From Brachycybe producta (lineage: Eukaryota; Arthropoda; Diplopoda; Playtdesmida; Andrognathidae), in contig JAUPFP010000014.1 in the NCBI GenBank assembly GCA_036925085.1, positions 1,616,001 through 1,680,000 on the forward strand: 64,000 nucleotides of DNA, given 5' to 3'. The notes beneath the pieces are model-generated. The model was not told the origin of the DNA, made no database searches, and saw only the letters and a list, made by a program, of their open reading frames with translations. The position numbers were made by a program, and so were the translations under genes. Shown in pieces: positions 1 to 64,000 of the stretch. How positions within the stretch are numbered: position 1 is the stretch's first letter; each line of letters starts with the position of its first letter.

Positions 1-3000
1 ATTTCCATTCCCGCTCGTCTGGTTCACTTGCTATGAATTTTCGAAGTTACAGATCCATGAGAAAGCACAGACACTTCAATGACGCCTACTTTGAACTGGT
101 GTAACTTTTGAAGCGTGCATTGCACATTGGAAATGAAGACATCTCTGCATTCCAGACTTCTGGGAATGCATCAAATCCAACATTTCTATTCCCGCTCGTC
201 TGGTTCACTTGCAATGAATTTTCAAAGTTACATGTTCACGAGCAAGCATAGACACTTCAATGACGCCCACTTTGAACTGGTGTAACTTTTGAAGCGTGCA
301 TTGCACACTGGAAATGAAGACATCTCTGCATTCCAGACTTTTCTGGGAATGCATCAAATCCAACATTTCCATTCCCGCTCGTCTGGTTCACTTGCTATGA
401 ATTTTCAAAGTTACAGGTTCATGAGCAAGCACAGACACTTCAATGAGCCCACTTTGAACTGGTGTAACTTTTGAAGCGTGCATTGCACACTGGAAAGGAA
501 GACATCTCTGCATTCCTGACTTTTCTGGGAATGCATCAAATCCAACATTTTCATTCCCGCTCGTCTGGTTCACTTGCTATGAATTTTCGAAGTTACAGAT
601 CCATGAGAAAGCACAGATACTTCAATGACGCCCACTTTGAACTGGTGCAACGTTTGAAGCGTGCATTGTACACTGGAATTGAAGACATCTCTGCATTCCA
701 GACTTTTCTGGAAATGCATCAAATCCAACATTTCCATTCCCGCTCGTCTGGTTCACTTGCTATGAATTTTCGAAGTTACAGATCCATGAGAAAGCACAGA
801 CACTTCAATGACGCCTACTTTGAACTGGTGTAACTTTTGAAGCGTGCATTGCACATTGGAAATGAAGACATCTCTGCATTCCAGACTTCTGGGAATGCAT
901 CAAATCCAACATTTCCATTCCCGCTCGTCTGGTTCACTTGCAATGAATTTTCAAAGTTACATGTTCACGAGCAAGCATAGACACTTCAATGACGCCCACT
1001 TTGAACTGGTGTAACTTTTGAAGCGTGCATTGCACATTGGAAATGAAGACATCTCTGCATTCCAGACTTTTCTGGGAATGCATCAAATCCAACATTTCCA
1101 TTCCCGCTCGTCTGGTTCACTTGCAATGAATTTTCAAAGTTACATGTTCATGAGCAAGCACAGACACTTCAATGACGCCCACTTTGAACTGGTGTAACTT
1201 TTGAAGCGTGCATTGCACATTGGAAATGAAGACATCTCTGCATTCCAGACTTTTCTGGGAATGCATCAAATCCAACATTTCTATTCCCGCTCGTCTGGTT
1301 CACTTGCTATGAATTTTCAAAGTTACATGTTCATGAGCAAGCACAGACACTTCAATGACGCCCACTTTGAACTGGTGTAACTTTTGAAGCGTGCATTGCA
1401 CACTGGAAAGGAAGACATCTCTGCATTCCAGACTTTTCTGGGAATGCATCAAATCTAACATTTTCATTCCCGCTCGTCTGGTTCACTTGCTATGAATTTT
1501 CGAAGTTACAGATCCATGAGAAAGCACAGACACTTCAATGACGCCCACTTTGAACTGGTGTAACTTTTGAAGCGTACATTGCACACTGGAAATGAAGACA
1601 TCTCTGCATTCCAGACTTTTCTGGAAATGCATCAAATCCAACATTTCCATTCCCGCTCGTCTGGTTCACTTGCTATGAATTTTCGAAGTTACAGATCCAT
1701 GAGAAAGCACAGACACTTCAATGACGCCTACTTTGAACTGGTGTAACTTTTGAAGCGTGCATTGCACATTGGAAATGAAGACATCTCTGCATTCCAGACT
1801 TCTGGGAATGCATCAAATCCAACATTTCTATTCCCGCTCGTCTGGTTCACTTGCAATGAATTTTCAAAGTTACATGTTCACGAGCAAGCATAGACACTTC
1901 AATGACGCCCACTTTGAACTGGTGTAACTTTTGAAGCGTGCATTGCACATTGGAAATGAAGACATCTCTGCATTCCAGACTTTTCTGGGAATGCATCAAA
2001 TCCAACATTTCCATTCCCGCTCGTCTGGTTCACTTGCTATGAATTTTCAAAGTTACAGGTTCATGAGCAAGCACAGACACTTCAATGACGCCCACTTTGA
2101 ACTGGTGTAACGTTTGAAGCGTGCATTGTACACTGGAAATGAAGACATCTCTGCATTCCAGACTTTTCTGGAAATGCATCAAATCCAACATTTCCATTCC
2201 CGCTCGTCTGGTTCACTTGCTATGAATTTTCGAAGTTACAGATCCATGAGAAAGCACAGACACTTCAATGACGCCTACTTTGAACTGGTGTAACTTTTGA
2301 AGCGTGCATTGCACATTGGAAATGAAGACATCTCTGCATTCCAGACTTCTGGGAATGCATCAAATCCAACATTTCTATTCCCGCTCGTCTGGTTCACTTG
2401 CAATGAATTTTCAAAGTTACATGTTCACGAGCAAGCATAGACACTTCAATGACGCCCACTTTGAACTGGTGTAACTTTTGAAGCGTGCATTGCACACTGG
2501 AAATGAAGACATCTCTGCATTCCAGACTTTTCTGGGAATGCATCAAATCCAACATTTCCATTCCCGCTCGTCTGGTTCACTTGCTATGAATTTTCAAAGT
2601 TACAGGTTCATGAGCAAGCACAGACACTTCAATGACGCCCACTTTGAACTGGTGTAACTTTTGAAGCGTGCATTGCACACTGGAAAGGAAGACATCTCTG
2701 CATTCCTGACTTTTCTGGGAATGCATCAAATCCAACATTTTCATTCCCGCTCGTCTGGTTCACTTGCTATGAATTTTCGAAGTTACAGATCCATGAGAAA
2801 GCACAGATACTTCAATGACGCCCACTTTGAACTGGTGTAACTTTTGAAGCGTGCATTGCACACTGGAAATGAAGACATCTCTGCATTCCAGACTTTTCTG
2901 GGAATGAATCAAATACAAAATTTTCATTCCCGCTCGTCTGGTTCACTTGCAATGAATTTTCAAAGTTACATGTTCACGAGCAAGCATAGACACTTCAATG

Positions 3001-5318
3001 ACGCCCACTTTGAACTGGTGTAACTTTTGAAGCGTGCATTGCACACTGGAAATGAAGACATCTCTGCATTCCAGACTTTTCTGGGAATGCATCAAATCCA
3101 ACATTTCCATTCCCGCTCGTCTGGTTCACTTGCTATGAATTTTCAAAGTTACAGGTTCATGAGCAAGCACAGACACTTCAATGACGCCCACTTTGAACTG
3201 GTGTAACTTTTGAAGCGTGCATTGCACACTGGAAATGAAGACATCTCTGCATTCCAGACTTTTCTGGGAATGCATCAAATCCAACATTTCTATTCCCGCT
3301 CGTCTGGTTCACTTGCAATGAATTTTCAAAGTTACATGTTCACGAGCAAGCATAGACACTTCAATGACGCCCACTTTGAACTAGTGTAACTTTTGAAGCG
3401 TGCATTGCACACTGGAAATGAAGACATCTCTGCATTCCAGACTTTTCTGGGAATGCATCAAATCCAACATTTCCATTCCCGCTCGTCTGGTTCACTTGCT
3501 ATGAATTTTCGAAGTTACAGATCCATGAGAAAGCACAGACACTTCAATGACGCCTACTTTGAACTGGTGTAACTTTTGAAGCGTGCATTGCACATTGGAA
3601 ATGAAGACATCTCTGCATTCCAGACTTCTGGGAATGCATCAAATCCAACATTTCTATTCCCGCTCGTCTGGTTCACTTGCAATGAATTTTCAAAGTTACA
3701 TGTTCACGAGCAAGCATAGACACTTCAATGACGCCCACTTTGAACTGGTGTAACTTTTGAAGCGTGCATTGCACACTGGAAATGAAGACATCTCTGCATT
3801 CCAGACTTTTCTGGGAATGCATCAAATCCAACATTTCCATTCCCGCTCGTCTGGTTCACTTGCTATGAATTTTCAAAGTTACAGGTTCATGAGCAAGCAC
3901 AGACACTTCAATGACGCCCACTTTGAACTGGTGTAACGTTTGAAGCGTGCATTGTACACTGGAAATGAAGACATCTCTGCATTCCAGACTTTTCTGGAAA
4001 TGCATCAAATCCAACATTTCCATTCCCGCTCGTCTGGTTCACTTGCTATGAATTTTCGAAGTTACAGATCCATGAGAAAGCACAGACACTTCAATGACGC
4101 CTACTTTGAACTGGTGTAACTTTTGAAGCGTGCATTGCACATTGGAAATGAAGACATCTCTGCATTCCAGACTTCTGGGAATGCATCAAATCCAACATTT
4201 CTATTCCCGCTCGTCTGGTTCACTTGCAATGAATTTTCAAAGTTACATGTTCACGAGCAAGCATAGACACTTCAATGACGCCCACTTTGAACTGGTGTAA
4301 CTTTTGAAGCGTGCATTGCACACTGGAAATGAAGACATCTCTGCATTCCAGACTTTTCTGGGAATGCATCAAATCCAACATTTCCATTCCCGCTCGTCTG
4401 GTTCACTTGCTATGAATTTTCAAAGTTACAGGTTCATGAGCAAGCACAGACACTTCAATGAGCCCACTTTGAACTGGTGTAACTTTTGAAGCGTGCATTG
4501 CACACTGGAAAGGAAGACATCTCTGCATTCCTGACTTTTCTGGGAATGCATCAAATCCAACATTTTCATTCCCGCTCGTCTGGTTCACTTGCTATGAATT
4601 TTCGAAGTTACAGATCCATGAGAAAGCACAGATACTTCAATGACGCCCACTTTGAACTGGTGTAACTTTTGAAGCGTGCATTGCACACTGGAAATGAAGA
4701 CATCTCTGCATTCCAGACTTTTCTGGGAATGAATCAAATACAAAATTTTCATTCCCGCTCGTCTGGTTCACTTGCAATGAATTTTCAAAGTTACATGTTC
4801 ACGAGCAAGCATAGACACTTCAATGACGCCCACTTTGAACTGGTGTAACTTTTGAAGCGTGCATTGCACACTGGAAATGAAGACATCTCTGCATTCCTGA
4901 CTTTTCTGGGAATGCATCAAATCCAACATTTTCATTCCCGCTCGTCTGGTAAACTTGCTATGAATTTTCGAAGTTACAGATCCATGAGAAAGCACAGATA
5001 CTTCAATGACGCCCACTTTGAACTGGTGTAACTTTTGAAGCGTGCATTGCACACTGGAAATGAAGACATCTCTGCATTCCAGACTTTTCTGGGAATGCAT
5101 CAAATCCAACATTTCCATTCCCGCTCGTCTGGTTCACTTGCTATGAATTTTCAAAGTTACAGGTTCATGAGCAAGCACAGACACTTCAATGACGCCCACT
5201 TTGAACTGGTGTAACTTTTGAAGCGTGCATTGCACACTGGAAATGAAGACATCTCTGCATTCCAGACTTTTCTGGGAATGAATCAAATACAAAATTTTCA
5301 TTCCCGCTCGTCTGGTTC
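1..5318. repeat. 183-bp satellite array, about 29 copies
   Basis: This is a tandem array of a unit that is canonically 183 bp. It runs from the window edge to 5318, where it breaks off abruptly into AT-rich DNA. The landmark GAAGCGTGCATTG starts at 110, 291, 473 and so on. Shorter spacings (181, 182) come from small deletions: ACTTCTGG for ACTTTTCTGG, and GAGCCC for GACGCCC. At least three unit subtypes are interspersed, marked by GATCCATGAGAAAGC, GTTCACGAGCAAGC and GTTCATGAGCAAGC. Blocks recur at distance: 289-474 and 4304-4489 translate identically. That mosaic points to unequal exchange or higher-order structure. Although 183 is 61 codons, nearly every unit has an in-frame stop (GGTGTAAC), so I do not read it as coding. 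The array continues to the left of the window. Confidence 0.97.
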
Positions 5319-6984
5319 GGTTTTAATATATCGTTAAAAATGGATTTTTTTTAAAAAAAATATCGGACTGATTTTGATTTTTTCAAAATATCGCCAACAA
5401 TAGTAAAACTCCTTGAACGTTTGATTATTTTTTGTCTTTCGATTGTAAAAAATTAAGAGAAACTTTGACGGTGTTTTTTTTTTGTTATCTTTTAAAATAA
5501 ACTTTTTATAGACAAAAATGAAGAAAAAAAAGTATCATTTGCTTTAAATTTGGGCCAAACTCACATAAAAAGCTTATTTTGAAAGATAATTAAACATGAA
5601 GCTTACCTATTAAGTTTGAAAACTTGTTAACATTTATTTTGAAAGCTAGGATAATAATCCCGTAATATCGTTAATATTTTCATTTACTTATTCTAGTTTC
5701 TAACACTAACTTTAAATTTTCGTTTTTAAAAATTGCATTCTGAAGAAGAAGAAGAAAAAATGAAAGTAAATAACTTTGTGACTCTAAACCTTAAGAATGC
5801 TAATTACACAATGGTTTTTTTTCTTCAGTGAAGTGCTTTTTATGAGTAGAATTTCTTTATTAAAATTATCCTTAAAGTATGCAATCACGCATAACATGTG
5901 TTAAATGATGCTTTAAGCGGGGAAATTTGCGCAATTCGCAACACTTGTCTTTTTTTAAGTCATTAAAATATATTCTCCGGTCCAAATTCAAGTAAGGCAC
6001 TTTAACACTTCCCAGCTTGAATCCTCTGAGCAGGGTTCAAACATAGTAAAAACTTCTAAAACATCATTTTTCTATGTCATATGAAACCACATATTAAAGA
6101 AAGTTTCAAAGTTTTGTAAAGTTTTCAAGTACAAAGCTTTTTTTTTTGTAATTGAATTTCATCCTATAGCTTTGTGTAGAGGGCGCTGGTCTCAATAGAA
6201 TTATCATAAGGTTATTGTTTTTTTTTTTGGAAAGGGGGGGGGGGTTGAATAAATAGTTTTAGGCCCTATCTATAAAAAAAAGGAAACAAAGAAAGAGACT
6301 ATATTCATTTCAAACGATTCCACTCTAAACGACAACGAGGATTGGATGTGGAGGCTAACTTAGGTTAACCCCAGTAAAGTGTAAACTCTTGATTAATTCT
6401 GTCTTTCAGGAGAGTTAAAATGAAGAGAAACTTGAATTGTTTTCAATTTGTCATTTTAAAAGTTTAATTTGAAAGATAATCAAATATGAAAATACTTTTA
6501 TAGGTGTTTCAGCTACCCTTCTAGTTTCTAAGACACTTTCAAGTTCTTATAATTTTGCTTCAGAAAGACAGTGTAACTGGAGTTCAAGGAGCATTTACAC
6601 TTTTAAAGCTGCTTTTATTCTGTTTTTCAGGTGCGCAAAATGAAGAGAAACTTGAATATATTTTTAGAAACTAGAAGGGTAATTCAATCACTTAGGAGTA
6701 TTTTCATGTTGATATATTTTAAAATAAGCAATTTATGTTCAGTTTGAAAATGCTTCAACTTTAAGTAGACGATATTGTTTAATTTTTGGTCAATAAAATG
6801 TTTATTTGGAAAGATATCAACGTGAAAATACCATTAAGTGATTCAATTACTCTTCTAGTTTTTAAACAAAATCTTATAGTTTCTTGTCATTTTTGTTCTT
6901 TGAAATAATTAAAGAGTTCGAAAATCATCTTGTTCATAAACCAACACCAACCAGCAAACGCCAATCACATTACTCAAGGCCTCA
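5319..6984. other. AT-rich intergenic DNA with copies of foldback family FB2
   Basis: No gene is seen. The block holds several arms of the FB2 family, whose hallmark is AGAAACTAGAAGGGTA or its reverse complement. Degenerate arms lie near 5500-5720 and 6450-6560. An opposed pair at about 6620-6880 looks like one complete element. A poly-G tract lies near 6235-6243. Confidence 0.7.
6620..6880. mobile_element. FB2 foldback MITE, complete copy
   Basis: The left arm reads AGAAACTAGAAGGGTAA, a CAATCACTT box, and TTTCATGTTGATAT followed by TTTAAAATAAGC. The right arm is its reverse complement: AAAGATATCAACGTGAAAAT, AAGTGATTCAATTAC and TCTTCTAGTTTTTAAA. The whole is a long imperfect palindrome without an ORF. 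It is the most abundant element in the window, with arms near 14160-14410, 21160-21430, 40860-41260, 45240-45480, 49500-49760, 51180-51430, 53330-53590, 60900-61310 and 62730-62940. Confidence 0.75.
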
Positions 6985-7185
6985 TCACAGAAAAAAGTCA
7001 TAAAATTGTGACAATTCTACTTTATGATGTCACTTGCTTGCCCCCCCCCCCTATTAACTTATGACTGTTTCATAATGTTGCGCATCTGTCAGTAGCATTT
7101 CATATATGACAATATTTGTCATAAAAATATGTTGTAATTTACTTTTGTGACTTTTATAAGGTTATGAGCTCTAGATATGACAAAT
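6985..7185. mobile_element. Copy of the GTCATAA-rich inverted-repeat family (degenerate)
   Basis: The segment is full of GTCATAA/TTATGAC motifs in both orientations and includes TTTTGTGACTTTTATAAGGTTATGAGCT. It resembles 40598-40814, which has better-preserved ends. No ORF is present. Confidence 0.45.
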
Positions 7186-7194
7186 CGGTATCAA

Positions 7195-7765
7195 GACATT
7201 TCACCTAATGTTATTCACCTAAAAAGGCAATTCACCTAAACAATTACACCTAAACCAAATAATATAAAGGTGCATTCACACTAGACTGGTTTACAAGCTG
7301 CTCGTTGCTGCTGGCTATTAGCAGCAACAGCAAGTAGCGGCTGCTTTGGGTTCACACTTCTCCAGTCACTGCTGGTATTAGCAGCGCAAGTCATCCAATC
7401 ACCGTCGTGCAAAAACACAAAATCTAACAACCAACCAACCCAAGCAGTGGAGTTTCTACTGCCCACTAATGCCACTGCTAGCGACAAAGGGTTCACACTA
7501 GCTGGTAGCAGCCAGGAAGGGAGTCACATGTCCAGCTGGTAGCTGCTAAAGTTGGACACGTTCAACTTCACCAGCAGCTGTTAAAATCACTAGCCTGCTG
7601 GAGCAAAGCAAGCAGCAAACCAACCAGCAGCTGCTGGTAGCAGTTCACACTATGCTGCTAGCAGGCTACAACCAGCAAGCAGCAACCAGTAGCTGGTAAA
7701 CCAGCCTAGTGTGAATGCACCATAGATGTTTTTTCACCTAAATGACAATACACCTAAACCGACAA
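7195..7765. repeat. TTCACCTAA minisatellite split by an insertion
   Basis: Short repeats of TTCACCTAA and ACACCTAAA occur at 7200-7256 and resume at 7733-7762. Between them sits the foldback element 7269-7721, so one small array was apparently interrupted by a later insertion. Confidence 0.6.
7269..7721. mobile_element. Foldback element rich in CAGCAG/CTGCTG
   Basis: The ends are inverted: GGTGCATTCACACTAG at 7269 and CTAGTGTGAATGCACC at the right end. The palindrome continues inward through GCTGCTGGTTG-type blocks, making it GC-richer than its surroundings. A truncated relative, right arm only, lies at about 10130-10300. No transposase ORF is present, and the 71-codon ORF inside is a by-product of the CAG repeats. 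Confidence 0.8.
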
Positions 7766-8427
7766 ATCTTATTCCATTTCTGTGATATGAGGCTTTCTAG
7801 CCTCTATATCCAACCCTCGATATCGTTTTAAGATTGGAAAACTTCACCATAAAAAGCCCTTTGTTTTTTTCTTTCTGGGGTCTGTTTTTCTTTTGTCTTG
7901 AAGAAGTATGAGGAATGTTGTGACAAATTAGGCGTGAAAGGAAGTATGATATACGAATTCAAGTAACGGTGGTTGACATTTATGAGTCATTTCTTTATGA
8001 GATATGGTCAAATGGAATGGGTGGTCTGGTCTGGTCTTTCTCTATGAGAGACAGAGAGAGAGCTAGAATGTTGCTGACCACTGGTCATTTTCATGATGAT
8101 TGCGGATTTTTTTTGTAGGTTTTTTTTCTTCTTCTTCACAACTGACTTTCAACATATATTTTTTTTATTTGAGCTTTTTTTTTAATTTGGAATATTGAAA
8201 ATATGACTTTTTCTTCTTCTTCATCTTAAAGATTGGATGAGATTTTGTTTGTTTGTTTGTTTGTTTGCTAGAAAGTAAAAAATATTTACTATTATTTTTT
8301 TTATTCATTTTGAAATCTTTGATTTATGCAAATTTTTGATGTTTGTTGAGAGCATAATCAACAATGATACGGCTCGTACATTATTTTGATTAACTAAAAG
8401 GAAATGAATTTCCTGTTTCTTTAAATT
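7766..8427. other. AT-rich intergenic DNA
   Basis: No gene or RNA gene is seen. It contains TTCTTCTTC runs, a short GTTT repeat near 8248-8266 and a GAGAGA run near 8050. Confidence 0.6.
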
Positions 8428-8429
8428 AC

Positions 8430-9180
8430 GGATGGGACATTCGAATCCTCGGCAATCCTGCGAATCTTGAAAAATATTCGAGATTCGAAAACTCGAATCT
8501 TAGCGCTTTTTTCGTCTTTCGAATCTTTCGAATCCTAACCTTAAAAAACTGTTAAAAACGTTGATAAAATTTAGGGATGGGACATTCGAATCCTGAAATC
8601 CTGCAAATCTTGAAAAATATTCGAGATTCGAAAACTCGAATCTTAACGCTTTTTTCATCTTTCGAATCTTTCGAATCCTAACCTAAAAAAACTGTTAAAA
8701 AAACATTGAGAAAATTTAGGGATGGGACATTCGAATCCTGAAATCCTGCGAATCTTGAAAAATAATCGAGATTCGAAAACTCGAATCTTTGCACTTTTTT
8801 CGTCTTTTCGAATCTTTCGAATCCTAACCTAAAAAACTGTTAAAAAAACATTGAGAAAGTTTAGGGATGGGACATTCGAATATTTAGAATATTAGAATAT
8901 TTTTCAAGATTCGCAGGATTTCAGGATTCGAATCCTGAAATCCTGCGAATCTTGAAAAATATTCTAGATTCGAAAACTCGAATCTTAGCGCTTTTTTCGT
9001 CTTTCGAATCCTAACCTTAAAAAACTGTAAAAATGTTGATAAAATTTAGGGATGGGACATTCGAATCCTGAAATCCTGCGAATCTTGAAAAATAATCGAG
9101 ATTCGAAAACTCGAATCTTTGTGCTTTTTCGTCTTTCGAGTCCTAAAATTAAAAAACTGCTAAAACTTTGGTAAAATTAG
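8430..9180. repeat. TTCGAATC tandem repeat, about five units of 145-180 bp
   Basis: Each unit begins GGGATGGGACATTCGAATCC, then CTTGAAAAATATTCGAGATTCG, a TTTTTTCGTC box, CTAACCT and AAAAACTGTTAAAA. Units start near 8430, 8575, 8722, 8866 and 9047. The fourth carries an extra inverted block around 8878-8940. The unit equals one arm of the foldback family seen at 13605-14156 and 51640-52053, so this looks like an expanded arm. Confidence 0.85.
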
Positions 9181-9369
9181 CTTTAACTCCATTGACGTCC
9201 AAATAGAAGCGTTCACAAACAAAAAAAACCGGCGATTGTTGTAATTTCGCTGGTATCCGGATCACCAATGGATCACCTTGTGGCGACCCTGAGTGCTGCC
9301 ACACTGTGTTTTTTATTATTATTAATAATTTAATATTTAATATTATTTCATTGTAATATAGGATTTCTA
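9181..9369. mobile_element. Interior of the TTCGAATC foldback family
   Basis: It matches, in opposite orientation, the centres of the copies at 13605 and 51640: CTCCATTGACGTCCAAATAG, a GGCGATTGTTGTAAT block, GGATCACC, and a TTATTATTATTAATAATTT tract. The 83-codon minus-strand ORF over it is not supported. Confidence 0.65.
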
Positions 9370-9473
9370 GGCAATCTGCAAAACAACCAACCCTGTTCAC
9401 CCTAGTTCACTAGCAGTTTGGTAGTTTTGCAGATTGACTGATTCCGCAGATTGACAAGTAACATATACTGTTT
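9370..9473. mobile_element. Short foldback, CAATCTGCAAAACAACCAACC family
   Basis: The left arm is GGCAATCTGCAAAACAACC. The right arm is GTTTTGCAGATTGACTGATTC, then CCGCAGATTGACAAGTAACA. It is a single-copy relative of 37837-38265, where the same arm carries an expanded minisatellite. Confidence 0.65.
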
Positions 9474-10029
9474 ATATGGAACTATTAATTTATTTTGAAG
9501 AACCTAAAGTTTGGATTTCTGATGATTTTAAGGTCCTTTTTACATTGGTTGACTTTTTGTTTTCTAAATTACTTGTGAAATCAGTTTTTTTTCTTCCGTT
9601 TTGTGTAAAAATATTCTTAAGAAAAGAGGAAATTTCAGTTCAAATTACATCATAAATTCAAACAGACAGAAAAAAAAGAACCAAATTGTCAAAGAAAAAT
9701 AAGAACCTGAAAGTGAAACTGAAAAGTAAAGGAATTCCTCCGTCAAAGTGAAGAAATGCGTCATTCTACATAATCACTAGTCAGCAGAGCCGTAACTAGG
9801 GTAAAGCAAGTGAGGTACCTGCTTCGGGGGCAAAGCTCAGGGCACAGAAATAGGGGCGCCAGTTTTATTCTTGCATAGGGCGCAAAGTTAACTAGTTATG
9901 GCTCCTCTAGTCATTGTGTAAAATCTGCACCAATAAATAGGGTTTAGGCAATGTGTAGAATGCGTAAAAGAATGAATTAGCTACATGTAATGTAAATGTT
10001 GTTAATACTAAGTTACGTTCATTTTCTAA

Positions 10030-10305
10030 TAGAGATGTCGACGGTTCGGAAATTGTAGATCCGGTTCGCCAATTACTGGAACTGATAGATCCGGTTCGCC
10101 AATTACTGGAACTGATAGATCCGGATTTTAACAGCGGCTGGTGAAGTTGGACATGTCCAACTTCACCAGCCGCTGTTAAAATCACTAGCCTGCTGGAGAA
10201 AGCAGCTGCTAGTAGCAGTTCAGACTATGCTGCTAGAGCGCTACAACCAGCCAGCAGCAACCAGCAGCTGGGAAACCAACCTAGTGTGACTGCGGCATTA
10301 AAGTT
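10030..10305. mobile_element. Composite of GGTTCGGAA-family and CAGCAG foldback fragments
   Basis: 10030-10130 holds two direct copies of a block containing ATCCGGTTCGCCAATTACTG. Related blocks lie at about 23550-23800, 53855-53955 and 55725-55805. It passes into a right-arm fragment of the 7269-7721 element (GCTGCTAG, AGCAGC, ending CCTAGTGTGACTGC). Confidence 0.6.
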
Positions 10306-11330
10306 AAAATTACAAAAGTTGCCTGTTTTCTTAAAAAAAATCTTATGACATTGGTGGTTCTACACATTGACTAGTGAATTAGTAAAATAACTTAATTTTT
10401 CTACCCATAATGCATCAGTAGGAGTAAAAGGATAAGAACAAAAAAATTGATAATTTTACATGTACTGCCAGCTGGTGGCCATAACTTTGGGGGGGGGGGG
10501 GGGAGGTGAACCTGACTTTAAAGGTTGGTTGATCTATAAGTGTAAAACCTATGGGACACAAATCCATGAAAGAGAGAATGTGCTGTATTCAGAGCGCGCA
10601 TAGAGCTTTTTTTTGGGGGGGGGGGGGATGGGGGAGGAGGTGGGGCTTATAAGTTAAAATCGATTTGTGGGTTGTGTGTGGAGTGTGGGTGTGAGTTATT
10701 ACAGCCATTCTTTTAGTATTTTTTTCTTCTTTTGGGTAGTCCAAACATTAGAGATGAGGTGGGAATTGGGGAAGGTTGTGCGAGAGTAGGGAATTCAGGA
10801 GGAGGAAAATGGTTCTAGAAGGATGGTGAGAGGGTTCGGTCTACATCATTGTTTGTTCTCATTAGATCTCTTTGAAAAGTGCACTTAGGATTTTTTTTTT
10901 GCAGAAGAAGACACTTAAATTTTTCAACAAATACAGAAACAGAAGAAGAAAAAGAAAAAACCTGTTGTATTTTTCAGTTTGGAGAAAACTGTTTTAAGTT
11001 CTTTAAACCAAATTCTTGTTTCTCTTCTTCTTCTGTTTCTTAATAATGATGAGCTTCTTTAATGTAATTTCTGAAGATCTTCTCTCTTCATTAGCAAGCA
11101 CTTAAATATTGATTAAAAGTTAATTAAATTTATAAAACGATTTAAACGTGAAGACATACATAGATTTTGTTGTTTGGTTTTGTTGTTTTATCTATTTTAA
11201 TTTAGTCTTCAAGACCTGGTTAATTAAAAGCATTATACTTATTTTTTTTATTGTGTTCATTGTTTTTTTTTTTTCAAAAAAGTTTCCTTTTTTAATTCAG
11301 GATTCTTTTTTTTAGACCTTTGCTACGCGT
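10306..11330. other. AT-rich intergenic DNA with poly-G tracts
   Basis: No gene is seen. Long G runs lie at about 10491-10502 and 10616-10627, the second directly after a T run. Short TTCTTC/AGAAGA runs lie near 10935 and 11025. Confidence 0.6.
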
Positions 11331-11637
11331 AATACCTTTGTACACACATGAGTTAAATGAATTCAAATTAAATGTGTTGAGGTGAATTATACGGAATCCA
11401 GTTAAGGACAGGAACACCAAATAAAAATTGACTTTTATTATTAATATATTTTAAATTGAAATACTAAATCAATATTTTAATGTCAATATTATATTTAAGT
11501 ATTAACTCAATATTTTCAGATTAATTAACTGAATAAATTAAATTCGACATATTGTTTGTTTGTCCTTCACGGGGCTCTGTAGAAAATGTTTATTATTTAA
11601 ATGTATTTAAATTATCAGGTGTGTGTACTAGGTATTA
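11331..11637. mobile_element. MITE with ends TAATACC..GGTATTA, copy 1
   Basis: The ends are near-inverted: AATACCTTTGTACACAC and GTGTGTACTAGGTATT. The interior is AT-rich with paired ATTTAAAT blocks and CTTCACGGGGCTCTGTAG. A second copy in opposite orientation lies at 15474-15773, nested in another element. Confidence 0.75.
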
Positions 11638-11726
11638 GAGGATATTATCAGTGTTCAAACTAGAGAAAAGAGTATGGATGTCTTGTCTGTCTGTATGGAT
11701 GGATGAATCTTAAGTCGTTTTGATTA

Positions 11727-12294
11727 CACAGTTGCGGCGGCAATAGGTTTATTTTTCGTATTTAAAGTTGTCCAATTTTGATGGTTCAAAGTGCAATGTG
11801 CACCTTAAATATATGCTTATCGAGTGATAGAATAAAAAATTGGTAAATGTGCTTCTATCTTTAAAAAAAATATTTCAAAATCGCGAATTTCTAACTCTTA
11901 TGTTAAACTCCATTGAGTACGTCCTCGTAAGAAAAAATATCCATTAAAATGTTGGTAAAAATACCTAAAAAATATTTTTTTAAAAAAACTACAATTAAAC
12001 CACAGTGAAACCAACACATTGGCGTGATTTGCTGTTTTTTAAAATTATTTTAACGTATTTTTACGAGCATTTTAATGGATGTTTTTCTCTTACGAGCGCG
12101 TACTCAATGGAGTTTAACATAAGAGTTAGAAATTCGCGATTTTGAAATAGTTTTTAAAAATAGAAGCACACTTACCAATTTTTTGTCATTCTATCACTCG
12201 ATCAGCATATATTTAAGGTGCACAGTGCACTTTGAACCATCAAAATTGGACAACTTTAAACATGAAAAATAAACATATTGCCGCCGCGACTGTG
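11727..12294. mobile_element. 568-bp palindromic element flanked by TA
   Basis: Arms of about 240 bp are inverted copies around a spacer of about 60 bp. The ends are CACAGTTGCGGCGGC and GCCGCCGCGACTGTG. Inner paired blocks include GTCCAATTTTGATGGTTCAAA and CTCCATTGAGTACG with their complements. TA dinucleotides flank both ends, compatible with a Tc1/mariner-type MITE (TA duplication is the family rule; assignment is inference). No transposase is present. Confidence 0.85.
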
Positions 12295-12297
12295 TAT

Positions 12298-13030
12298 TTT
12301 AAAAACTAACGTTTTTACTTTAACATTAGGTCTAAGGGATGAATAGAAAAACGATGCTAGCGCTCTTTGCGGAGATTTTTCGAAGTAATTTTGCGATCTA
12401 GCCTCTTAAGTTGTGTGCATATGATTATTTTATTGTATGAAATTTTTTTGGCTTCCTTTGTATTTATCTACCAAATTGTGTCTTAATAAAAACAATCTGT
12501 TATTTCTGTGTCGAAACCGGATACTAAAGCCGGATAATAAAACTATGGTTAAGATGATATTCTTGATTTTGGACCTAATGTTTCTTTAAAAAAAAATGGA
12601 GGGGATGTGTGTGACTCCTGTGAAGAAGACAAATGAACATGTTGTAATTTTAATAGAAATGATCATTTTTGGCGGGAAATAACATTTCATTTCCGGTTCT
12701 TCAAGTAAGAATGTCTAGAGTTCTCTCTTCATTTTCATTGGATCTTTTCCACTTATTTTTAATTAAGTAAGAGCTCTGTGGTGGTGATGATGATGATGAT
12801 GATGATGATGGTGGTCTTTTTTGTTAAAATAAAATAGCAGAAAAACTCAACAACTCTTCTTTTGATGTTACTTTAAAAGCAGCCTCTCTCTCTCTCCTAT
12901 TGTTTATTCTCTATTGTTAGAAGAAGAAATTAAAGTAGGGAATCAAATCGATGCTTTTGTAATAACAAGATTCTTCAAAGTGCAAATCGATTCTTTTCTA
13001 TTTAAGTTGTAAAATTGATGAAGTCTTTCT
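12298..13030. other. Intergenic DNA with a (GAT)n run
   Basis: No gene is seen. A GATGATGAT microsatellite lies at about 12785-12812. Confidence 0.6.
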
Positions 13031-13036
13031 TTTTAG

Positions 13037-13185
13037 AGACAGAAATAAAGAGAGAGAGAGAAAAAGAGAGAGAAAGAAAGAGAGAAAGAGAAAGAAAGAG
13101 AGAGATAGATAGAAAGAAAGAGAGAGAGAGATAGAAAGAAAAAAGAGAGAGAAAAAAGGAAGAGAGAGAAAGAGAGAAAAAAGGA

Positions 13186-13216
<31 letters not shown>

Positions 13217-13460
13217 AAGAGAGAGAGAAAGAAAGAGAGAAAAAAGAGAGAGAAAAAGAGTGAGAAGAAATAAGAGAGAGAAAGAAAAAGAGAGAAAAAG
13301 AGAAACAGAAAGAGAGAGAAAGAAAGAGAAAAAAAGAGAGAGAGAGAGAGAGACAAAAAAAAGAAAGCGAGAGAGAAAGAGGAAGACAGAAAAAAAGAGA
13401 GAGAGAGAGAAAGAGGAAGACAGAAAAAAAGAGAGAGAGAGAGAGAGAGAAAGAGAGAGC
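13037..13460. repeat. Polypurine GA/GAAA array
   Basis: Over 400 bp consist almost only of A and G on the + strand (GAGAGA and AAAGAAAG mixtures). Long ORFs on both strands here (poly Ser/Leu/Phe on -, Arg/Glu/Lys on +) are composition artefacts. Such mirror-like purine tracts can form triplex (H-) DNA, which is inference. Confidence 0.95.
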
Positions 13461-13604
13461 CTTAAGGGGATATTTTCTCATCTTAATTTGAAATTCAGTT
13501 ATAACTTTTTAAAGTTTAATTTGTTGCTTTTTAATAAAATATAAAACAATGAAATAAACAAGCTTCAAGCTCTACAAATTTGATCCATTTAGCTTTTTTT
13601 TTAG

Positions 13605-14156
13605 TCGTGGGACGATCCTAAATTTTCTCGAATCCGAATCCTAAAAGCTTCTCGAATCTCCCAAATCTCTCGAATCCTTCATATAAGAATCCTATATTAG
13701 TCATTAAGAAGATACAAATAAATGAAATAATATTAAATATTAAATTATTAATAATAATAAAACACAAGTGTGGCTTCACTCAGGGTCAGGGCCACAAGGT
13801 GATCTGGATACCACCGAAATTACAACAATCGCCGGATTTTTTGGGTTAGTGAACGCTTCTATTGGACGTCAATGGAGTTAAAACTAATTTTACCGAAGTT
13901 TTTAAGTTTTTTTTAAGGTTAGGATTCGAAAGATTAGAAAGACGAAAAAAGCGCGAAGATTGGAGTTTTCGAATCTCGAATATTTTTCAAGATTCGAGGA
14001 TTCGAATTGCCCATCTCTAAATTTTACCAGTTTTAACAGTTTTTTTTTTAAAGATTAGGATTCGCGAAAGACGAAAAAAACGCGAAGATTCGAGTTTTCG
14101 ATTCTCGAATGTTTTTCAAGATTCGCCGGATTCAAGGATTCGAATGTCTCATCCTT
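13605..14156. mobile_element. TTCGAATC foldback element, long copy
   Basis: It starts GTGGGACGATCC with a CTCGAATCC cluster, then a TTAATAATAATAAAACACA centre, GGTGATCTGGATACC and CAATCGCCGG. It ends in two tandem copies of the AAGACGAAAAAAGCGCGAAG and TTTTTCAAGATTCG arm. Homologous to 51640-52053 and, inverted, to 9045-9369. Confidence 0.75.
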
Positions 14157-14159
14157 AGA

Positions 14160-14410
14160 AAATATCAACAATAAAATACTATTAAGTGATTCAGCTACCC
14201 TTCTAGTTTTCAACTATGTTTTTGAGAAGTAAAAAAAAAAACTAAGAGAGATTTGAATTTATTTTAGAAACTAGAAGGGTCATTTATTTATTTAAAGAGG
14301 TTTAAGACGAGCATGTATCTTTTCAAGTAAGAGTTTTATTACCCAACATAAAAAGTTTATTTTGGAAAATATCAAATGAAGTTATTCAGCTACCCTTCTA
14401 GTTTCTAACA
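14160..14410. mobile_element. FB2 foldback MITE copies
   Basis: Arms with TTCAGCTACCCTTCTAGTTTT, AGAAACTAGAAGGGTCA and again CAGCTACCCTTCTAGTTTC mark one pair plus an extra arm. No ORF is present. Confidence 0.65.
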
Positions 14411-15015
14411 CTTTTTCTATTTAGTGTTTTTTTTTTTCCGGACCACATTGCTTATTGAACAAGCTATTAGTTGTGCAGATTTGTTTGCTAACAATGTGTG
14501 GGGGGTAGTTTCGCACATTGTTTAGTGAATTTATAGAATGACTGATTTTTCTACTCAGTCAATCAATAATAATGCGTTTCATTTTCTAAAATGGTATTTT
14601 GGTAATTTATGCAAAAATAAAGAAATCTCAAATGTTTTTTTAGGCTTTTTTTTATACTTTTGCGTAAATTTATTAGGAAGAAGAGCTACAGACACTTTTG
14701 AAAATTATGAACAAAAATGTTCTTTCTATTCTAGTCTTGAAGTGAACTTAAGATGAAAGAGAATGAAAATCATGAAGAAGAAGAAAAACATCTTTCTTTT
14801 ATCGGTTTTTTTCGGGTGCATAAATTGGTCCCTGAGTGTTCCAGAGCAATTTATGGGCTTTTTTTTCACTTTTCTTTTTGCCTTCATTTTTATAAAAAAA
14901 AGTTTTAAGTTCACTTTTAACTACTTTGCAGCGCCATTTTTAAATATATTATTGGAAAACTAGTGGCTCAACTGGATTTTGTTTTTTCTGTCTACCATTA
15001 CACCGTCATGTATAT
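14411..15015. other. AT-rich intergenic DNA
   Basis: No gene is supported. Overlapping ORFs of 60-72 codons on both strands at 14538-14963 are rich in Phe, Lys and Ile and have no partner exons. Confidence 0.55.
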
Positions 15016-15970
15016 GTTACCGGCAATGTATGAAATGCAGGCATTGTTTATAATGCCTAGGAAATCTATAGAATGCGTGCCGTTTTTAGGCAATCTATGA
15101 AATGTCTGTGTCTGTATTATTTTAACATACAATGTACTTTCCCAAGGCATTGTTTAATAATACCTAGGCATTATACAGAACGACAAGTGATTAGGCAAAG
15201 TATTGAAATAGAACCATGAAGGTTACGTTAGGTGACAATAAAAATGACATTGGCGGGAGTATTTTATACTTTGCCCGTTGTCTTTTTGGCATTGTATATA
15301 ATGCCTATAAAATTATAGAATGAGTGACGTTTTTAGGCAATCTATGAAATGTCTGTGTCTGTATTATTTTAACATACAGTATGCTTTCCCAAGGCATTGT
15401 ATAATAATACCTAGGCATTATACAGAACGATAAGTAATATTTCGCCAAAGTAGTGAAAGAGAGCCATGGAGGTTATACCTAGTACAAACCTGATAATTTA
15501 AATGCATTTAAATAATAAATGTGTTCTACAGAGCCCTGTGAAGGACAAACAATATGTCGTCGAATTCAATTTAATTCAGTTAATAATCTGAAAATATTGA
15601 TTTAATACTTAAATATAATATAGAAACTATTGACAAAATATTGATTTAATATTTCAATTTAAAATATTAATAATTAAAGTCAATTTTTATTTGGTTCATG
15701 TGTCCTTAAGTGGATTCCGTATAATTCACCTAAACACATTTGAATTAATTTAACTCGTGTGTACAAGGTATTAGGTTAGCTTAGGTGACAATAAAAACGT
15801 CATTGGTGGGAGTATTTTATACTTTGCCGGTTTTTATTTTGGCATTGCATAGAATGCCTATTAAATGTATGAAATATTAAGTGTTTCATACTTTGACCAC
15901 CCATTTATGGCATTCTATAGATTTTCTAGGCTTTATATACAATGCCTGCGTTTCATACATTGCCTGTAAC
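15016..15970. mobile_element. TAATGCCTAGG foldback element with nested MITE
   Basis: The ends are inverted: GTTACCGGCAATGTATGAAA at 15016 and TTTCATACATTGCCTGTAAC at 15970. Inside are two tandem half-units of about 280 bp (GGCAATCTATGAAATGTCTG, AACATACA, CCTAGGCATTATACAGAACG). The second is interrupted by the MITE at 15474-15773. A shorter copy lies at about 37551-37845. Confidence 0.8.
15474..15773. mobile_element. MITE with ends TACC..GGTATTA, copy 2 (nested)
   Basis: It is homologous to 11331-11637 in opposite orientation: GTACAAACCTGATAATTTAA at the left and CTCGTGTGTACAAGGTATTA at the right. The undisturbed half-unit of the host shows the empty site (GAAGGTTACGTTAGGTGAC near 15217), while here GGTTA is found on both sides. 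Confidence 0.8.
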
Positions 15971-16389
15971 ATATATAAAATGAGACATCACATTCTGGTT
16001 TAGAAGTAACTTTTAAAGAAAATATTCAAATTTTTGTTATAAAGTAGAATAACACTTGAAGTATCCATAAGGATATAAACTATGGTTATCTTTCAAAATA
16101 AACATTTTATGTTTAGCCAAAAAATAAAAAGTACAGAGAAATATGCATATGAAACAATAACAATGGTTATTATGTGTTTCGAAAAGAGCAACAACGTAAA
16201 AGACACTGAAAAATGGGTGCAATCGGAAACTAAAGGTAAATTCTAGATGCTTTTAAGTTTAAAGAATCCGGAAGTGGCTTAATGTCTGCCATTTTCTTCT
16301 TATATATGACGTCATAGAAAACATCAATAGGAGGAGGCTACATGTATTTTGCAAACATGACCGCCTACACTAGGCGAACACACACAATG
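15971..16389. other. Intergenic DNA with a degenerate FB2 arm
   Basis: An eroded FB2 arm is recognisable around 16050-16120 (GGTTATCTTTCAAAATAAAC). Nothing else is identified. Confidence 0.5.
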
Positions 16390-16735
16390 ACAGGCATCTG
16401 TAGCCAGCTTCAGAATTTTTTTGGCTCCACCCTTTTATGAGCGTCAGACCCAGTAACAAACCAATTAGAAATTGATGACGCTCATAAAAAGGTGGAGCCA
16501 AAAAAATTCTGCAGCTGTCTACAGATGCCACAGGCATTTAGAAATCGGGAAGAACTTCAGTTGGCTCCACCCTTTTTATGACGACTGGCAACTTCTAATT
16601 GGTTTGTTGTGTGGTTCAACGTTGAAAAGGGCGGAGCATGGGACGTCAGACTACATAACCAACCAATTAGAAGTTGCCGGTCGTCATAACAAGGGAGGAG
16701 CCAACTGAAGTTCTTCCCGATTTCTTACTGCCTGT
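16390..16735. mobile_element. FB1 composite (dimeric) element with 9-bp target duplication
   Basis: Two foldbacks lie head to tail: a shorter one (ACAGGCATCTGTAG to CTACAGATGCC, about 16390-16529) and a full one (ACAGGCATTTAGAAATCGGG to TTACTGCCTGT). Single copies would each be expected to have their own target duplication. Here one perfect 9-bp repeat, CACACAATG, flanks the whole pair at 16381-16389 and 16736-16744. The pair therefore probably moved as one unit. Confidence 0.9.
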
Positions 16736-16850
16736 CACACAATGCTGGTGTTTGGGTGTTTTTTTTTGGTTGCAAGAAACTGCAAAATTGACAGCAATAT
16801 TTAACTTATTTCTTGCACGGAATCTTGGGAGACAAATAGAGCTGTTTAAA

Positions 16851-17240
16851 GCCTCTATCACAATAGTAACTTTCGATGCAATAAAACTTGCAACTGTGGC
16901 ATGCAGCTTCTTTGTTTATAATGTGATATGACATTGCAACTTGATAAAACTTTTTTTTTCAACTACTGTGTGAGACTCAAGTTCAACTTCTGTTCAACAT
17001 GTTCAACTTTCTGAGAGTCTTTTTTTATGAAACTTTCCGACAAAACAACCAATCAGGCTTGTAGGCTGGAGATGACATCAAAACTTTGAATGAATTTCCG
17101 GTTTTATGAACTTCCTGTTTGCTGATCAATAATGGCTTTCACGATGTGGACACGAACCAAGTTTTGAAAACTTGATTGGAACTAGGTTGTAAAACTAGTT
17201 TCTTATTTGATATATATATAGAAGTTTCTTACAAAGTTCT
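16851..17240. mobile_element. FB3 element, left part and interior
   Basis: It starts GCCTCTATCACAATAG, like 34181 (GCCCCTATCACACTAG) and 36269 (GCCAGTATTACACTAG). The interior shares CAACTTGATAAAACTTT, CAACCAATCAGGC, GAACTTCCTGTT and GATATATATATAGAAGTTT. Its right end is replaced by the expanded array that follows. No ORF is supported. Confidence 0.8.
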
Positions 17241-17246
17241 TATTGC

Positions 17247-17980
17247 ATTGCAAGTTGCATTGCAAGTTGAATTGCATTGCAAGTTGAATTGCATTGCAAG
17301 TTGCATTGCAAGTTGCATTGCAAGTTGAATTGCATTGCAAGTTGCATTGCAAGTTGAATTGCATTGCAAGTTGCATTGCAAGTTGAATTGCAAGTTGAAT
17401 TGCATTGCAAGTTGAATTGCATTGCAAGTTGAATTGCATTGCAAGTTGAATTGCATTGCAAGTTGCATTGCAAGTTGAATTTCATTGCAAGTTGCATTGC
17501 AAGTTGAATTGCATTGCAAGTTGCATTGCAAGTTGAATTGCATTGCAAGTTGCATTGCAAGTTGAATTGCATTGCAAGTTGAATTGCAAGTTGAATTGCA
17601 AGTTGAGTTGCATTGCAAGTTGCATTGCAAGTTGAATTGCATTGCAAGTTGCATCGCAAGTTGAATTGCATTGCAAGTTGCATCGCAAGTTGAATTGCAT
17701 TGCAAGTTGCATCGCAAGTTGAATTGCATTGCAAGTTGCATCGCAAGTTGAATTGCATTGCAAGTTGCATCGCAAGTTGAATTGCATTGCAAGTTGCATC
17801 GCAAGTTGAATTGCATTGCAAGTTGCATCGCAAGTTGAATTGCATTGCAAGTTGCATCGCAAGTTGAATTGCATTGCAAGTTGCATCGCAAGTTGAATTG
17901 CATCGCAAGTTGAATTGCATCGCAAGTTGAATTGCATCGCAAGTTGAATTGCATCGCAAGTTGAATTGCATCGCAAGTTT
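17247..17980. repeat. GCATTGCAAGTT minisatellite grown from the FB3 end
   Basis: About 730 bp are built from the 12-mer GCATTGCAAGTT and a 5-bp GAATT spacer, often as a 29-bp higher unit. The left half is uniformly GCATTG. From about 17654 the second 12-mer is GCATCG, and the last part is a 17-bp GAATT plus GCATCGCAAGTT unit. Intact FB3 ends at about 34780-34806 and 36280-36310 carry the same words once or twice. Frames of up to 251 codons on the minus strand are an artefact of stopless repeats. Confidence 0.95.
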
Positions 17981-18308
17981 CCAAATGCTGTCACAATCTG
18001 AGAGGTTTGTTTTTACTGTAATATTTACATATGATAGTTTTTTTTTTGGGGGGGGGGTTTAATTTTCTTTTTGTCTTTTCTTTACATAAAAATTTAAATA
18101 AAATATTCTTAAATTTTCTTCATTTTTTTTTTTTGCAAATCCTTTTTTTTTTGGTTTCAAAACAAAGTTTCTCTTTTACATGTTTTTTTGAAACAATGTT
18201 GAGACTGTTGGGTTTCAATATTTTTACATTTTTTCTTCGAGAATGCAACTCAATTGTGAAACGAAATTCATAACTGTTTCTATTTAATAATCAACTTTAT
18301 TATATTCT
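17981..18308. other. AT-rich intergenic DNA
   Basis: No gene is seen. It contains T-runs and one T-to-G run junction near 18040-18057. Confidence 0.55.
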
Positions 18309-18599
18309 TTAAAAATAAATTGCTTCTGTGGTCGGTTTTTTCTTTTCTCTTCTCCATCTTTTCTTTTCTTTTGCATCAAGTTTCCTTTTTAAAGTTGGCC
18401 TCGATTTCATTTTCTTGTATTCTTTGGTTGCAACTTTGCAAGCAAACTCAGCTGTTTTTGTTTTAAAAGTCAAATTGAAGTCAAATGGAATAAAGACATT
18501 TTTTGTATTTTCATGAGTTACATTTATGAATGTTGACAAATGACAATTGTCAGTAGTCTGTGACAATGTGGTGACGACGCTTTTGCTATAAGGCGCCAT
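18309..18599 (-). CDS. Unidentified 96-codon ORF, doubtful gene
   Basis: I do not recognise this protein. It has a real ATG in a fair context (TCGACATGG on the minus strand) and a mixed N-terminal half containing Cys, His, Val and Phe. Its C-terminal third is strongly basic: KMKSRPTLKRKLDAKEKKRW, then RREKKK. Unlike most ORFs in this tract it is not a repeat or a homopolymer product. It has no neighbouring exons I can join, lies between transposable elements in AT-rich DNA, and could be chance or a gene relic. Transcription evidence or a homologue would be needed before calling it a gene. Confidence 0.2.
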   Translation of the reverse strand: MAPYSKSVVTTLSQTTDNCHLSTFINVTHENTKNVFIPFDFNLTFKTKTAEFACKVATKEYKKMKSRPTLKRKLDAKEKKRWRREKKKPTTEAIYF

Positions 18600-18818
18600 G
18601 TCGATTTTTAGTAACTAAAAGAAATGTGATGGAGTAATTTAGATGACAGTTTTAAGGAGAGAGAGAGAGAGGCTTAAAAAAATAAGAACTAAACTTAGCA
18701 CTTGAAAAATTCAAATAACTTTTTTTTAAAAAAAAAAAAGTGCTGTTCGAGACTACAATGGAATTTTTTTTATGTTGGAACCTTGTTCAGAGAGTTCAAG
18801 TTGTAACGGGGCAACTTC

Positions 18819-19023
18819 ACGGGCATTTAGAAATCGGGAAGAACTTCAGTTGGCTCCGCCCTTGTTATGACGAACGCAACTTCTAATTGGTTGGTTATGT
18901 AGGCTGACGTCACATGCTCCGCCCTTTTCAACGTCGAACCACACAACAAACCAATTAGAAGTTGCCGGTCGTCATAACAAGAACGGAGCCAACTGAAGTT
19001 CTTCCCGATTTCTAAATGCCTGT
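18819..19023. mobile_element. FB1 foldback MITE, 205 bp, 9-bp target duplication
   Basis: Long inverted arms run from ACGGGCATTTAGAAATCGGG to the complementary GATTTCTAAATGCCTGT, with GGCTCCGCCC and GGCGGAGCC-like blocks inside. GGCAACTTC is repeated perfectly at 18810-18818 and 19024-19032. It carries TGACGTCA at 18905-18912. Confidence 0.92.
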
Positions 19024-19078
19024 GGCAACTTCTGTTTGCATGGCATAAATGCAGGAGTTTAAGGCACAAATTCACAGG

Positions 19079-19334
19079 CATTGCGGATTGCGGATCTGCA
19101 GGTACGGATTGCGGATCTACGGGTGAAGATTGCAAATCTGTAGGTGCAGATTGCGGATCTGCAGGTGCAGATTGCGGATCTGCAGGTACGGATTGCGGAT
19201 CTGCAGGTACGGATTGCGGATCTGCAGGTACGGATTGCGGATCTACAGGTGAAGATTGCGGATCTGCGGGTACGGATTGCGGATCTGCAGGTACGGATTG
19301 CGGATCTGCAGGTACGGATTGCGGATCTGTAAAT
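19079..19334. repeat. 21-bp minisatellite, about 12 copies
   Basis: The unit is GATTGCGGATCTGCAGGTACG with single-base variants (GTGCA, GTGAA). Being 21 bp it stays in frame and gives a 7-residue IADLQVR repeat, but there is no start context, flanking exon or homology to support coding. Confidence 0.92.
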
Positions 19335-19910
19335 ATGTATTTTGTGAATCCGGCTCCGTATTTTTTATATGGTAAAATTGCTCAGAGGATTCATTTTGAA
19401 GCCCAACAAATGACTAAATGCCCCGCCCCGCCCCTCCCTCGTTTGAATTCACATATGAAATTTTATAAATCCTAAATAAATCTTAAAAAAATCATGAACT
19501 AGAGAAAACGTAGGAGATTTGTTTTCATTGTTTTCTAACAATCTAAAATTCCAAATTAAGATTAATGAAGATTTGACAAAATGTTATGGAAGAAACACAA
19601 TGATCATCAGATGATGATATTTTATAAATGATGATTATTATGAATATTTGCTTGTTTTTTTTTCAGGGCTGCATATTATATGGTTCATTATTAAAGATAA
19701 AACTATGTTTTAATGATGAAGATAAATATTATAATATGAAATGCAAAAAAAAATAAAGCCTCAAATCTAATAAAGTTAATCCAAAAGCAAAACTTCATAT
19801 TAAAAACTAGAAGAAGAACAAAATGCTAAACCCGGAAAGGAAGCATGTTAAGCAAACATGTAAAAAGCATTCTGCATGCCGCAGGTGCCCATAAACGCCA
19901 AATGATGTAA
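19335..19910. other. AT-rich intergenic DNA
   Basis: No gene or element with clear ends is seen. Confidence 0.5.
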
Positions 19911-20303
19911 ATTTACACTACTGATTAGAGCAAATTTCCTTTTAGGGCAAGTGGTTTAGGGCAAATGGTTTAGGACAAATTTCCTTTTAGGGCAAATGGG
20001 TTTAGGACAAATTTCCTTTTAGGGCAAATGGGTTTAGGACAATTGTCCTTTTAGGGCAAGTGGTTTAGGGCAAATGGTTTAGGACAAATTTCCTTTTAGG
20101 GCAAATGGGTTTAGGACAAATTTCCTTTTAGGGCAAATGGGTTTAGGACAATTGTCCTTTTAGGGCAAATGGTTTTAGGGCAATCGTCCCTTTAGTGCAA
20201 ATGGTTTTAGGGCAATGGTCCCTTTAGTGCAAATGGTTTTAGGACAATGGTCCCTTTAGTGAAAATGGTTTTAGGGCAATGGTCCCTTTAGTGTAAATGC
20301 CCC
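19911..20303. repeat. GGGCAAATGGTTTAGGACAA array
   Basis: A degenerate repeat of about 18-40 bp built from TTTAGGGCAAATGG and ACAAATTTCCTTTTAGGGC. It is preceded by TTTACACTACTGATTAG and ends at TGCCCCACACCC. The same start and end words occur at 45568-45790 in a different arrangement, so both look like one element family with variable internal arrays. Confidence 0.85.
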
Positions 20304-21014
20304 ACACCCATTTCTAATGAAGTATTTGAATAAAATAGTTAAATAATTTTTAGTAGCAAAATTAAACTAGAATTTGACTCCCATTATTTATGACGGGTTA
20401 CCCCACTAGTATTCTATAATTTCCATTGTTCTCTTTTCATTTGCATATTTTGTAATGACTGCTTATAAAATAACTTCACGAGTAACTTAATTACTCATTA
20501 GTACAAAATTACAAATACTACTTAGTTATTTATTATGAAACTAAAAAAAAGGGGAAAGAAAAATGGGGGTGTTTTTTTCATGTTTCTTTTCTGATATAAA
20601 TTTCAAGAAAAGCTTTTTTTTTGTTGTTGTTTTTGTTGTTCTCATTGACAATATATATAAAAAACAACTATTTTTGTATATATTTAAAATACTAGAAAAA
20701 AAAAGATCATTTCCTTTTCCACTTTCACTTTTGTATTGCATTTGAAAACAAAAAGTGAAGTTCATAATAAAAAGTGAAAGAAGAGAATCAACGGCGCATG
20801 AAATAGATTTTTTTTTTTTTGCTTCTTCCTTATAACACAGTATGTAATATTGCTCCAATATCAGTCGCTTAAAACTAAAGTAAAAACTTTAAATTTAAAA
20901 TGTGAGCCAACTGTAATTTATGCATAAATATGGCTGACATACAGGATGACTTCATAACATTTATTACAAGAAATCTTGTTATTTTTTACAATTTTAAAAG
21001 CAGCATTGTAAAAA
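20304..21014. other. AT-rich intergenic DNA
   Basis: No gene is supported. ORFs on both strands at 20541-20858 are Phe/Lys-rich low-complexity frames. Confidence 0.5.
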
Positions 21015-21128
21015 GCCTCTATTATTACACTAGCAATGCAACTTGCAATGCAACTTGCAATGCAACCTGTGATGTGACTTGCAACTAGAACTTTGTAATA
21101 AACTTCTATATCACACTATTGCAACCTA
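21015..21128. mobile_element. FB3 internal-deletion derivative
   Basis: GCCTCTATTATTACACTAGC is followed directly by the other terminal region (AACCTGTGATGTGACTTGC, CTATATCACACTATTGCAACC). The roughly 500-bp interior of the full copies is missing. It carries three GCAATGCAACTT words, an intermediate step towards the array at 17247. Confidence 0.75.
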
Positions 21129-21159
21129 GCAGTGGCGTAGCTAAGCCTTATTTGAATTT

Positions 21160-21430
21160 CTGAAGAAACTAGAAGAGTAAAATGAATCATTTAAGAGAGA
21201 GAATTTCAGAAAAAAAAAATTGAAAATGTTTAAGAAACTTGAAGAGTAGCTCCGTCACTTAAGGGGTTATTATGTTAGTTTGTAAATGGATTTTAGCTTT
21301 ACGTAGATATTTGTATAATTTTTTGTTTATAAAAAGTTTATTTTGAAAGATATCAACACGAAAATACCCTTAAATGATTGAGCTACAATTTCTAATTTTC
21401 TAAAAACACTTTTCAGTTTCTCTTAATTTT
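21160..21430. mobile_element. FB2 foldback MITE, degenerate
   Basis: It contains GAAACTAGAAGAGTA, AAGAAACTTGAAGAGTAGCTC and the inverted arm AAAGATATCAACACGAAAAT with CTTAAATGATTGAGCTAC. Confidence 0.65.
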
Positions 21431-22069
21431 TCTTTTAAAAGACAAGAATTTAATCAACAGTTTGAAAATTAGCTGTTCATAAACCATCTTAATTAAGAAA
21501 AAAAAAAGCCCTGAAAGTAGAATTATTTAGTTGGAAAGAAACATTTTACCACCTTGCCATGTTGTAAAATAGCAAATAATTTTTAGGACAAATGCGCTTT
21601 AAGCTAAAATGATAAGCTTTTTTTTTGTGTGGTTTCAGCTGAAGAGAAAGTGAATATTAATTAGCAAAATCGAATTGTGCTTATTTATGGCGAGAAAACT
21701 GAATTGTTTCTTTAGGGGGGGGGGGGGCGAATGAAAAAACAAAAAAACAACCTAACATTAAACCCGAACGAAAGTCTCTTTTTAATTAAGTTTGGATTAA
21801 TGTGTCTCGTGAGGAGGCTTAAAAACGTTTGCTTAAATCATGAAAAGGAGAAGATGGGGTTTTTGCGGTAAAAGCTAAAGTGATGAAATATTCAACTAAA
21901 ACAGGAATTGTTGTTGTTGTTTGAGGAGGAGGAGAAGGAGGAAGGCGTGGACTCTAGGGATTATTTTTTTTTAAAAGAGATATGGAGAGTTAAGTTAGTT
22001 TTCAAGAGTGACAAAATTCAACAACAACCAAGACGGACACACTGACAAGCTTGACAGGCATGCGTGGCC
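21431..22069. other. Intergenic DNA with a poly-G tract
   Basis: No gene is seen. A G run lies near 21716-21727 and a GGAGGAGGAGAAGGAGG purine patch near 21925. Confidence 0.5.
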
Positions 22070-22277
22070 ACAGGCAGTTAGAAATCGGTCAGAACATCAG
22101 TTGTTGCTACGCCCTTTTTATGACGACTGGCAACTTCTAATTGGTTGGTTATGTAGTCTGATGTCACATGCTCCGGCCTTGTCAACGTCGAGCCACACAA
22201 CAAACCAATTAGAAGTTGGCGGTCGTCATAAAAAGGGCGGAGCCAACTTGTGTTTTTCCCGATTTCTAAATGCCTGT
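22070..22277. mobile_element. FB1 foldback MITE
   Basis: Inverted arms run from ACAGGCAGTTAGAAATCGG to GATTTCTAAATGCCTGT, with CCAATTAGAAGTTGG and GGGCGGAGCC inside. No 9-bp duplication is found directly at the ends. An extra GACAGGCATGC just upstream (22053-22063) suggests a damaged or composite left border. Confidence 0.85.
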
Positions 22278-23018
22278 GTCAGTTGGTGTGTGCCCTTTTA
22301 ACAACAACAAAAGAAAATTCTAATTACTTGAAGAAGAAAAAACAAAACAATTTTTATTTTGGTGTTAAATCATTCAAAATAAACTTTTTCAAGAAAGTTT
22401 GAACAATACCAAAATTCCATTGTTTGAAAACAATTTGCACGATAAAAAGTTTATTTTGAAAAATAATCATAAAATTAAAAACAAAAATACTTTTACAAAT
22501 TCACTGACTATTCTAGTTTCTAATAAACTTTGTAATTTTTAATAAATAACTTTTTGTTCTAAAAAAAATATATAATTTTGTTTGTTTAAAGTTTTTTAAA
22601 CTCAAGTAATTATTATATTTTAATATTAAAAATTTAAAAATTGGCTTTTAAATTAATTGTCTTTTTTTTTCTCTCAATATTTTAATGAAGTTTCTGTTGT
22701 TGTTTTTTTTTTTACTTCAGTTAAGATGTAAATATTTTAATATGTGGATCTCAAATGTAATTATTTTTATTCACATGAGAATCGAAACTTTAATAAGAAA
22801 CGTTATGAAAAATAATTTTTTTTTCATTTTCTTCTTCTTCTTTTTCTAGTTTTTAACTTTTGTTGCAAATTTCCAATTACGGATTGGGGTTTTTTGTTGT
22901 TGTTGTTATTCTTATTGTTGTTTATCGACCGAATAAATATTTTTCGTTTTCTTCTTACATCGAAATTCACTTATTTTTTTCTACAACAAGAAACCATTTT
23001 TAATTTAAAATCTCTAAA
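22278..23018. other. AT-rich intergenic DNA with an FB2 arm
   Basis: A worn FB2 arm (AAAAAGTTTATTTTGAAAAAT, ACTATTCTAGTTTCTAA) lies at about 22445-22525. No gene is seen. Confidence 0.5.
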
Positions 23019-24042
23019 AGCTGGGCGCAAACGGAATGACACAAAATGTTTCGAAACATGATGAAACGAAACTTATTGATACATTAACATATGTCGACTT
23101 TTAATCTCTTTTATTCGGCCATGTTAATTATGCCATGTTGCCAGGACACGATACTCTTAATTAAATTATTGCTGCTACAAGAGGGCGCTTTCAATAATTT
23201 AATTATTACAGTATGGTGCGCTCAACATGGCGTAATTAACATAGCCGAATAAAAGATTAAAAGTCGACATGTCGAGAGTAAAGTCGAAATGTCGAGAGTA
23301 AAGTCGAGATGTCGAGAGTAAAGTCGAGATGTCGAGAGTGTAAAGTCGACATGTCGAGAGTGTAAAGTCGACATGTCGAGAGTGTAAAGTCGACATGTCG
23401 AGAGTAAAGTTGGAGTGTCGAGGTTTTTAAACAAATCTCATATGTCCTTTACAGGGCTCCGTAAAAACATAAAAACGTTTCAACTAAAATGAAACATGAT
23501 GAAGATAAAACATAAATTAAACAAAAATTATTTATAGACATGTCAGTGGTTCGAAACCGGTAGAACCGTTTCGCCAATTATTGGAACTGATATATCCAGT
23601 TCGGCAGCTACTGGAACTGATATGAATAGGTTCCGAACCGAGTAGATTCGGTTCGGTTCTATACTTTTTGTCACTTTCTTACTAATGTGCTGTGCAAATC
23701 TGCTAATGCATATTGGGAACTGGTTCGAACCGGTTCTGATCAGTATGTCGATCTTGACGAAATGGTTCTGATCAGTATGTCGATCTTGACGAACCGGTTT
23801 AAACACATTAAGTATACTAGTATCGATTTACACAGCACATGAGACTAATCTGCTGCGAAAACCTGCTAACGCATAATGGGAACCGGTTTATCAAAATCGA
23901 AGAACTGATTAGAACCGGTTTCCAGAAAAATCGCGAACCTGCGATAGTCAAAGTGGACTGACACACAATGACACAAAAATGTTTCGTATCATCATGTTTT
24001 TTTTTTAAACAGTTTTGTGTCAATCTTGTGTGCGCCCAGCTT
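23019..24042. mobile_element. Foldback element AAGCTGGGCGCA with nested repeats
   Basis: The ends are inverted: AAGCTGGGCGCAAACGG at 23019 and TGTGTGCGCCCAGCTT at 24042, followed inward by ATGACACAAAATGTTTCG-like blocks. Inside are an inverted pair around 23095-23265 (GACTTTTAATCTCTTTTATT), the minisatellite 23262-23412 and the GGTTCGAACCGG-type block 23536-23960. It is at least a three-layer assembly. ORFs inside are by-products. Confidence 0.75.
23262..23412. repeat. GTCGAGAGTAAA minisatellite
   Basis: About eight units of 18-22 bp built on GTCGACATGTCGAGAGTGTAAA and the shorter GTCGAGATGTCGAGAGTAAA. It lies inside the right arm of the inverted pair of the surrounding foldback. Confidence 0.9.
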
Positions 24043-24488
24043 AAGTAGTATTTTTATTATAAATCATATATTTGTATACATGTTTGAGTTTTGTGTTTCA
24101 TTCAATATCGATTTATAAATGCCACGTTTATAGTTGGTAATTCATGAGTGATCACGTTCTCTTTCATCTGTGTACAATTTGAATAGAAATGTTGAAAGGC
24201 ACAAATGCAGTCAGTCAGTTATACCTCGCTTAACGATATTTGTACGTTTCTTGAAAATCACATTGTTAACCGAATCATCGTTAACGAACGCACAAATAAC
24301 ATAGTGGCGCTTTTTGTACAAAACTACAGTCTCAAAACAAAAGATTTTAGACATTTTGGGGTAAACTACTTTATGTCGAGGTATGTCGTTGTTAAAGTTA
24401 GCGGGTTTTTTGAGTTTATTCTACATTATAAGCAACTTATTTCCCGTGAACGCATTGCTGCTATGCAATGAATATCGTGAATGCAAAT
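24043..24488. other. Intergenic DNA
   Basis: No gene is supported. An 88-codon ORF at 24205-24471 is not repetitive, but it has no splice partners and no recognisable domain. Confidence 0.45.
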
Positions 24489-24722
24489 CAGTGCTTCAGA
24501 GGTAAACTACGTTAAGTCACATTTTTTTTTAAAAAAAACCCAAGGTATCTTATGAATCAAGTTTGGTAAACTGTGTTAAGTCCACAGTTTTATACATATA
24601 CCGCTAACATGGTGGTATACCATGTTAAGTCCTATTCCCTTCAATGAAAAGAGAAACTTTCAAATGACTTTCCTGTAAAATTTAGGTTTGGTGACTTAAC
24701 GCAGTTTACCTCTTAGGCATTG
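24489..24722. mobile_element. CAGTGC MITE flanked by AAAT, copy 1
   Basis: Inverted ends are CAGTGCTTCAGAGGTAAACT and GCAGTTTACCTCTTAGGCATTG. The interior has three GTTAAGTC words and TATTCCCTTCAATGAA. AAAT flanks both ends (24485-24488 and 24723-24726), as it does for the second copy at 49144-49399. Confidence 0.8.
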
Positions 24723-24796
24723 AAATACTCACTGAACTTTGCAAGACAACAATGGCTTCATTTCCAGTGAGCATTATTACTTGAGGAATTTACATT

Positions 24797-25110
24797 GACA
24801 ATACAATGTCATGTTTCAGTGCCCTACGGGCTACTTGGGTACAGTACGTTTCTAGTGAAATTTGCAAGACAGCAGTGTCTTCATTTCCAGTGAAATTTGC
24901 AAGACAGCAGTGTCTTCATTTCCAGTGAGCAATTATTGCTTGATTCGAAAGTTATGTTAAAGGAAGGTGTGACCGCGTTTTAGGTTTTCTATAAGCACAT
25001 TTGACAATACAATGTCATGTTTCAGTGCCCTACGGGTTACTTGGGTACAGTACGTTTCTAGTGAACTTTTGCAAGACAACAATGTCTTCATTTCCAGTGA
25101 ACAATGCGGC
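24797..25110. repeat. Dispersed direct duplication of a segment of about 105 bp
   Basis: GACAATACAATGTCATGTTTC through TTCATTTCCAGTGA occurs at about 24797-24895 and again at about 24999-25099. A further duplication of the last 47 bp lies at 24878-24928 (AATTTGCAAGACAGCAGTGTC). Confidence 0.8.
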
Positions 25111-25992
25111 AATGCCTTATTCAAAAGATGTTTTTTGTAAAAAAAAAAAAAAAAAACAGGGTGTGTTTGAAAATATACTTTATTTGCATTTGAAGCAGAA
25201 CAACAGATGTGTGACTAAACTTGCATAAAAAGTAGGAAAACTTTTTAAAGATTAACACACACACAAAACACAGAAAGACCCACCCAAAATTATAGTCATG
25301 TTACATAGATATGAAGAGAGAAAATCTACACGTGGTATACAAAGGAAAGAAGAAAAAAAACCCGCGTATGAATTTACCCACTGTTTGATGTATGAATAAT
25401 GAATTTCTACATTATAAATTTAATAAGATATTCATTGAGGTGTGCATAGGCCCTATCTGTGTGTAGGTATTCATTTATTCGTAAATGGATTGGTGTTGTT
25501 GGCAAATTGGTAATTACAACATGCAAAAAACATGAATAAATAATAAACAATAAAGCAAATAGACAGTGGCGCCATCTGTTGAAAGGTGTATGACCCACAC
25601 ATGTGCTATAAACAAGGGACTATACAATAGCATGCCGGGTATTGTAAGGGTAGACCATTACTCTCGGGTCTAGTGCTTGGAGGTACTGGTGACAGCAGCA
25701 TCAGCAGCGCCACTTTAGTGGGGAAAAGGTTGTACTAGAATTCAGTACAGTGTGAAAGCTAGAGGATGCTTGCACTTAACAGGCTTTTACAATGGTGGTT
25801 GACATTTCTAAAGCATCTTTGTTTACCAGAAACTGATTGTCCTGACCTGAATGTTAATGCAAAAGAAACACACTAGTTGGTGCTAAATGCTTAGTTTACA
25901 ATAAAGTCGCCAGAAGGTGCTGTTGTAGTTTTCACCATCTATGCCAGAACATTCGTCGCCATTCAACACATTACGAGTTGCCAGTCCTGGAG
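25111..25992. other. Intergenic DNA
   Basis: No gene, RNA gene or element with defined ends is seen. Confidence 0.5.
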
Positions 25993-26178
25993 ACAGGCAG
26001 TTAGAATTAGGTGAACACTTCAGTTGGCTCCGCCCTTCTAATTGGCTGGTTATATAGTCTGACGTTAAAAAGGGAGGAGCATGTGACGTCAGACTTTATA
26101 ACCAGCCAATTAGAATTTGCCAGTCGTCATAACAAGGGCGGAGCCAACTGAAGTTTTCACCTAATTCTAACTACCTGT
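25993..26178. mobile_element. FB1 foldback MITE, internally shortened, 9-bp duplication
   Basis: Arms run from ACAGGCAGTTAGAATTAGG to CTAATTCTAACTACCTGT. About 20 bp of the left arm is missing (GGCTCCGCCCTTCTAATTGG joins directly). Flanks are GTCCTGGAG at 25984-25992 and GTCCCGGAG at 26179-26187, a 9-bp duplication with one change. Confidence 0.9.
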
Positions 26179-26187
26179 GTCCCGGAG

Positions 26188-27094
26188 AGAAATGGTCTAA
26201 GGTGTAACTATGGCTCGTATTCTTATAGGGTGGGTCCAGACTAGAATAGAACACCGAACAGACCATGTTCGCGACCATTTCCAAAGAACATGTTGGTTAT
26301 TCTGTTTGCTGTGGTCGGTGTGTCCAAACCTAAACATAACATGTTCGCAATGTGTTTTCATTTGGTAACCTCATAATGGATGTTCGGGGGAGGGGGAGGG
26401 AGGGGGAATACGCGTTTACACTTTAAAGCCTTGCAAGTAGGCTTGCCAGCCATCCTCCTTTGTGGAGGACGGGTGGCAAGCATACTTGTAACCTTAACTT
26501 GGAGTTGCGTTACCTCCATGTGTATATAATGTTTGCTATAAAAGCAGTTCCTAACATGGGCAATGTTCTCATATTCATTTTTTTTTTGTCTTTCTTGGCA
26601 ACATGCTTGCTATAAACGCATAATGCATTTTCTTAATTAATGGCAATTTGCCTAATGTTGAATGGTTTTGAGCCAAAACATTTTTTTTAGTGTTACAAAC
26701 TCCCCCCATTTTTCATTAATTTATGATGTACTTTAGTTGACTACTTCTTCATGTTTTTTTTGTGGCCTGTTTATGAAACATAAATTCAGTTGGCACGAGT
26801 CACACAAACACACACACACACTTTGGTAACTTCCTGCGAACCACTCCCAAAAAAAATGTGTCGTCATTAAATGGCTGTGAATCACACGAATCCACTCAAA
26901 TGACCTAATTTTTATCTCTCTTTCTGAAGCTTCTTCTTCATCATGATGAAGCTTTTATTATTTTTGGGGCGCAAATTGCTTTAATAATAATCATAATAAT
27001 GCTGCAATATGGCTTCCGTTGCAATTTCATAATTGCCACCCAAATGATTGGTACTTTTAATCATTTATTTCATCATACATTATTGATTACTAGT
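26188..27094. other. Intergenic DNA
   Basis: No gene is seen. Imperfect inverted GAACATGTT/AACATGTTC words cluster at 26245-26345 and a GGGGGAGGGGGAGGG purine patch lies near 26390. Confidence 0.5.
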
Positions 27095-27335
27095 AAACTC
27101 GTCGTGCAAGTTGCACGAAAGGAGAAAGGGACAATATCTTAAGAGAGAGGGCCTCCATAGAAAAAAAAAATACTTGCGTAAATTGCAAGGTAGATGGCGC
27201 TTGCAACCTCCAAATGTGGCAAACTACACTCGTCGCCAATTAGTTGAAATAGAATGCAGCCTTTTAGCTCTAAAAGCGACCAAAACAACCTTAATTATCA
27301 GCACGTGGACAAACTTTACCCCCCAGAACATAATA
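27095..27335. mobile_element. Left arm of a widely spaced inverted pair
   Basis: It starts TAGTAAACTCGTCGTGCAAG, then GTTGCACGAAAGG, GTAGATGGCGCTTGCAACC and TTTTAGCTCTAAAAGCG. The reverse complement recurs at about 29560-29795. The terminal palindrome GTGCAAGTTGCAC also occurs alone at 33577-33606. Confidence 0.6.
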
Positions 27336-27399
27336 TAAGCCCAAGCCCAGCCCAAAAGCCCTATTCCATGGGCCTTATGTAGGTCTCTATTTTAGGGCA

Positions 27400-27620
27400 T
27401 TTTCAGGTTTGTTATCTTTCAAAATAGATAATCAACATGAAAATACCATTAACTCTTTCCTAATTGATATTTAGTTTTGCACATTTTGGCCCAACTTGAA
27501 CTGAAGTGAAAAACAACAAAGTTTGAAAGTGTCATAAAAAGTTTATTTTAAAACATATAATCATGAGAATATTTTTAGATAAATATCTCTCTTCATGAAT
27601 TTCAAGAACTCTTTTTGCGT
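27400..27620. mobile_element. FB2 foldback MITE, degenerate
   Basis: It contains GTTATCTTTCAAAATAGATAA followed by AAGTTTATTTTAAAACATATA arms. The ends are eroded. Confidence 0.5.
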
Positions 27621-28076
27621 TTTTTAACAACAGTCAAGGATAATGATGAATTTCGGGTTCTTTCTGTTGTTTTACCAGACATTTGTACAGCATCTTAAAG
27701 CTTAAGTCTAACTTAAGCTGCTGGCTGTTATTTCTAGTTTCTACTGTATATTTTTATTGATGTCTCCTGGGAAATTTGTTACAACAAGATGGGATTGAGA
27801 GGAGGAGGAAGGATTTCGAGTTAGTTTTGTGGGAAGAATCACACAAGACCACTAATGGCAATGGTGACAGTGGCTAACATTAGTCACATTGGGATGGGAG
27901 AGGAGAGGGGTCACTTTTTAAGCTTTAGGGAACTGAAATCCTGTAAGAGGTTGAACCTGGGGTTAACCTTCATCATTTTGGTGATGATGATTGGTCAAGA
28001 AAGAGAAATCTCCTTTCTTGACAGTAATTTACAGAGGACAATTTCAGTTTTCTTGTCTTTTCATCTCAGGTTTTTT

Positions 28077-28272
28077 ACAGGCATTTGTAGACAGCTTCAG
28101 AATTTCTTTGACTCCCCGCCGTTTCATGAGTGTCAGACCATATATCAACCAATTAGAAATAAAAAGGGTGGGAAATGTGACATCAGACCCAGTAACAAAC
28201 CAATTAGACATTGATGAAGGCTCATAAAAGGGTGGAGCTAAAGAAATTCTGAAGCTGTCTACAAATGCCTGT
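28077..28272. mobile_element. FB1 variant (TTTGTAGACAGCTTCAG subtype)
   Basis: Arms run from ACAGGCATTTGTAGACAGC to GCTGTCTACAAATGCCTGT. The same subtype forms the left half of the composite at 16390. Flanks are T-rich (AGGTTTTTT and GTTTTTTTT), so the target duplication cannot be judged. Confidence 0.85.
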
Positions 28273-29060
28273 GTTTTTTTTTAAGACATGAAAAATATAA
28301 AATATTACATATTGTGCTCCTTTTGTAAACTGTAATATTCTATTTTAAAATATCTTTAAAAAAAAGGCTTTATTTACAAAAAGGGAAAAAGAAGTATTTC
28401 AAGATTGAAAAAAAAACATCTTGAGAGATGTTAGGTTTTCTTCTATCATTTATCATTTTGTGGGTCCTTTGAGTAAAAGAGATCCACTTTAGGTCAAACA
28501 GGGTTTGATTTAGGAGTTTTGGTAGCAAAAGGGGTTATAAAAAAAGTCTTTAGGAAGAACAGTTCTTCTTTATGATAACATTTTTTTGCTAATATTTCTG
28601 TATCTTAGTATTTTTGCTGACACAGCGACAATTTGTGATTTCAACAAATTGAATGTCTCAGCTTTTTTTTTAAAAAAAAAAAGGTAACTTTTGAGTAGAA
28701 AAATTCACAGTATGTTAGATACTAGAATAACAAGTTAATTAACTAAAAAAAGTATTTTCTTGTTGATAGAAGTTTTTTCTTTTTCTCTCCTTTAGAAAAT
28801 CTAGTTGTGGTTCCATTCTCGTGTTCTCAAAATCTGATTGGAAATTAATTATAATAAATTAATTAGTTGTTAAATTCGTTTTGATTTTTTGCACAGTTGC
28901 GTGCCACTAATTCACTGAACAATATGCAAAAAGTTTCATTCGAATATCTAGTTACGTTCTGGAGAAATAACGCCCAGATCATTTTGGAATCCATACATAC
29001 ATACATACATACATACATCCATCCATTCATATTTTAATTGTTTTCCCAAACCTATAAGAC
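28273..29060. other. AT-rich intergenic DNA with a (CATA)n run
   Basis: No gene is seen. A CATACATACATA microsatellite lies at about 28991-29018. Confidence 0.55.
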
Positions 29061-29398
29061 CTCGTTTCCACTACAAAAATTAACTGAAGTTAACCACAGT
29101 TAATTTTTCTATTGGAATCAAATGTAGTTATATTAACCATGGTTAAATTTTCTGAACAATGGAGTCAAAACAAAATTTAGCCTATATAAGCAACATGGCG
29201 GATAGTGAGAGCACTCAAATTTTTAACTGAATGAGGAGCCAACATTTTATAAAAATACAAAACAGGAAGTGATACATAATAATTTAACCACTGGTGTTTT
29301 AAATATGGAAATACACCAGAGTACCATTTATAGCTTGTCTGCAGTTAACTATAATCTTGGTTATTTTAACTGCAGTTAATCTTTGCAGTGGAAACTAG
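29061..29398. mobile_element. Foldback element, ends CTCGTTTCCACT
   Basis: Ends CTCGTTTCCACTACAAAAAT and ATCTTTGCAGTGGAAACTAG are inverted and continue as AACTGAAGTTAACC / GTTAACTGCAGTTAA-like blocks. The ends resemble 41417-42004 (GTTTCCAT), but the interiors differ. Confidence 0.75.
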
Positions 29399-29559
29399 CA
29401 ACTATCAACATCATGTAAATTCTTTCAGCATATTTGCCTAAGAATGCAAGTCGATCATTTATTTTGGTGTGTGTGTAGCGTTAGATGGCGCCACTAGCCC
29501 TCCTCCCATAGAAAAGTACTGAAGACACTCTTCAACTCTTGACTCACCTTCCTTTTTTT

Positions 29560-29795
29560 TCTGCACGTGGCAAACTTTTAATTGCGTCATCGCTATTTCT
29601 CTACACGTGCTCTCTCTTCACTTATATTGTGTTCTGGGTTTAGGTTTGTCCATGTGCTGATAATTAAGGTTGTTTTGGCCGCTTTTAGAGCTAAAAGGGT
29701 GCATTCGTGTAGTTTGGCCACCTATGAAGGTTGCGGGCGCCATCTACCTTACATCTACACAAGTATTTTTCTATGAAAGAGCCTCTCTTAAAAGT
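29560..29795. mobile_element. Right arm of the inverted pair with 27095-27335
   Basis: It contains, inverted, GTGCTGATAATTAAGGTTG, TTTTAGAGCTAAAAGG, GGTTGCGGGCGCCATC and TTTCTATGAAAGAGCC. The short ORF at 29582-29776 is an arm by-product. Confidence 0.6.
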
Positions 29796-30454
29796 TGGTA
29801 GTATGCAAAAAATAAAATGTATATACGATTTTCACTTAAAATTGAATTAATTTCTAACCCTTTCAAAATCCCTTTTGCCGAATTTCCAATTTGCTTTAAC
29901 TTTTTTCACTTTAAATCCAATTCTTTTAATATATTTTTGCTTAAAACTTTTGGTTATGAACTTATGAAGTTGTGTCCCTTTGTGATTTTTATTTAATATG
30001 TTGTTTTAGTTCTCTTTTTTTGTTTCAGAGGATCTTTTGTGTATTTGTTTATTTTGTTCTCTTGTCTTTTAAGCTCAACTTGTGTAATAATAAATAGGTT
30101 GTGTCAGTTGTTCATCTGCTCAATTTCACAATCTTCCATTTGGCCTCTTATTTCTGTTGGCAGTTTTACGTTTTTTCTTTCTTCTTCTTGTTGTTCTTTA
30201 CTTGAAAGTGATGAGTTTATTTTCAATAAAGGGAAAAAAACAAATGGGAGGAGGAGGAGGAGGAAAAACATCATCGTCGTCATGTTGATTGTTAAATTGT
30301 TGTAATTTACTCTCTCTTTCTATCACACTTGGAATCCTTATTACGAAGCAAATTACTGAAATTAGAAACGAACTTAAAAGTTGGTTCATTTTAAGCTTTA
30401 ATGTAACGTGTTTATTGCCAAAGTAAAAAAAAAGTCACAGCTATGGATTTGCTA
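29796..30454. other. AT-rich intergenic DNA
   Basis: No gene is supported. A GGAGGAGGAGGAGG run lies near 30246. Confidence 0.5.
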
Positions 30455-30998
30455 GACATTTTGCAAAATCACCAATTTGACAAGTCAGTCGATAAATTTA
30501 CTAGTCATTTTGCAAAATCACCAATTTCATGAATCTTAATCATTCAGTAAATTCACTAGTCATTTTTACAAAATCACTAATTTCATAATCATTCAATAAA
30601 TTCACTAGTCAATTTTACAAAATCACCAATTTTTGATAGTCGTTCAGTAAATTTTCTAGTCGTTTTTATAAAATCACCAATTTCATAATCATTCAATAAA
30701 TTCACTAGTCATTTTGAAATCATTTTGCAAAATCACCAATTTCATGAATCTTAATCATTCAGTAAATTTACTAGTCATTTTGCAAAATCACCAATTTCAT
30801 GAATCTTAATCATTCAGTAAATTCACTAGTCATTTTTACAAAATCACCAATTTCATAATCATTCAATAAATTCACTAGTTATTTTGCAAAATGAAAAATT
30901 TGATTCGATAGTCATTCAATAAATTCACTAGTCATTTTGCAAAATCACCAATTTTTGATAGTCATTCAATAAATTCACTAGTCATTTTGCACTTCGGA
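30455..30998. repeat. CACTAGTCATTTTGCAAAATC tandem repeat, about ten units
   Basis: Units of about 50-65 bp are built from ATTCACTAGTCATTTTGCAA, AATCACCAATTTCATGAATC and TTAATCATTCAGTAA, with missing or shortened blocks. CRISPR is not an option: spacers are not unique and the host is an animal. Confidence 0.9.
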
Positions 30999-31002
30999 TT
31001 TG

Positions 31003-31563
31003 TATGCATTAATTAAGCAAATGTTTCTCAATCTGTGGCTCAAGTGCCAATTATGAAGTTATCATCATCATTAGAACTGCAATTATGCTTTTTTTTCTAA
31101 TAAAGGTTGGCTATAGGCTTTGATGTCTGGTTACTATCAGTTGTCGACTAGAGTTCTAGCCTCTAACCAGGTGTTTTTGATTGAAAAAAACAAAACAATT
31201 GTTGGTTGATCTAAACTTGTGATTGATACTTTTATAATTGGCTCTTGGGCCACAGAGAACCCTAAATTCCCTAATCATCATCATTATAGCAAATGCATTT
31301 ATGCTTTTTTTTTAAAAATCAAAAAGGCTGGTTAGAGGTTAGATGTCGGGTTCTAGCTTCTAACTACGGAGCCCTGTTGAGGACATAAAAAATATTTCAT
31401 GTCCTCAACAGGGTTTCATATCTCACCAATGTTTTTGATTAGAAAAAAACACCATAACTGTTGGTTGATCAAAACGCCGAGGATTGTTACTTCACAATTG
31501 GCTCATGGGCCAAAGATTGAGAAAGATTTGCTTGATATTTTTGCATAAGAATCCGAGCTCTCA
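31003..31563. mobile_element. hAT-like MITE family, rearranged copy
   Basis: It starts TTCGGATTTGTATGC and ends TAAGAATCCGAGCTC. The interior holds GTTTCTCAATCTGTGGC, ACTATCAGTTGTCGACTAG and TTCTAGCCTCTAACCAG, the last block partly duplicated. It is related to 42983-43303 and to the intact 55105-55394. Confidence 0.7.
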
Positions 31564-32079
31564 TTATTATGATGCGCGTTTATGTTTATTTTTTTTTTGT
31601 TATCTTGCACATCTCAGAGAGTATATTTTTTTTAGAGAATTTTGTGTTTGAAAGAAATCTTTTCTATCTTTGAGTTTTAACACCTGCTTTTTTAGATGAT
31701 ATTCTAAAAGGTGAATGAACTTTTTTTTGGGGAGTTTTCATATCATTTGAGGATTTTTTTTTTTTGCATTGCATTGCATTGCATTGCATTGCATTTTGTA
31801 TCATTATTTCGTTTCTGGATTAATGATACTTTAGGGTGTGTGTGTGTGTGTGTAGGTGTCTCTTCAAGAGAGGTAACAACTGGTCCTCCTATTCTACTAT
31901 TTTATTGTAGACCATTTCTAGTTTTTTTTTATGACCAATGTCATGGGAGAGAGAGAGGGGTATTTGAGTTGTTTGTACTTGAAAGCAAAATCAGTGTGGG
32001 TGGGAGAAAATGGATGGAACTCGAAAATAAAACTGAGCAATTAAGATTGCAACACGCAGACCACTTTTAGTGGCCGAGT
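31564..32079. other. Intergenic DNA with short microsatellites
   Basis: (TTGCA)n lies at about 31766-31795 and (GT)n near 31835-31853. No gene is seen. Confidence 0.6.
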
Positions 32080-32673
32080 TCGACTGCAAAATTTAGTTGG
32101 CTTGTCGTCAAAACCGCGACCACTGTCAGTTTACATAATAAAAATAGAACTACTTTCAAAACAGACAGTTAGAAAATAGGTGAAAACTTCAGTTGGCTCC
32201 GCCCTTGTTATGACGACCGGCAACTTCTAATTGGCTGTTTATGAAAGTCTGACGTCACATGCTCTCCGCCCTTTTCAACGTCAGACTACATAACCAGCCA
32301 ATTAGAAGTTGCCGGTCGTCATAACAAGGGCGGAGCCAACTGAAGTTTTCACCTATTTTTAACTACCTGTACTTTCAAACCACCTAAGGTCTACTTCACA
32401 CGAACCACTGTTGGAAAACAATGGAATGTTGTATGTGACAAACAGGCGGTGTTTGCACTGAAGTCGAACACTCATCGATCCTGTTGAGCTAAAAAAAAAT
32501 ATCTAACGGTGTCTCATGTGAAATTGTGAACACACCTACAGAGGGCCTATAGGAATGAATGTCTGCTAAAAACAAACACTTTAGGTGGCGACACAAAGTG
32601 TTCCGTGTGAAACTTAGAAGTCAACTCGAGTCGTTGGTTTTGACGACAAGCTCACTATATTTTTGCAGTCAAA
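32080..32673. mobile_element. Foldback element CGACTGCAAAA with nested FB1
   Basis: The outer arms GACTGCAAAATTTAGTTGG plus CTTGTCGTCAAAACC and the inverted GGTTTTGACGACAAGCTC plus ATTTTTGCAGTC enclose the FB1 copy 32161-32370. The outer element is the older one. Confidence 0.75.
32161..32370. mobile_element. FB1 foldback MITE, 210 bp, perfect 9-bp target duplication
   Basis: Arms run from ACAGACAGTTAGAAAATAGG to CCTATTTTTAACTACCTGT. ACTTTCAAA is repeated at 32152-32160 and 32371-32379. It carries TGACGTCA at 32250-32257. Confidence 0.95.
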
Positions 32674-33334
32674 ATTGCGGTCAATTTTGACGGCAAAGAT
32701 TGGGCGGAGGGAAGAAGGCTGGATGAAAGGTAGGCTTTAAGTAGCCCATCCACTATACTTAATAGGCCTAGGGGAATTTCAATTGCACCTGTAGAAAAAA
32801 ACAAACTTGGACACAACATGCATACAAAATGAAAGGTTGCTAACTGATTACCTGAAACCACTGGAGAAAAGTCCCGAAAAAATCGCCAAAAGTCATAAAA
32901 AACGTAAATAAAACCGGGCCTCCGTACGTTTTCATTAAAAAAAAGATTACATACCTTATTATTCTTTGCATTAAATAGGAGAACCATTATGGCGTCTAAA
33001 CACTGTGTATATTATAGTGATATAGACGCCATGAATGTGCACTTAATTGCTTCAAAATCTTACCTCTTTCTGCATATATAATTTATATATACAGTGGTGT
33101 GTGTCTCTGTCGCATCCATTTGGTGTCATTGTACATTACACGAAATGTATGTCCATTTCGTGTTTTGCATCGGAGCGATTCTATGTGCATTTCGCGAAGT
33201 GTCCATTACACGAAATGTATCATTGCGAAATGAGCTTAAATTGGTCTGCTGTAAAACGCGAAATGGACATAACGTTTTGTACAATGGATGCCACATATAC
33301 TGACAAGGGAGTATACTATACTGTGCAGTATATG
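32674..33334. other. Intergenic DNA with CATTACACGAAATGTAT repeats
   Basis: Between about 33120 and 33290 words such as CATTACACGAAATGTAT and CATTTCGCGAA recur in both orientations. No gene is supported. Confidence 0.5.
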
Positions 33335-33543
33335 ACAGGCAATTAGAAATCAGGACAAACAGAAGTTGGCTCCGCCCTTTTTATGACGAACGACAACTTC
33401 TAATTTGTTGGTTATGTGGTCTGACGTCACATGCTCCGCCCTTTTCAACGTCGAAACACACAACAAATCAATAAGAAGTTGCCGTTCATTATAAAAAGGG
33501 GCGGAGCTAACTTCTGTTTTTTTCCCGATTTCTAATTGCCTGT
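33335..33543. mobile_element. FB1 foldback MITE, 209 bp
   Basis: Arms run from ACAGGCAATTAGAAATCAGG to GATTTCTAATTGCCTGT. Inverted similarity continues outside the usual end (CAGTATATG / CATACACTG), and no direct 9-bp duplication is visible. TGACGTCA lies at 33422-33429. Confidence 0.9.
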
Positions 33544-33567
33544 CATACACTGTACAGTATGGTCTCT

Positions 33568-33606
33568 TTTCTTTCGTGCAAGTTGCACGACGGGTTTACT
33601 AGTTAA
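33568..33606. mobile_element. Solo end of the GTGCAAGTTGCAC family
   Basis: TTTCGTGCAAGTTGCACGACG then GGTTTACTAGTTA matches, inverted, the start of 27095-27335. Confidence 0.5.
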
Positions 33607-34180
33607 TATTATGCTTATATAATAAATCTGTAAGCATATATTTCACTGAATAGGCCGCCTTAACTCAGTGGATCCTTTTATTTTTCCCCCCTTTTTCTTT
33701 ATTCTTTGAAATTATGTTTTAAGTGGTTGGAAAGGAGGGGGGGGGGGGCTGGAGGGTGGTGGCCATTATTATTATATACACATTTTTATTTAATACTACA
33801 AAGAGAGGACGGAAAACACACATTATTATAAAACTACATTTGTACATGTTTTCTGTTTACAAATATATAAACAACAATGTTGAAAACAGTTTTATCAATC
33901 TTGTTTCACTCTTGCTTTTCACTTGATATATAAATTTCAACTTCAAAGTGACATTTTTGGGGGGAATTTTCTTGTTATGGGTTTATGTAGCAACATTTGG
34001 AAGAAAAGTTCATAGACTTTTTTGTGTTTCTTACAAGGGTTTGGGGGGGGGGGGAATGAATGGTGTTAAAACACAGTTCGTGTCCAAGCATACAAAATGA
34101 CACTTCTTATTGGCTACGTTTATAGTTGGCATTTTATGATGTTGTTTCTGTAGATTTGCAATTAAATTGTGCAAAATAAA
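33607..34180. other. AT-rich intergenic DNA with poly-G tracts
   Basis: G runs lie at about 33737-33748 and 34042-34053. No gene is seen. Confidence 0.5.
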
Positions 34181-34806
34181 GCCCCTATCACACTAGCAAC
34201 TTTTGATGCAATAAAACGTGCAATGTGAGATGCAACTTCAATGTTTATAGTGTGATAGGCAACTTGATAAAACTTTCCTTTCAACTAGTGTCAAGCCCAA
34301 GTCTCATTGAGTTGCACTGGTTCAACTTTGAGAGGCTTTTCAATGAAACTTTCTGACAAACAACCGATCAGGCCGTTTGCCGGAAATGACATACGGTAAC
34401 ATTTAACAAATTCCCGGTTTCATGGCTTCCGGGTTTATGAACTTCCTGTTAGTTGATCACAATATGGACACAAACCAAGGGGGCAGACATTGAACAGAAA
34501 ATCATTTACAAGATTCACTAAGATTCACAGCAGATCGTGTGGATGGAAAGTCATTTTACTTTTTAGCTGGAATTTTACTGGATATCCAGAATAGAATTGA
34601 AATTTTAAAATTCAGTAAAAAAAAAACGCGAATTAAAAGTAAAATGGCTTCTGATACCGTACGAGATTCACCCGAATGTGTCGGCCCCTTGACATAAAAC
34701 GAAGTTTTGAAAGCTTGATTGGCAAACTAGGTTGCAATAGTGTGTGATATAGAAGTTTATTACAATGTTCTAGTTGCAAGTCACATCACAGGTTGCATTG
34801 CAAGTT
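34181..34806. mobile_element. FB3 element, near full length
   Basis: It starts GCCCCTATCACACTAGCAAC and ends CACATCACAGGTTGCATTGC plus AAGTTGAATTGCAT. The interior matches 36269-36971 in opposite orientation, including ATCAGGCCGTTTGCCGG, GGACACAAACCAAGGGGG and CCCGAATGTGTCGGCC. A 30-bp minisatellite follows at once. Confidence 0.85.
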
Positions 34807-34814
34807 GAATTGCA

Positions 34815-35135
34815 TTAAACGTTTGATGAAATATTTTGACAAAAAATAAATTTCATGAAATATTTCAACAAAAATAAAAATTTCATGAAATATATTTCAA
34901 CAAAAATAAAACTTTCATGAACTATTTCAACAAAAATAAAAATTTCATGAAATATTTCAACAAAAATAAAAATTTCATGAAATATTTCAACAAAAATAAA
35001 AATTTCATGAAATATTTCAACAAAAATAAAAATTTCATGAAATATTTCAACAAAAATAAAAATTTCATAAAATATTTCAACAAAAATAAAAATGTCATAA
35101 AATATTTCAGCAAAATAAATTTCATGAAATTTGCC
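34815..35135. repeat. 30-bp minisatellite, about ten copies
   Basis: The unit is ATGAAATATTTCAACAAAAA plus TAAAAATTTC. Edge units vary in length. The 30-bp period keeps frames open on both strands (MKYFNKNKNF on +), which I treat as an artefact. It abuts the end of the FB3 copy. Confidence 0.95.
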
Positions 35136-35829
35136 CATCACTAAGCTGAGTATTTTCAAATTGTACCCTGATTCGAGTGTATGTGATTTCGTGAAATTCC
35201 AACTATAAATGCCGTCAATTTTCAGTTTCTGCAGTTATTATTAGTTAGATGGAAAACAGCAACAGTTAAAATTTTATAATGCATTTTTTTAACAGCCACC
35301 ACCATAACATAAATTAGGTTTGAAATTGTATATAATAAAACAGTTTGATGTTTTTTGATACACACATTATGTACATAATACAATATACATATAATATATT
35401 TATATACAGACAGATCTACAAACTCCATATGTTTTTCTAATTTAGTGCTGAGTTCTCTCTCTCTCTCTCTCCCTCTCTCATATATCAAATGCAAAAAGGA
35501 GGAAATATGAATACCATATTTTTTGATCATTATATACTGGAAATACAATTTTATGCTTGGATCAGCTCAAAAATATGTATAATTTATACAAGTTTAGATA
35601 ACAAAACTATATCTGAAAAACCTCATGAAGATGAATGGGGAGTGTTTGTCAGGGATCACACTTTCTCCCTATCCTAGGGATTTCAAGAAATGATTTAATT
35701 TCAACTATAAATATGCATTTAAAATCAGATAGAATGGAATTGTGGTTTTTTTTTTCTCTACAAATTCTGTTTTTTTTTTTTGGTATTTTTTGTATAAACA
35801 CTTGGTTAAAGTGAAAATGAAACATTTTT
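35136..35829. other. AT-rich intergenic DNA with a (CT)n run
   Basis: (CT)n lies at 35455-35479. No gene is seen. Confidence 0.5.
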
Positions 35830-37060
35830 AAAAATATTTTTATGGCACTCCGTTAGAGGCGCTGCGAGCTGTTTAATAAAGCTTTAATATGTTTTCTCAA
35901 CTTTTGAGTTGTGTTTAAGTTTGTTATGAAAACTGGTTAAAAGTTTAATTGAATTAATTTTAAAGAATTTTATGGCACCACCAGAGGCGCTGCAAGCTGA
36001 TTAAATATTCTAAATAAGTTTTTTTAAACTTTGAATTATCTTTTAAGTTTGTTATAAATGCTGGTTTAAAGTTTTAAGTGAATTTTAAAGATTTTTATGG
36101 TACCACCAGAGGCGCTGCGAGCTGATTAAAAGCTCTAAATAAGTTTTAAACATAGTTCAGGGTTTAAAATTTTTTTATAAATACTGGTTTAAAGGAATTA
36201 TTTTTCAAAAATGTTATGGTCCCACCAGAGGCGCTGTAAGTTCTTAAATCTGAATTGTATGGTTTAAAGCCAGTATTACACTAGCAACTTCCAATGCAAT
36301 TGAACTTGCAATGCAACCTGTGATGTGACTTGCAACTAGAACTTTGTGATAAACGTCTATATCACACTATGCAACCTATAGTTCCAAACAAGTTTTCAAA
36401 ACTTCGTTTATGTCAAGGGGCCGACACATTCGGGTGAATCTTGTACGGTATTCTGGAAGCCATTTTACTTTTAATCCGCGTTTTACTGAATTTTAATATT
36501 TCAATTCTATTCTGGATTATGCAAGTAAAAAATGCAGCTAAAAAGTAAAATGACTTTCCATCCACACGAGGATCTGCTGTGAATCGTAGTGAAAATCGTA
36601 CTATGATTTTCTTCAATGTCTGCCCCCTTGGTCTGTGTCCATATTATGATCAACTAACAAGAAGTTCATAAACCGGAAGTCATAAAACCGGGAATTCATA
36701 CAATGTTACACATGTCATTTCCGGCAAACGGCCTGATTGGTTGTTTGTCAGAAAGTTTAATTGAAAAGTCTCTCAGAAGTTGAACCTGCTCAACTCGGTG
36801 AGACTGAGTCTCACAGAGTTGAACCTGTTCAACTCGGTGAGACTGAGTCTCACACTAGTTGAAAGAAAAGTTTTATCAAGTTGCATGTTGCATATCACAC
36901 TATAAACATTGAAGTTGCATGTCACATTGCACATTTTATTGCATTAAAAGTTGCTCTAGTGTAATAGCGGCTTAAGGTGTAAATGACACCTTTTTAAGTA
37001 TTTTATTACACCACAAGAGGCGCTGCGAGCTTTTCAATGTGGAAATTTGTGGTTAAAATC
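35830..37060. repeat. AGAGGCGCTGCGAGCT tandem repeat of about 120 bp, interrupted
   Basis: Units with TTATGG, CACCAGAGGCGCTGCGAGCT and a GTTATAAA, CTGGTTTAAAG block occur near 35840, 35970, 36097 and 36218, then again near 37002. The gap is filled by the FB3 copy 36269-36971. Confidence 0.85.
36269..36971. mobile_element. FB3 element, complete copy, 703 bp
   Basis: The ends are inverted: GCCAGTATTACACTAGCAACTT and AAGTTGCTCTAGTGTAATAGC plus GGC. The flanks are TTTAAA on the left and TTAAGG on the right, so a TTAA target is possible but not proven. The 67-codon minus ORF inside (36413-36616) has a frame-shifted relative in the 34181 copy and no recognised domain. Confidence 0.9.
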
Positions 37061-37550
37061 TATAAATGTAGGGGGGTGGGAGCTCTTGAATAAAAATTAG
37101 TCATTTTGTCGCTTTTATTTTGCATCATTTTTTTGAAACGTGTTACATTTTCTTCAGCTTGTTGTTGAATTTAAGCTCTAAGCAACCAAAAATCATGAAA
37201 AGAAGCTTAAAAAGTCTTTGGTGTTAATACAAACAGTATTTATATAAAGCTTATTGAGGGGAAAAGGGAGTTTTTTTTTCTTCTTCTTCAAATCTTTCTT
37301 TCTTGAAAAAGGGCCTCATGAAATCACGTGTTTTTCAGGCCCCATTCTTGTTCAAAGCCTTAGAGCCATAATTTCTATAAAAAGTCTATTGAAATTGGTG
37401 ATTCTATTATGGTTTGTTTGATATTGATAGGATACAAGTTGCAATTTAACAAACTGGATTTTTCTGTAAAAAAAGAAAAAATTGTGTCGCTTCAATTGAT
37501 ATCATTTTTATTATTAATGGCGTTCAATTTAAACGGATTTTATACATTTT
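37061..37550. other. AT-rich intergenic DNA
   Basis: No gene or element is identified. Confidence 0.5.
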
Positions 37551-37836
37551 ACCTGCAGCAAATGCGTTAAATGCAGGCTTTGTATATAATGCCTAGGAAA
37601 TGTATAGAATGCGTCACGTTCTTTTAGGCAAACTATGAAATGTCTTGTGTTATTTTAACATACAATATACTTTCTCTAGGCATTGTATAGATAGGCATTA
37701 TACAGAATGACAAGTATAATATAGACATAGTATGGAAAGAGAGGTGTGAGAAATATTTTGACGCCCCATTTACAGCATTCTCTAAATTTCCTATGCCTTA
37801 TATACATGTACAATGTCTGCATTTCATACCCACACA
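37551..37836. mobile_element. TAATGCCTAGG foldback element, short copy
   Basis: It holds one half-unit of the 15016-15970 family: AAATGCAGGCTTTGTATATAA, GGCAAACTATGAAATG, AACATACAATATAC and the end GTCTGCATTTCATACC. Confidence 0.7.
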
Positions 37837-38265
37837 TGTTACTGTCAGTCTGCAGAGTCAGTCAGTCTGCAGAGTCAGTCAATCTGCAGAGTCAGTCAAT
37901 CTGCAGAGTCAGTCAGTCTATCTGCAGAGTCAGTCAATCTGCAGAGTCAGTCAGTCTATCTGCAGAGTCAGTCAGTCTATCTGCAGAGTCAGTCAGTCTA
38001 TCTGCAGAGTCAGTCAGTCTATCTGCAGAGTCAGTCAGTCTATCTGCAGAGTCAGTCAGTCTATCTGCAGAGTCAGTCAGTCTATCTGCAGAGTCAGTCA
38101 GTCTATCTGCAGAGTCAGTCAGTCTGCAGAGTCAGTCAATCTGCAAAACAACCAACCTTCAAGTTAATCTGCAAAAGTCAATACATTTTAGGTGTTGAAT
38201 TTTGCAGATTCACTGGCAGGTTGGTTGTTTTGCAGATTGCCTGATTCCGCAGATTGACAGTAACA
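37837..38265. mobile_element. Foldback TGTTACTGTC with one arm expanded into a minisatellite
   Basis: The left end is TGTTACTGTCAGTCTGC and the right end GCAGATTGACAGTAACA. Inner arms AATCTGCAAAACAACCAACC and GGTTGGTTGTTTTGCAGATT flank the loop. The left arm contains the array 37849-38130; the right arm keeps one copy of the corresponding segment. The family is also seen single-copy at 9370-9473. Confidence 0.85.
37849..38130. repeat. CTGCAGAGTCAGTCAGTCTAT minisatellite
   Basis: Units of 21 bp (CAGTCAGTCTATCTGCAGAGT) plus a few 17-bp units (CAGTCAATCTGCAGAGT) at the edges. Three overlapping stopless frames of 124-150 codons result and are not genes. Confidence 0.95.
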
Positions 38266-38295
38266 TGTATTACTGTCAATCTGCGGAGTCAGGCA

Positions 38296-38304
38296 ATATA
38301 TATG

Positions 38305-38372
<68 letters not shown>
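38296..38372. repeat. (AT)n microsatellite
   Basis: About 75 bp of AT dinucleotides with a few interruptions, directly after a second TGTTACTGTCAATC-type end fragment. Confidence 0.95.
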
Positions 38373-38376
<4 letters not shown>

Positions 38377-38861
38377 AATATGCCTCTCTTTTTTAACTAT
38401 TGTTAAAAGATTGTTTAATTTGTATCGCTTGAACGAATCGAATGCCCTCTGGTGTTTTCTATATTGAACTAACATCTAATGAGAGACCTAAAATGTCTAC
38501 CTTTTTTTTTCTATCTAATGTTTTGTTTGAGATTCTTCACAAAATAAGAAAAGAAAATGAAATAAAATGCATGTTTTCAATACAAAAAGAGGGAAGTTTT
38601 TTTTTCTTCTTCTTCTTATTCAAATGAATGCATTTTGTGCAAATGTTTCATCCGGTTTGTGAATAATTAATTTACTTTTATTGTGTAATGTACATGTATT
38701 TTATGTTATTTCAAGTTGAATATAATAAGAGGTAGTTCAACTCAGAACTATTGTTATTGTATTATATAGAGCATTTCGTGTCAAGAGCTGAGTGTGGCCA
38801 ATAGATGGAGCCATCTCTACTTAAAGCTAAACAAGTAAGGTTAGCTAACGCGCCCCCATTG

Positions 38862-39066
38862 ACAGGCAATTAGAAAACGGGATAAACAGAAGTTGGCTTC
38901 GCCCTTTTTATGACGAACGGCAACTTCTAATTGGTTGGTTATGTAGTTTGACGTCACATGCTCCGCCCTTTTTAACGTCGAACCACACAACAAACCAATT
39001 AGAAGTTGCTGTTCGTCATAAAAGGGCGGAGCCAACATCTGTTTATCCCGTTTTCTAATTGCCTGT
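38862..39066. mobile_element. FB1 foldback MITE, 205 bp, target duplication
   Basis: Arms run from ACAGGCAATTAGAAAACGGG to CGTTTTCTAATTGCCTGT. CCCCATTG is repeated at 38854-38861 and 39067-39074; the ninth base differs (C and T). TGACGTCA lies at 38949-38956. Confidence 0.95.
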
Positions 39067-40597
39067 CCCCATTGTTCGTTTGGTAACGGGTTACAGCTGC
39101 TTTCATGGGAGTGTGTATTCGAAATGAAGTACAAAATATGGATGCATCCAATGCTTTTAGCACTTTTGATCAGCTCCTCAAGCCGTAGCCTCGTTTATTA
39201 TATAAATAAAGAAGGCTATACTCAAGCAAATTTGATGCGCTTAGGATCTATACGTCAAATAGAAAACCGCTCGAATGGAGCCGCTCGATGTGCTCATTGA
39301 GAGATAAGTCGTTCAGTGAGCGAAAAAAAGGGTCAAACAAACATAAACCAAGCTCTAGAGGTAACTCAACTAAGAACTTTTTCTGTGGAGCAAAATGCTC
39401 TCTAAATGCTTCTAAAACTAGTGTGGCCAATAGAGGGCGCAAACTTAGTGCTTCATTTGCAATAGGTTTCAATGGACATACAAAATATGGATGACATTTT
39501 AAGCATGATGTTTTCTTTCCAGCTTCAAAAAGCAGACAATTTTTCGCTCACTTTTTGCGGTTTTTTTTTGTTAGCATGGAGTTGCTTTACCTTTATAAAT
39601 TTATTTTGCGTAAACAAGCCGACATTTTTTTTTCTTTCTCTAAAAATGAGGGGAAAAAAACCTCAAGCGCAATAACTTGTTTTATTTAGAGCAGAATGGA
39701 TTTCAGATTCTGACAGCGTGATATTAAGTTTAGGCCTACCAAGTAAACAAAAAAACAACCGTTTGATGGCTTTCTATTTTTGGCAATAGATGGCGCTGAT
39801 TGAATTACAAGTTATGCTATTTTAAGTGCTTATTGCGAGCGCAAAAAAAGAGGCGCTTAGGAACTGAACGCACTTATTGCTATTTTCAAGTATCACACTC
39901 ATACACTTCTATGTAATCAGTTGTCACGTGACCAAACGAACATGGCCTCTTTACCTAAATCTTGCATACTGTGAACCTTAGAGCTAAATAGAAAGGCGAG
40001 GAGAGGTCAAGATGATTAAAGTAGAGCCTTGTAAGAGAGGCTATGCAATTAAATGTTCCACTCAAACACGAGGTTTTTTTTTCTCTCTTAGCATGGAGTT
40101 GAACTACCTCTATATATTTATCTTTTGTTATTTATTTATTTTTTTTTTTTGCATCGACCGCCAGGTGGCATCCCAGTTGTGTGTGTTTTTTTTTCCTTTT
40201 CTTCTTTTCTCAATTAAACCCTCAATTTATGTTGCATGCAATGCAAGGGTAATGCAATGCAAAATGTACTTTTAAACTAATAATTAATATGAAAACCTAA
40301 GAAGAAATATGAGAAATTTTTGTTATTTTTTTTAATCTGAGCATGAAATATTTTTTTTGTTATAATTTGCATTTTTATATTAAAAAATATGATATAATTT
40401 ATGCTATTTTTTTTTCTTTTTATCTTCTAAATGTTTACAATTTGCTCAAAATTCCAATCCCTGTATTTATAATATAAATGTTGTATTATTTTTTTTGCAA
40501 TATTTAATATTTTATGTTTATGATTTTTTTTAAAGACAATGACAGTGAAAAACCGTTTTAAGATGGTTTTATGACAGTTAGCTGATGTTCTAACTCT
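39067..40597. other. Intergenic DNA with a diverged direct repeat
   Basis: No gene is supported. TTAGCATGGAGTTG followed by TACCT and TATA occurs near 39573 and 40088, each after a T-rich run, suggesting two relics of one unidentified element. Confidence 0.5.
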
Positions 40598-40814
40598 GGT
40601 GCCTTATTACAGAGGGAAAAAAAACATAAAATTATGACAGTCATAACCTTATGGTGTCGCAATTATTTTATGACTGTCATTTTATGCTGCACACCAGTCA
40701 ATGATGACAGTAATGTGACAATAATTGTCACATATTAATATTTTGTGACTTTTACAGTTTTATGAGCTGGATATTACAATTCACTGTCATATGACAGTGA
40801 TGTTATAAGGCGCC
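40598..40814. mobile_element. GTCATAA-rich foldback MITE, ends GGTGCCTTAT
   Basis: Ends TGGTGCCTTATTAC and GTTATAAGGCGCC are inverted. The interior is a series of TGACAGTCAT and ATGACAGT words. A worn relative lies at 6985-7185. Confidence 0.7.
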
Positions 40815-40849
40815 TTTTTAATCTGATTTTTCAGAAGCATTTTTAGAAT

Positions 40850-41260
40850 AAATTACAGTGAGTTAGAGACTAGAAGAGGTAGCTGAATCACTTGACAGTA
40901 TTTTCATGTTGGATTATCTTTCAAATTAAACTTTTTTATTTATAGACAATAGTTTAAAAAAAAAATAGTGGTCTGCTTAAAGTTGGTTCATTTTCAAACT
41001 TGACATAGAAAGTTTATTTTAAAAGATATCAACATGAAAATAGTATTAAGTGATTGAACTACCCTTCTAGTTTCTAAAACACTTTTAAAATTACGTTTTT
41101 TTTTTTAATTTTGCTTTCCTGAAAGACAGAATAACCAAGAGTTCAGAAGACAGTCACAATTTTAAAACCATCTTAAGAAAAAAAACTTGAAAGTGTTTTG
41201 AAAACTAGAAGGGTAACTTAATCATTAAGAAAATGTTTTCATTTATTTTTCAAAATAAAC
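40850..41260. mobile_element. FB2 foldback MITE cluster
   Basis: Arms GAGACTAGAAGAGGTAGCTGA, ATTAAGTGATTGAACTACCC plus TTCTAGTTTC, and GAAAACTAGAAGGGTAAC mark one complete pair and one extra arm. Confidence 0.7.
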
Positions 41261-41416
41261 TATTGGTCATTTAACAGTAAACAAATTGTGATTTTAATTA
41301 AAAATTGAATTCTACGATAAGTAATTAATCTTGAATGATATTATTTGTTGATAATTATTTTAATTCAATTTTTCTTTACTATTCAAGTTTTTAAACCAAC
41401 TTTCAAACCAACTCAA

Positions 41417-42004
41417 GGCCGTGTTTCCATTGTTGCGAAAATTTCAAACTGGTTAAAAGTGATAGTTTATTATGGAGAAATTGGACAATATATTATTACT
41501 ATTAGGAGAAAAGAAATTCGATACAGACGACTAATAACAGTACAAACGTGGCCCCCACTTATTTATTGTAATCGTTGGGTTCCTTATGTTAGGTCAATTG
41601 AAGTGAGAAAACCACACTCGCTCTACCACTTTAGCTAGACGATAAATTGCGGTTTCTCAGTAATATTTACATCAAAACGGTGTAATTTTTCTATAAAACT
41701 ATACTTAAATATATCATACTTCTAATTAAAATGCAATAATTTACCTGAAATGATGAATAATGGAAGAAAAATTGATTTAATAAAATAAACACCAAAACGA
41801 AGTGAAAAGAAAGATGGCGACCAGAACGTTCTCATTGGTATAAATTTCAAACGAAATTCAACTGGTTGAAAAGTTGAATAAATTACAACAGTGCTTTTTG
41901 GTTATTTGAGGGGTAGTTTTGGTCGCCATCTTTCTTTTGTCTTCTCCGTAGTAAACTGTTAAGTTTTCACCAGTTTAAATTTTCGCCACCATGGAAACAA
42001 GGCC
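41417..42004. mobile_element. Foldback element, ends GGCCGTGTTTCCAT, next to the EVA1C exon
   Basis: GGCCGTGTTTCCATTGTTGC and its inverted counterpart ending ATGGAAACAAGGCC enclose 588 bp. Inner inverted blocks include AAGATGGCGACCA / TGGTCGCCATCTT. It ends about 200 bp before the first visible EVA1C exon, in that gene's intron. Confidence 0.75.
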
Positions 42005-42210
42005 CTAAATAGATGAAAAATTTAATTTAATTTAAATTAATAAAAATCGAATTTTGCAAATAAAATCAAAAATTATTAATAAAATCGTATTTGGCGCCGA
42101 AGAAAGAAAAAAAAAAAAAAAAAGAAGAAGAAGAGTGAAACATGAGAAACCACACCTGGACTGTCCACTCTGGTTGTTGACCACTTGATTATTTGTATAT
42201 TCATTTTTAG

Positions 42211-45200
42211 CCTTGTTATCAGGAACTCTGAAGACGTTTCAGGCTTATGCCTGTGACGGTGATTCTCTGAGCATCAGGTGTCCTCATGGAACCACAATAA
42301 GTGTTCAGGTGGCTCAGTATGGACTTCCGGTTGCTCATCACCACGTGTGTCCACCTAGGGCCACGGACGATACTTTTCTTGTTGCTCAGACCAGTGAAAA
42401 TGTCAGCTGTTTGGCGTCGGACACTTTGAAAGTAGGTTTTAAAACTTTTTTTCATAAAATCTGTATACTTAGCACTTGAACTTTTAACATTTGAACCCTC
42501 TTAACAGGGGTTTTCCAACATCAGAAAAAATGTTTTATTGGATTCTCTTGAGTGATGCTTTTTCTGTGTTGTGGGAACCCTGTTTTGAGGGTTAAAGTTG
42601 AAATTCAAGTGCCATGTTTCCTACTTGAAATTGAGTTGTATTTTTATCTTGTTCTTAAAACTTTTGTCATAAAAACTGATGATTTCGTAAATTGACGAGT
42701 GATTTTTTTTTTTTAGAATAACTGAAATTCAAGATGAAAACTTCACATTTTGAACCATCCTGAACCCTCCTCCACATTTCATGTTTTGATATCTTTCAAA
42801 ATAAACTTTTTATAGAGTTGGGGGTTTATTTTCAAACTGTCATAAATAGGCTTATTTTGAAAGATATCAAATATGAAAATATCCTTAAGTGATTCAGATA
42901 TACTCTTCTAGTTTCTAAATCATTTTCAAGTTTCTCTTGATTTTTTGCTTCTGAAAGACAGAATAATCAGAGTTTGATGGGGTTCGGATTTTTATGCAAA
43001 TATATTAAGCAAATATTTCTCAATTTTTGTAGCCTCTACAAGGTGCCAATTGTGAAGTCATTAAGAGCAACTGCAATTATTTTTTTTTCTAATCAAAAAG
43101 GCTAGTTCGAGGCTATATGTCTGGTTAGAGCTTACTATCAGTTGTCAACTAGAGTTCTAGCCTCTAACCAGCTGTTTTTGATTGAAAAAATTACGTAATT
43201 GTTGGTTGATCTCGAAATTGGGGGATTGTTACTTCACAATTGGCTCTTGAGCCACAGATTGAGAAACTTTTGAGTGATTATATTGCATAAAAATCCGAGC
43301 CTTAGTTATTGTTATGGTGGTTCTACCTACTTTGCATTCACCCTGTACTTAATCCATATTAAAATACAGAAAAACCAGACTAGAAAATGGAATAAAATCC
43401 ATATAAGAATTTCCTTTTAAGAATATAGAATACAAATGAAAGATTGGAAACGCTCAGTTGGGCTGAAAGAATCAATTTCTTTTCGTTTAGTTTTGGGGGA
43501 AATAAAAGGACCCAGGGGTGGGGTGGAGTACGGGGGTTAAGGTGGGGCTCAAAGATAGACAGAATGAGATGATATTCTTTCCTATGGACTCTCGCCATTG
43601 GAATGTGAGCGATTTTTTTTGAGGTTTCTCTCTTTTTTGGCAAAAAAAGATCACAAATGAAAGCTGTTCATTTTCTCTCTCTCTTTCTATTGATAGATTT
43701 TTTGTGGATGGTTTAAATAAACTCATGGGTCCCATTTTTATATATGAAGCCACAATGGAATCCCACTCAATTTATTGATCTGGATTAATAATTATAGGTG
43801 GCGCTAGGGTAGAACTAGAAAAAATAGGTGAATTATTATTTCTTTGAGAAAAGATAGTTTACCTCTCAGATTTCGAGGAAAATCTCTCAAATACATATTT
43901 AAAAATTAAATTAAAATAAAGATAAATTTAAATTTAAAATTAAAATTAAAGTTAAAATTAAATTTAAAATTAAATTTAAAATTAAAATTAAATTTAAAAT
44001 TAAATTTAAAATTAAATTTAAAATTAAATTTAAAATTAAAATTAAAATTAAAATTAAATTTAAAATTTAAAATTAAAATTAAAATTAAAATTAAAATAAA
44101 CAATAAAAATAGATAAAATAAAATTTATATATGTTATGTTATATATGTTAAATTATATGCAATTTAAAATATCAAAGATTTTTAATTTTGTTTTTAATTA
44201 ACTAGTTCAAATTTTGCAATTTAAAAAATAGTTCGTTTTTTGATTTATTTATATGAAGAATTTTAAACTTTTTTTTTTAATTTTCATTGTATTTTTAATT
44301 AAGTAGCTATTTTAAAACTTATTATTAAATTAAAAATAAATAGCAGAAAGATTTTAACTACATATTTAGATTAAAGTCAGATTATATTATTAATTATGCG
44401 CATATATTCAAATTAATTATGAAAAGATTTCAATTTTCAATTTTAGATTCAAAATTGACTTTCGGTTTCAGTTTATGAAACATGTTCTCTTGTTAGAGAA
44501 GAGAAACAGAAGAAATTGAAAGTCTGTTAGAAACTAGAACTTTTATCTGAATCACGGTAATAGTAATTTCATCTTAAGTGACTGAGGCTGCCAGAGCAAC
44601 CCTTCCAGTTTCTAAAACACTTTCTAGTTTCTTTTAATTTTGCTTTTGCCTAACCTGATTACGAAAATCAAACTGTTCATAAAAACCATCTTAAAAATGA
44701 TTAAGTTTCTCAAGATGTTTTTGATTGAAATGGTGGACCACCACTGTTGAAAGAGTGTTAACATTTTTAAGAATTTGGAATTTTTTTTTTGTTTTTTGAG
44801 GGTCGGAATTTAGGGGGTTAGGAAATTGCCAAAAATGGCTGCTTTCCAAAATGAAAACAAAAAAACAAATATACATCTTTTTTTTGGTTTTCTATATTTG
44901 TTTCTTGTTTTGCATTCCAAGTCCTGAAATAACGTTTTTGTTTTTTCTTTCAAAGAACACCCAACTTTTTTTTTTGTTCTTCTTACAACAACAATAAAAA
45001 AAAATACTTGGCCACATCATTTTTACTAAAGCAATACTTTAAAATAAAGTTAATGACTTGTTTTAGTTGTTGTTTTGACCTACGAAAATTGCTTTTCGGC
45101 TCTGAAAATAAACAAAACTTTTTCAAGTTTTTAAAGTTGAAACTACAAATTAGCTTGAGATGGTTTTATGAACAGTTGGATTTACGAAATCAGATTATTC

Positions 45201-48200
45201 TCTTGTCTTTCAGAAGGGAAAAATTAACAGAATATAAACTATTATTATTAGAAACTAGAATAGTAGCTGAATCACTTACATGTATTTTTGTGTTGATATA
45301 TATCTTTCAAAATAAACTTTTTATAGATAAAATTTAAAAGAATATCGTCTGCTTAAATTTTGTCATTTTGAACTCAAACATAAAAAGGTTGATTTTAAAA
45401 GATAATCAACAAGAAAAATACCCTTAAGTGATTGAGCTACCCTTTCTAGTTTCTAAAAACACTTAATGAAGTTTCTCTTAATTTTACTCTCCTGGAAAAA
45501 AAAAAAACAGTTCAAGCAGTGTTTAAATTGAACTTAATTTAAATCAAAGCAAACTTCTGATTTAAACGGGTGTGGGACATTTGCCCTAAAGGGTCATTTG
45601 CCCTAAAAGGACATTTGCCCTAAAAGGACATTTGCCCTAAAAGGACATTTGCCCTAAAAGGACATTTGCCCTAATCAGTAGTGTAAATGTTTAGGGCAAA
45701 TGTCCCTTTGGGATAAATGTCTTTTTGGGGCAAATGTCTTTTTGGGGCAAATGTCTTTTTGGGGCAAATGTCCCTTTAGGGCAAGTGTCTAAAAGAATCC
45801 TTGAATTCTCATATGAATGTAACAATAATTGTATTTGTGAAATGAATTTGAGGCTACTTCTGAGACACACCCTGTATATTTGCATGTTATCTGATTGAAA
45901 TAATTTGCAGACATTCCTTATGATGGGCACAGTATCAATTATTACAGGTGGTTGTTGCGGCCTGTCAAGAAAAACGTCAATGTAAAGTAATGACAGCACC
46001 GAAAACATTTGGACTTCATCCTGATCCTTGTCCTGGGATTAAGAAATTTGCAGAAGTCGCCTACAAATGTAGACCTCGTAAGTTTTTAAATTTTCTGTTA
46101 GTTTATTTTCAGCTTTTTGTTTGTTTGTTAATTAATATGCTGATTTTGTAATCAGATGAATTTATTACGAAAGTAATATGTGAAAGGGACCAATTACATC
46201 TCAAGTGTCGAAAGGGATCACGAATTGCGATTTATTCGGCCTCGTTTGGACGGACTTTGCACGGCAATGTGGAATGTCCTCAACCGGATGGAGTTGCCGA
46301 AGAAGGTAAAATGGTATATTTTATTTGTAAAAATGCGTAAAAAAACAGCGGGTGGAGCGGCATTTCGCGATATACAACATTTCGAGTAAATACTTTGCTT
46401 GATCCTGATATAAGTCTGCCTTGCGTTGCAAAAAAATTAATAAACAATGACGCCGGCCAGGACACAGGCAGTTAGAAATCGGGGAGAACTTCAGTTGGCT
46501 CCGCCCTTGTTATGACGACTGGCAACTTCTAATTGGTTGGTTATGTAGTCTGACGTTACATGCTCCGCCCTTTTCAACGTCGAACCACACAACAAACCAA
46601 TTAAAAGTTGCCGGTCATCATAACAAGGGCGGAGCCAACTTCTGTTTGTCCCGATTTCTAACTGCATGTGGCCAGGACTGGAACCAAGGACCTCTCTCAC
46701 TTCTCTGCCAAAAGACATTACCAATTTTGTTACCAATGTAAATTGTGAGATCAAAAGTGACCTCTACCGTAACCCACGTGGGTTAATTTATTCTTTGAAA
46801 AAAACGTGGTGTAATAAAGCAAGCTTTCCTGGCTGCCAACTTTAGACGTTCAGGGGTTCTAGTGAAATTTGATGATTTTTCACAAAAATGTGGCCAACGA
46901 AGAAACCCATCTAAAGATGTGTATACTGGTTAATTTTCACGATGCTAGAGTGTGTAATTTCAGAGAACATTCTTGCACAAAGGGAGGGAAGGATACATAA
47001 ACTAGTGGGGTAGCCCGTCATAAATGACGGGAGCAAAATTCACAGGCAATTGTGCCCAGCATTAGAATTTCTTTTCCTCCGCCCTTTTATGACGTCAGAC
47101 CAAGTAACAAACCCAATTAGAAATTGATGACGTTCATAAAAGGGCCGAGCAAAAGAAATTCTAATGCTGGTCACAATTGCCCGTGATAAATTCTAGTTTA
47201 ATTTTGCTACTATTATCCCCTCCCCTTTTTATATTTGAAAGAGAAAATGAGATTTTCATTTTCTCTGGTGTGCTCATGCGCGTCGTTTGTTCCTATTTTT
47301 ACTCCTTTCATTTCAATTTCAGTCACCCCTCCCACGTTTTCTCCCTCTACGTTACCTCCCCTCTCTACACTTTCCAACCTTTTCCCCCTCTCCAATTTAA
47401 TATCATGGGGTTCTTGGATGGGGAGAGTGCAACTTAATCTTGACCTTGAGAAAAAAAAGCGGTTCATTTATTTAAATTTATATAAATTCCGACGTGCTTC
47501 AAGGTCTTTGTCCTTGTTTGTACAGCGTTACTGACTCAGGGAAGTAAGGAAGGAGAGAAATAAGGAATAGACCTGGCTTAATATATATATATAAAATAGA
47601 AGAAGATAGAATGTTTTTGGCTCACTTTAGAATCAACTTTTCGTTTTGAGTTAAATTTCTTATATATATTTTTTGTGTTGCTATTTTTTTTTTATATTAA
47701 AACCTAAAACAATAGATTGTCTTGCGAGTTACTCAACGGAAGCTGTGATGAGGATATGTCACGGTAAAAGGAAATGTACGATGATGGCTGATATTCAGAC
47801 GTTTGGAAATCCTTGTGCTGACAAGTCTAGAAGTTATCTAAAAGTTGTATACACTTGTGGTAAGATGACTTTTTTTTTGTTTAAAAAACAAAACAAATTT
47901 CATATCGAAACTTCTTTTTTTTTTGTCAATTTCGTGACAATTTAATTTAAAAAAAAATATAATTATCTTTTTTCATTTTGTTGTGATTGTCGCCTGAAAG
48001 TTGGCAACCACTGTTAACTCAACTGTAATACAAAAATACAGAGTGATTCAAAATAACAAATAGCTTTAATCTTTTTTTTTGTGGAAAATATAATTTTGTG
48101 ATAAGTTGGTTTACTAAGCAATAAATTGCAACATGAAATTCTTACACTCGAATATTTTTCAAGATTCGCCGGATTCGATTGGATTCAAATGGACCGTCAC

Positions 48201-50970
48201 TAATTATAACATAAATAATAATTTTAGAGAAAAATTTCTAATTAATTTTTTTTTTCATTTGTGATTTTAAAAGTTCCAACTCGTATTCTAAAGAACATGT
48301 ATCAGAATGGAGGCGACGGTGATGATTACGAGGGAGAAGGAGAGGCCGAAAGTGAAGGAGACGAGGAATTGGTCGACGAACCGAGCTACAGGTTGCCACC
48401 GACCTCAAAAGACGACGCCGAAGAACGGATCAGTAAGACGGCAGTGAGACCGACAAAAGAATCGAAGAAGAAAAATGGTAAATTCAACGTTTTTATTTAA
48501 TTTTTCCTCATTTGTCGTATTTGTGATTAATACGCATGAGTTTCTGCCATTTTCTGTGTTTGTTTTTGTGTTTTTTTAACGAATTTTAACTAACTCGTAG
48601 TTATTCCAATTGTTTCGAAACAAAAAATCCCCTTTTTATGTTGGTGTTTTTGTCGTTTTTATTTTACTTTGTTAAACAGAAAATCTGAGCAAAACGTCGC
48701 AATCGTTACCGACGTTGGCCACAGCTCCAATAAGTACAACAAAAGACATTCAGGGTGATTTTAGTGAAGAGGATTTCGGTGCTGTTGGAGTTGGTTCGGA
48801 CGACAGTCAAGTGAATTGTACCGTCGTAGCGAAAACGGACGATGTCGTGTCTGTCGGTGTCGTTACCGAATGGATTTCGGCTTTTAATTTTCTTCGAGGT
48901 GCGTATGTCTGTGTTTTGTTTCATTCTGTGGCTCCTTTGTTCGTAGTTGTGTTTTTTATGTCTTGTTTGTTATACACGATGTTAAGTCGCATGATTTTAA
49001 TTGTTTTTTGTTTTTTTTACGACCGTATTTTTCATATTTTTTGTGTAATTAAGTTGAAAATGGTTAATGAACAGCTGATTATTCTGTCTTTCAGAAGAGT
49101 AAAATTAAGAGAAACTGCCATAGTTTATTATGTTATTCTAAATCAGTGCCTCAGAGGTAAACTGTGTTAAGTCATATTTTTTTTTTTTTAAAAAAAAAGC
49201 GATTTTTACATATTATTAATAAGCTTGTCAAGTTCTATCAGCGGTAAACAGTGTTAAGTCCATAGTTTAACACATATGCCGCTAGATTGTTGTATACTGT
49301 GTTAAGTCCTATTCCCTTCAATGAAGAGAAAAACTTTTGACTGACTCCCCTGTAAAATTTAGGTTTGGTGACTTAACACAGTTTACCTCCGAGGCACTGA
49401 AATGATTTATAGTTAAACTTCTAGTTTTCAAAACACTTTCAAGGTTTTCTTAAGATGGTTTTTAAATTGTAACTGTTTTCCAAACTATTTTGTCTTTCAG
49501 AAGAGCAAAATTAAGAGAAACTTGAAAGTGTTTTTTTTTAGAAACTAGAAGGGTAGCTGTGAATCATTTAGAAATTATTTTCCACATAGATATCTTTCAA
49601 AATAAGCTTTTTATGTGTCATTTTAAAAAGCAGATGATATTATTTAAATTTTTCTACAAAAAGTTTATTTTAAAAGATAACAAACATGAAAATATTAAGT
49701 GATTGAGCTACCCTTCTAGTTTCTACAACACTTTCAGTTTCTCTTTAGAATTACTCTACTGCAACTCTTAATAAACACGTATTCGAAAATCTGTTCTTCG
49801 TAAAACATCTTAAGATACAATTGAAAGTGTTTTAGAAACTGGAAGAGTAATCACTCATTTTCATGTTAATTAAATATATTTTAAAATAGTCTTTTTTTTG
49901 GGGGGGGGGGGCAGTTTGAAAATGGCCGAATTTAAAGTTTATTAACATAATTAATTATATGATTTATTTTTTTAATAATTTATTAATTAATTCATTTAAT
50001 ATTAATTCTGTTTTAGTATTAATTATTGTGAAAAAGCAACACAAAAAAGAGAGTATGAAATTTTCATAAAAAGTGTTGATGTTTAAGGATATCAACGATG
50101 AGAATCGTCATAAGCGATTTGTTTTACTCTTCTAGTTTCTAAAACACTTTCAATTTCTTGTGACTGTTGCATCTGAATTGCAGTATAATCAGATTTCACG
50201 TTCATATCAGAATTCTTTTTCATTGTTTACGTTAAAAAAATGAAGGCTTGAACACACACTGCCACATTGCAGCCACAAACAAAACATCCTCGAACAGCCT
50301 GGAGCTGGTTGCTCCGGATGGAAAAGCACAGCGAACCGTGTAGGGTGACAAGTATCACACACTTGACACCGAGACCAAACGTTTTGTCTCTTCTTGTCTG
50401 GTCAGTGTGCGATACCTGCCCTCACTTTTACGTGTTCGCTGTGCTTTTTCGGCCGGAGCAACCAGCCCCAGGCTGTTCCAAAGTGCGCTAGGCTGTTTTG
50501 TTTGCGGCGTTCTGTCTAAATGTTTAATTAAAAATTAAATTATTCAATTTAAAATTAATGAAAAAAACCCCTCCGATTAAATGTTATTATATTGTATGTA
50601 ATTCTAGTCTTTTTGCTTTATTTTATTTGAAGGCAATAAGGAGAAACTGATCTTGTATCTGACAGTGAGCATTTCGACCGGTTTGATTGTGTTCATGTTC
50701 GTAGTCATAATAAGACTGATCTATCAGAAGAGACGCGAACGAAAAAGAGCAAAACTAAACATTTCGGAACCACTTCCGAACGGATTCTGCGATGATTTTT
50801 CCGATATAGATCAGGACATAACTGATCTTTCTCACGTTAGTCCGCAGAGGCAGGATCCGAATGTGGCGGTCGTTCGTTATACGAATAGGTCGACGATGAG
50901 GCGACAAGACAGCGATACGAATCCGAGAGCTCCCATTACGAGAAGCCACAACAATTTCTACTACAGCTAA
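42211..50970 (+). CDS. EVA1C: EVA-1 homolog C-like SUEL-lectin membrane receptor, 5' end missing
   Basis: Exons: 42211-42431, 45948-46077, 46156-46305, 47716-47859, 48274-48477, 48680-48898, 50633-50970 (stop TAA). All introns are GT-AG and all phases fit, giving 467 residues. The first exon opens with two bases of a split codon, so a signal-peptide exon lies upstream, unseen. Two SUEL/galactose-lectin domains (about residues 11-116 and 125-214) are each split over two exons and hold the family's Cys pattern, AYACDGD, CLASDTL, TFG..PC and YKC. An acidic linker (GDDYEGEGEAESEGDEE) follows, then one membrane span (about 361-386, LYLTVSISTGLIVFMFVVII) and a basic cytosolic start (QKRRERKRAK). 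EVA-1 proteins bind glycans and act as SLT/Robo co-receptors in axon guidance in C. elegans. Another SUEL membrane protein is possible, but conserved linkage to CFAP298 favours EVA1C. Confidence 0.85.
42780..42960. mobile_element. FB2 foldback MITE in EVA1C intron
   Basis: Paired GATATCTTTCAAAATAAAC and TTGAAAGATATCAAATATG, then TTAAGTGATTCAGATATAC and CTTCTAGTTTCTAAA. It is an intronic insertion. Confidence 0.65.
42983..43303. mobile_element. hAT-like MITE in EVA1C intron
   Basis: It runs from GTTCGGATTTTTATGCAAAT to TGCATAAAAATCCGAGCC and shares the ACTATCAGTTGTCAACTAG core with 55105-55394. The terminal bases are mutated, so no clean target duplication is visible. Confidence 0.8.
43908..44103. 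repeat. TTTAAAATTAAA AT-only array
   Basis: About 195 bp of AAATTAAAATT/TTTAAAATTAAA mixtures in an EVA1C intron. The 65-codon minus frame is low complexity. Confidence 0.9.
45240..45480. mobile_element. FB2 foldback MITE in EVA1C intron
   Basis: The left arm is AGAAACTAGAATAGTAGCTG with GTTGATATATATCTTTCAAA. The right arm is TTAAGTGATTGAGCTACCC with TTTCTAGTTTC. Just before it, TTCTCTTGTCTTTCAG (to about 45212) mimics a 3' splice site. Confidence 0.7.
45568..45790. repeat. Opposed CATTTGCCCTAAAAGGA and GGGCAAATGTCTTTTTG arrays
   Basis: Five to six copies of GGACATTTGCCCTAAAA are followed, after CAGTAGTGTAAATG, by five copies of the inverted word. The left border GGGTGTGGGACATTTG matches, inverted, the right border of 19911-20303. 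It lies in an EVA1C intron. Confidence 0.85.
46464..46669. mobile_element. FB1 foldback MITE in EVA1C intron, perfect 9-bp duplication
   Basis: Arms run from ACAGGCAGTTAGAAATCGGG to GATTTCTAACTGCATGT. GGCCAGGAC is repeated at 46455-46463 and 46670-46678. It lies about 160 bp after the exon ending at 46305, in a 1.4-kb intron. Confidence 0.95.
47042..47184. mobile_element. FB1 short variant in EVA1C intron
   Basis: Arms run from ACAGGCAATTGTGCCCAGC to GTCACAATTGCCCGT. Flanks GCAAAATTC and GATAAATTC agree at 7 of 9 bases, a decayed target duplication. Confidence 0.8.
49144..49399. mobile_element. CAGTGC MITE flanked by AAAT, copy 2, in EVA1C intron
   Basis: Ends CAGTGCCTCAGAGGTAAACT and AGTTTACCTCCGAGGCACTG are inverted. 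AAAT lies at 49140-49143 and 49400-49403. It appears inserted into an FB2 arm (49080-49140). Confidence 0.85.
49480..49860. mobile_element. FB2 foldback MITE cluster in EVA1C intron
   Basis: TTTTGTCTTTCAGAAGAGCA, AGAAACTAGAAGGGTAGC, then the inverted AGTGATTGAGCTACCCTTC plus TAGTTTC, then a further arm AGAAACTGGAAGAGTAATC. Confidence 0.7.
50262..50514. mobile_element. GC-richer foldback element in EVA1C last intron
   Basis: Left arm: ACAGCCTGGAGCTGGTTGC, TCCGGATGGAAAAGCACAGC. Right arm: GCTGTGCTTTTTCGGCCGG, AGCAACCAGCCCCAGGCTGT. It ends about 120 bp before the transmembrane exon. Confidence 0.8.
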
Positions 50971-51179
50971 GGGGGGGGGGGGGTTCTTTGATTTTCGAGG
51001 TAAGTAACTTCTAAAATGTGTAGAGTCTGCAAACAGTCCAAAAGGGGGCTTATGACAGAGGGACAATTTAGTCGACAAACTGCATAACAAATGCATGGCC
51101 TTAATAAATACACGTGCCTTAAAAATTTCAAGATTAGAAACTCGAAGAGTGAAGATGGCATAGTTAATTTTCATTACTG

Positions 51180-51600
51180 ATATTTTTAGAAACTAGAAGG
51201 GTAGCTCAATCACTTATAAGGATATCTTCACGTTGATATCTTTCAAAATAAACTTTTTATGCCAGGTTCAAAGCGATCGAACTTTAATTAGACGACGTTT
51301 AGTAGACTATTTTTTTTTTATTTTTGTCTACGAAAAAGGTTATTATAAAAGATATAAATATGAGAGTATGCTGAAGTGATTAAATTACCCTTCTACTTTC
51401 TAAAACGTTCCCTGATTTCTTTTAATTTTACTTTTTAAAGCCAGAATAATCAGAATTTGAAAATCAACTATTCATAAATAAAAGTATAAAGTTGAGTCGT
51501 TTTCAAACTCACGTAAAAAGTTTATTATGAAAGATATCAATATGAAAATATGCTGAAAAAATACGCTTCTAGTTTCAAAAACACTTCTTAAATGTTGCTT
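51180..51600. mobile_element. FB2 foldback MITE cluster
   Basis: Arms AGAAACTAGAAGGGTAGCTC with GTTGATATCTTTCAAAATAA, then AAAAGATATAAATATGAGAG with AAATTACCCTTCTACTTTC, then a third inverted arm at about 51520-51590. Confidence 0.7.
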
Positions 51601-51639
51601 CTCGAAATCCAGAATGATCAAAATAGTTTTTTTTTGTAG

Positions 51640-52053
51640 AAGTGGGACGAATTCTAAATTTTCTCGAATCCGAATTCGAATCCTAAAAGGTTCTCGAATT
51701 CCCCGAATCCTTCATATAAGAATCGTATATTATTCATTAAGAAGATACAAATAAATGAAATAATATTAAATTTTAAATTATTAATAATAAAAAACACAGT
51801 GTGTGGCGCTCAGGGTCGCCACAAGGTGATCCATTGGTGATCCGGATACCACCGAATTTGCAACAATCGCCGGTTTTTTTGTTAGTGAACACTTCTATTT
51901 GACATCAATGTAGTTGAAACTAATTTTACCAAAGTTTTTAACAGGTTTTTTTAAGGTTAGGATTCGAAAGACGAGAAAAAAGCGCGAAGATTCGAGTTTT
52001 CGAATCTCAAATATTTTTCAAGATTCGAGGATTCGAATGTGTCCCAACCCTAG
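51640..52053. mobile_element. TTCGAATC foldback element
   Basis: GTGGGACGAATTCTAAATTT to GAATGTGTCCCAACC. It shares the GGTGATCCGGATACCACCG and CAATCGCCGG interior with 13605-14156. Confidence 0.75.
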
Positions 52054-52145
52054 TTTTTTTGTATTTTTTATTTTTTCGTATTTTATTTAAACATATTTTT
52101 ATTTTTTTCCAAAAAAAATGACTAATTTTTAACTTTCATTTTCAG

Positions 52146-53018
52146 CTTTGAAATCTCTTTCTCTCACTCTTTATCTCTTTCACTCACCTTAATCTCAGGA
52201 TGTTGTAAGGATTTAAGGGCCTTTTTTTAAAAAAAAAAATGGTTTTGTTTTTTCCGCTAAAAAAAAACAGCAAATTCCGAACTTCGCTATCCTGAAGCTA
52301 CACGAACTTTTTTTAAAGCTCTTGCTTTAAATCATTCTCTTAATCTCTAAGTGATTTTTCTAGCTATTCGAGTGCAATTCGGATTTTATATATAAAAACC
52401 CTGTGAGAATTCTCTCTTTTAGAACATTTTTTTGTTTATGTGTTCTTTGATGATGATGAACCCATGAATAACAAATATTGGACACTTCGACTTCGACTCG
52501 GAACTTTCTCTCGTAAAAATCTCTTATATCGGGTTGCCTCTTCGTACCTGATGCTCACTAAACTCTCTCCGTTGTTTTTTTTTTTTTGTTTCCTTATATA
52601 TTTTATTTGGAAAGAAAAATAAGGTAAATTCGTCTTCGGTGTGTATGCGTTTTTTGATACCGGTTCGTCTCTCCGATTTTTATAACGATTTTTTTTTCTC
52701 TTGCGTCTAAAAAGCCCAAAAAAAACAACTAAAATGTGACGGAAATTTGCTCATTAGATTTCATTTTATTATAATATAAAATATAATAATAATGAGGGGA
52801 AAAAGAAAAAAAAAGGTTTTTATTTTGTTTGCATTTTCGAGAAATTGCAGTTTCGTATGAAATTGCAAAAAAAAAATGAATTTGAGTGATTTTTATGTAA
52901 AAATAATTGTATATGCAAAATTTACGAATTTTTTTCTTTCTTCCGGAGTCCGCAATATGAAACATATTCTATAACAAGAAAGATTTATCTTTTTTGTTTA
53001 GATTTTAAGATGGTTTTA
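52146..53018 (+). other. Possible 3' UTR of EVA1C, AT-rich
   Basis: It follows the proposed UTR acceptor. No coding potential is seen. T-, A- and GATGATGA-runs are present. The transcript end cannot be placed. Confidence 0.35.
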
Positions 53019-53278
53019 GTGGCCCTTTGGCACACACAGCAAGGCGACTTTTGAAAGACTTTTTTTTTGGAAACAAAAAAAAGAAGTTGAAGGTCGCTGA
53101 GTATGGTCGTTGCAATGTATTTTATATGGAAGGACGGCAACCTTGGCACGCAGCCGACTTTTAACTGTGTGTCAAAGTTGGCGTCTTTCCATAGAAAATA
53201 CAATCCGGCGACTTTCGACTTCATTTTGTGGTCAAAAAAAAAAAGACTTTCAAAAGTCGCCTGTGTGCCCAAGTGCCT
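53019..53278. mobile_element. Foldback element, ends GGCACACA..TGTGTGCC
   Basis: GGCACACACAGCAAGGCGAC plus TTTTGAAAG and the inverted CTTTCAAAAGTCGCC plus TGTGTGCCC enclose further inverted blocks (TTTTATATGGAAGGACGGC, GTCTTTCCATAGAAAAT). No ORF is supported. Confidence 0.8.
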
Positions 53279-53324
53279 TAATTCTTCGAATTCTGATTAT
53301 TTTGTCTGAAAGGTTGCAAAAATG

Positions 53325-53595
53325 AAGAAAAACTTGAACGTGTTTTAGAAACTAGAAAGGGTATCTCAATCACTTAAGCCTTAAGGGTATTTTCATGTTG
53401 ATATCATTCAAAATAAGCTTTTTATAGACAACTTTTTTTTTAAAAAAAAATATCGTTTGCTTAAAGCTGGATCATTTTAAAACTGATATAAAAAGTTTAT
53501 TTTGAAAAATTTCTACGTGAAAATATTCGTAAGAAATTTAGAACTTTACACTTCTAGTTTCTAAAACACCTTCTAGTTTCTCTCCCATTTTGCGG
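53325..53595. mobile_element. FB2 foldback MITE
   Basis: AGAAACTAGAAAGGGTATCTC with GTTGATATCATTCAAAATAA and the inverted TTTATTTTGAAAAATTTC, then ACACTTCTAGTTTCTAAAAC. Confidence 0.7.
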
Positions 53596-54984
53596 TTCTA
53601 AGCAGAGTTCGAAAATCAGCTGTTCATAAACCATCGTAATTGTTTTCCGATCTAGCAATAAGATTGCTATTTTCTTTTGCTTTTTATCATATTTTAGTAA
53701 TTTCTTTTATAATTGAATTATGGTTATTAATTTTTTTCTTCTAGAAGTTTGACTGAATAAGAGCTAATTGAAAAAAAAGTGCTAAATAGGAGATTACCAC
53801 CAAAAAAAAGCATAGTTGACTAAATTTAGTTGTTATTCTAGGTTTAGCTGAACTGGCCAGTTCATCAGTTACTGGAACTGATAGAACCTGGTTCGCCAGT
53901 ACAAGTCGAACTGATAAGAAATGGTTCCGAACCGAGTAGAAACGGTTCGGTACAATTTCTTAAAGAATTAACTGCTAAATAGCATATACAATGAAAACCG
54001 TTTAACACGAAAAATCGGATAGGTTTTATTTATGTATTTTAATTCCTTCAGACAACACGGATAACATGAACTTCGGTTAACGTGAAAAAATAAGCCAGTT
54101 CCTTCAATTTTTTGTGTTAAGAAGTTTTCACTGTATGATGTTTTTAATTACAGGGAAAACTACGTTTAACAAGAATTATCGAATTAACCGAATTTTGTGT
54201 AATCCGTTTCGTCTTAAAGGCATTAAATCACAGTGAACACCGTTAAACACGAATAATCGGTTAACGCGGAAATATATTTTCAGTTCTGTTCCTCAGTATA
54301 GTGTCCCCCCCCCCCCCTTGTATTTTAATTCCTTTTAACACGAAACAGATAATACGAAATTCGATTAACTCGAGAGAAAAAAATACGCTTGTTTCTTTAA
54401 TTTCGTGTTAAGTGGTTTTTCACTGTATTATGTTTTCGATTACAGTTCAAACCACGTTTAACATGTTAAATGAATTTCGTGTTAAGAGAATTTTTATGTT
54501 ATTCTAACAGATTGGACCGAAAATATCGTGTTAAACGGTTTTCACTGTACATTTTGGCCTTAATTATGGATAATATTCAGTTTAGCTGTTTTAATGTAGC
54601 TCTTATTTAGTTTTTCTTCCTTATTGTGTAATTTTTAATATTGAAAGTTTTTACGATTGCCTTGATTCAGACATATCTCCATTTATAATATACATAGTTA
54701 TGAATTTTTTAAAATTTAGTTTTTAATGCTTTTTTTTTTATAAATTAATCAGTGATTTTATTTTGCGATGTTGTTTTTTTTTTGTTGTGTAAATTCATTG
54801 ATTTACTTTTATTTAATTATTAGTTTTGTACAGAATATTGTACGTAACGTGTGTGACGAGTGTTTTTTTTTTGCTCCTGGTGCCAAGTAATTCTTCTTAC
54901 GGTAAAGTTTTTATTTTTATGTAAAGCGTTTTTTAAGTTTGTATAAAAGGCAATTAAGTATAGGTGGGTTCAATTCGGTACAGT
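53596..54984. other. AT-rich intergenic DNA with GTTTAACACGAA words
   Basis: 53855-53955 is a GGTTCGGAA-family block. Between about 53985 and 54550, GTTTAACACGAA, ACCGTTTAACACG and GTTAACGTGAA recur in both orientations, an unidentified decayed repeat. A C run lies at about 54306-54318. No gene is seen. Confidence 0.5.
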
Positions 54985-55480
54985 AATTTAAAAAGTAACT
55001 TATAAGTTACATTATCAAATTTTAACTCTTTTTAAAAAAAAAGTTATCCTGAGAAGAAATTTAATACAGTAATTTAAAAAAGTAACTATAAGTTACATTA
55101 TCATTAGGGCTCGGATTTTGCTGCAAATATCTGCAAAACGTTTCTCAATCTGTGGCCCGAGTGTCAATTATGATGATCATCATTAGAGCAACTACAATTT
55201 GCTTTTTTTTTTTTTCTAATCAAAAAGCTCGTTAGAGGCTAAAATTCTGGTTACTATCAGTTGTCAACTAAGAGTTCTAGCCTTTAACAAGTGTTTTTGA
55301 TTAGAAAATTGCCCTAATGATGATGATTACAGTTGGCACGTGGGCCACAAATTGAGAAACGTTTGCTTGATATTGCATAAAAATCCGAGCCCTAATTATC
55401 ATTTTATTATCAAGTTACTTTTCAGATTTTAACTTTGAAAGTTACTTTTTAAGAAGTAAATTAAATAAAAGTAACTTTAA
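54985..55480. repeat. AAGTAACTTATAAGTTACATT repeat split by a hAT-like MITE
   Basis: Words of AGTAACTTATAAGTTAC and AAGTTACTTTT occur before 55104 and after 55395. The insertion 55105-55394 divides them. Confidence 0.65.
55105..55394. mobile_element. hAT-type MITE, 290 bp, perfect 8-bp target duplication
   Basis: The ends are inverted: TAGGGCTCGGATTTT and AAAATCCGAGCCCTA. ATTATCAT is repeated exactly at 55097-55104 and 55395-55402. An 8-bp duplication and YARNG-type termini are hallmarks of hAT transposons. No transposase is present. Confidence 0.92.
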
Positions 55481-56268
55481 ATTTAGTTATTTTTTTGTAC
55501 TAAACTACCTGAAATTTTATTTCAAGAAGGAAACTAAATTAATTTAAATTTAAATAAAGTTTATTTAAAGTTTTGTTTTAAGAAACAAATTTAACAAAAA
55601 TTACTTACAAATTAGTTTTTTTTAAAGTAACAATTTCGAAGTCAATAAAATTAGCAAATAAACTAACCCGGCCGTATTCTAAAACGTTACTTAAAACTTA
55701 AGTGAAACAAAGTTAATAGAGATGTCAACTATTCGGAACCGGTAGAACCATTTCGCCAGTATAGATCGAACTGGTTCCGAACCGAGTAGAAACGGTTCGG
55801 AATCAGTTCTAAAAGTTAAATTTAAAAAAAAAAAACGTTCATTAGACTTCCACTATATAGTTTTGTCTTTGCATCATTGTTTAAGCTTAACTTTTATTTT
55901 AAGCAACGTTATTTTTTTTATACGCAATATCAGTTACTTCCATGAAATTTGTAGTTTTGTGTTTTGAATTTACTCGATGATTTTCACACAACACACTCAC
56001 CCTCTCTGTCTCTCTTTCTCCTTCCCTTTCTCTCTCTCTCTCTTTCACTCCATACCATACCGAATAATGTTTTTATTTTCTATTAATTTCTCTGTATATT
56101 TCTTATAATCTTGTAAAATTACAAGTTGTAGTTTTCTACCTGTATATTACAACAAAGACATATATTTCTCGATTTGAAAGAAGAAAAAAACCTATTGTAA
56201 AAAAAACCCCACAAAATCGATGATGATAAAATTGTACAAAAGTAATAATTTTAATTCTTGAAATATTG
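55481..56268. other. AT-rich intergenic DNA between two convergent genes
   Basis: It includes a GGTTCGGAA-family block at 55725-55805 and a CT-rich patch at 56000-56045. No gene is seen. Confidence 0.5.
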
Positions 56269-56395
56269 TTTATTCGAAGAAAAAAAAAAGAAAAGTGAAA
56301 TGCTACAACGAGTTTTTAATGTTACAATTAAATTATGTATTCTTGTTTCTTGTAAAAAAAAAAAAAAAGGACAATGATGAAAAAAAGGGTTTATT
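56269..56395 (-). terminator. Poly(A) signals for CFAP298
   Basis: AATAAA (minus strand) lies at 56390-56395, only 6 bp after the stop codon, and again at 56269-56274. If the first is used the 3' UTR is extremely short. The second is the conservative choice. Confidence 0.45.
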
Positions 56396-56401
56396 TTTCT
56401 C

Positions 56402-57834
56402 TTATGTTGGTTTCCATCCGATATCTTGAACACCGTGAAAAGCTCGTTTTAAACTTTGTTGATCGGCCCATTTCGAATCTAAGTAACTGTCATCTTCGTC
56501 AACTTCGAGACGCTGGTAAAGAAAATCTCGTAATCTCGAGAAAGAGAGAGAGAGAAAAAAAAGCAAAAAGGTGAATGTGTTTTACTTTTAATTCTTCTTG
56601 TCTTTGATAAGCTTGGAGCATGAGTTGTTTTCTTTGTTCTTCGGTTAGAGCCGGTTCACGTCTCGGAGGACCTTCCTCTGCCTTGAAGAAAAAAAAAATT
56701 ACAACGGCAATGCCAACGTATTTAAATTTTCGAAGGTATCGTAATATGAATCTTAGAAGAAGAAAAAAAAACCAACTAACTTTCTGAAGCACGACGATTA
56801 TTTTTGTTTTCTCGTTGTCACCAACGTAATCCTTAAGCGTCTTGTTTAATTTTAATTCTTTTCCGGCCCACCATAATTTGGCAATTTCTGTTTGGATTAC
56901 TTCTGGTTCGATCTAATAACGATTTAATGTTTTAAAAATGAAAAAAATATCTTAGCTCGAGTAAAAAGATTAAAAAAAAAATATTAAAATTCAAAAAATT
57001 GCAAAAACTAGATTTTTTTCTTCTTCAAAAAATACCCTAAAAAAATCGAAAAAATATGTAAATTCTTAGTAAAGTAGTAGATACTCCCTTAGAAGTTGTA
57101 ATCGTACTTCGGTGGCTTGGAGTTTCTCGTCATTCTCGAGTTCACTTTGAATCGGATCGTAATGAGGTAAACCCTTAGGATACGCAATGTGGACTGTACC
57201 CTTTAACGCGTCCAGAACGTCCTGTATGGTGGCCAACGTCAAACAAGTGTCGGCCTCTACGGATTTATTCGAAACGGTCGATCTTGCTTCCTTGACCACA
57301 CTAATCAATAACTCGGACATTTTCTTGTTTGGAGCTAAGTTACAAAATCCTTTTTTTTTAATCTTATAAAAAATATTTACGAATTCCTTTTTTTTCTCTT
57401 TGTTTGTACCTTTTCCATTACGAATTCCATTGGGATCTTTGTTTTCGATGTAATCATCGTCACTTGACCTGTGGTCAACTAAATTCTGCTTCTTTATTTG
57501 GACATTGGTCAAACCTTTCTTTTCTGGTGGAAAAGATGGTCCATACTTTGACAACTGCTCTATTTCTGTATATGTATAGAGAAAAAAAGTGGATTTGTTT
57601 ACATTATTATACTGTATATATGCAAATTAGCCATGTGTTTCTCGGAACACATGGCCACTTATGCGCGTCCCTGGTCAACATTCACGAACTTTTACCGTTT
57701 GATATGCGATAAACTTTCAATCTGCCGTTATAAATGGCAGTTACATCGGTTACAATGTCACTTATTTTTGTTTCGGTTGTTGTTTCATATTGAAATTGAC
57801 TTTCGTCTCGTCTCTTGACGTGTAACTTCACCAT
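56402..57834 (-). CDS. CFAP298: CFAP298 (C21orf59/Kurly) cilia- and flagella-associated protein, complete
   Basis: Exons on the minus strand, 5' to 3': 57834-57696, 57565-57410, 57334-57108, 56912-56781, 56681-56586, 56512-56402. All introns are GT-AG and the phases join without a break: 286 aa, against 290 in human. The protein starts MVKLHVKRRDESQFQYET and keeps family signatures along its length: IYNGRLKVYR, LSKYGPSFP, YPKGLPHYDP, LWWAGKELKLNKTLKDYVG, QRKQLMLQAYQRQEELK, and the end KWADQQSLKRAFHGV then QDIGWKPT. CFAP298 is a cytosolic factor needed for outer dynein arm assembly and cilia motility and polarity; human loss causes primary ciliary dyskinesia. It diverges from SON across 201 bp and converges on EVA1C. 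Introns are short and free of transposons. Confidence 0.97.
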
Positions 57835-57863
57835 TTTGATTATTTGCGGTTTTGTTGTTGTTT

Positions 57864-57877
57864 GTTGCTATGGAAAC
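57864..57877. promoter_or_regulatory. RFX X-box motif
   Basis: GTTGCTATGGAAAC fits the 14-base RFX consensus RYYNYYATRRNRAC at every position. RFX factors switch on ciliary genes across animals, and the motif lies 30 bp upstream of the CFAP298 start codon. Function is inferred from the match and position. Confidence 0.75.
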
Positions 57878-57890
57878 CGAGAAAATTGTA

Positions 57891-58011
57891 ATGGCGGCGG
57901 CGGCGGCGGCTGCTAATCTAATTAATCTAATTTCGGCGGCGGCGATTAGAAATCAAATTATACGCGGCTAAAATGGCGTCGCTTCTGCATGTTGTTTTTG
58001 TTTTTCGTTGA
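57891..58011 (+). other. Two consecutive uORFs before SON
   Basis: ATG at 57891 opens a 26-codon frame beginning with seven alanines (stop TAA 57969-57971). ATG at 57973 opens a 12-codon frame (stop TGA 58009-58011). The SON ATG follows at 58036. They matter only if transcription starts upstream of 57891 or 57973; the start site is not visible. Confidence 0.4.
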
Positions 58012-58035
58012 ATTTCACGTAATTTAACGGTAATT

Positions 58036-61000
58036 ATGGCCGTAAATGATTCACAAGAACCTCAAAAGTCTTCTTCACAGATACTAGATGAAATATTTCG
58101 CGAACTCGAAGAGAAAACATCAAAGGGTGAGATTGCGGTAACAGATTTAGCGAGACTAATCGCACAAGTTAAAGAAATTTCGTCTGGTTCTGAAGAAGAA
58201 TCTGTCAAATCTCATGATAAAACAAAGAAAAAACATAAACACAAACATAAAAAGTCGAAAAAACATAAAAAGAAACATAAACATAAGAAAAAAAGTGACA
58301 TTTCTGAGGAGAAAGTTGTGTTTGTTCAGTCTGAATCTATCAAGAAAGACGTTGTCAATGAGAATCAATTAGAAAACAAAGATTCTAAACAAGAATTAGA
58401 CACAAAAAAAGACTCAAATGCATTAGAATCGAAAGGTGAGACACCGAAAGAGTCAAAAAGTGGACCAGAAGTATCGAAAACTATTGAAATAAGTTCAGAA
58501 GAAGTCGAAAAAGTCTCACAGGACGCTTCAAAGTTGATTAACGACGACTCTAAAGTTTCTGTAATTGAGGAGGGTGAAATAGGTTTGATTTTCCACTTAT
58601 TACAAAGTGTTTTTGTGTTCTTGATGATTGATTTCTTTTGCTTCAGAAGATGAAAGTGATGATGAGACAAAAGGAACGAAGCGTAAAAGTAAGAAACAGA
58701 AAGGGACAGTCTCTAAAGTATTGAAATCTTCAATCGTTTGCGTAACGGATGGAGATTCTACTAAAAAAAAGAAAGACAAAAAGAAGAAAAAGAAGAAGAA
58801 ACGGATTAAACGTTTCACTTCGCCATTGTCTTTACATACAACGAGATCACGTCGTTATTCGTCTTCGAGTTATTCGCGATCCGATTCTTCGAGTTCTCGT
58901 GATTCGTCCCTCACTGGTCGTAATAGTAAGAGGCAAGTAGGAATACGACTTCCGCATCTTCACTGAGCTTAATATTGTTAGGGTTCTTTTTTTTTAGGTC
59001 TCGGAGTCCAATAGCGAGGAGAAATCGAAGAACTGACTCGAGAGAACGCAAACGGTTTTTTTTTTTTCTAAACTCATTTCAAACTCATTCAAAAAATAGC
59101 TAGAAATAAAAAAACAATTCAAATGTTATGTCTCAGAAGCTTAAAAAATTCTTTAAAAGATAGAAGAATTTAACAAAACTCGAAAATAACAAATATGAAA
59201 TGTTGTTCGATTATTCTCAGTTCCCGTTCTGCGTCACCGAGTAATGTTATCGATAAAGCTAAACTATTGGAGATCGCTCGTAAGAATGCAATGGCGATGA
59301 TGGCACAGGGAAGACTTCCTCCCGGTCTTCCGGCTCCACCGAAACCAGAAGAACCTGTTTTCAGACGAACCGGAAAATCGGTTGCTGAACTGACAGGTCT
59401 ATTTTTTTTTACGTTCTCGTTTTTATGCAACTATGAAAGATTTTTTTCTCGGGTTTCACTTAATGATTTGAGTATTTTAGATTTTTGTAAACTGATATCG
59501 AAGAAAGAATTTGAAGATGACGATTTAGAAAGCGACGGTACAAAGACAAACGAAGATGGAAGTAAAACATTCATTCATCATCCTTTTAAACCACGAGAAC
59601 GACAACCGGATATCGTCATGAGAATACGAGTAAATTAACCGATTTAAACTATTTTATCTTTTCATTTTTTTAGTGAATTTCGTATTTCTTATTTAAGAAT
59701 GCAGTTCAGATTCCAACGAAAACATCGGCAGAAAAAGTTGCCGAAAGTTCGACTAAACTAAGAATCCAATTTCCAGTTTCGAGTGGAACGCAACATCGTA
59801 AAAAAGAATCCGAATGGGTTCCGGTTTCACCAGATAAGGAACAGATCGATAAATCGTCATCAAATTTAGCCATCGAAGCTCCGACTGCAATGTTAGCGCT
59901 TCCGGCCCCACCTCCGCCTCCTCCTCCACCACCTCCTGTTTCCATTCCCGTTCAAACTCAACCACCACCACCAGGAGTTTCTCCTCAGGATTGTGTTTTT
60001 CCCGAACAACAAGCGGCCGTAAGCTCGTATTTTCATCTATCTTTTAATCTCGTTCTGTCATCTTTTTCGCATTGGTTTTTTTCTTACAGGTTCCTCAATT
60101 AGATATCGGTGCCATCGTCTCGCAACGGTTACAGGCCGTTAGAAAACTGATGGATAATCCTAACGATGTCGTAGCATTGAGTCAAATGTATAAATCGCAG
60201 AAAGAGGTAACCAGAGTTGTTTTCGACAGTCGTAACGTGGTCATAATTTGATTTGTTTTTTGTTTGTTTGTTTGTTTTTACGAACTTAAAAGATGCAAAG
60301 TTGGGCTAAATCAAAGCATTTACCCGGACAGTTTACCGGTACGACCGATGTTACATTACTGACCCCACAACAGTTAGCGGGTCCGGCCCATTCACAGGCG
60401 TGGGTTCGAAAGGTAAAAGTGTAAAATGAGAGATGATTCGAAGTCTCTTCGTCTCTCTGGGTCTTAAAAAAAAACTAATGTGGCCTGCAACAAGGTTTCA
60501 CACAAGACACTTAATGGGTTGGTGTTTCGAGAAACGGTTTAAATTATTTGAAAAAATTGTTTGGTTCTCATTTTCGAGGAAAGAAATTTGGTTGAAATTA
60601 TTTCATTAGACTCGAACTCGTTATTTAAATGAAAGTCTTTTAAGAGAAATGACGATTATATGACAAGCTTAGAACTTGGAAAGAACTGAAATTTATTTAT
60701 AGAGTGTAAGCGGTCCTTGAATTCTTGATTATTCTGTCTTTCGAGTGCAAAATTTACAAGTGTTTTAAAAACTATAAAGGTAACACAATCACTTAAGGGT
60801 ATTTTAATATTAATAGCTTTTAAAATAAGCTTCTTTGTAGACAAAAGATTCAAAAAATAGCATCTGATTTTTCTGGTTTTCAAAAGAAAAATTTAAGGGT
60901 AACTTAAAAGTGTTAGAAACTAGAAGGGTAGCTAAATAACTTACGGCTATTTTCATGTTCATTATTTTTCAAAATAAACGTTTTATAGGTAAAAATCTAA

Positions 61001-63609
61001 ATGTATCATCAACTTCAGTTTAAATTGTCAACGCTTCACAAATTGCGGTAATATTGTCTTTTAGGAGGGAAATTTAAGAACAGCTCGAAAGTGTTTTAGA
61101 AACTAGAAGAGTAGCTCAATCACTGAAGGGTATTTTCATATTGATATCTTTCAAAATAAGCTTTTTATGTGAGTTTGAAAATGACCCATACTTTCAGCAG
61201 ACATTACGTTTTTGTCTATAAAACGTTTATTTTGAAAAAAAAAAATCAGCGTGAAAATACCCTGAAGTGATTTGAGCTACACTTCTAGGTTGTAAAACAC
61301 TTCATAGTTTTTCGTAGTTTTGCTCTCAAGTTATGCTCTGAAAGACAGAATAAACCATAACATCGAAACAATTGTTCACTTTGAAGTTATTCTAATAGGA
61401 ACATGTTAAATGCTCTTATATGATTCAGTTACTCTTCTAGTTTCTAAATCATTTTTATATTTATCTTAAAGTTGTTTTCAAAGTGAAGAATAATTAATTT
61501 AATATCAGTTGTTTATACGAGACATTTTGAAACAGAATGTTTCAAAAATTGTTTCTCGAAACATCAACCTATTAATTAAATTCTAAATCAATAAAATGAG
61601 AAGAAAGAAAAGACATGTTAAAATGTTGGTAGTAACCGAATGACTAAATCAAAACAACGTTTAGATTCATTCGGTTACAACCAATCGAACCGAAAACAGT
61701 TCGCGGTCATCACGGTTGCTCTGATCTTTCGAATTGAATTCTTTGAAACCGTGATGACCAATGGAAAACTTGTTGCAGACTCGCATTTGGTTGTCAAAAG
61801 GGTCCATCTAGGTTCCTCTTCGGATGATTTTTATCGGTTACGACCTGTTTTGTTGTGGCGCTTCTTAATAGGATGTAGGAATGGACGAGTGAGTATTTGA
61901 AAACCTTTCTTTCGGAAGGTTCGAATTGGGTAGCTGACAAGCTGCGTCTGAACCGAAGATCTTTTAACATTTCCGGTTCAGACGCAGCTGTTCAGAGTTT
62001 ACTTATCTCTTATTTTGTCCCTTTTATTTATATTTTTTTCGAGTAATTTATTCTTTAAAGAAATTAATTTAAATTTAAGGCTTTTTTTTAACAAAAAGAA
62101 GAATATGGAGATTGTTCTTTTATTACCAAACTTAAAACATATTACTAAAAACTTTCTACAGGACCAATTTACTCGTGCTACTCCAGTCCAGAGTGGATTT
62201 GGAATGCACATGTTGCAGAAAATGGGTTGGAAACCAGGAGAAGGTCTCGGAAAGAATAAAGAAGGAGCGGCCGAGCCGCTTATGCTCGATATTAAGATGG
62301 ATAAGAAAGGTGCGCCGACATTTGTCAAAACGTCACTTAAAGAATTCTTATGAGCAACATTTTTTTAATAAAATTATGATTTTTTAATGAAGAATAAAAA
62401 TAATAAAATTTTTATTAGAAACTAGAAAAGTCAACGAATTTTAAAATGGCATTTTCGTGTCAATATCGTTGTAAATGAACATTTTTACGCTTTATGGTGG
62501 TTTGAAACGAAAATTTATGTTTTTAAATTTATTATTTTGTCGAGTTAGAGGAAATTATAAACCCGAACGTCGTTAACATTGTTACGTAAATCCAATTATT
62601 ATAATTCGGTCACTTTTCTTGTTTCAAATTTAAATAAACCTTAATCAAGATTTCCAAAAAGCACTTTGTCAAAAAAAAAATTCAAGTTACCTCTTAAAAT
62701 ATTTTATGAATTTTAAGAAAAACTTGAAAGTGTGTTAGAAACTAGAAGGGTAGTTCATTCACTTGATATTTGATTCAATGATATTTTTAATGTTGATATC
62801 TTTTTAAAATAAACTTTTTATATTAGTTTGAAAAGGACTAAATGTCTATAAAAAACGTTCATTTTGAAAGATACTATCATGAAAATAATATCTATGTGAT
62901 TCACTTATCATTCTAGTTTCTAGCACATTTTGAATTTATAAATAATGTTGCTCTTCTGAAAACGCAGAATAACCGAAAGTTTTTAAAAAAAAAATTGTTC
63001 TTAAAACGCGTTTTGTCCTCCACTTATTGTGCTAAATATTGTTTTTTTTTGTGTGTTAACGGTAAAGGTCTCGTTTCACAAGATGAGATTATAAGGAAGA
63101 ACCGAGTTCCAAATGCCCCTGCCGCTGTTAAAGATCTTTCTGGGAAACATCCTGTATCTGCACTCGGTGAACTTTGCAGTAAAAGACGTTGGCATCCTCC
63201 TGATTATACGGTCGTATTTGATGGAGGACCAGAACACAAGAAAAATTTTGTTTTTAAGGTAATTTCGAAAGTTTTTTTTTTTGTTTTTAAGCTCATTTTC
63301 AAAACGACCCATCTTTTGTCTTAGAAAAAAGTTATTTTGAAAGATATCAAACACAAAAATACTATTAAATGATTCAGTTATTTCTTTTTGTTTCTAAAAC
63401 AGATTTATTTTTTAATTAAGTGTTCTTCTTTTGAAATTGCACAATAATAACGTTTTAACGTAAATTTGTTTTCACAGGTGAAAGTAAACGGAGTCGAATA
63501 TCAACCGACAATCGCCAGTTTAAATAAGAAGCACGCAAAGGCTCAGTGTGCAACCGTTTGTCTTCAGGCTCTCGGTTTAGTTCCTCGTGATCTAAGCAAT
63601 CCACTGTGA
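58036..63609 (+). CDS. SON: SON DNA/RNA-binding splicing cofactor homologue, complete
   Basis: Exons: 58036-58582, 58647-58932, 58998-59054, 59221-59396, 59481-59629, 59698-60018, 60090-60206, 60293-60412, 62162-62309, 63068-63258, 63478-63609. Phases fit throughout: 747 aa. Order: a short acidic N-terminus, a Lys/His tract (about 64-86, KKKHKHKHKKSKKHKKKHKH), a Ser/Glu-rich part, a second Lys tract and an RS region (about 225-300), DKAKLLEIARKNAMAMMAQG, HHPFKPRE, FPVSSGTQHRKKE, a poly-Pro stretch, a G-patch (about 602-641, GWKPGEGLGKNKEG), and a double-stranded RNA-binding domain (about 665-738, HAKAQCATVCLQALGL). The C-terminal half aligns block by block with human SON, a nuclear-speckle scaffold for weak introns. 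The large vertebrate repeat region is absent. Intron 2 is GC-AG, and the donor after exon 3 (CG|GTTTTT) is weak. Confidence 0.96.
60413..62161 (+). other. SON intron 8 with FB2 elements and a hairpin cluster
   Basis: It is the largest SON intron at 1.75 kb. FB2 arms lie at about 60750-60830, 60900-60990, 61090-61310 and 61425-61450. Three perfect hairpins lie in the AT-poorer part, 61632-61989. Confidence 0.75.
61632..61989 (+). other. Three perfect hairpins in SON intron 8
   Basis: Hairpin 1: GTAACCGAATGA (61632-61643) with TCATTCGGTTAC (61667-61678). Hairpin 2: GGTCATCACGGTT (61705-61717) with AACCGTGATGACC (61747-61759). Hairpin 3: AGCTGCGTCTGAACCG (61940-61955) with CGGTTCAGACGCAGCT (61974-61989). 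An 86-codon frame overlaps, but conserved exon joining leaves no room for it in SON. They could be a structured RNA or small foldback relics. Confidence 0.6.
62310..62407 (+). terminator. Candidate intronic polyadenylation site in SON
   Basis: Reading through the exon 9 donor (GTGCGC at 62310) adds 14 codons to a TGA at 62351-62353. AATAAA follows at 62367-62372, 62393-62398 and 62402-62407. The predicted short form keeps the G-patch and loses the dsRNA-binding domain. Use of this site is inference. Confidence 0.45.
62410..63067 (+). other. SON intron 9 remainder with FB2 elements
   Basis: FB2 arms TTAGAAACTAGAAGGGTAG at about 62738 and inverted TTCTAGTTTCTAGCACA at about 62912 form one pair. 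Another arm starts after exon 10, near 63330-63400. Confidence 0.65.
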
Positions 63610-64000
63610 TTGGTTGGATTTTTTAAAAAAAGGTACGAGGTTTTTAATTCCAACTGAAGAAGATGGAAAAAGCAACCGTAAGGATTGAAATGTTTTTAAT
63701 TTCGTAAATTGTATATTTAATTTTTCTCAATTAAACACTAAACTGAGAATTTTATTATTATTGTAATTTTGTTTATTAAAAGTTTTATTTTGTTTTTTGT
63801 ATAATGGACACAAATTTCAGTTTTCAATCGCTGCCACTTTCTGGCTGCAATGAAGAAAATACTTCAAATTTCTGACCATGTAAGTTAAATAATTAAGAAA
63901 TCGTGAAATTTTTGACGTGAAAAATGTTGAGGCAATTGAACAAAATAATGTCAATATATTTTGTTGGCTAAAGATCTAAAAGGTAATCAAATTGGCATAA
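63610..64000 (+). other. SON 3' UTR and downstream DNA
   Basis: ATTAAA at 63730-63735 is a candidate poly(A) signal about 120 bp after the stop. Nothing further is recognised to the window end. Confidence 0.5.

Follow-up and report, generated by a model that had tools for sequence, protein, structure and literature searches.

Three ordinary conserved animal genes, an EVA1C-like gene, CFAP298 and SON, which code for a guidance receptor, a ciliary protein and a protein of RNA splicing, lie side by side in the window, which here denotes the whole 64 kb stretch of DNA that was analysed (C14:1616001-1680000). The explanation considered probable overall is that of an ordinary conserved trio in which the EVA1C-like gene and CFAP298 are a leftover of ancestral gene order and CFAP298 and SON share a bidirectional promoter, with no larger block of human 21q22.11 type found around them. 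On comparison of the human order with that of this one genome, the EVA1C-like gene and CFAP298 plausibly form an ancestral pair; CFAP298-SON as an ancestral pair and an ancestral animal block of all three genes are both unproven. What has survived here of ancient gene order may be a small piece at most.

The genome assembly comprises 295.3 Mb in 442 contigs and, judging by its genes, is that of an animal; contig C14 (4,813,181 bases) makes up 1.6% of it. The three genes are immediate neighbours in the order EVA1C-like (+), CFAP298 (-) and SON (+). This order and these orientations, claimed by the initial annotation, are borne out by gene models, splice sites and Pfam domains. The EVA1C-like gene and CFAP298 are convergent, with their stop codons 5431 bp apart, and CFAP298 and SON are divergent, with their start codons 201 bp apart. 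Rfam and tRNA scans of the whole 64 kb window found nothing. The genes and their exons are as follows (window positions).

42211..50970, + strand, EVA1C/EVA-1-like gene, 7 coding exons found, stop included, start exon not found
42211-42431, 45948-46077, 46156-46305, 47716-47859, 48274-48477, 48680-48856 and 50633-50970 (stop), + strand, exons of the EVA1C-like gene
57834-56402, - strand, CFAP298 (C21orf59/kurly), 6 exons, 286 aa, complete
57834-57696, 57565-57410, 57334-57108, 56912-56781, 56681-56586 and 56512-56402, - strand, exons of CFAP298
58036..63609, + strand, SON, 11 exons, 747 aa, one stop
58036-58582, 58647-58932, 58998-59054, 59221-59396, 59481-59629 and 59698-60018, + strand, first six exons of SON
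60090-60206, 60293-60412, 62162-62309, 63068-63258 and 63478-63609, + strand, remaining exons of SON

All five introns of CFAP298 are of the GT-AG type. The protein shows a near full-length match to PF11069 (E 3.4e-40) and matches the flagellar associated protein of PDB 9k9m across residues 1-226 (E 2.3e-37). PF11069 was matched at one locus in the whole genome, which is the CFAP298 gene of the window. One scan of a viral contig collection with CFAP298 found no relative. CFAP298 is described in the available part of PMC8836003 as a cytoplasmic factor for dynein-arm assembly.

SON contains nine GT-AG introns and one GC-AG intron (intron 2, splice site at window 58933). The protein matches the Pfam models for the G-patch (E 2.2e-14) and the dsRBD (dsrm, E 6.2e-13). 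An RS-rich region, read off the sequence, is followed by the G-patch and then by the C-terminal dsRBD, which we take to be the features of the SON family. A repeat is present inside a SON intron (window 61019-61353). With positions 61000-61600 as the query, 113 matches were found among the 40 candidates scored; the matches lie on both strands and in many places, which points to a palindromic mobile element or a hairpin repeat.

The head-to-head CFAP298/SON pair would constitute a compact bidirectional promoter. The SON side would be expressed constitutively, whereas in ciliated cells an RFX factor would increase expression on the CFAP298 side through an X-box beside the start codon. RFX control of CFAP298 would be expected because the protein is a dynein-arm assembly factor. 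The shared promoter contains the following features.

57835..58035, no strand, 201 bp separating the start codons of the divergent genes CFAP298 and SON
57864..57877, - strand, RFX site of X-box-like type, read as GTTTCCATAGCAAC on the - strand or as GTTGCTATGGAAAC on the + strand, 29 bp upstream of the start codon of CFAP298
57970..57978, + strand, YY1-like motif AANATGGCG, within the shared promoter

The ratio of observed to expected CpG is 2.36 in the 201 bp, compared with 0.91 in the surrounding 264 kb. The loose X-box form RYYNYY N1-3 RRNRAC is matched on either strand by the site at 57864-57877. Its + strand additionally matches RYYRYY N1-3 RRNRAC as well as GYTRYY N1-3 RRHRAC, the restricted fly form; the site gives no match to the tight forms GTNRCC/RTNRCC N1-3 RGYAAC. 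These consensus forms were taken from the available parts of PMC4168999 and PMC2375033. The strict form GTTNCCATRGNAAC, which was written after the site had been seen, occurs once in 64 kb with 0.02 expected. The loose form shows no excess in 264 kb (24 matches, 29.1 expected), and neither does GYTRYY N2 RRHRAC, the restricted fly form, in 64 kb (2 matches, 2.72 expected). The evidence is therefore the place of the site within the 201 bp, where about 0.01 matches to the restricted fly form are expected by our own reckoning, and not its mere presence. According to the available part of PMC2375033, the presence of an X-box in a single species is not predictive of RFX control, and conservation is the better predictor. 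The AANATGGCG motif has 33 matches in 264 kb with 6.45 expected, and it is weak evidence because many of the 33 matches are clustered. We take this motif to be of the YY1 type.

The human gene order of this region, as given in the available part of PMC12652779, is MRAP, URB1, EVA1C, TCP10L, CFAP298, SYNJ1, PAXBP1, C21orf62, OLIG2 and OLIG1, followed by IFNAR2, IL10RB, IFNAR1, IFNGR2, TMEM50B, DNAJC28, GART, SON, DONSON, CRYZL1, ITSN1 and ATP5PO (antisense, readthrough, snoRNA, LOC, LINC and MIR entries left out). In the same list, TCP10L alone separates EVA1C from CFAP298, CFAP298 is separated from SON by 12 genes taken as protein-coding, and EVA1C from SON by 14 such genes, TCP10L to GART with CFAP298 counted (PMC12652779). 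The description of EVA1C and CFAP298 as neighbours in human needs correction: the two are near-adjacent in both genomes, but TCP10L intervenes in human. The proposal that the short CFAP298-SON promoter helps to lock the gene order is weakened by the 12 genes between the human CFAP298 and SON, and is unproven.

In human, EVA1C and CFAP298 are presumably convergent and GART and SON presumably head-to-head. The human 21q22.11 segment likewise holds EVA1C, CFAP298 and SON, the first two nearly adjacent and, on this assumption, convergent. However, TCP10L separates the first two in human and 12 genes separate CFAP298 from SON, and in the present genome the URB1, GART, Syja_N and GCFC matches are on other contigs. 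The human GART-SON pair, taken as head-to-head, resembles the present arrangement in that SON stands beside an unrelated 5' gene, whereas the partner of SON here is CFAP298, and GART is on contig C36.

Four further families of the human segment (URB1, GART, GCFC/PAXBP1 and Syja_N/SYNJ1) were sought genome-wide, and none matched contig C14 (4.8 Mb) in a search that evaluates exons one at a time and may overlook genes. Contigs are not chromosomes, and C14 could still share a chromosome with the contigs that carry these 21q22.11 genes. The profile search of the genome matched URB1 (Npa1) on C127, GART (GARS_A) on C36 and the GCFC family, which presumably includes PAXBP1, on C3 and C154. Syja_N was matched at four loci (C10, C16, C21 and C36), one of which should be SYNJ. 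Linkage of SYNJ1 to GART on C36 was considered and rejected, as the Syja_N gene on this contig is FIG4 (best PDB chain 7k1w, Fig4, E 3.8e-123). The URB1-like match at C127:18109-18600 belongs to an open frame that runs for 1907 residues with no stop, which is odd among the intron-rich genes of this genome; the frame may be a retrocopy, the DNA of another organism or a real large exon.

A codon-use score trained on the genes of the region, which can miss others, was applied to the flanks over 264 kb (C14:1516001-1780000); many weaker segments that look like repeats were set aside by eye. Twelve genes were named to the right of SON, in the order CTP synthase, NELFB (COBRA1), ALAD, GTF2B, GTF3C5 (Tau95_N), a RABGGTB-like gene (Prenyltrans), an SCFD2-like gene (Sec1), QSOX (FAD_SOX), two torsins, a LAP1_C gene and a stomatin-like Band_7 gene. 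The Pfam cut-off is passed by 11 of these, the exception being the Sec1 gene, and the RABGGTB subtype was assigned by eye. Two further gene-like segments on this side have no Pfam match. We take NELFB, ALAD, GTF3C5, QSOX2, TOR1A/TOR2A/TOR4A and STOM to be genes of human 9q32-q34, QSOX1, TOR3A and TOR1AIP1/2 to be genes of 1q25, CTPS1, GTF2B and RABGGTB to be genes of 1p, and SCFD2 to be a gene of 4q. With human places so assumed, none of the 12 named right-flank genes is from 21q22.

The dense gene run at C14:1682498-1770717 (L009-L018), with human counterparts presumably mostly on 9q32-q34, 1q25 and 1p, hints at the ancestral linkage group of C14. In a part of this run beyond the window, a pair of torsin ATPase genes (-) adjoins the LAP1_C torsin-activator gene (+) at C14:1729348-1738300 (L013 and L014), which is a head-to-head arrangement of an enzyme and its activator.

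To the left of the trio, the codon-use scan recognised no gene within the window. This side of the window contains the end of a satellite array.

1..5318, no strand, right end of a 183 bp satellite array, left of the trio

The whole array is 46 kb long (C14:1574958-1621318), with 253 copies and 93% matches, and is possibly a heterochromatin or centromere-like block. Beyond it, two low-complexity genes or gene-like frames are present at C14:1534734-1542200 (-), one Gly/Pro-rich and the other Asn/Gln/Asp/Lys-rich with repeats. One of these frames was tested against Pfam and gave no match over the cut-off.

No wider 21q22 block was found around the trio: none of the four families matched C14, the right-flank genes are presumably elsewhere in human and a satellite lies on the left. 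The initial annotation had read the three linked genes as an ancestral animal block; this reading is upheld in part, for the gene identities, the EVA1-family identity of the SUEL gene and the near-adjacency of EVA1C and CFAP298, but a wider 21q22.11 neighbourhood (0/4 families, 0/12 flank genes) is not supported. The flank result indicates that two or three genes matching a human band are insufficient to identify a conserved segment.

Two gene orders of 20,000 genes each that are unrelated would have about 2 pairs of immediate neighbours in common by chance, and about 1 pair genome-wide when one intervening gene is allowed and the right orientation is required (our own rough reckoning). A single pair chosen after the fact is therefore weak evidence by itself. 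Known ancestral gene pairs of human and invertebrates run to hundreds, so ancestry is a likelier explanation of the observed pair than chance, although a single pair is no proof. The convergent EVA1C-like/CFAP298 pair would most likely be a remnant of ancestral animal gene order. As in ancient metazoan microsynteny pairs, unrelated neighbours may have been kept over deep time, and a short divergent promoter is present; in contrast to those pairs, conservation here is drawn from two genomes only, and a regulatory bystander relation is not part of the case. Should other phyla turn out to have the pairing as well, it would count as one more ancestral gene pair, small and well defined, and would make promoter sharing between a ciliary gene and a housekeeping gene open to test in one concrete case. 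Among the titles and abstract openings listed, a literature search found no description of an EVA1C-CFAP298-SON neighbourhood outside vertebrates and no usable description of the 9q34 gene set. The available part of PMC2447486 contains none of the gene names sought, and that of PMC7269912 has no occurrences for human 21 or 9q34.

A tentative, somewhat improbable alternative is that EVA1C, CFAP298 and SON were all adjacent in the animal ancestor and that the human lineage later split SON off, beside GART. All three are genes of 21q22.11, where 14 genes of the human list, taken as protein-coding, separate EVA1C from SON (available part of PMC12652779), and they are immediate neighbours here; by our own reckoning, SON would be the next gene by chance in about 26 of 20,000 cases. 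On the other hand, the four further 21q22.11 families are absent from the C14 matches, and a common ancestral linkage group alone would give some closeness. In an extended form that we regard as unlikely, the ancestral block carried an RFX-controlled ciliary gene and a constitutive splicing gene on one 201 bp promoter, and vertebrates broke it when SON moved to GART.

It is distinctly unlikely that a chance or lineage-specific rearrangement brought the trio together and that the likeness to human is a coincidence picked after the fact. About one such pair is expected by chance across two genomes (our own reckoning), the named flank genes presumably do not match 21q22, and the 46 kb satellite lies on the left; satellite arrays are a setting prone to rearrangement. 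However, in a randomly chosen window it would be unlikely for all three genes to belong to a single human band and for two of them to be near-adjacent and in the same relative orientation, and the ordinary conserved trio with an ancestral EVA1C-like/CFAP298 pair is preferred.

The EVA1C-like gene has a single frame open across all 7 exons and GT-AG borders at each of its six introns; its stop codon is at 50968-50970. The exon with the start codon (signal peptide exon) was looked for and not found. The protein contains two SUEL/RBL domains (Pfam SUEL_Lectin, E 1.6e-29, two stretches), one transmembrane segment, read off the sequence, and a short cytoplasmic tail. The available part of PMC2430599 describes membrane proteins with RBL domains as latrophilins, PKD1-like proteins and the C21orf63/EVA-1 proteins with two RBL domains and a single transmembrane segment. 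In nematode EVA-1, Glu42 is replaced by Asp in the first RBL domain, and the second domain lacks both that Glu and Lys120 (PMC2430599).

The corresponding columns were read from alignments with latrophilin chains, with Glu42 and Lys120 numbered by our own count along chain 2jx9. The N-terminal RBL domain of the EVA1C-like protein has Asp at the Glu42 place (CDG for CEG) and keeps the Lys, and the C-terminal domain has Ser at the Lys120 column. The C-terminal domain keeps Glu42 (CERD), so that two of the three nematode EVA-1 changes are present. The loss of Glu42 from the C-terminal domain is a mark of nematode EVA-1, not necessarily of the whole family. At the C-terminal end, the FAM176 model gives a weak match (E 0.0068, 16.7 bits, under the cut-off of 31.5).

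By architecture and binding-site residues, the SUEL gene is best assigned to the EVA-1/EVA1C family, to which it would belong. Placement in a different family, raised in the initial annotation as counting against its own proposal, did not emerge when architecture and residues were judged rather than a tree. The two RBL domains, one transmembrane segment and altered sugar-site residues are likewise those of Caenorhabditis elegans EVA-1 and mammalian EVA1C (C21orf63), of the Slit receptor family, whereas the FAM176 tail is barely recognisable here and Glu42 is kept in the second domain.

The profile search of the genome with PF02140 (SUEL) matched two loci, the EVA1C-like gene and C33:1122056-1122585. 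The EVA1C-like gene itself was detected at only E 1.4e-4, near the limit of the search, so further SUEL genes may have been missed. The C33 gene runs on into GAIN (2.7e-32) and GPS (5.7e-13) domains and an HRM match under the cut-off, and is therefore a latrophilin; the identification of the EVA1C-like gene as the latrophilin was rejected. That the gene of the window is some other rhamnose-binding-lectin gene, with the argument then resting on CFAP298 and SON only, is very improbable: the sub-threshold FAM176 match, the C-terminal Glu42 retained unlike in nematode EVA-1 and the search near its limit speak for it, but the architecture and two of the three substitutions described (available part of PMC2430599) fit EVA-1, and the sole other SUEL locus matched is the latrophilin. 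In this latrophilin gene (L032, - strand), the part that encodes the second half of the RBL domain occurs twice, about 425 bp apart, as tandem domains or alternative exons.
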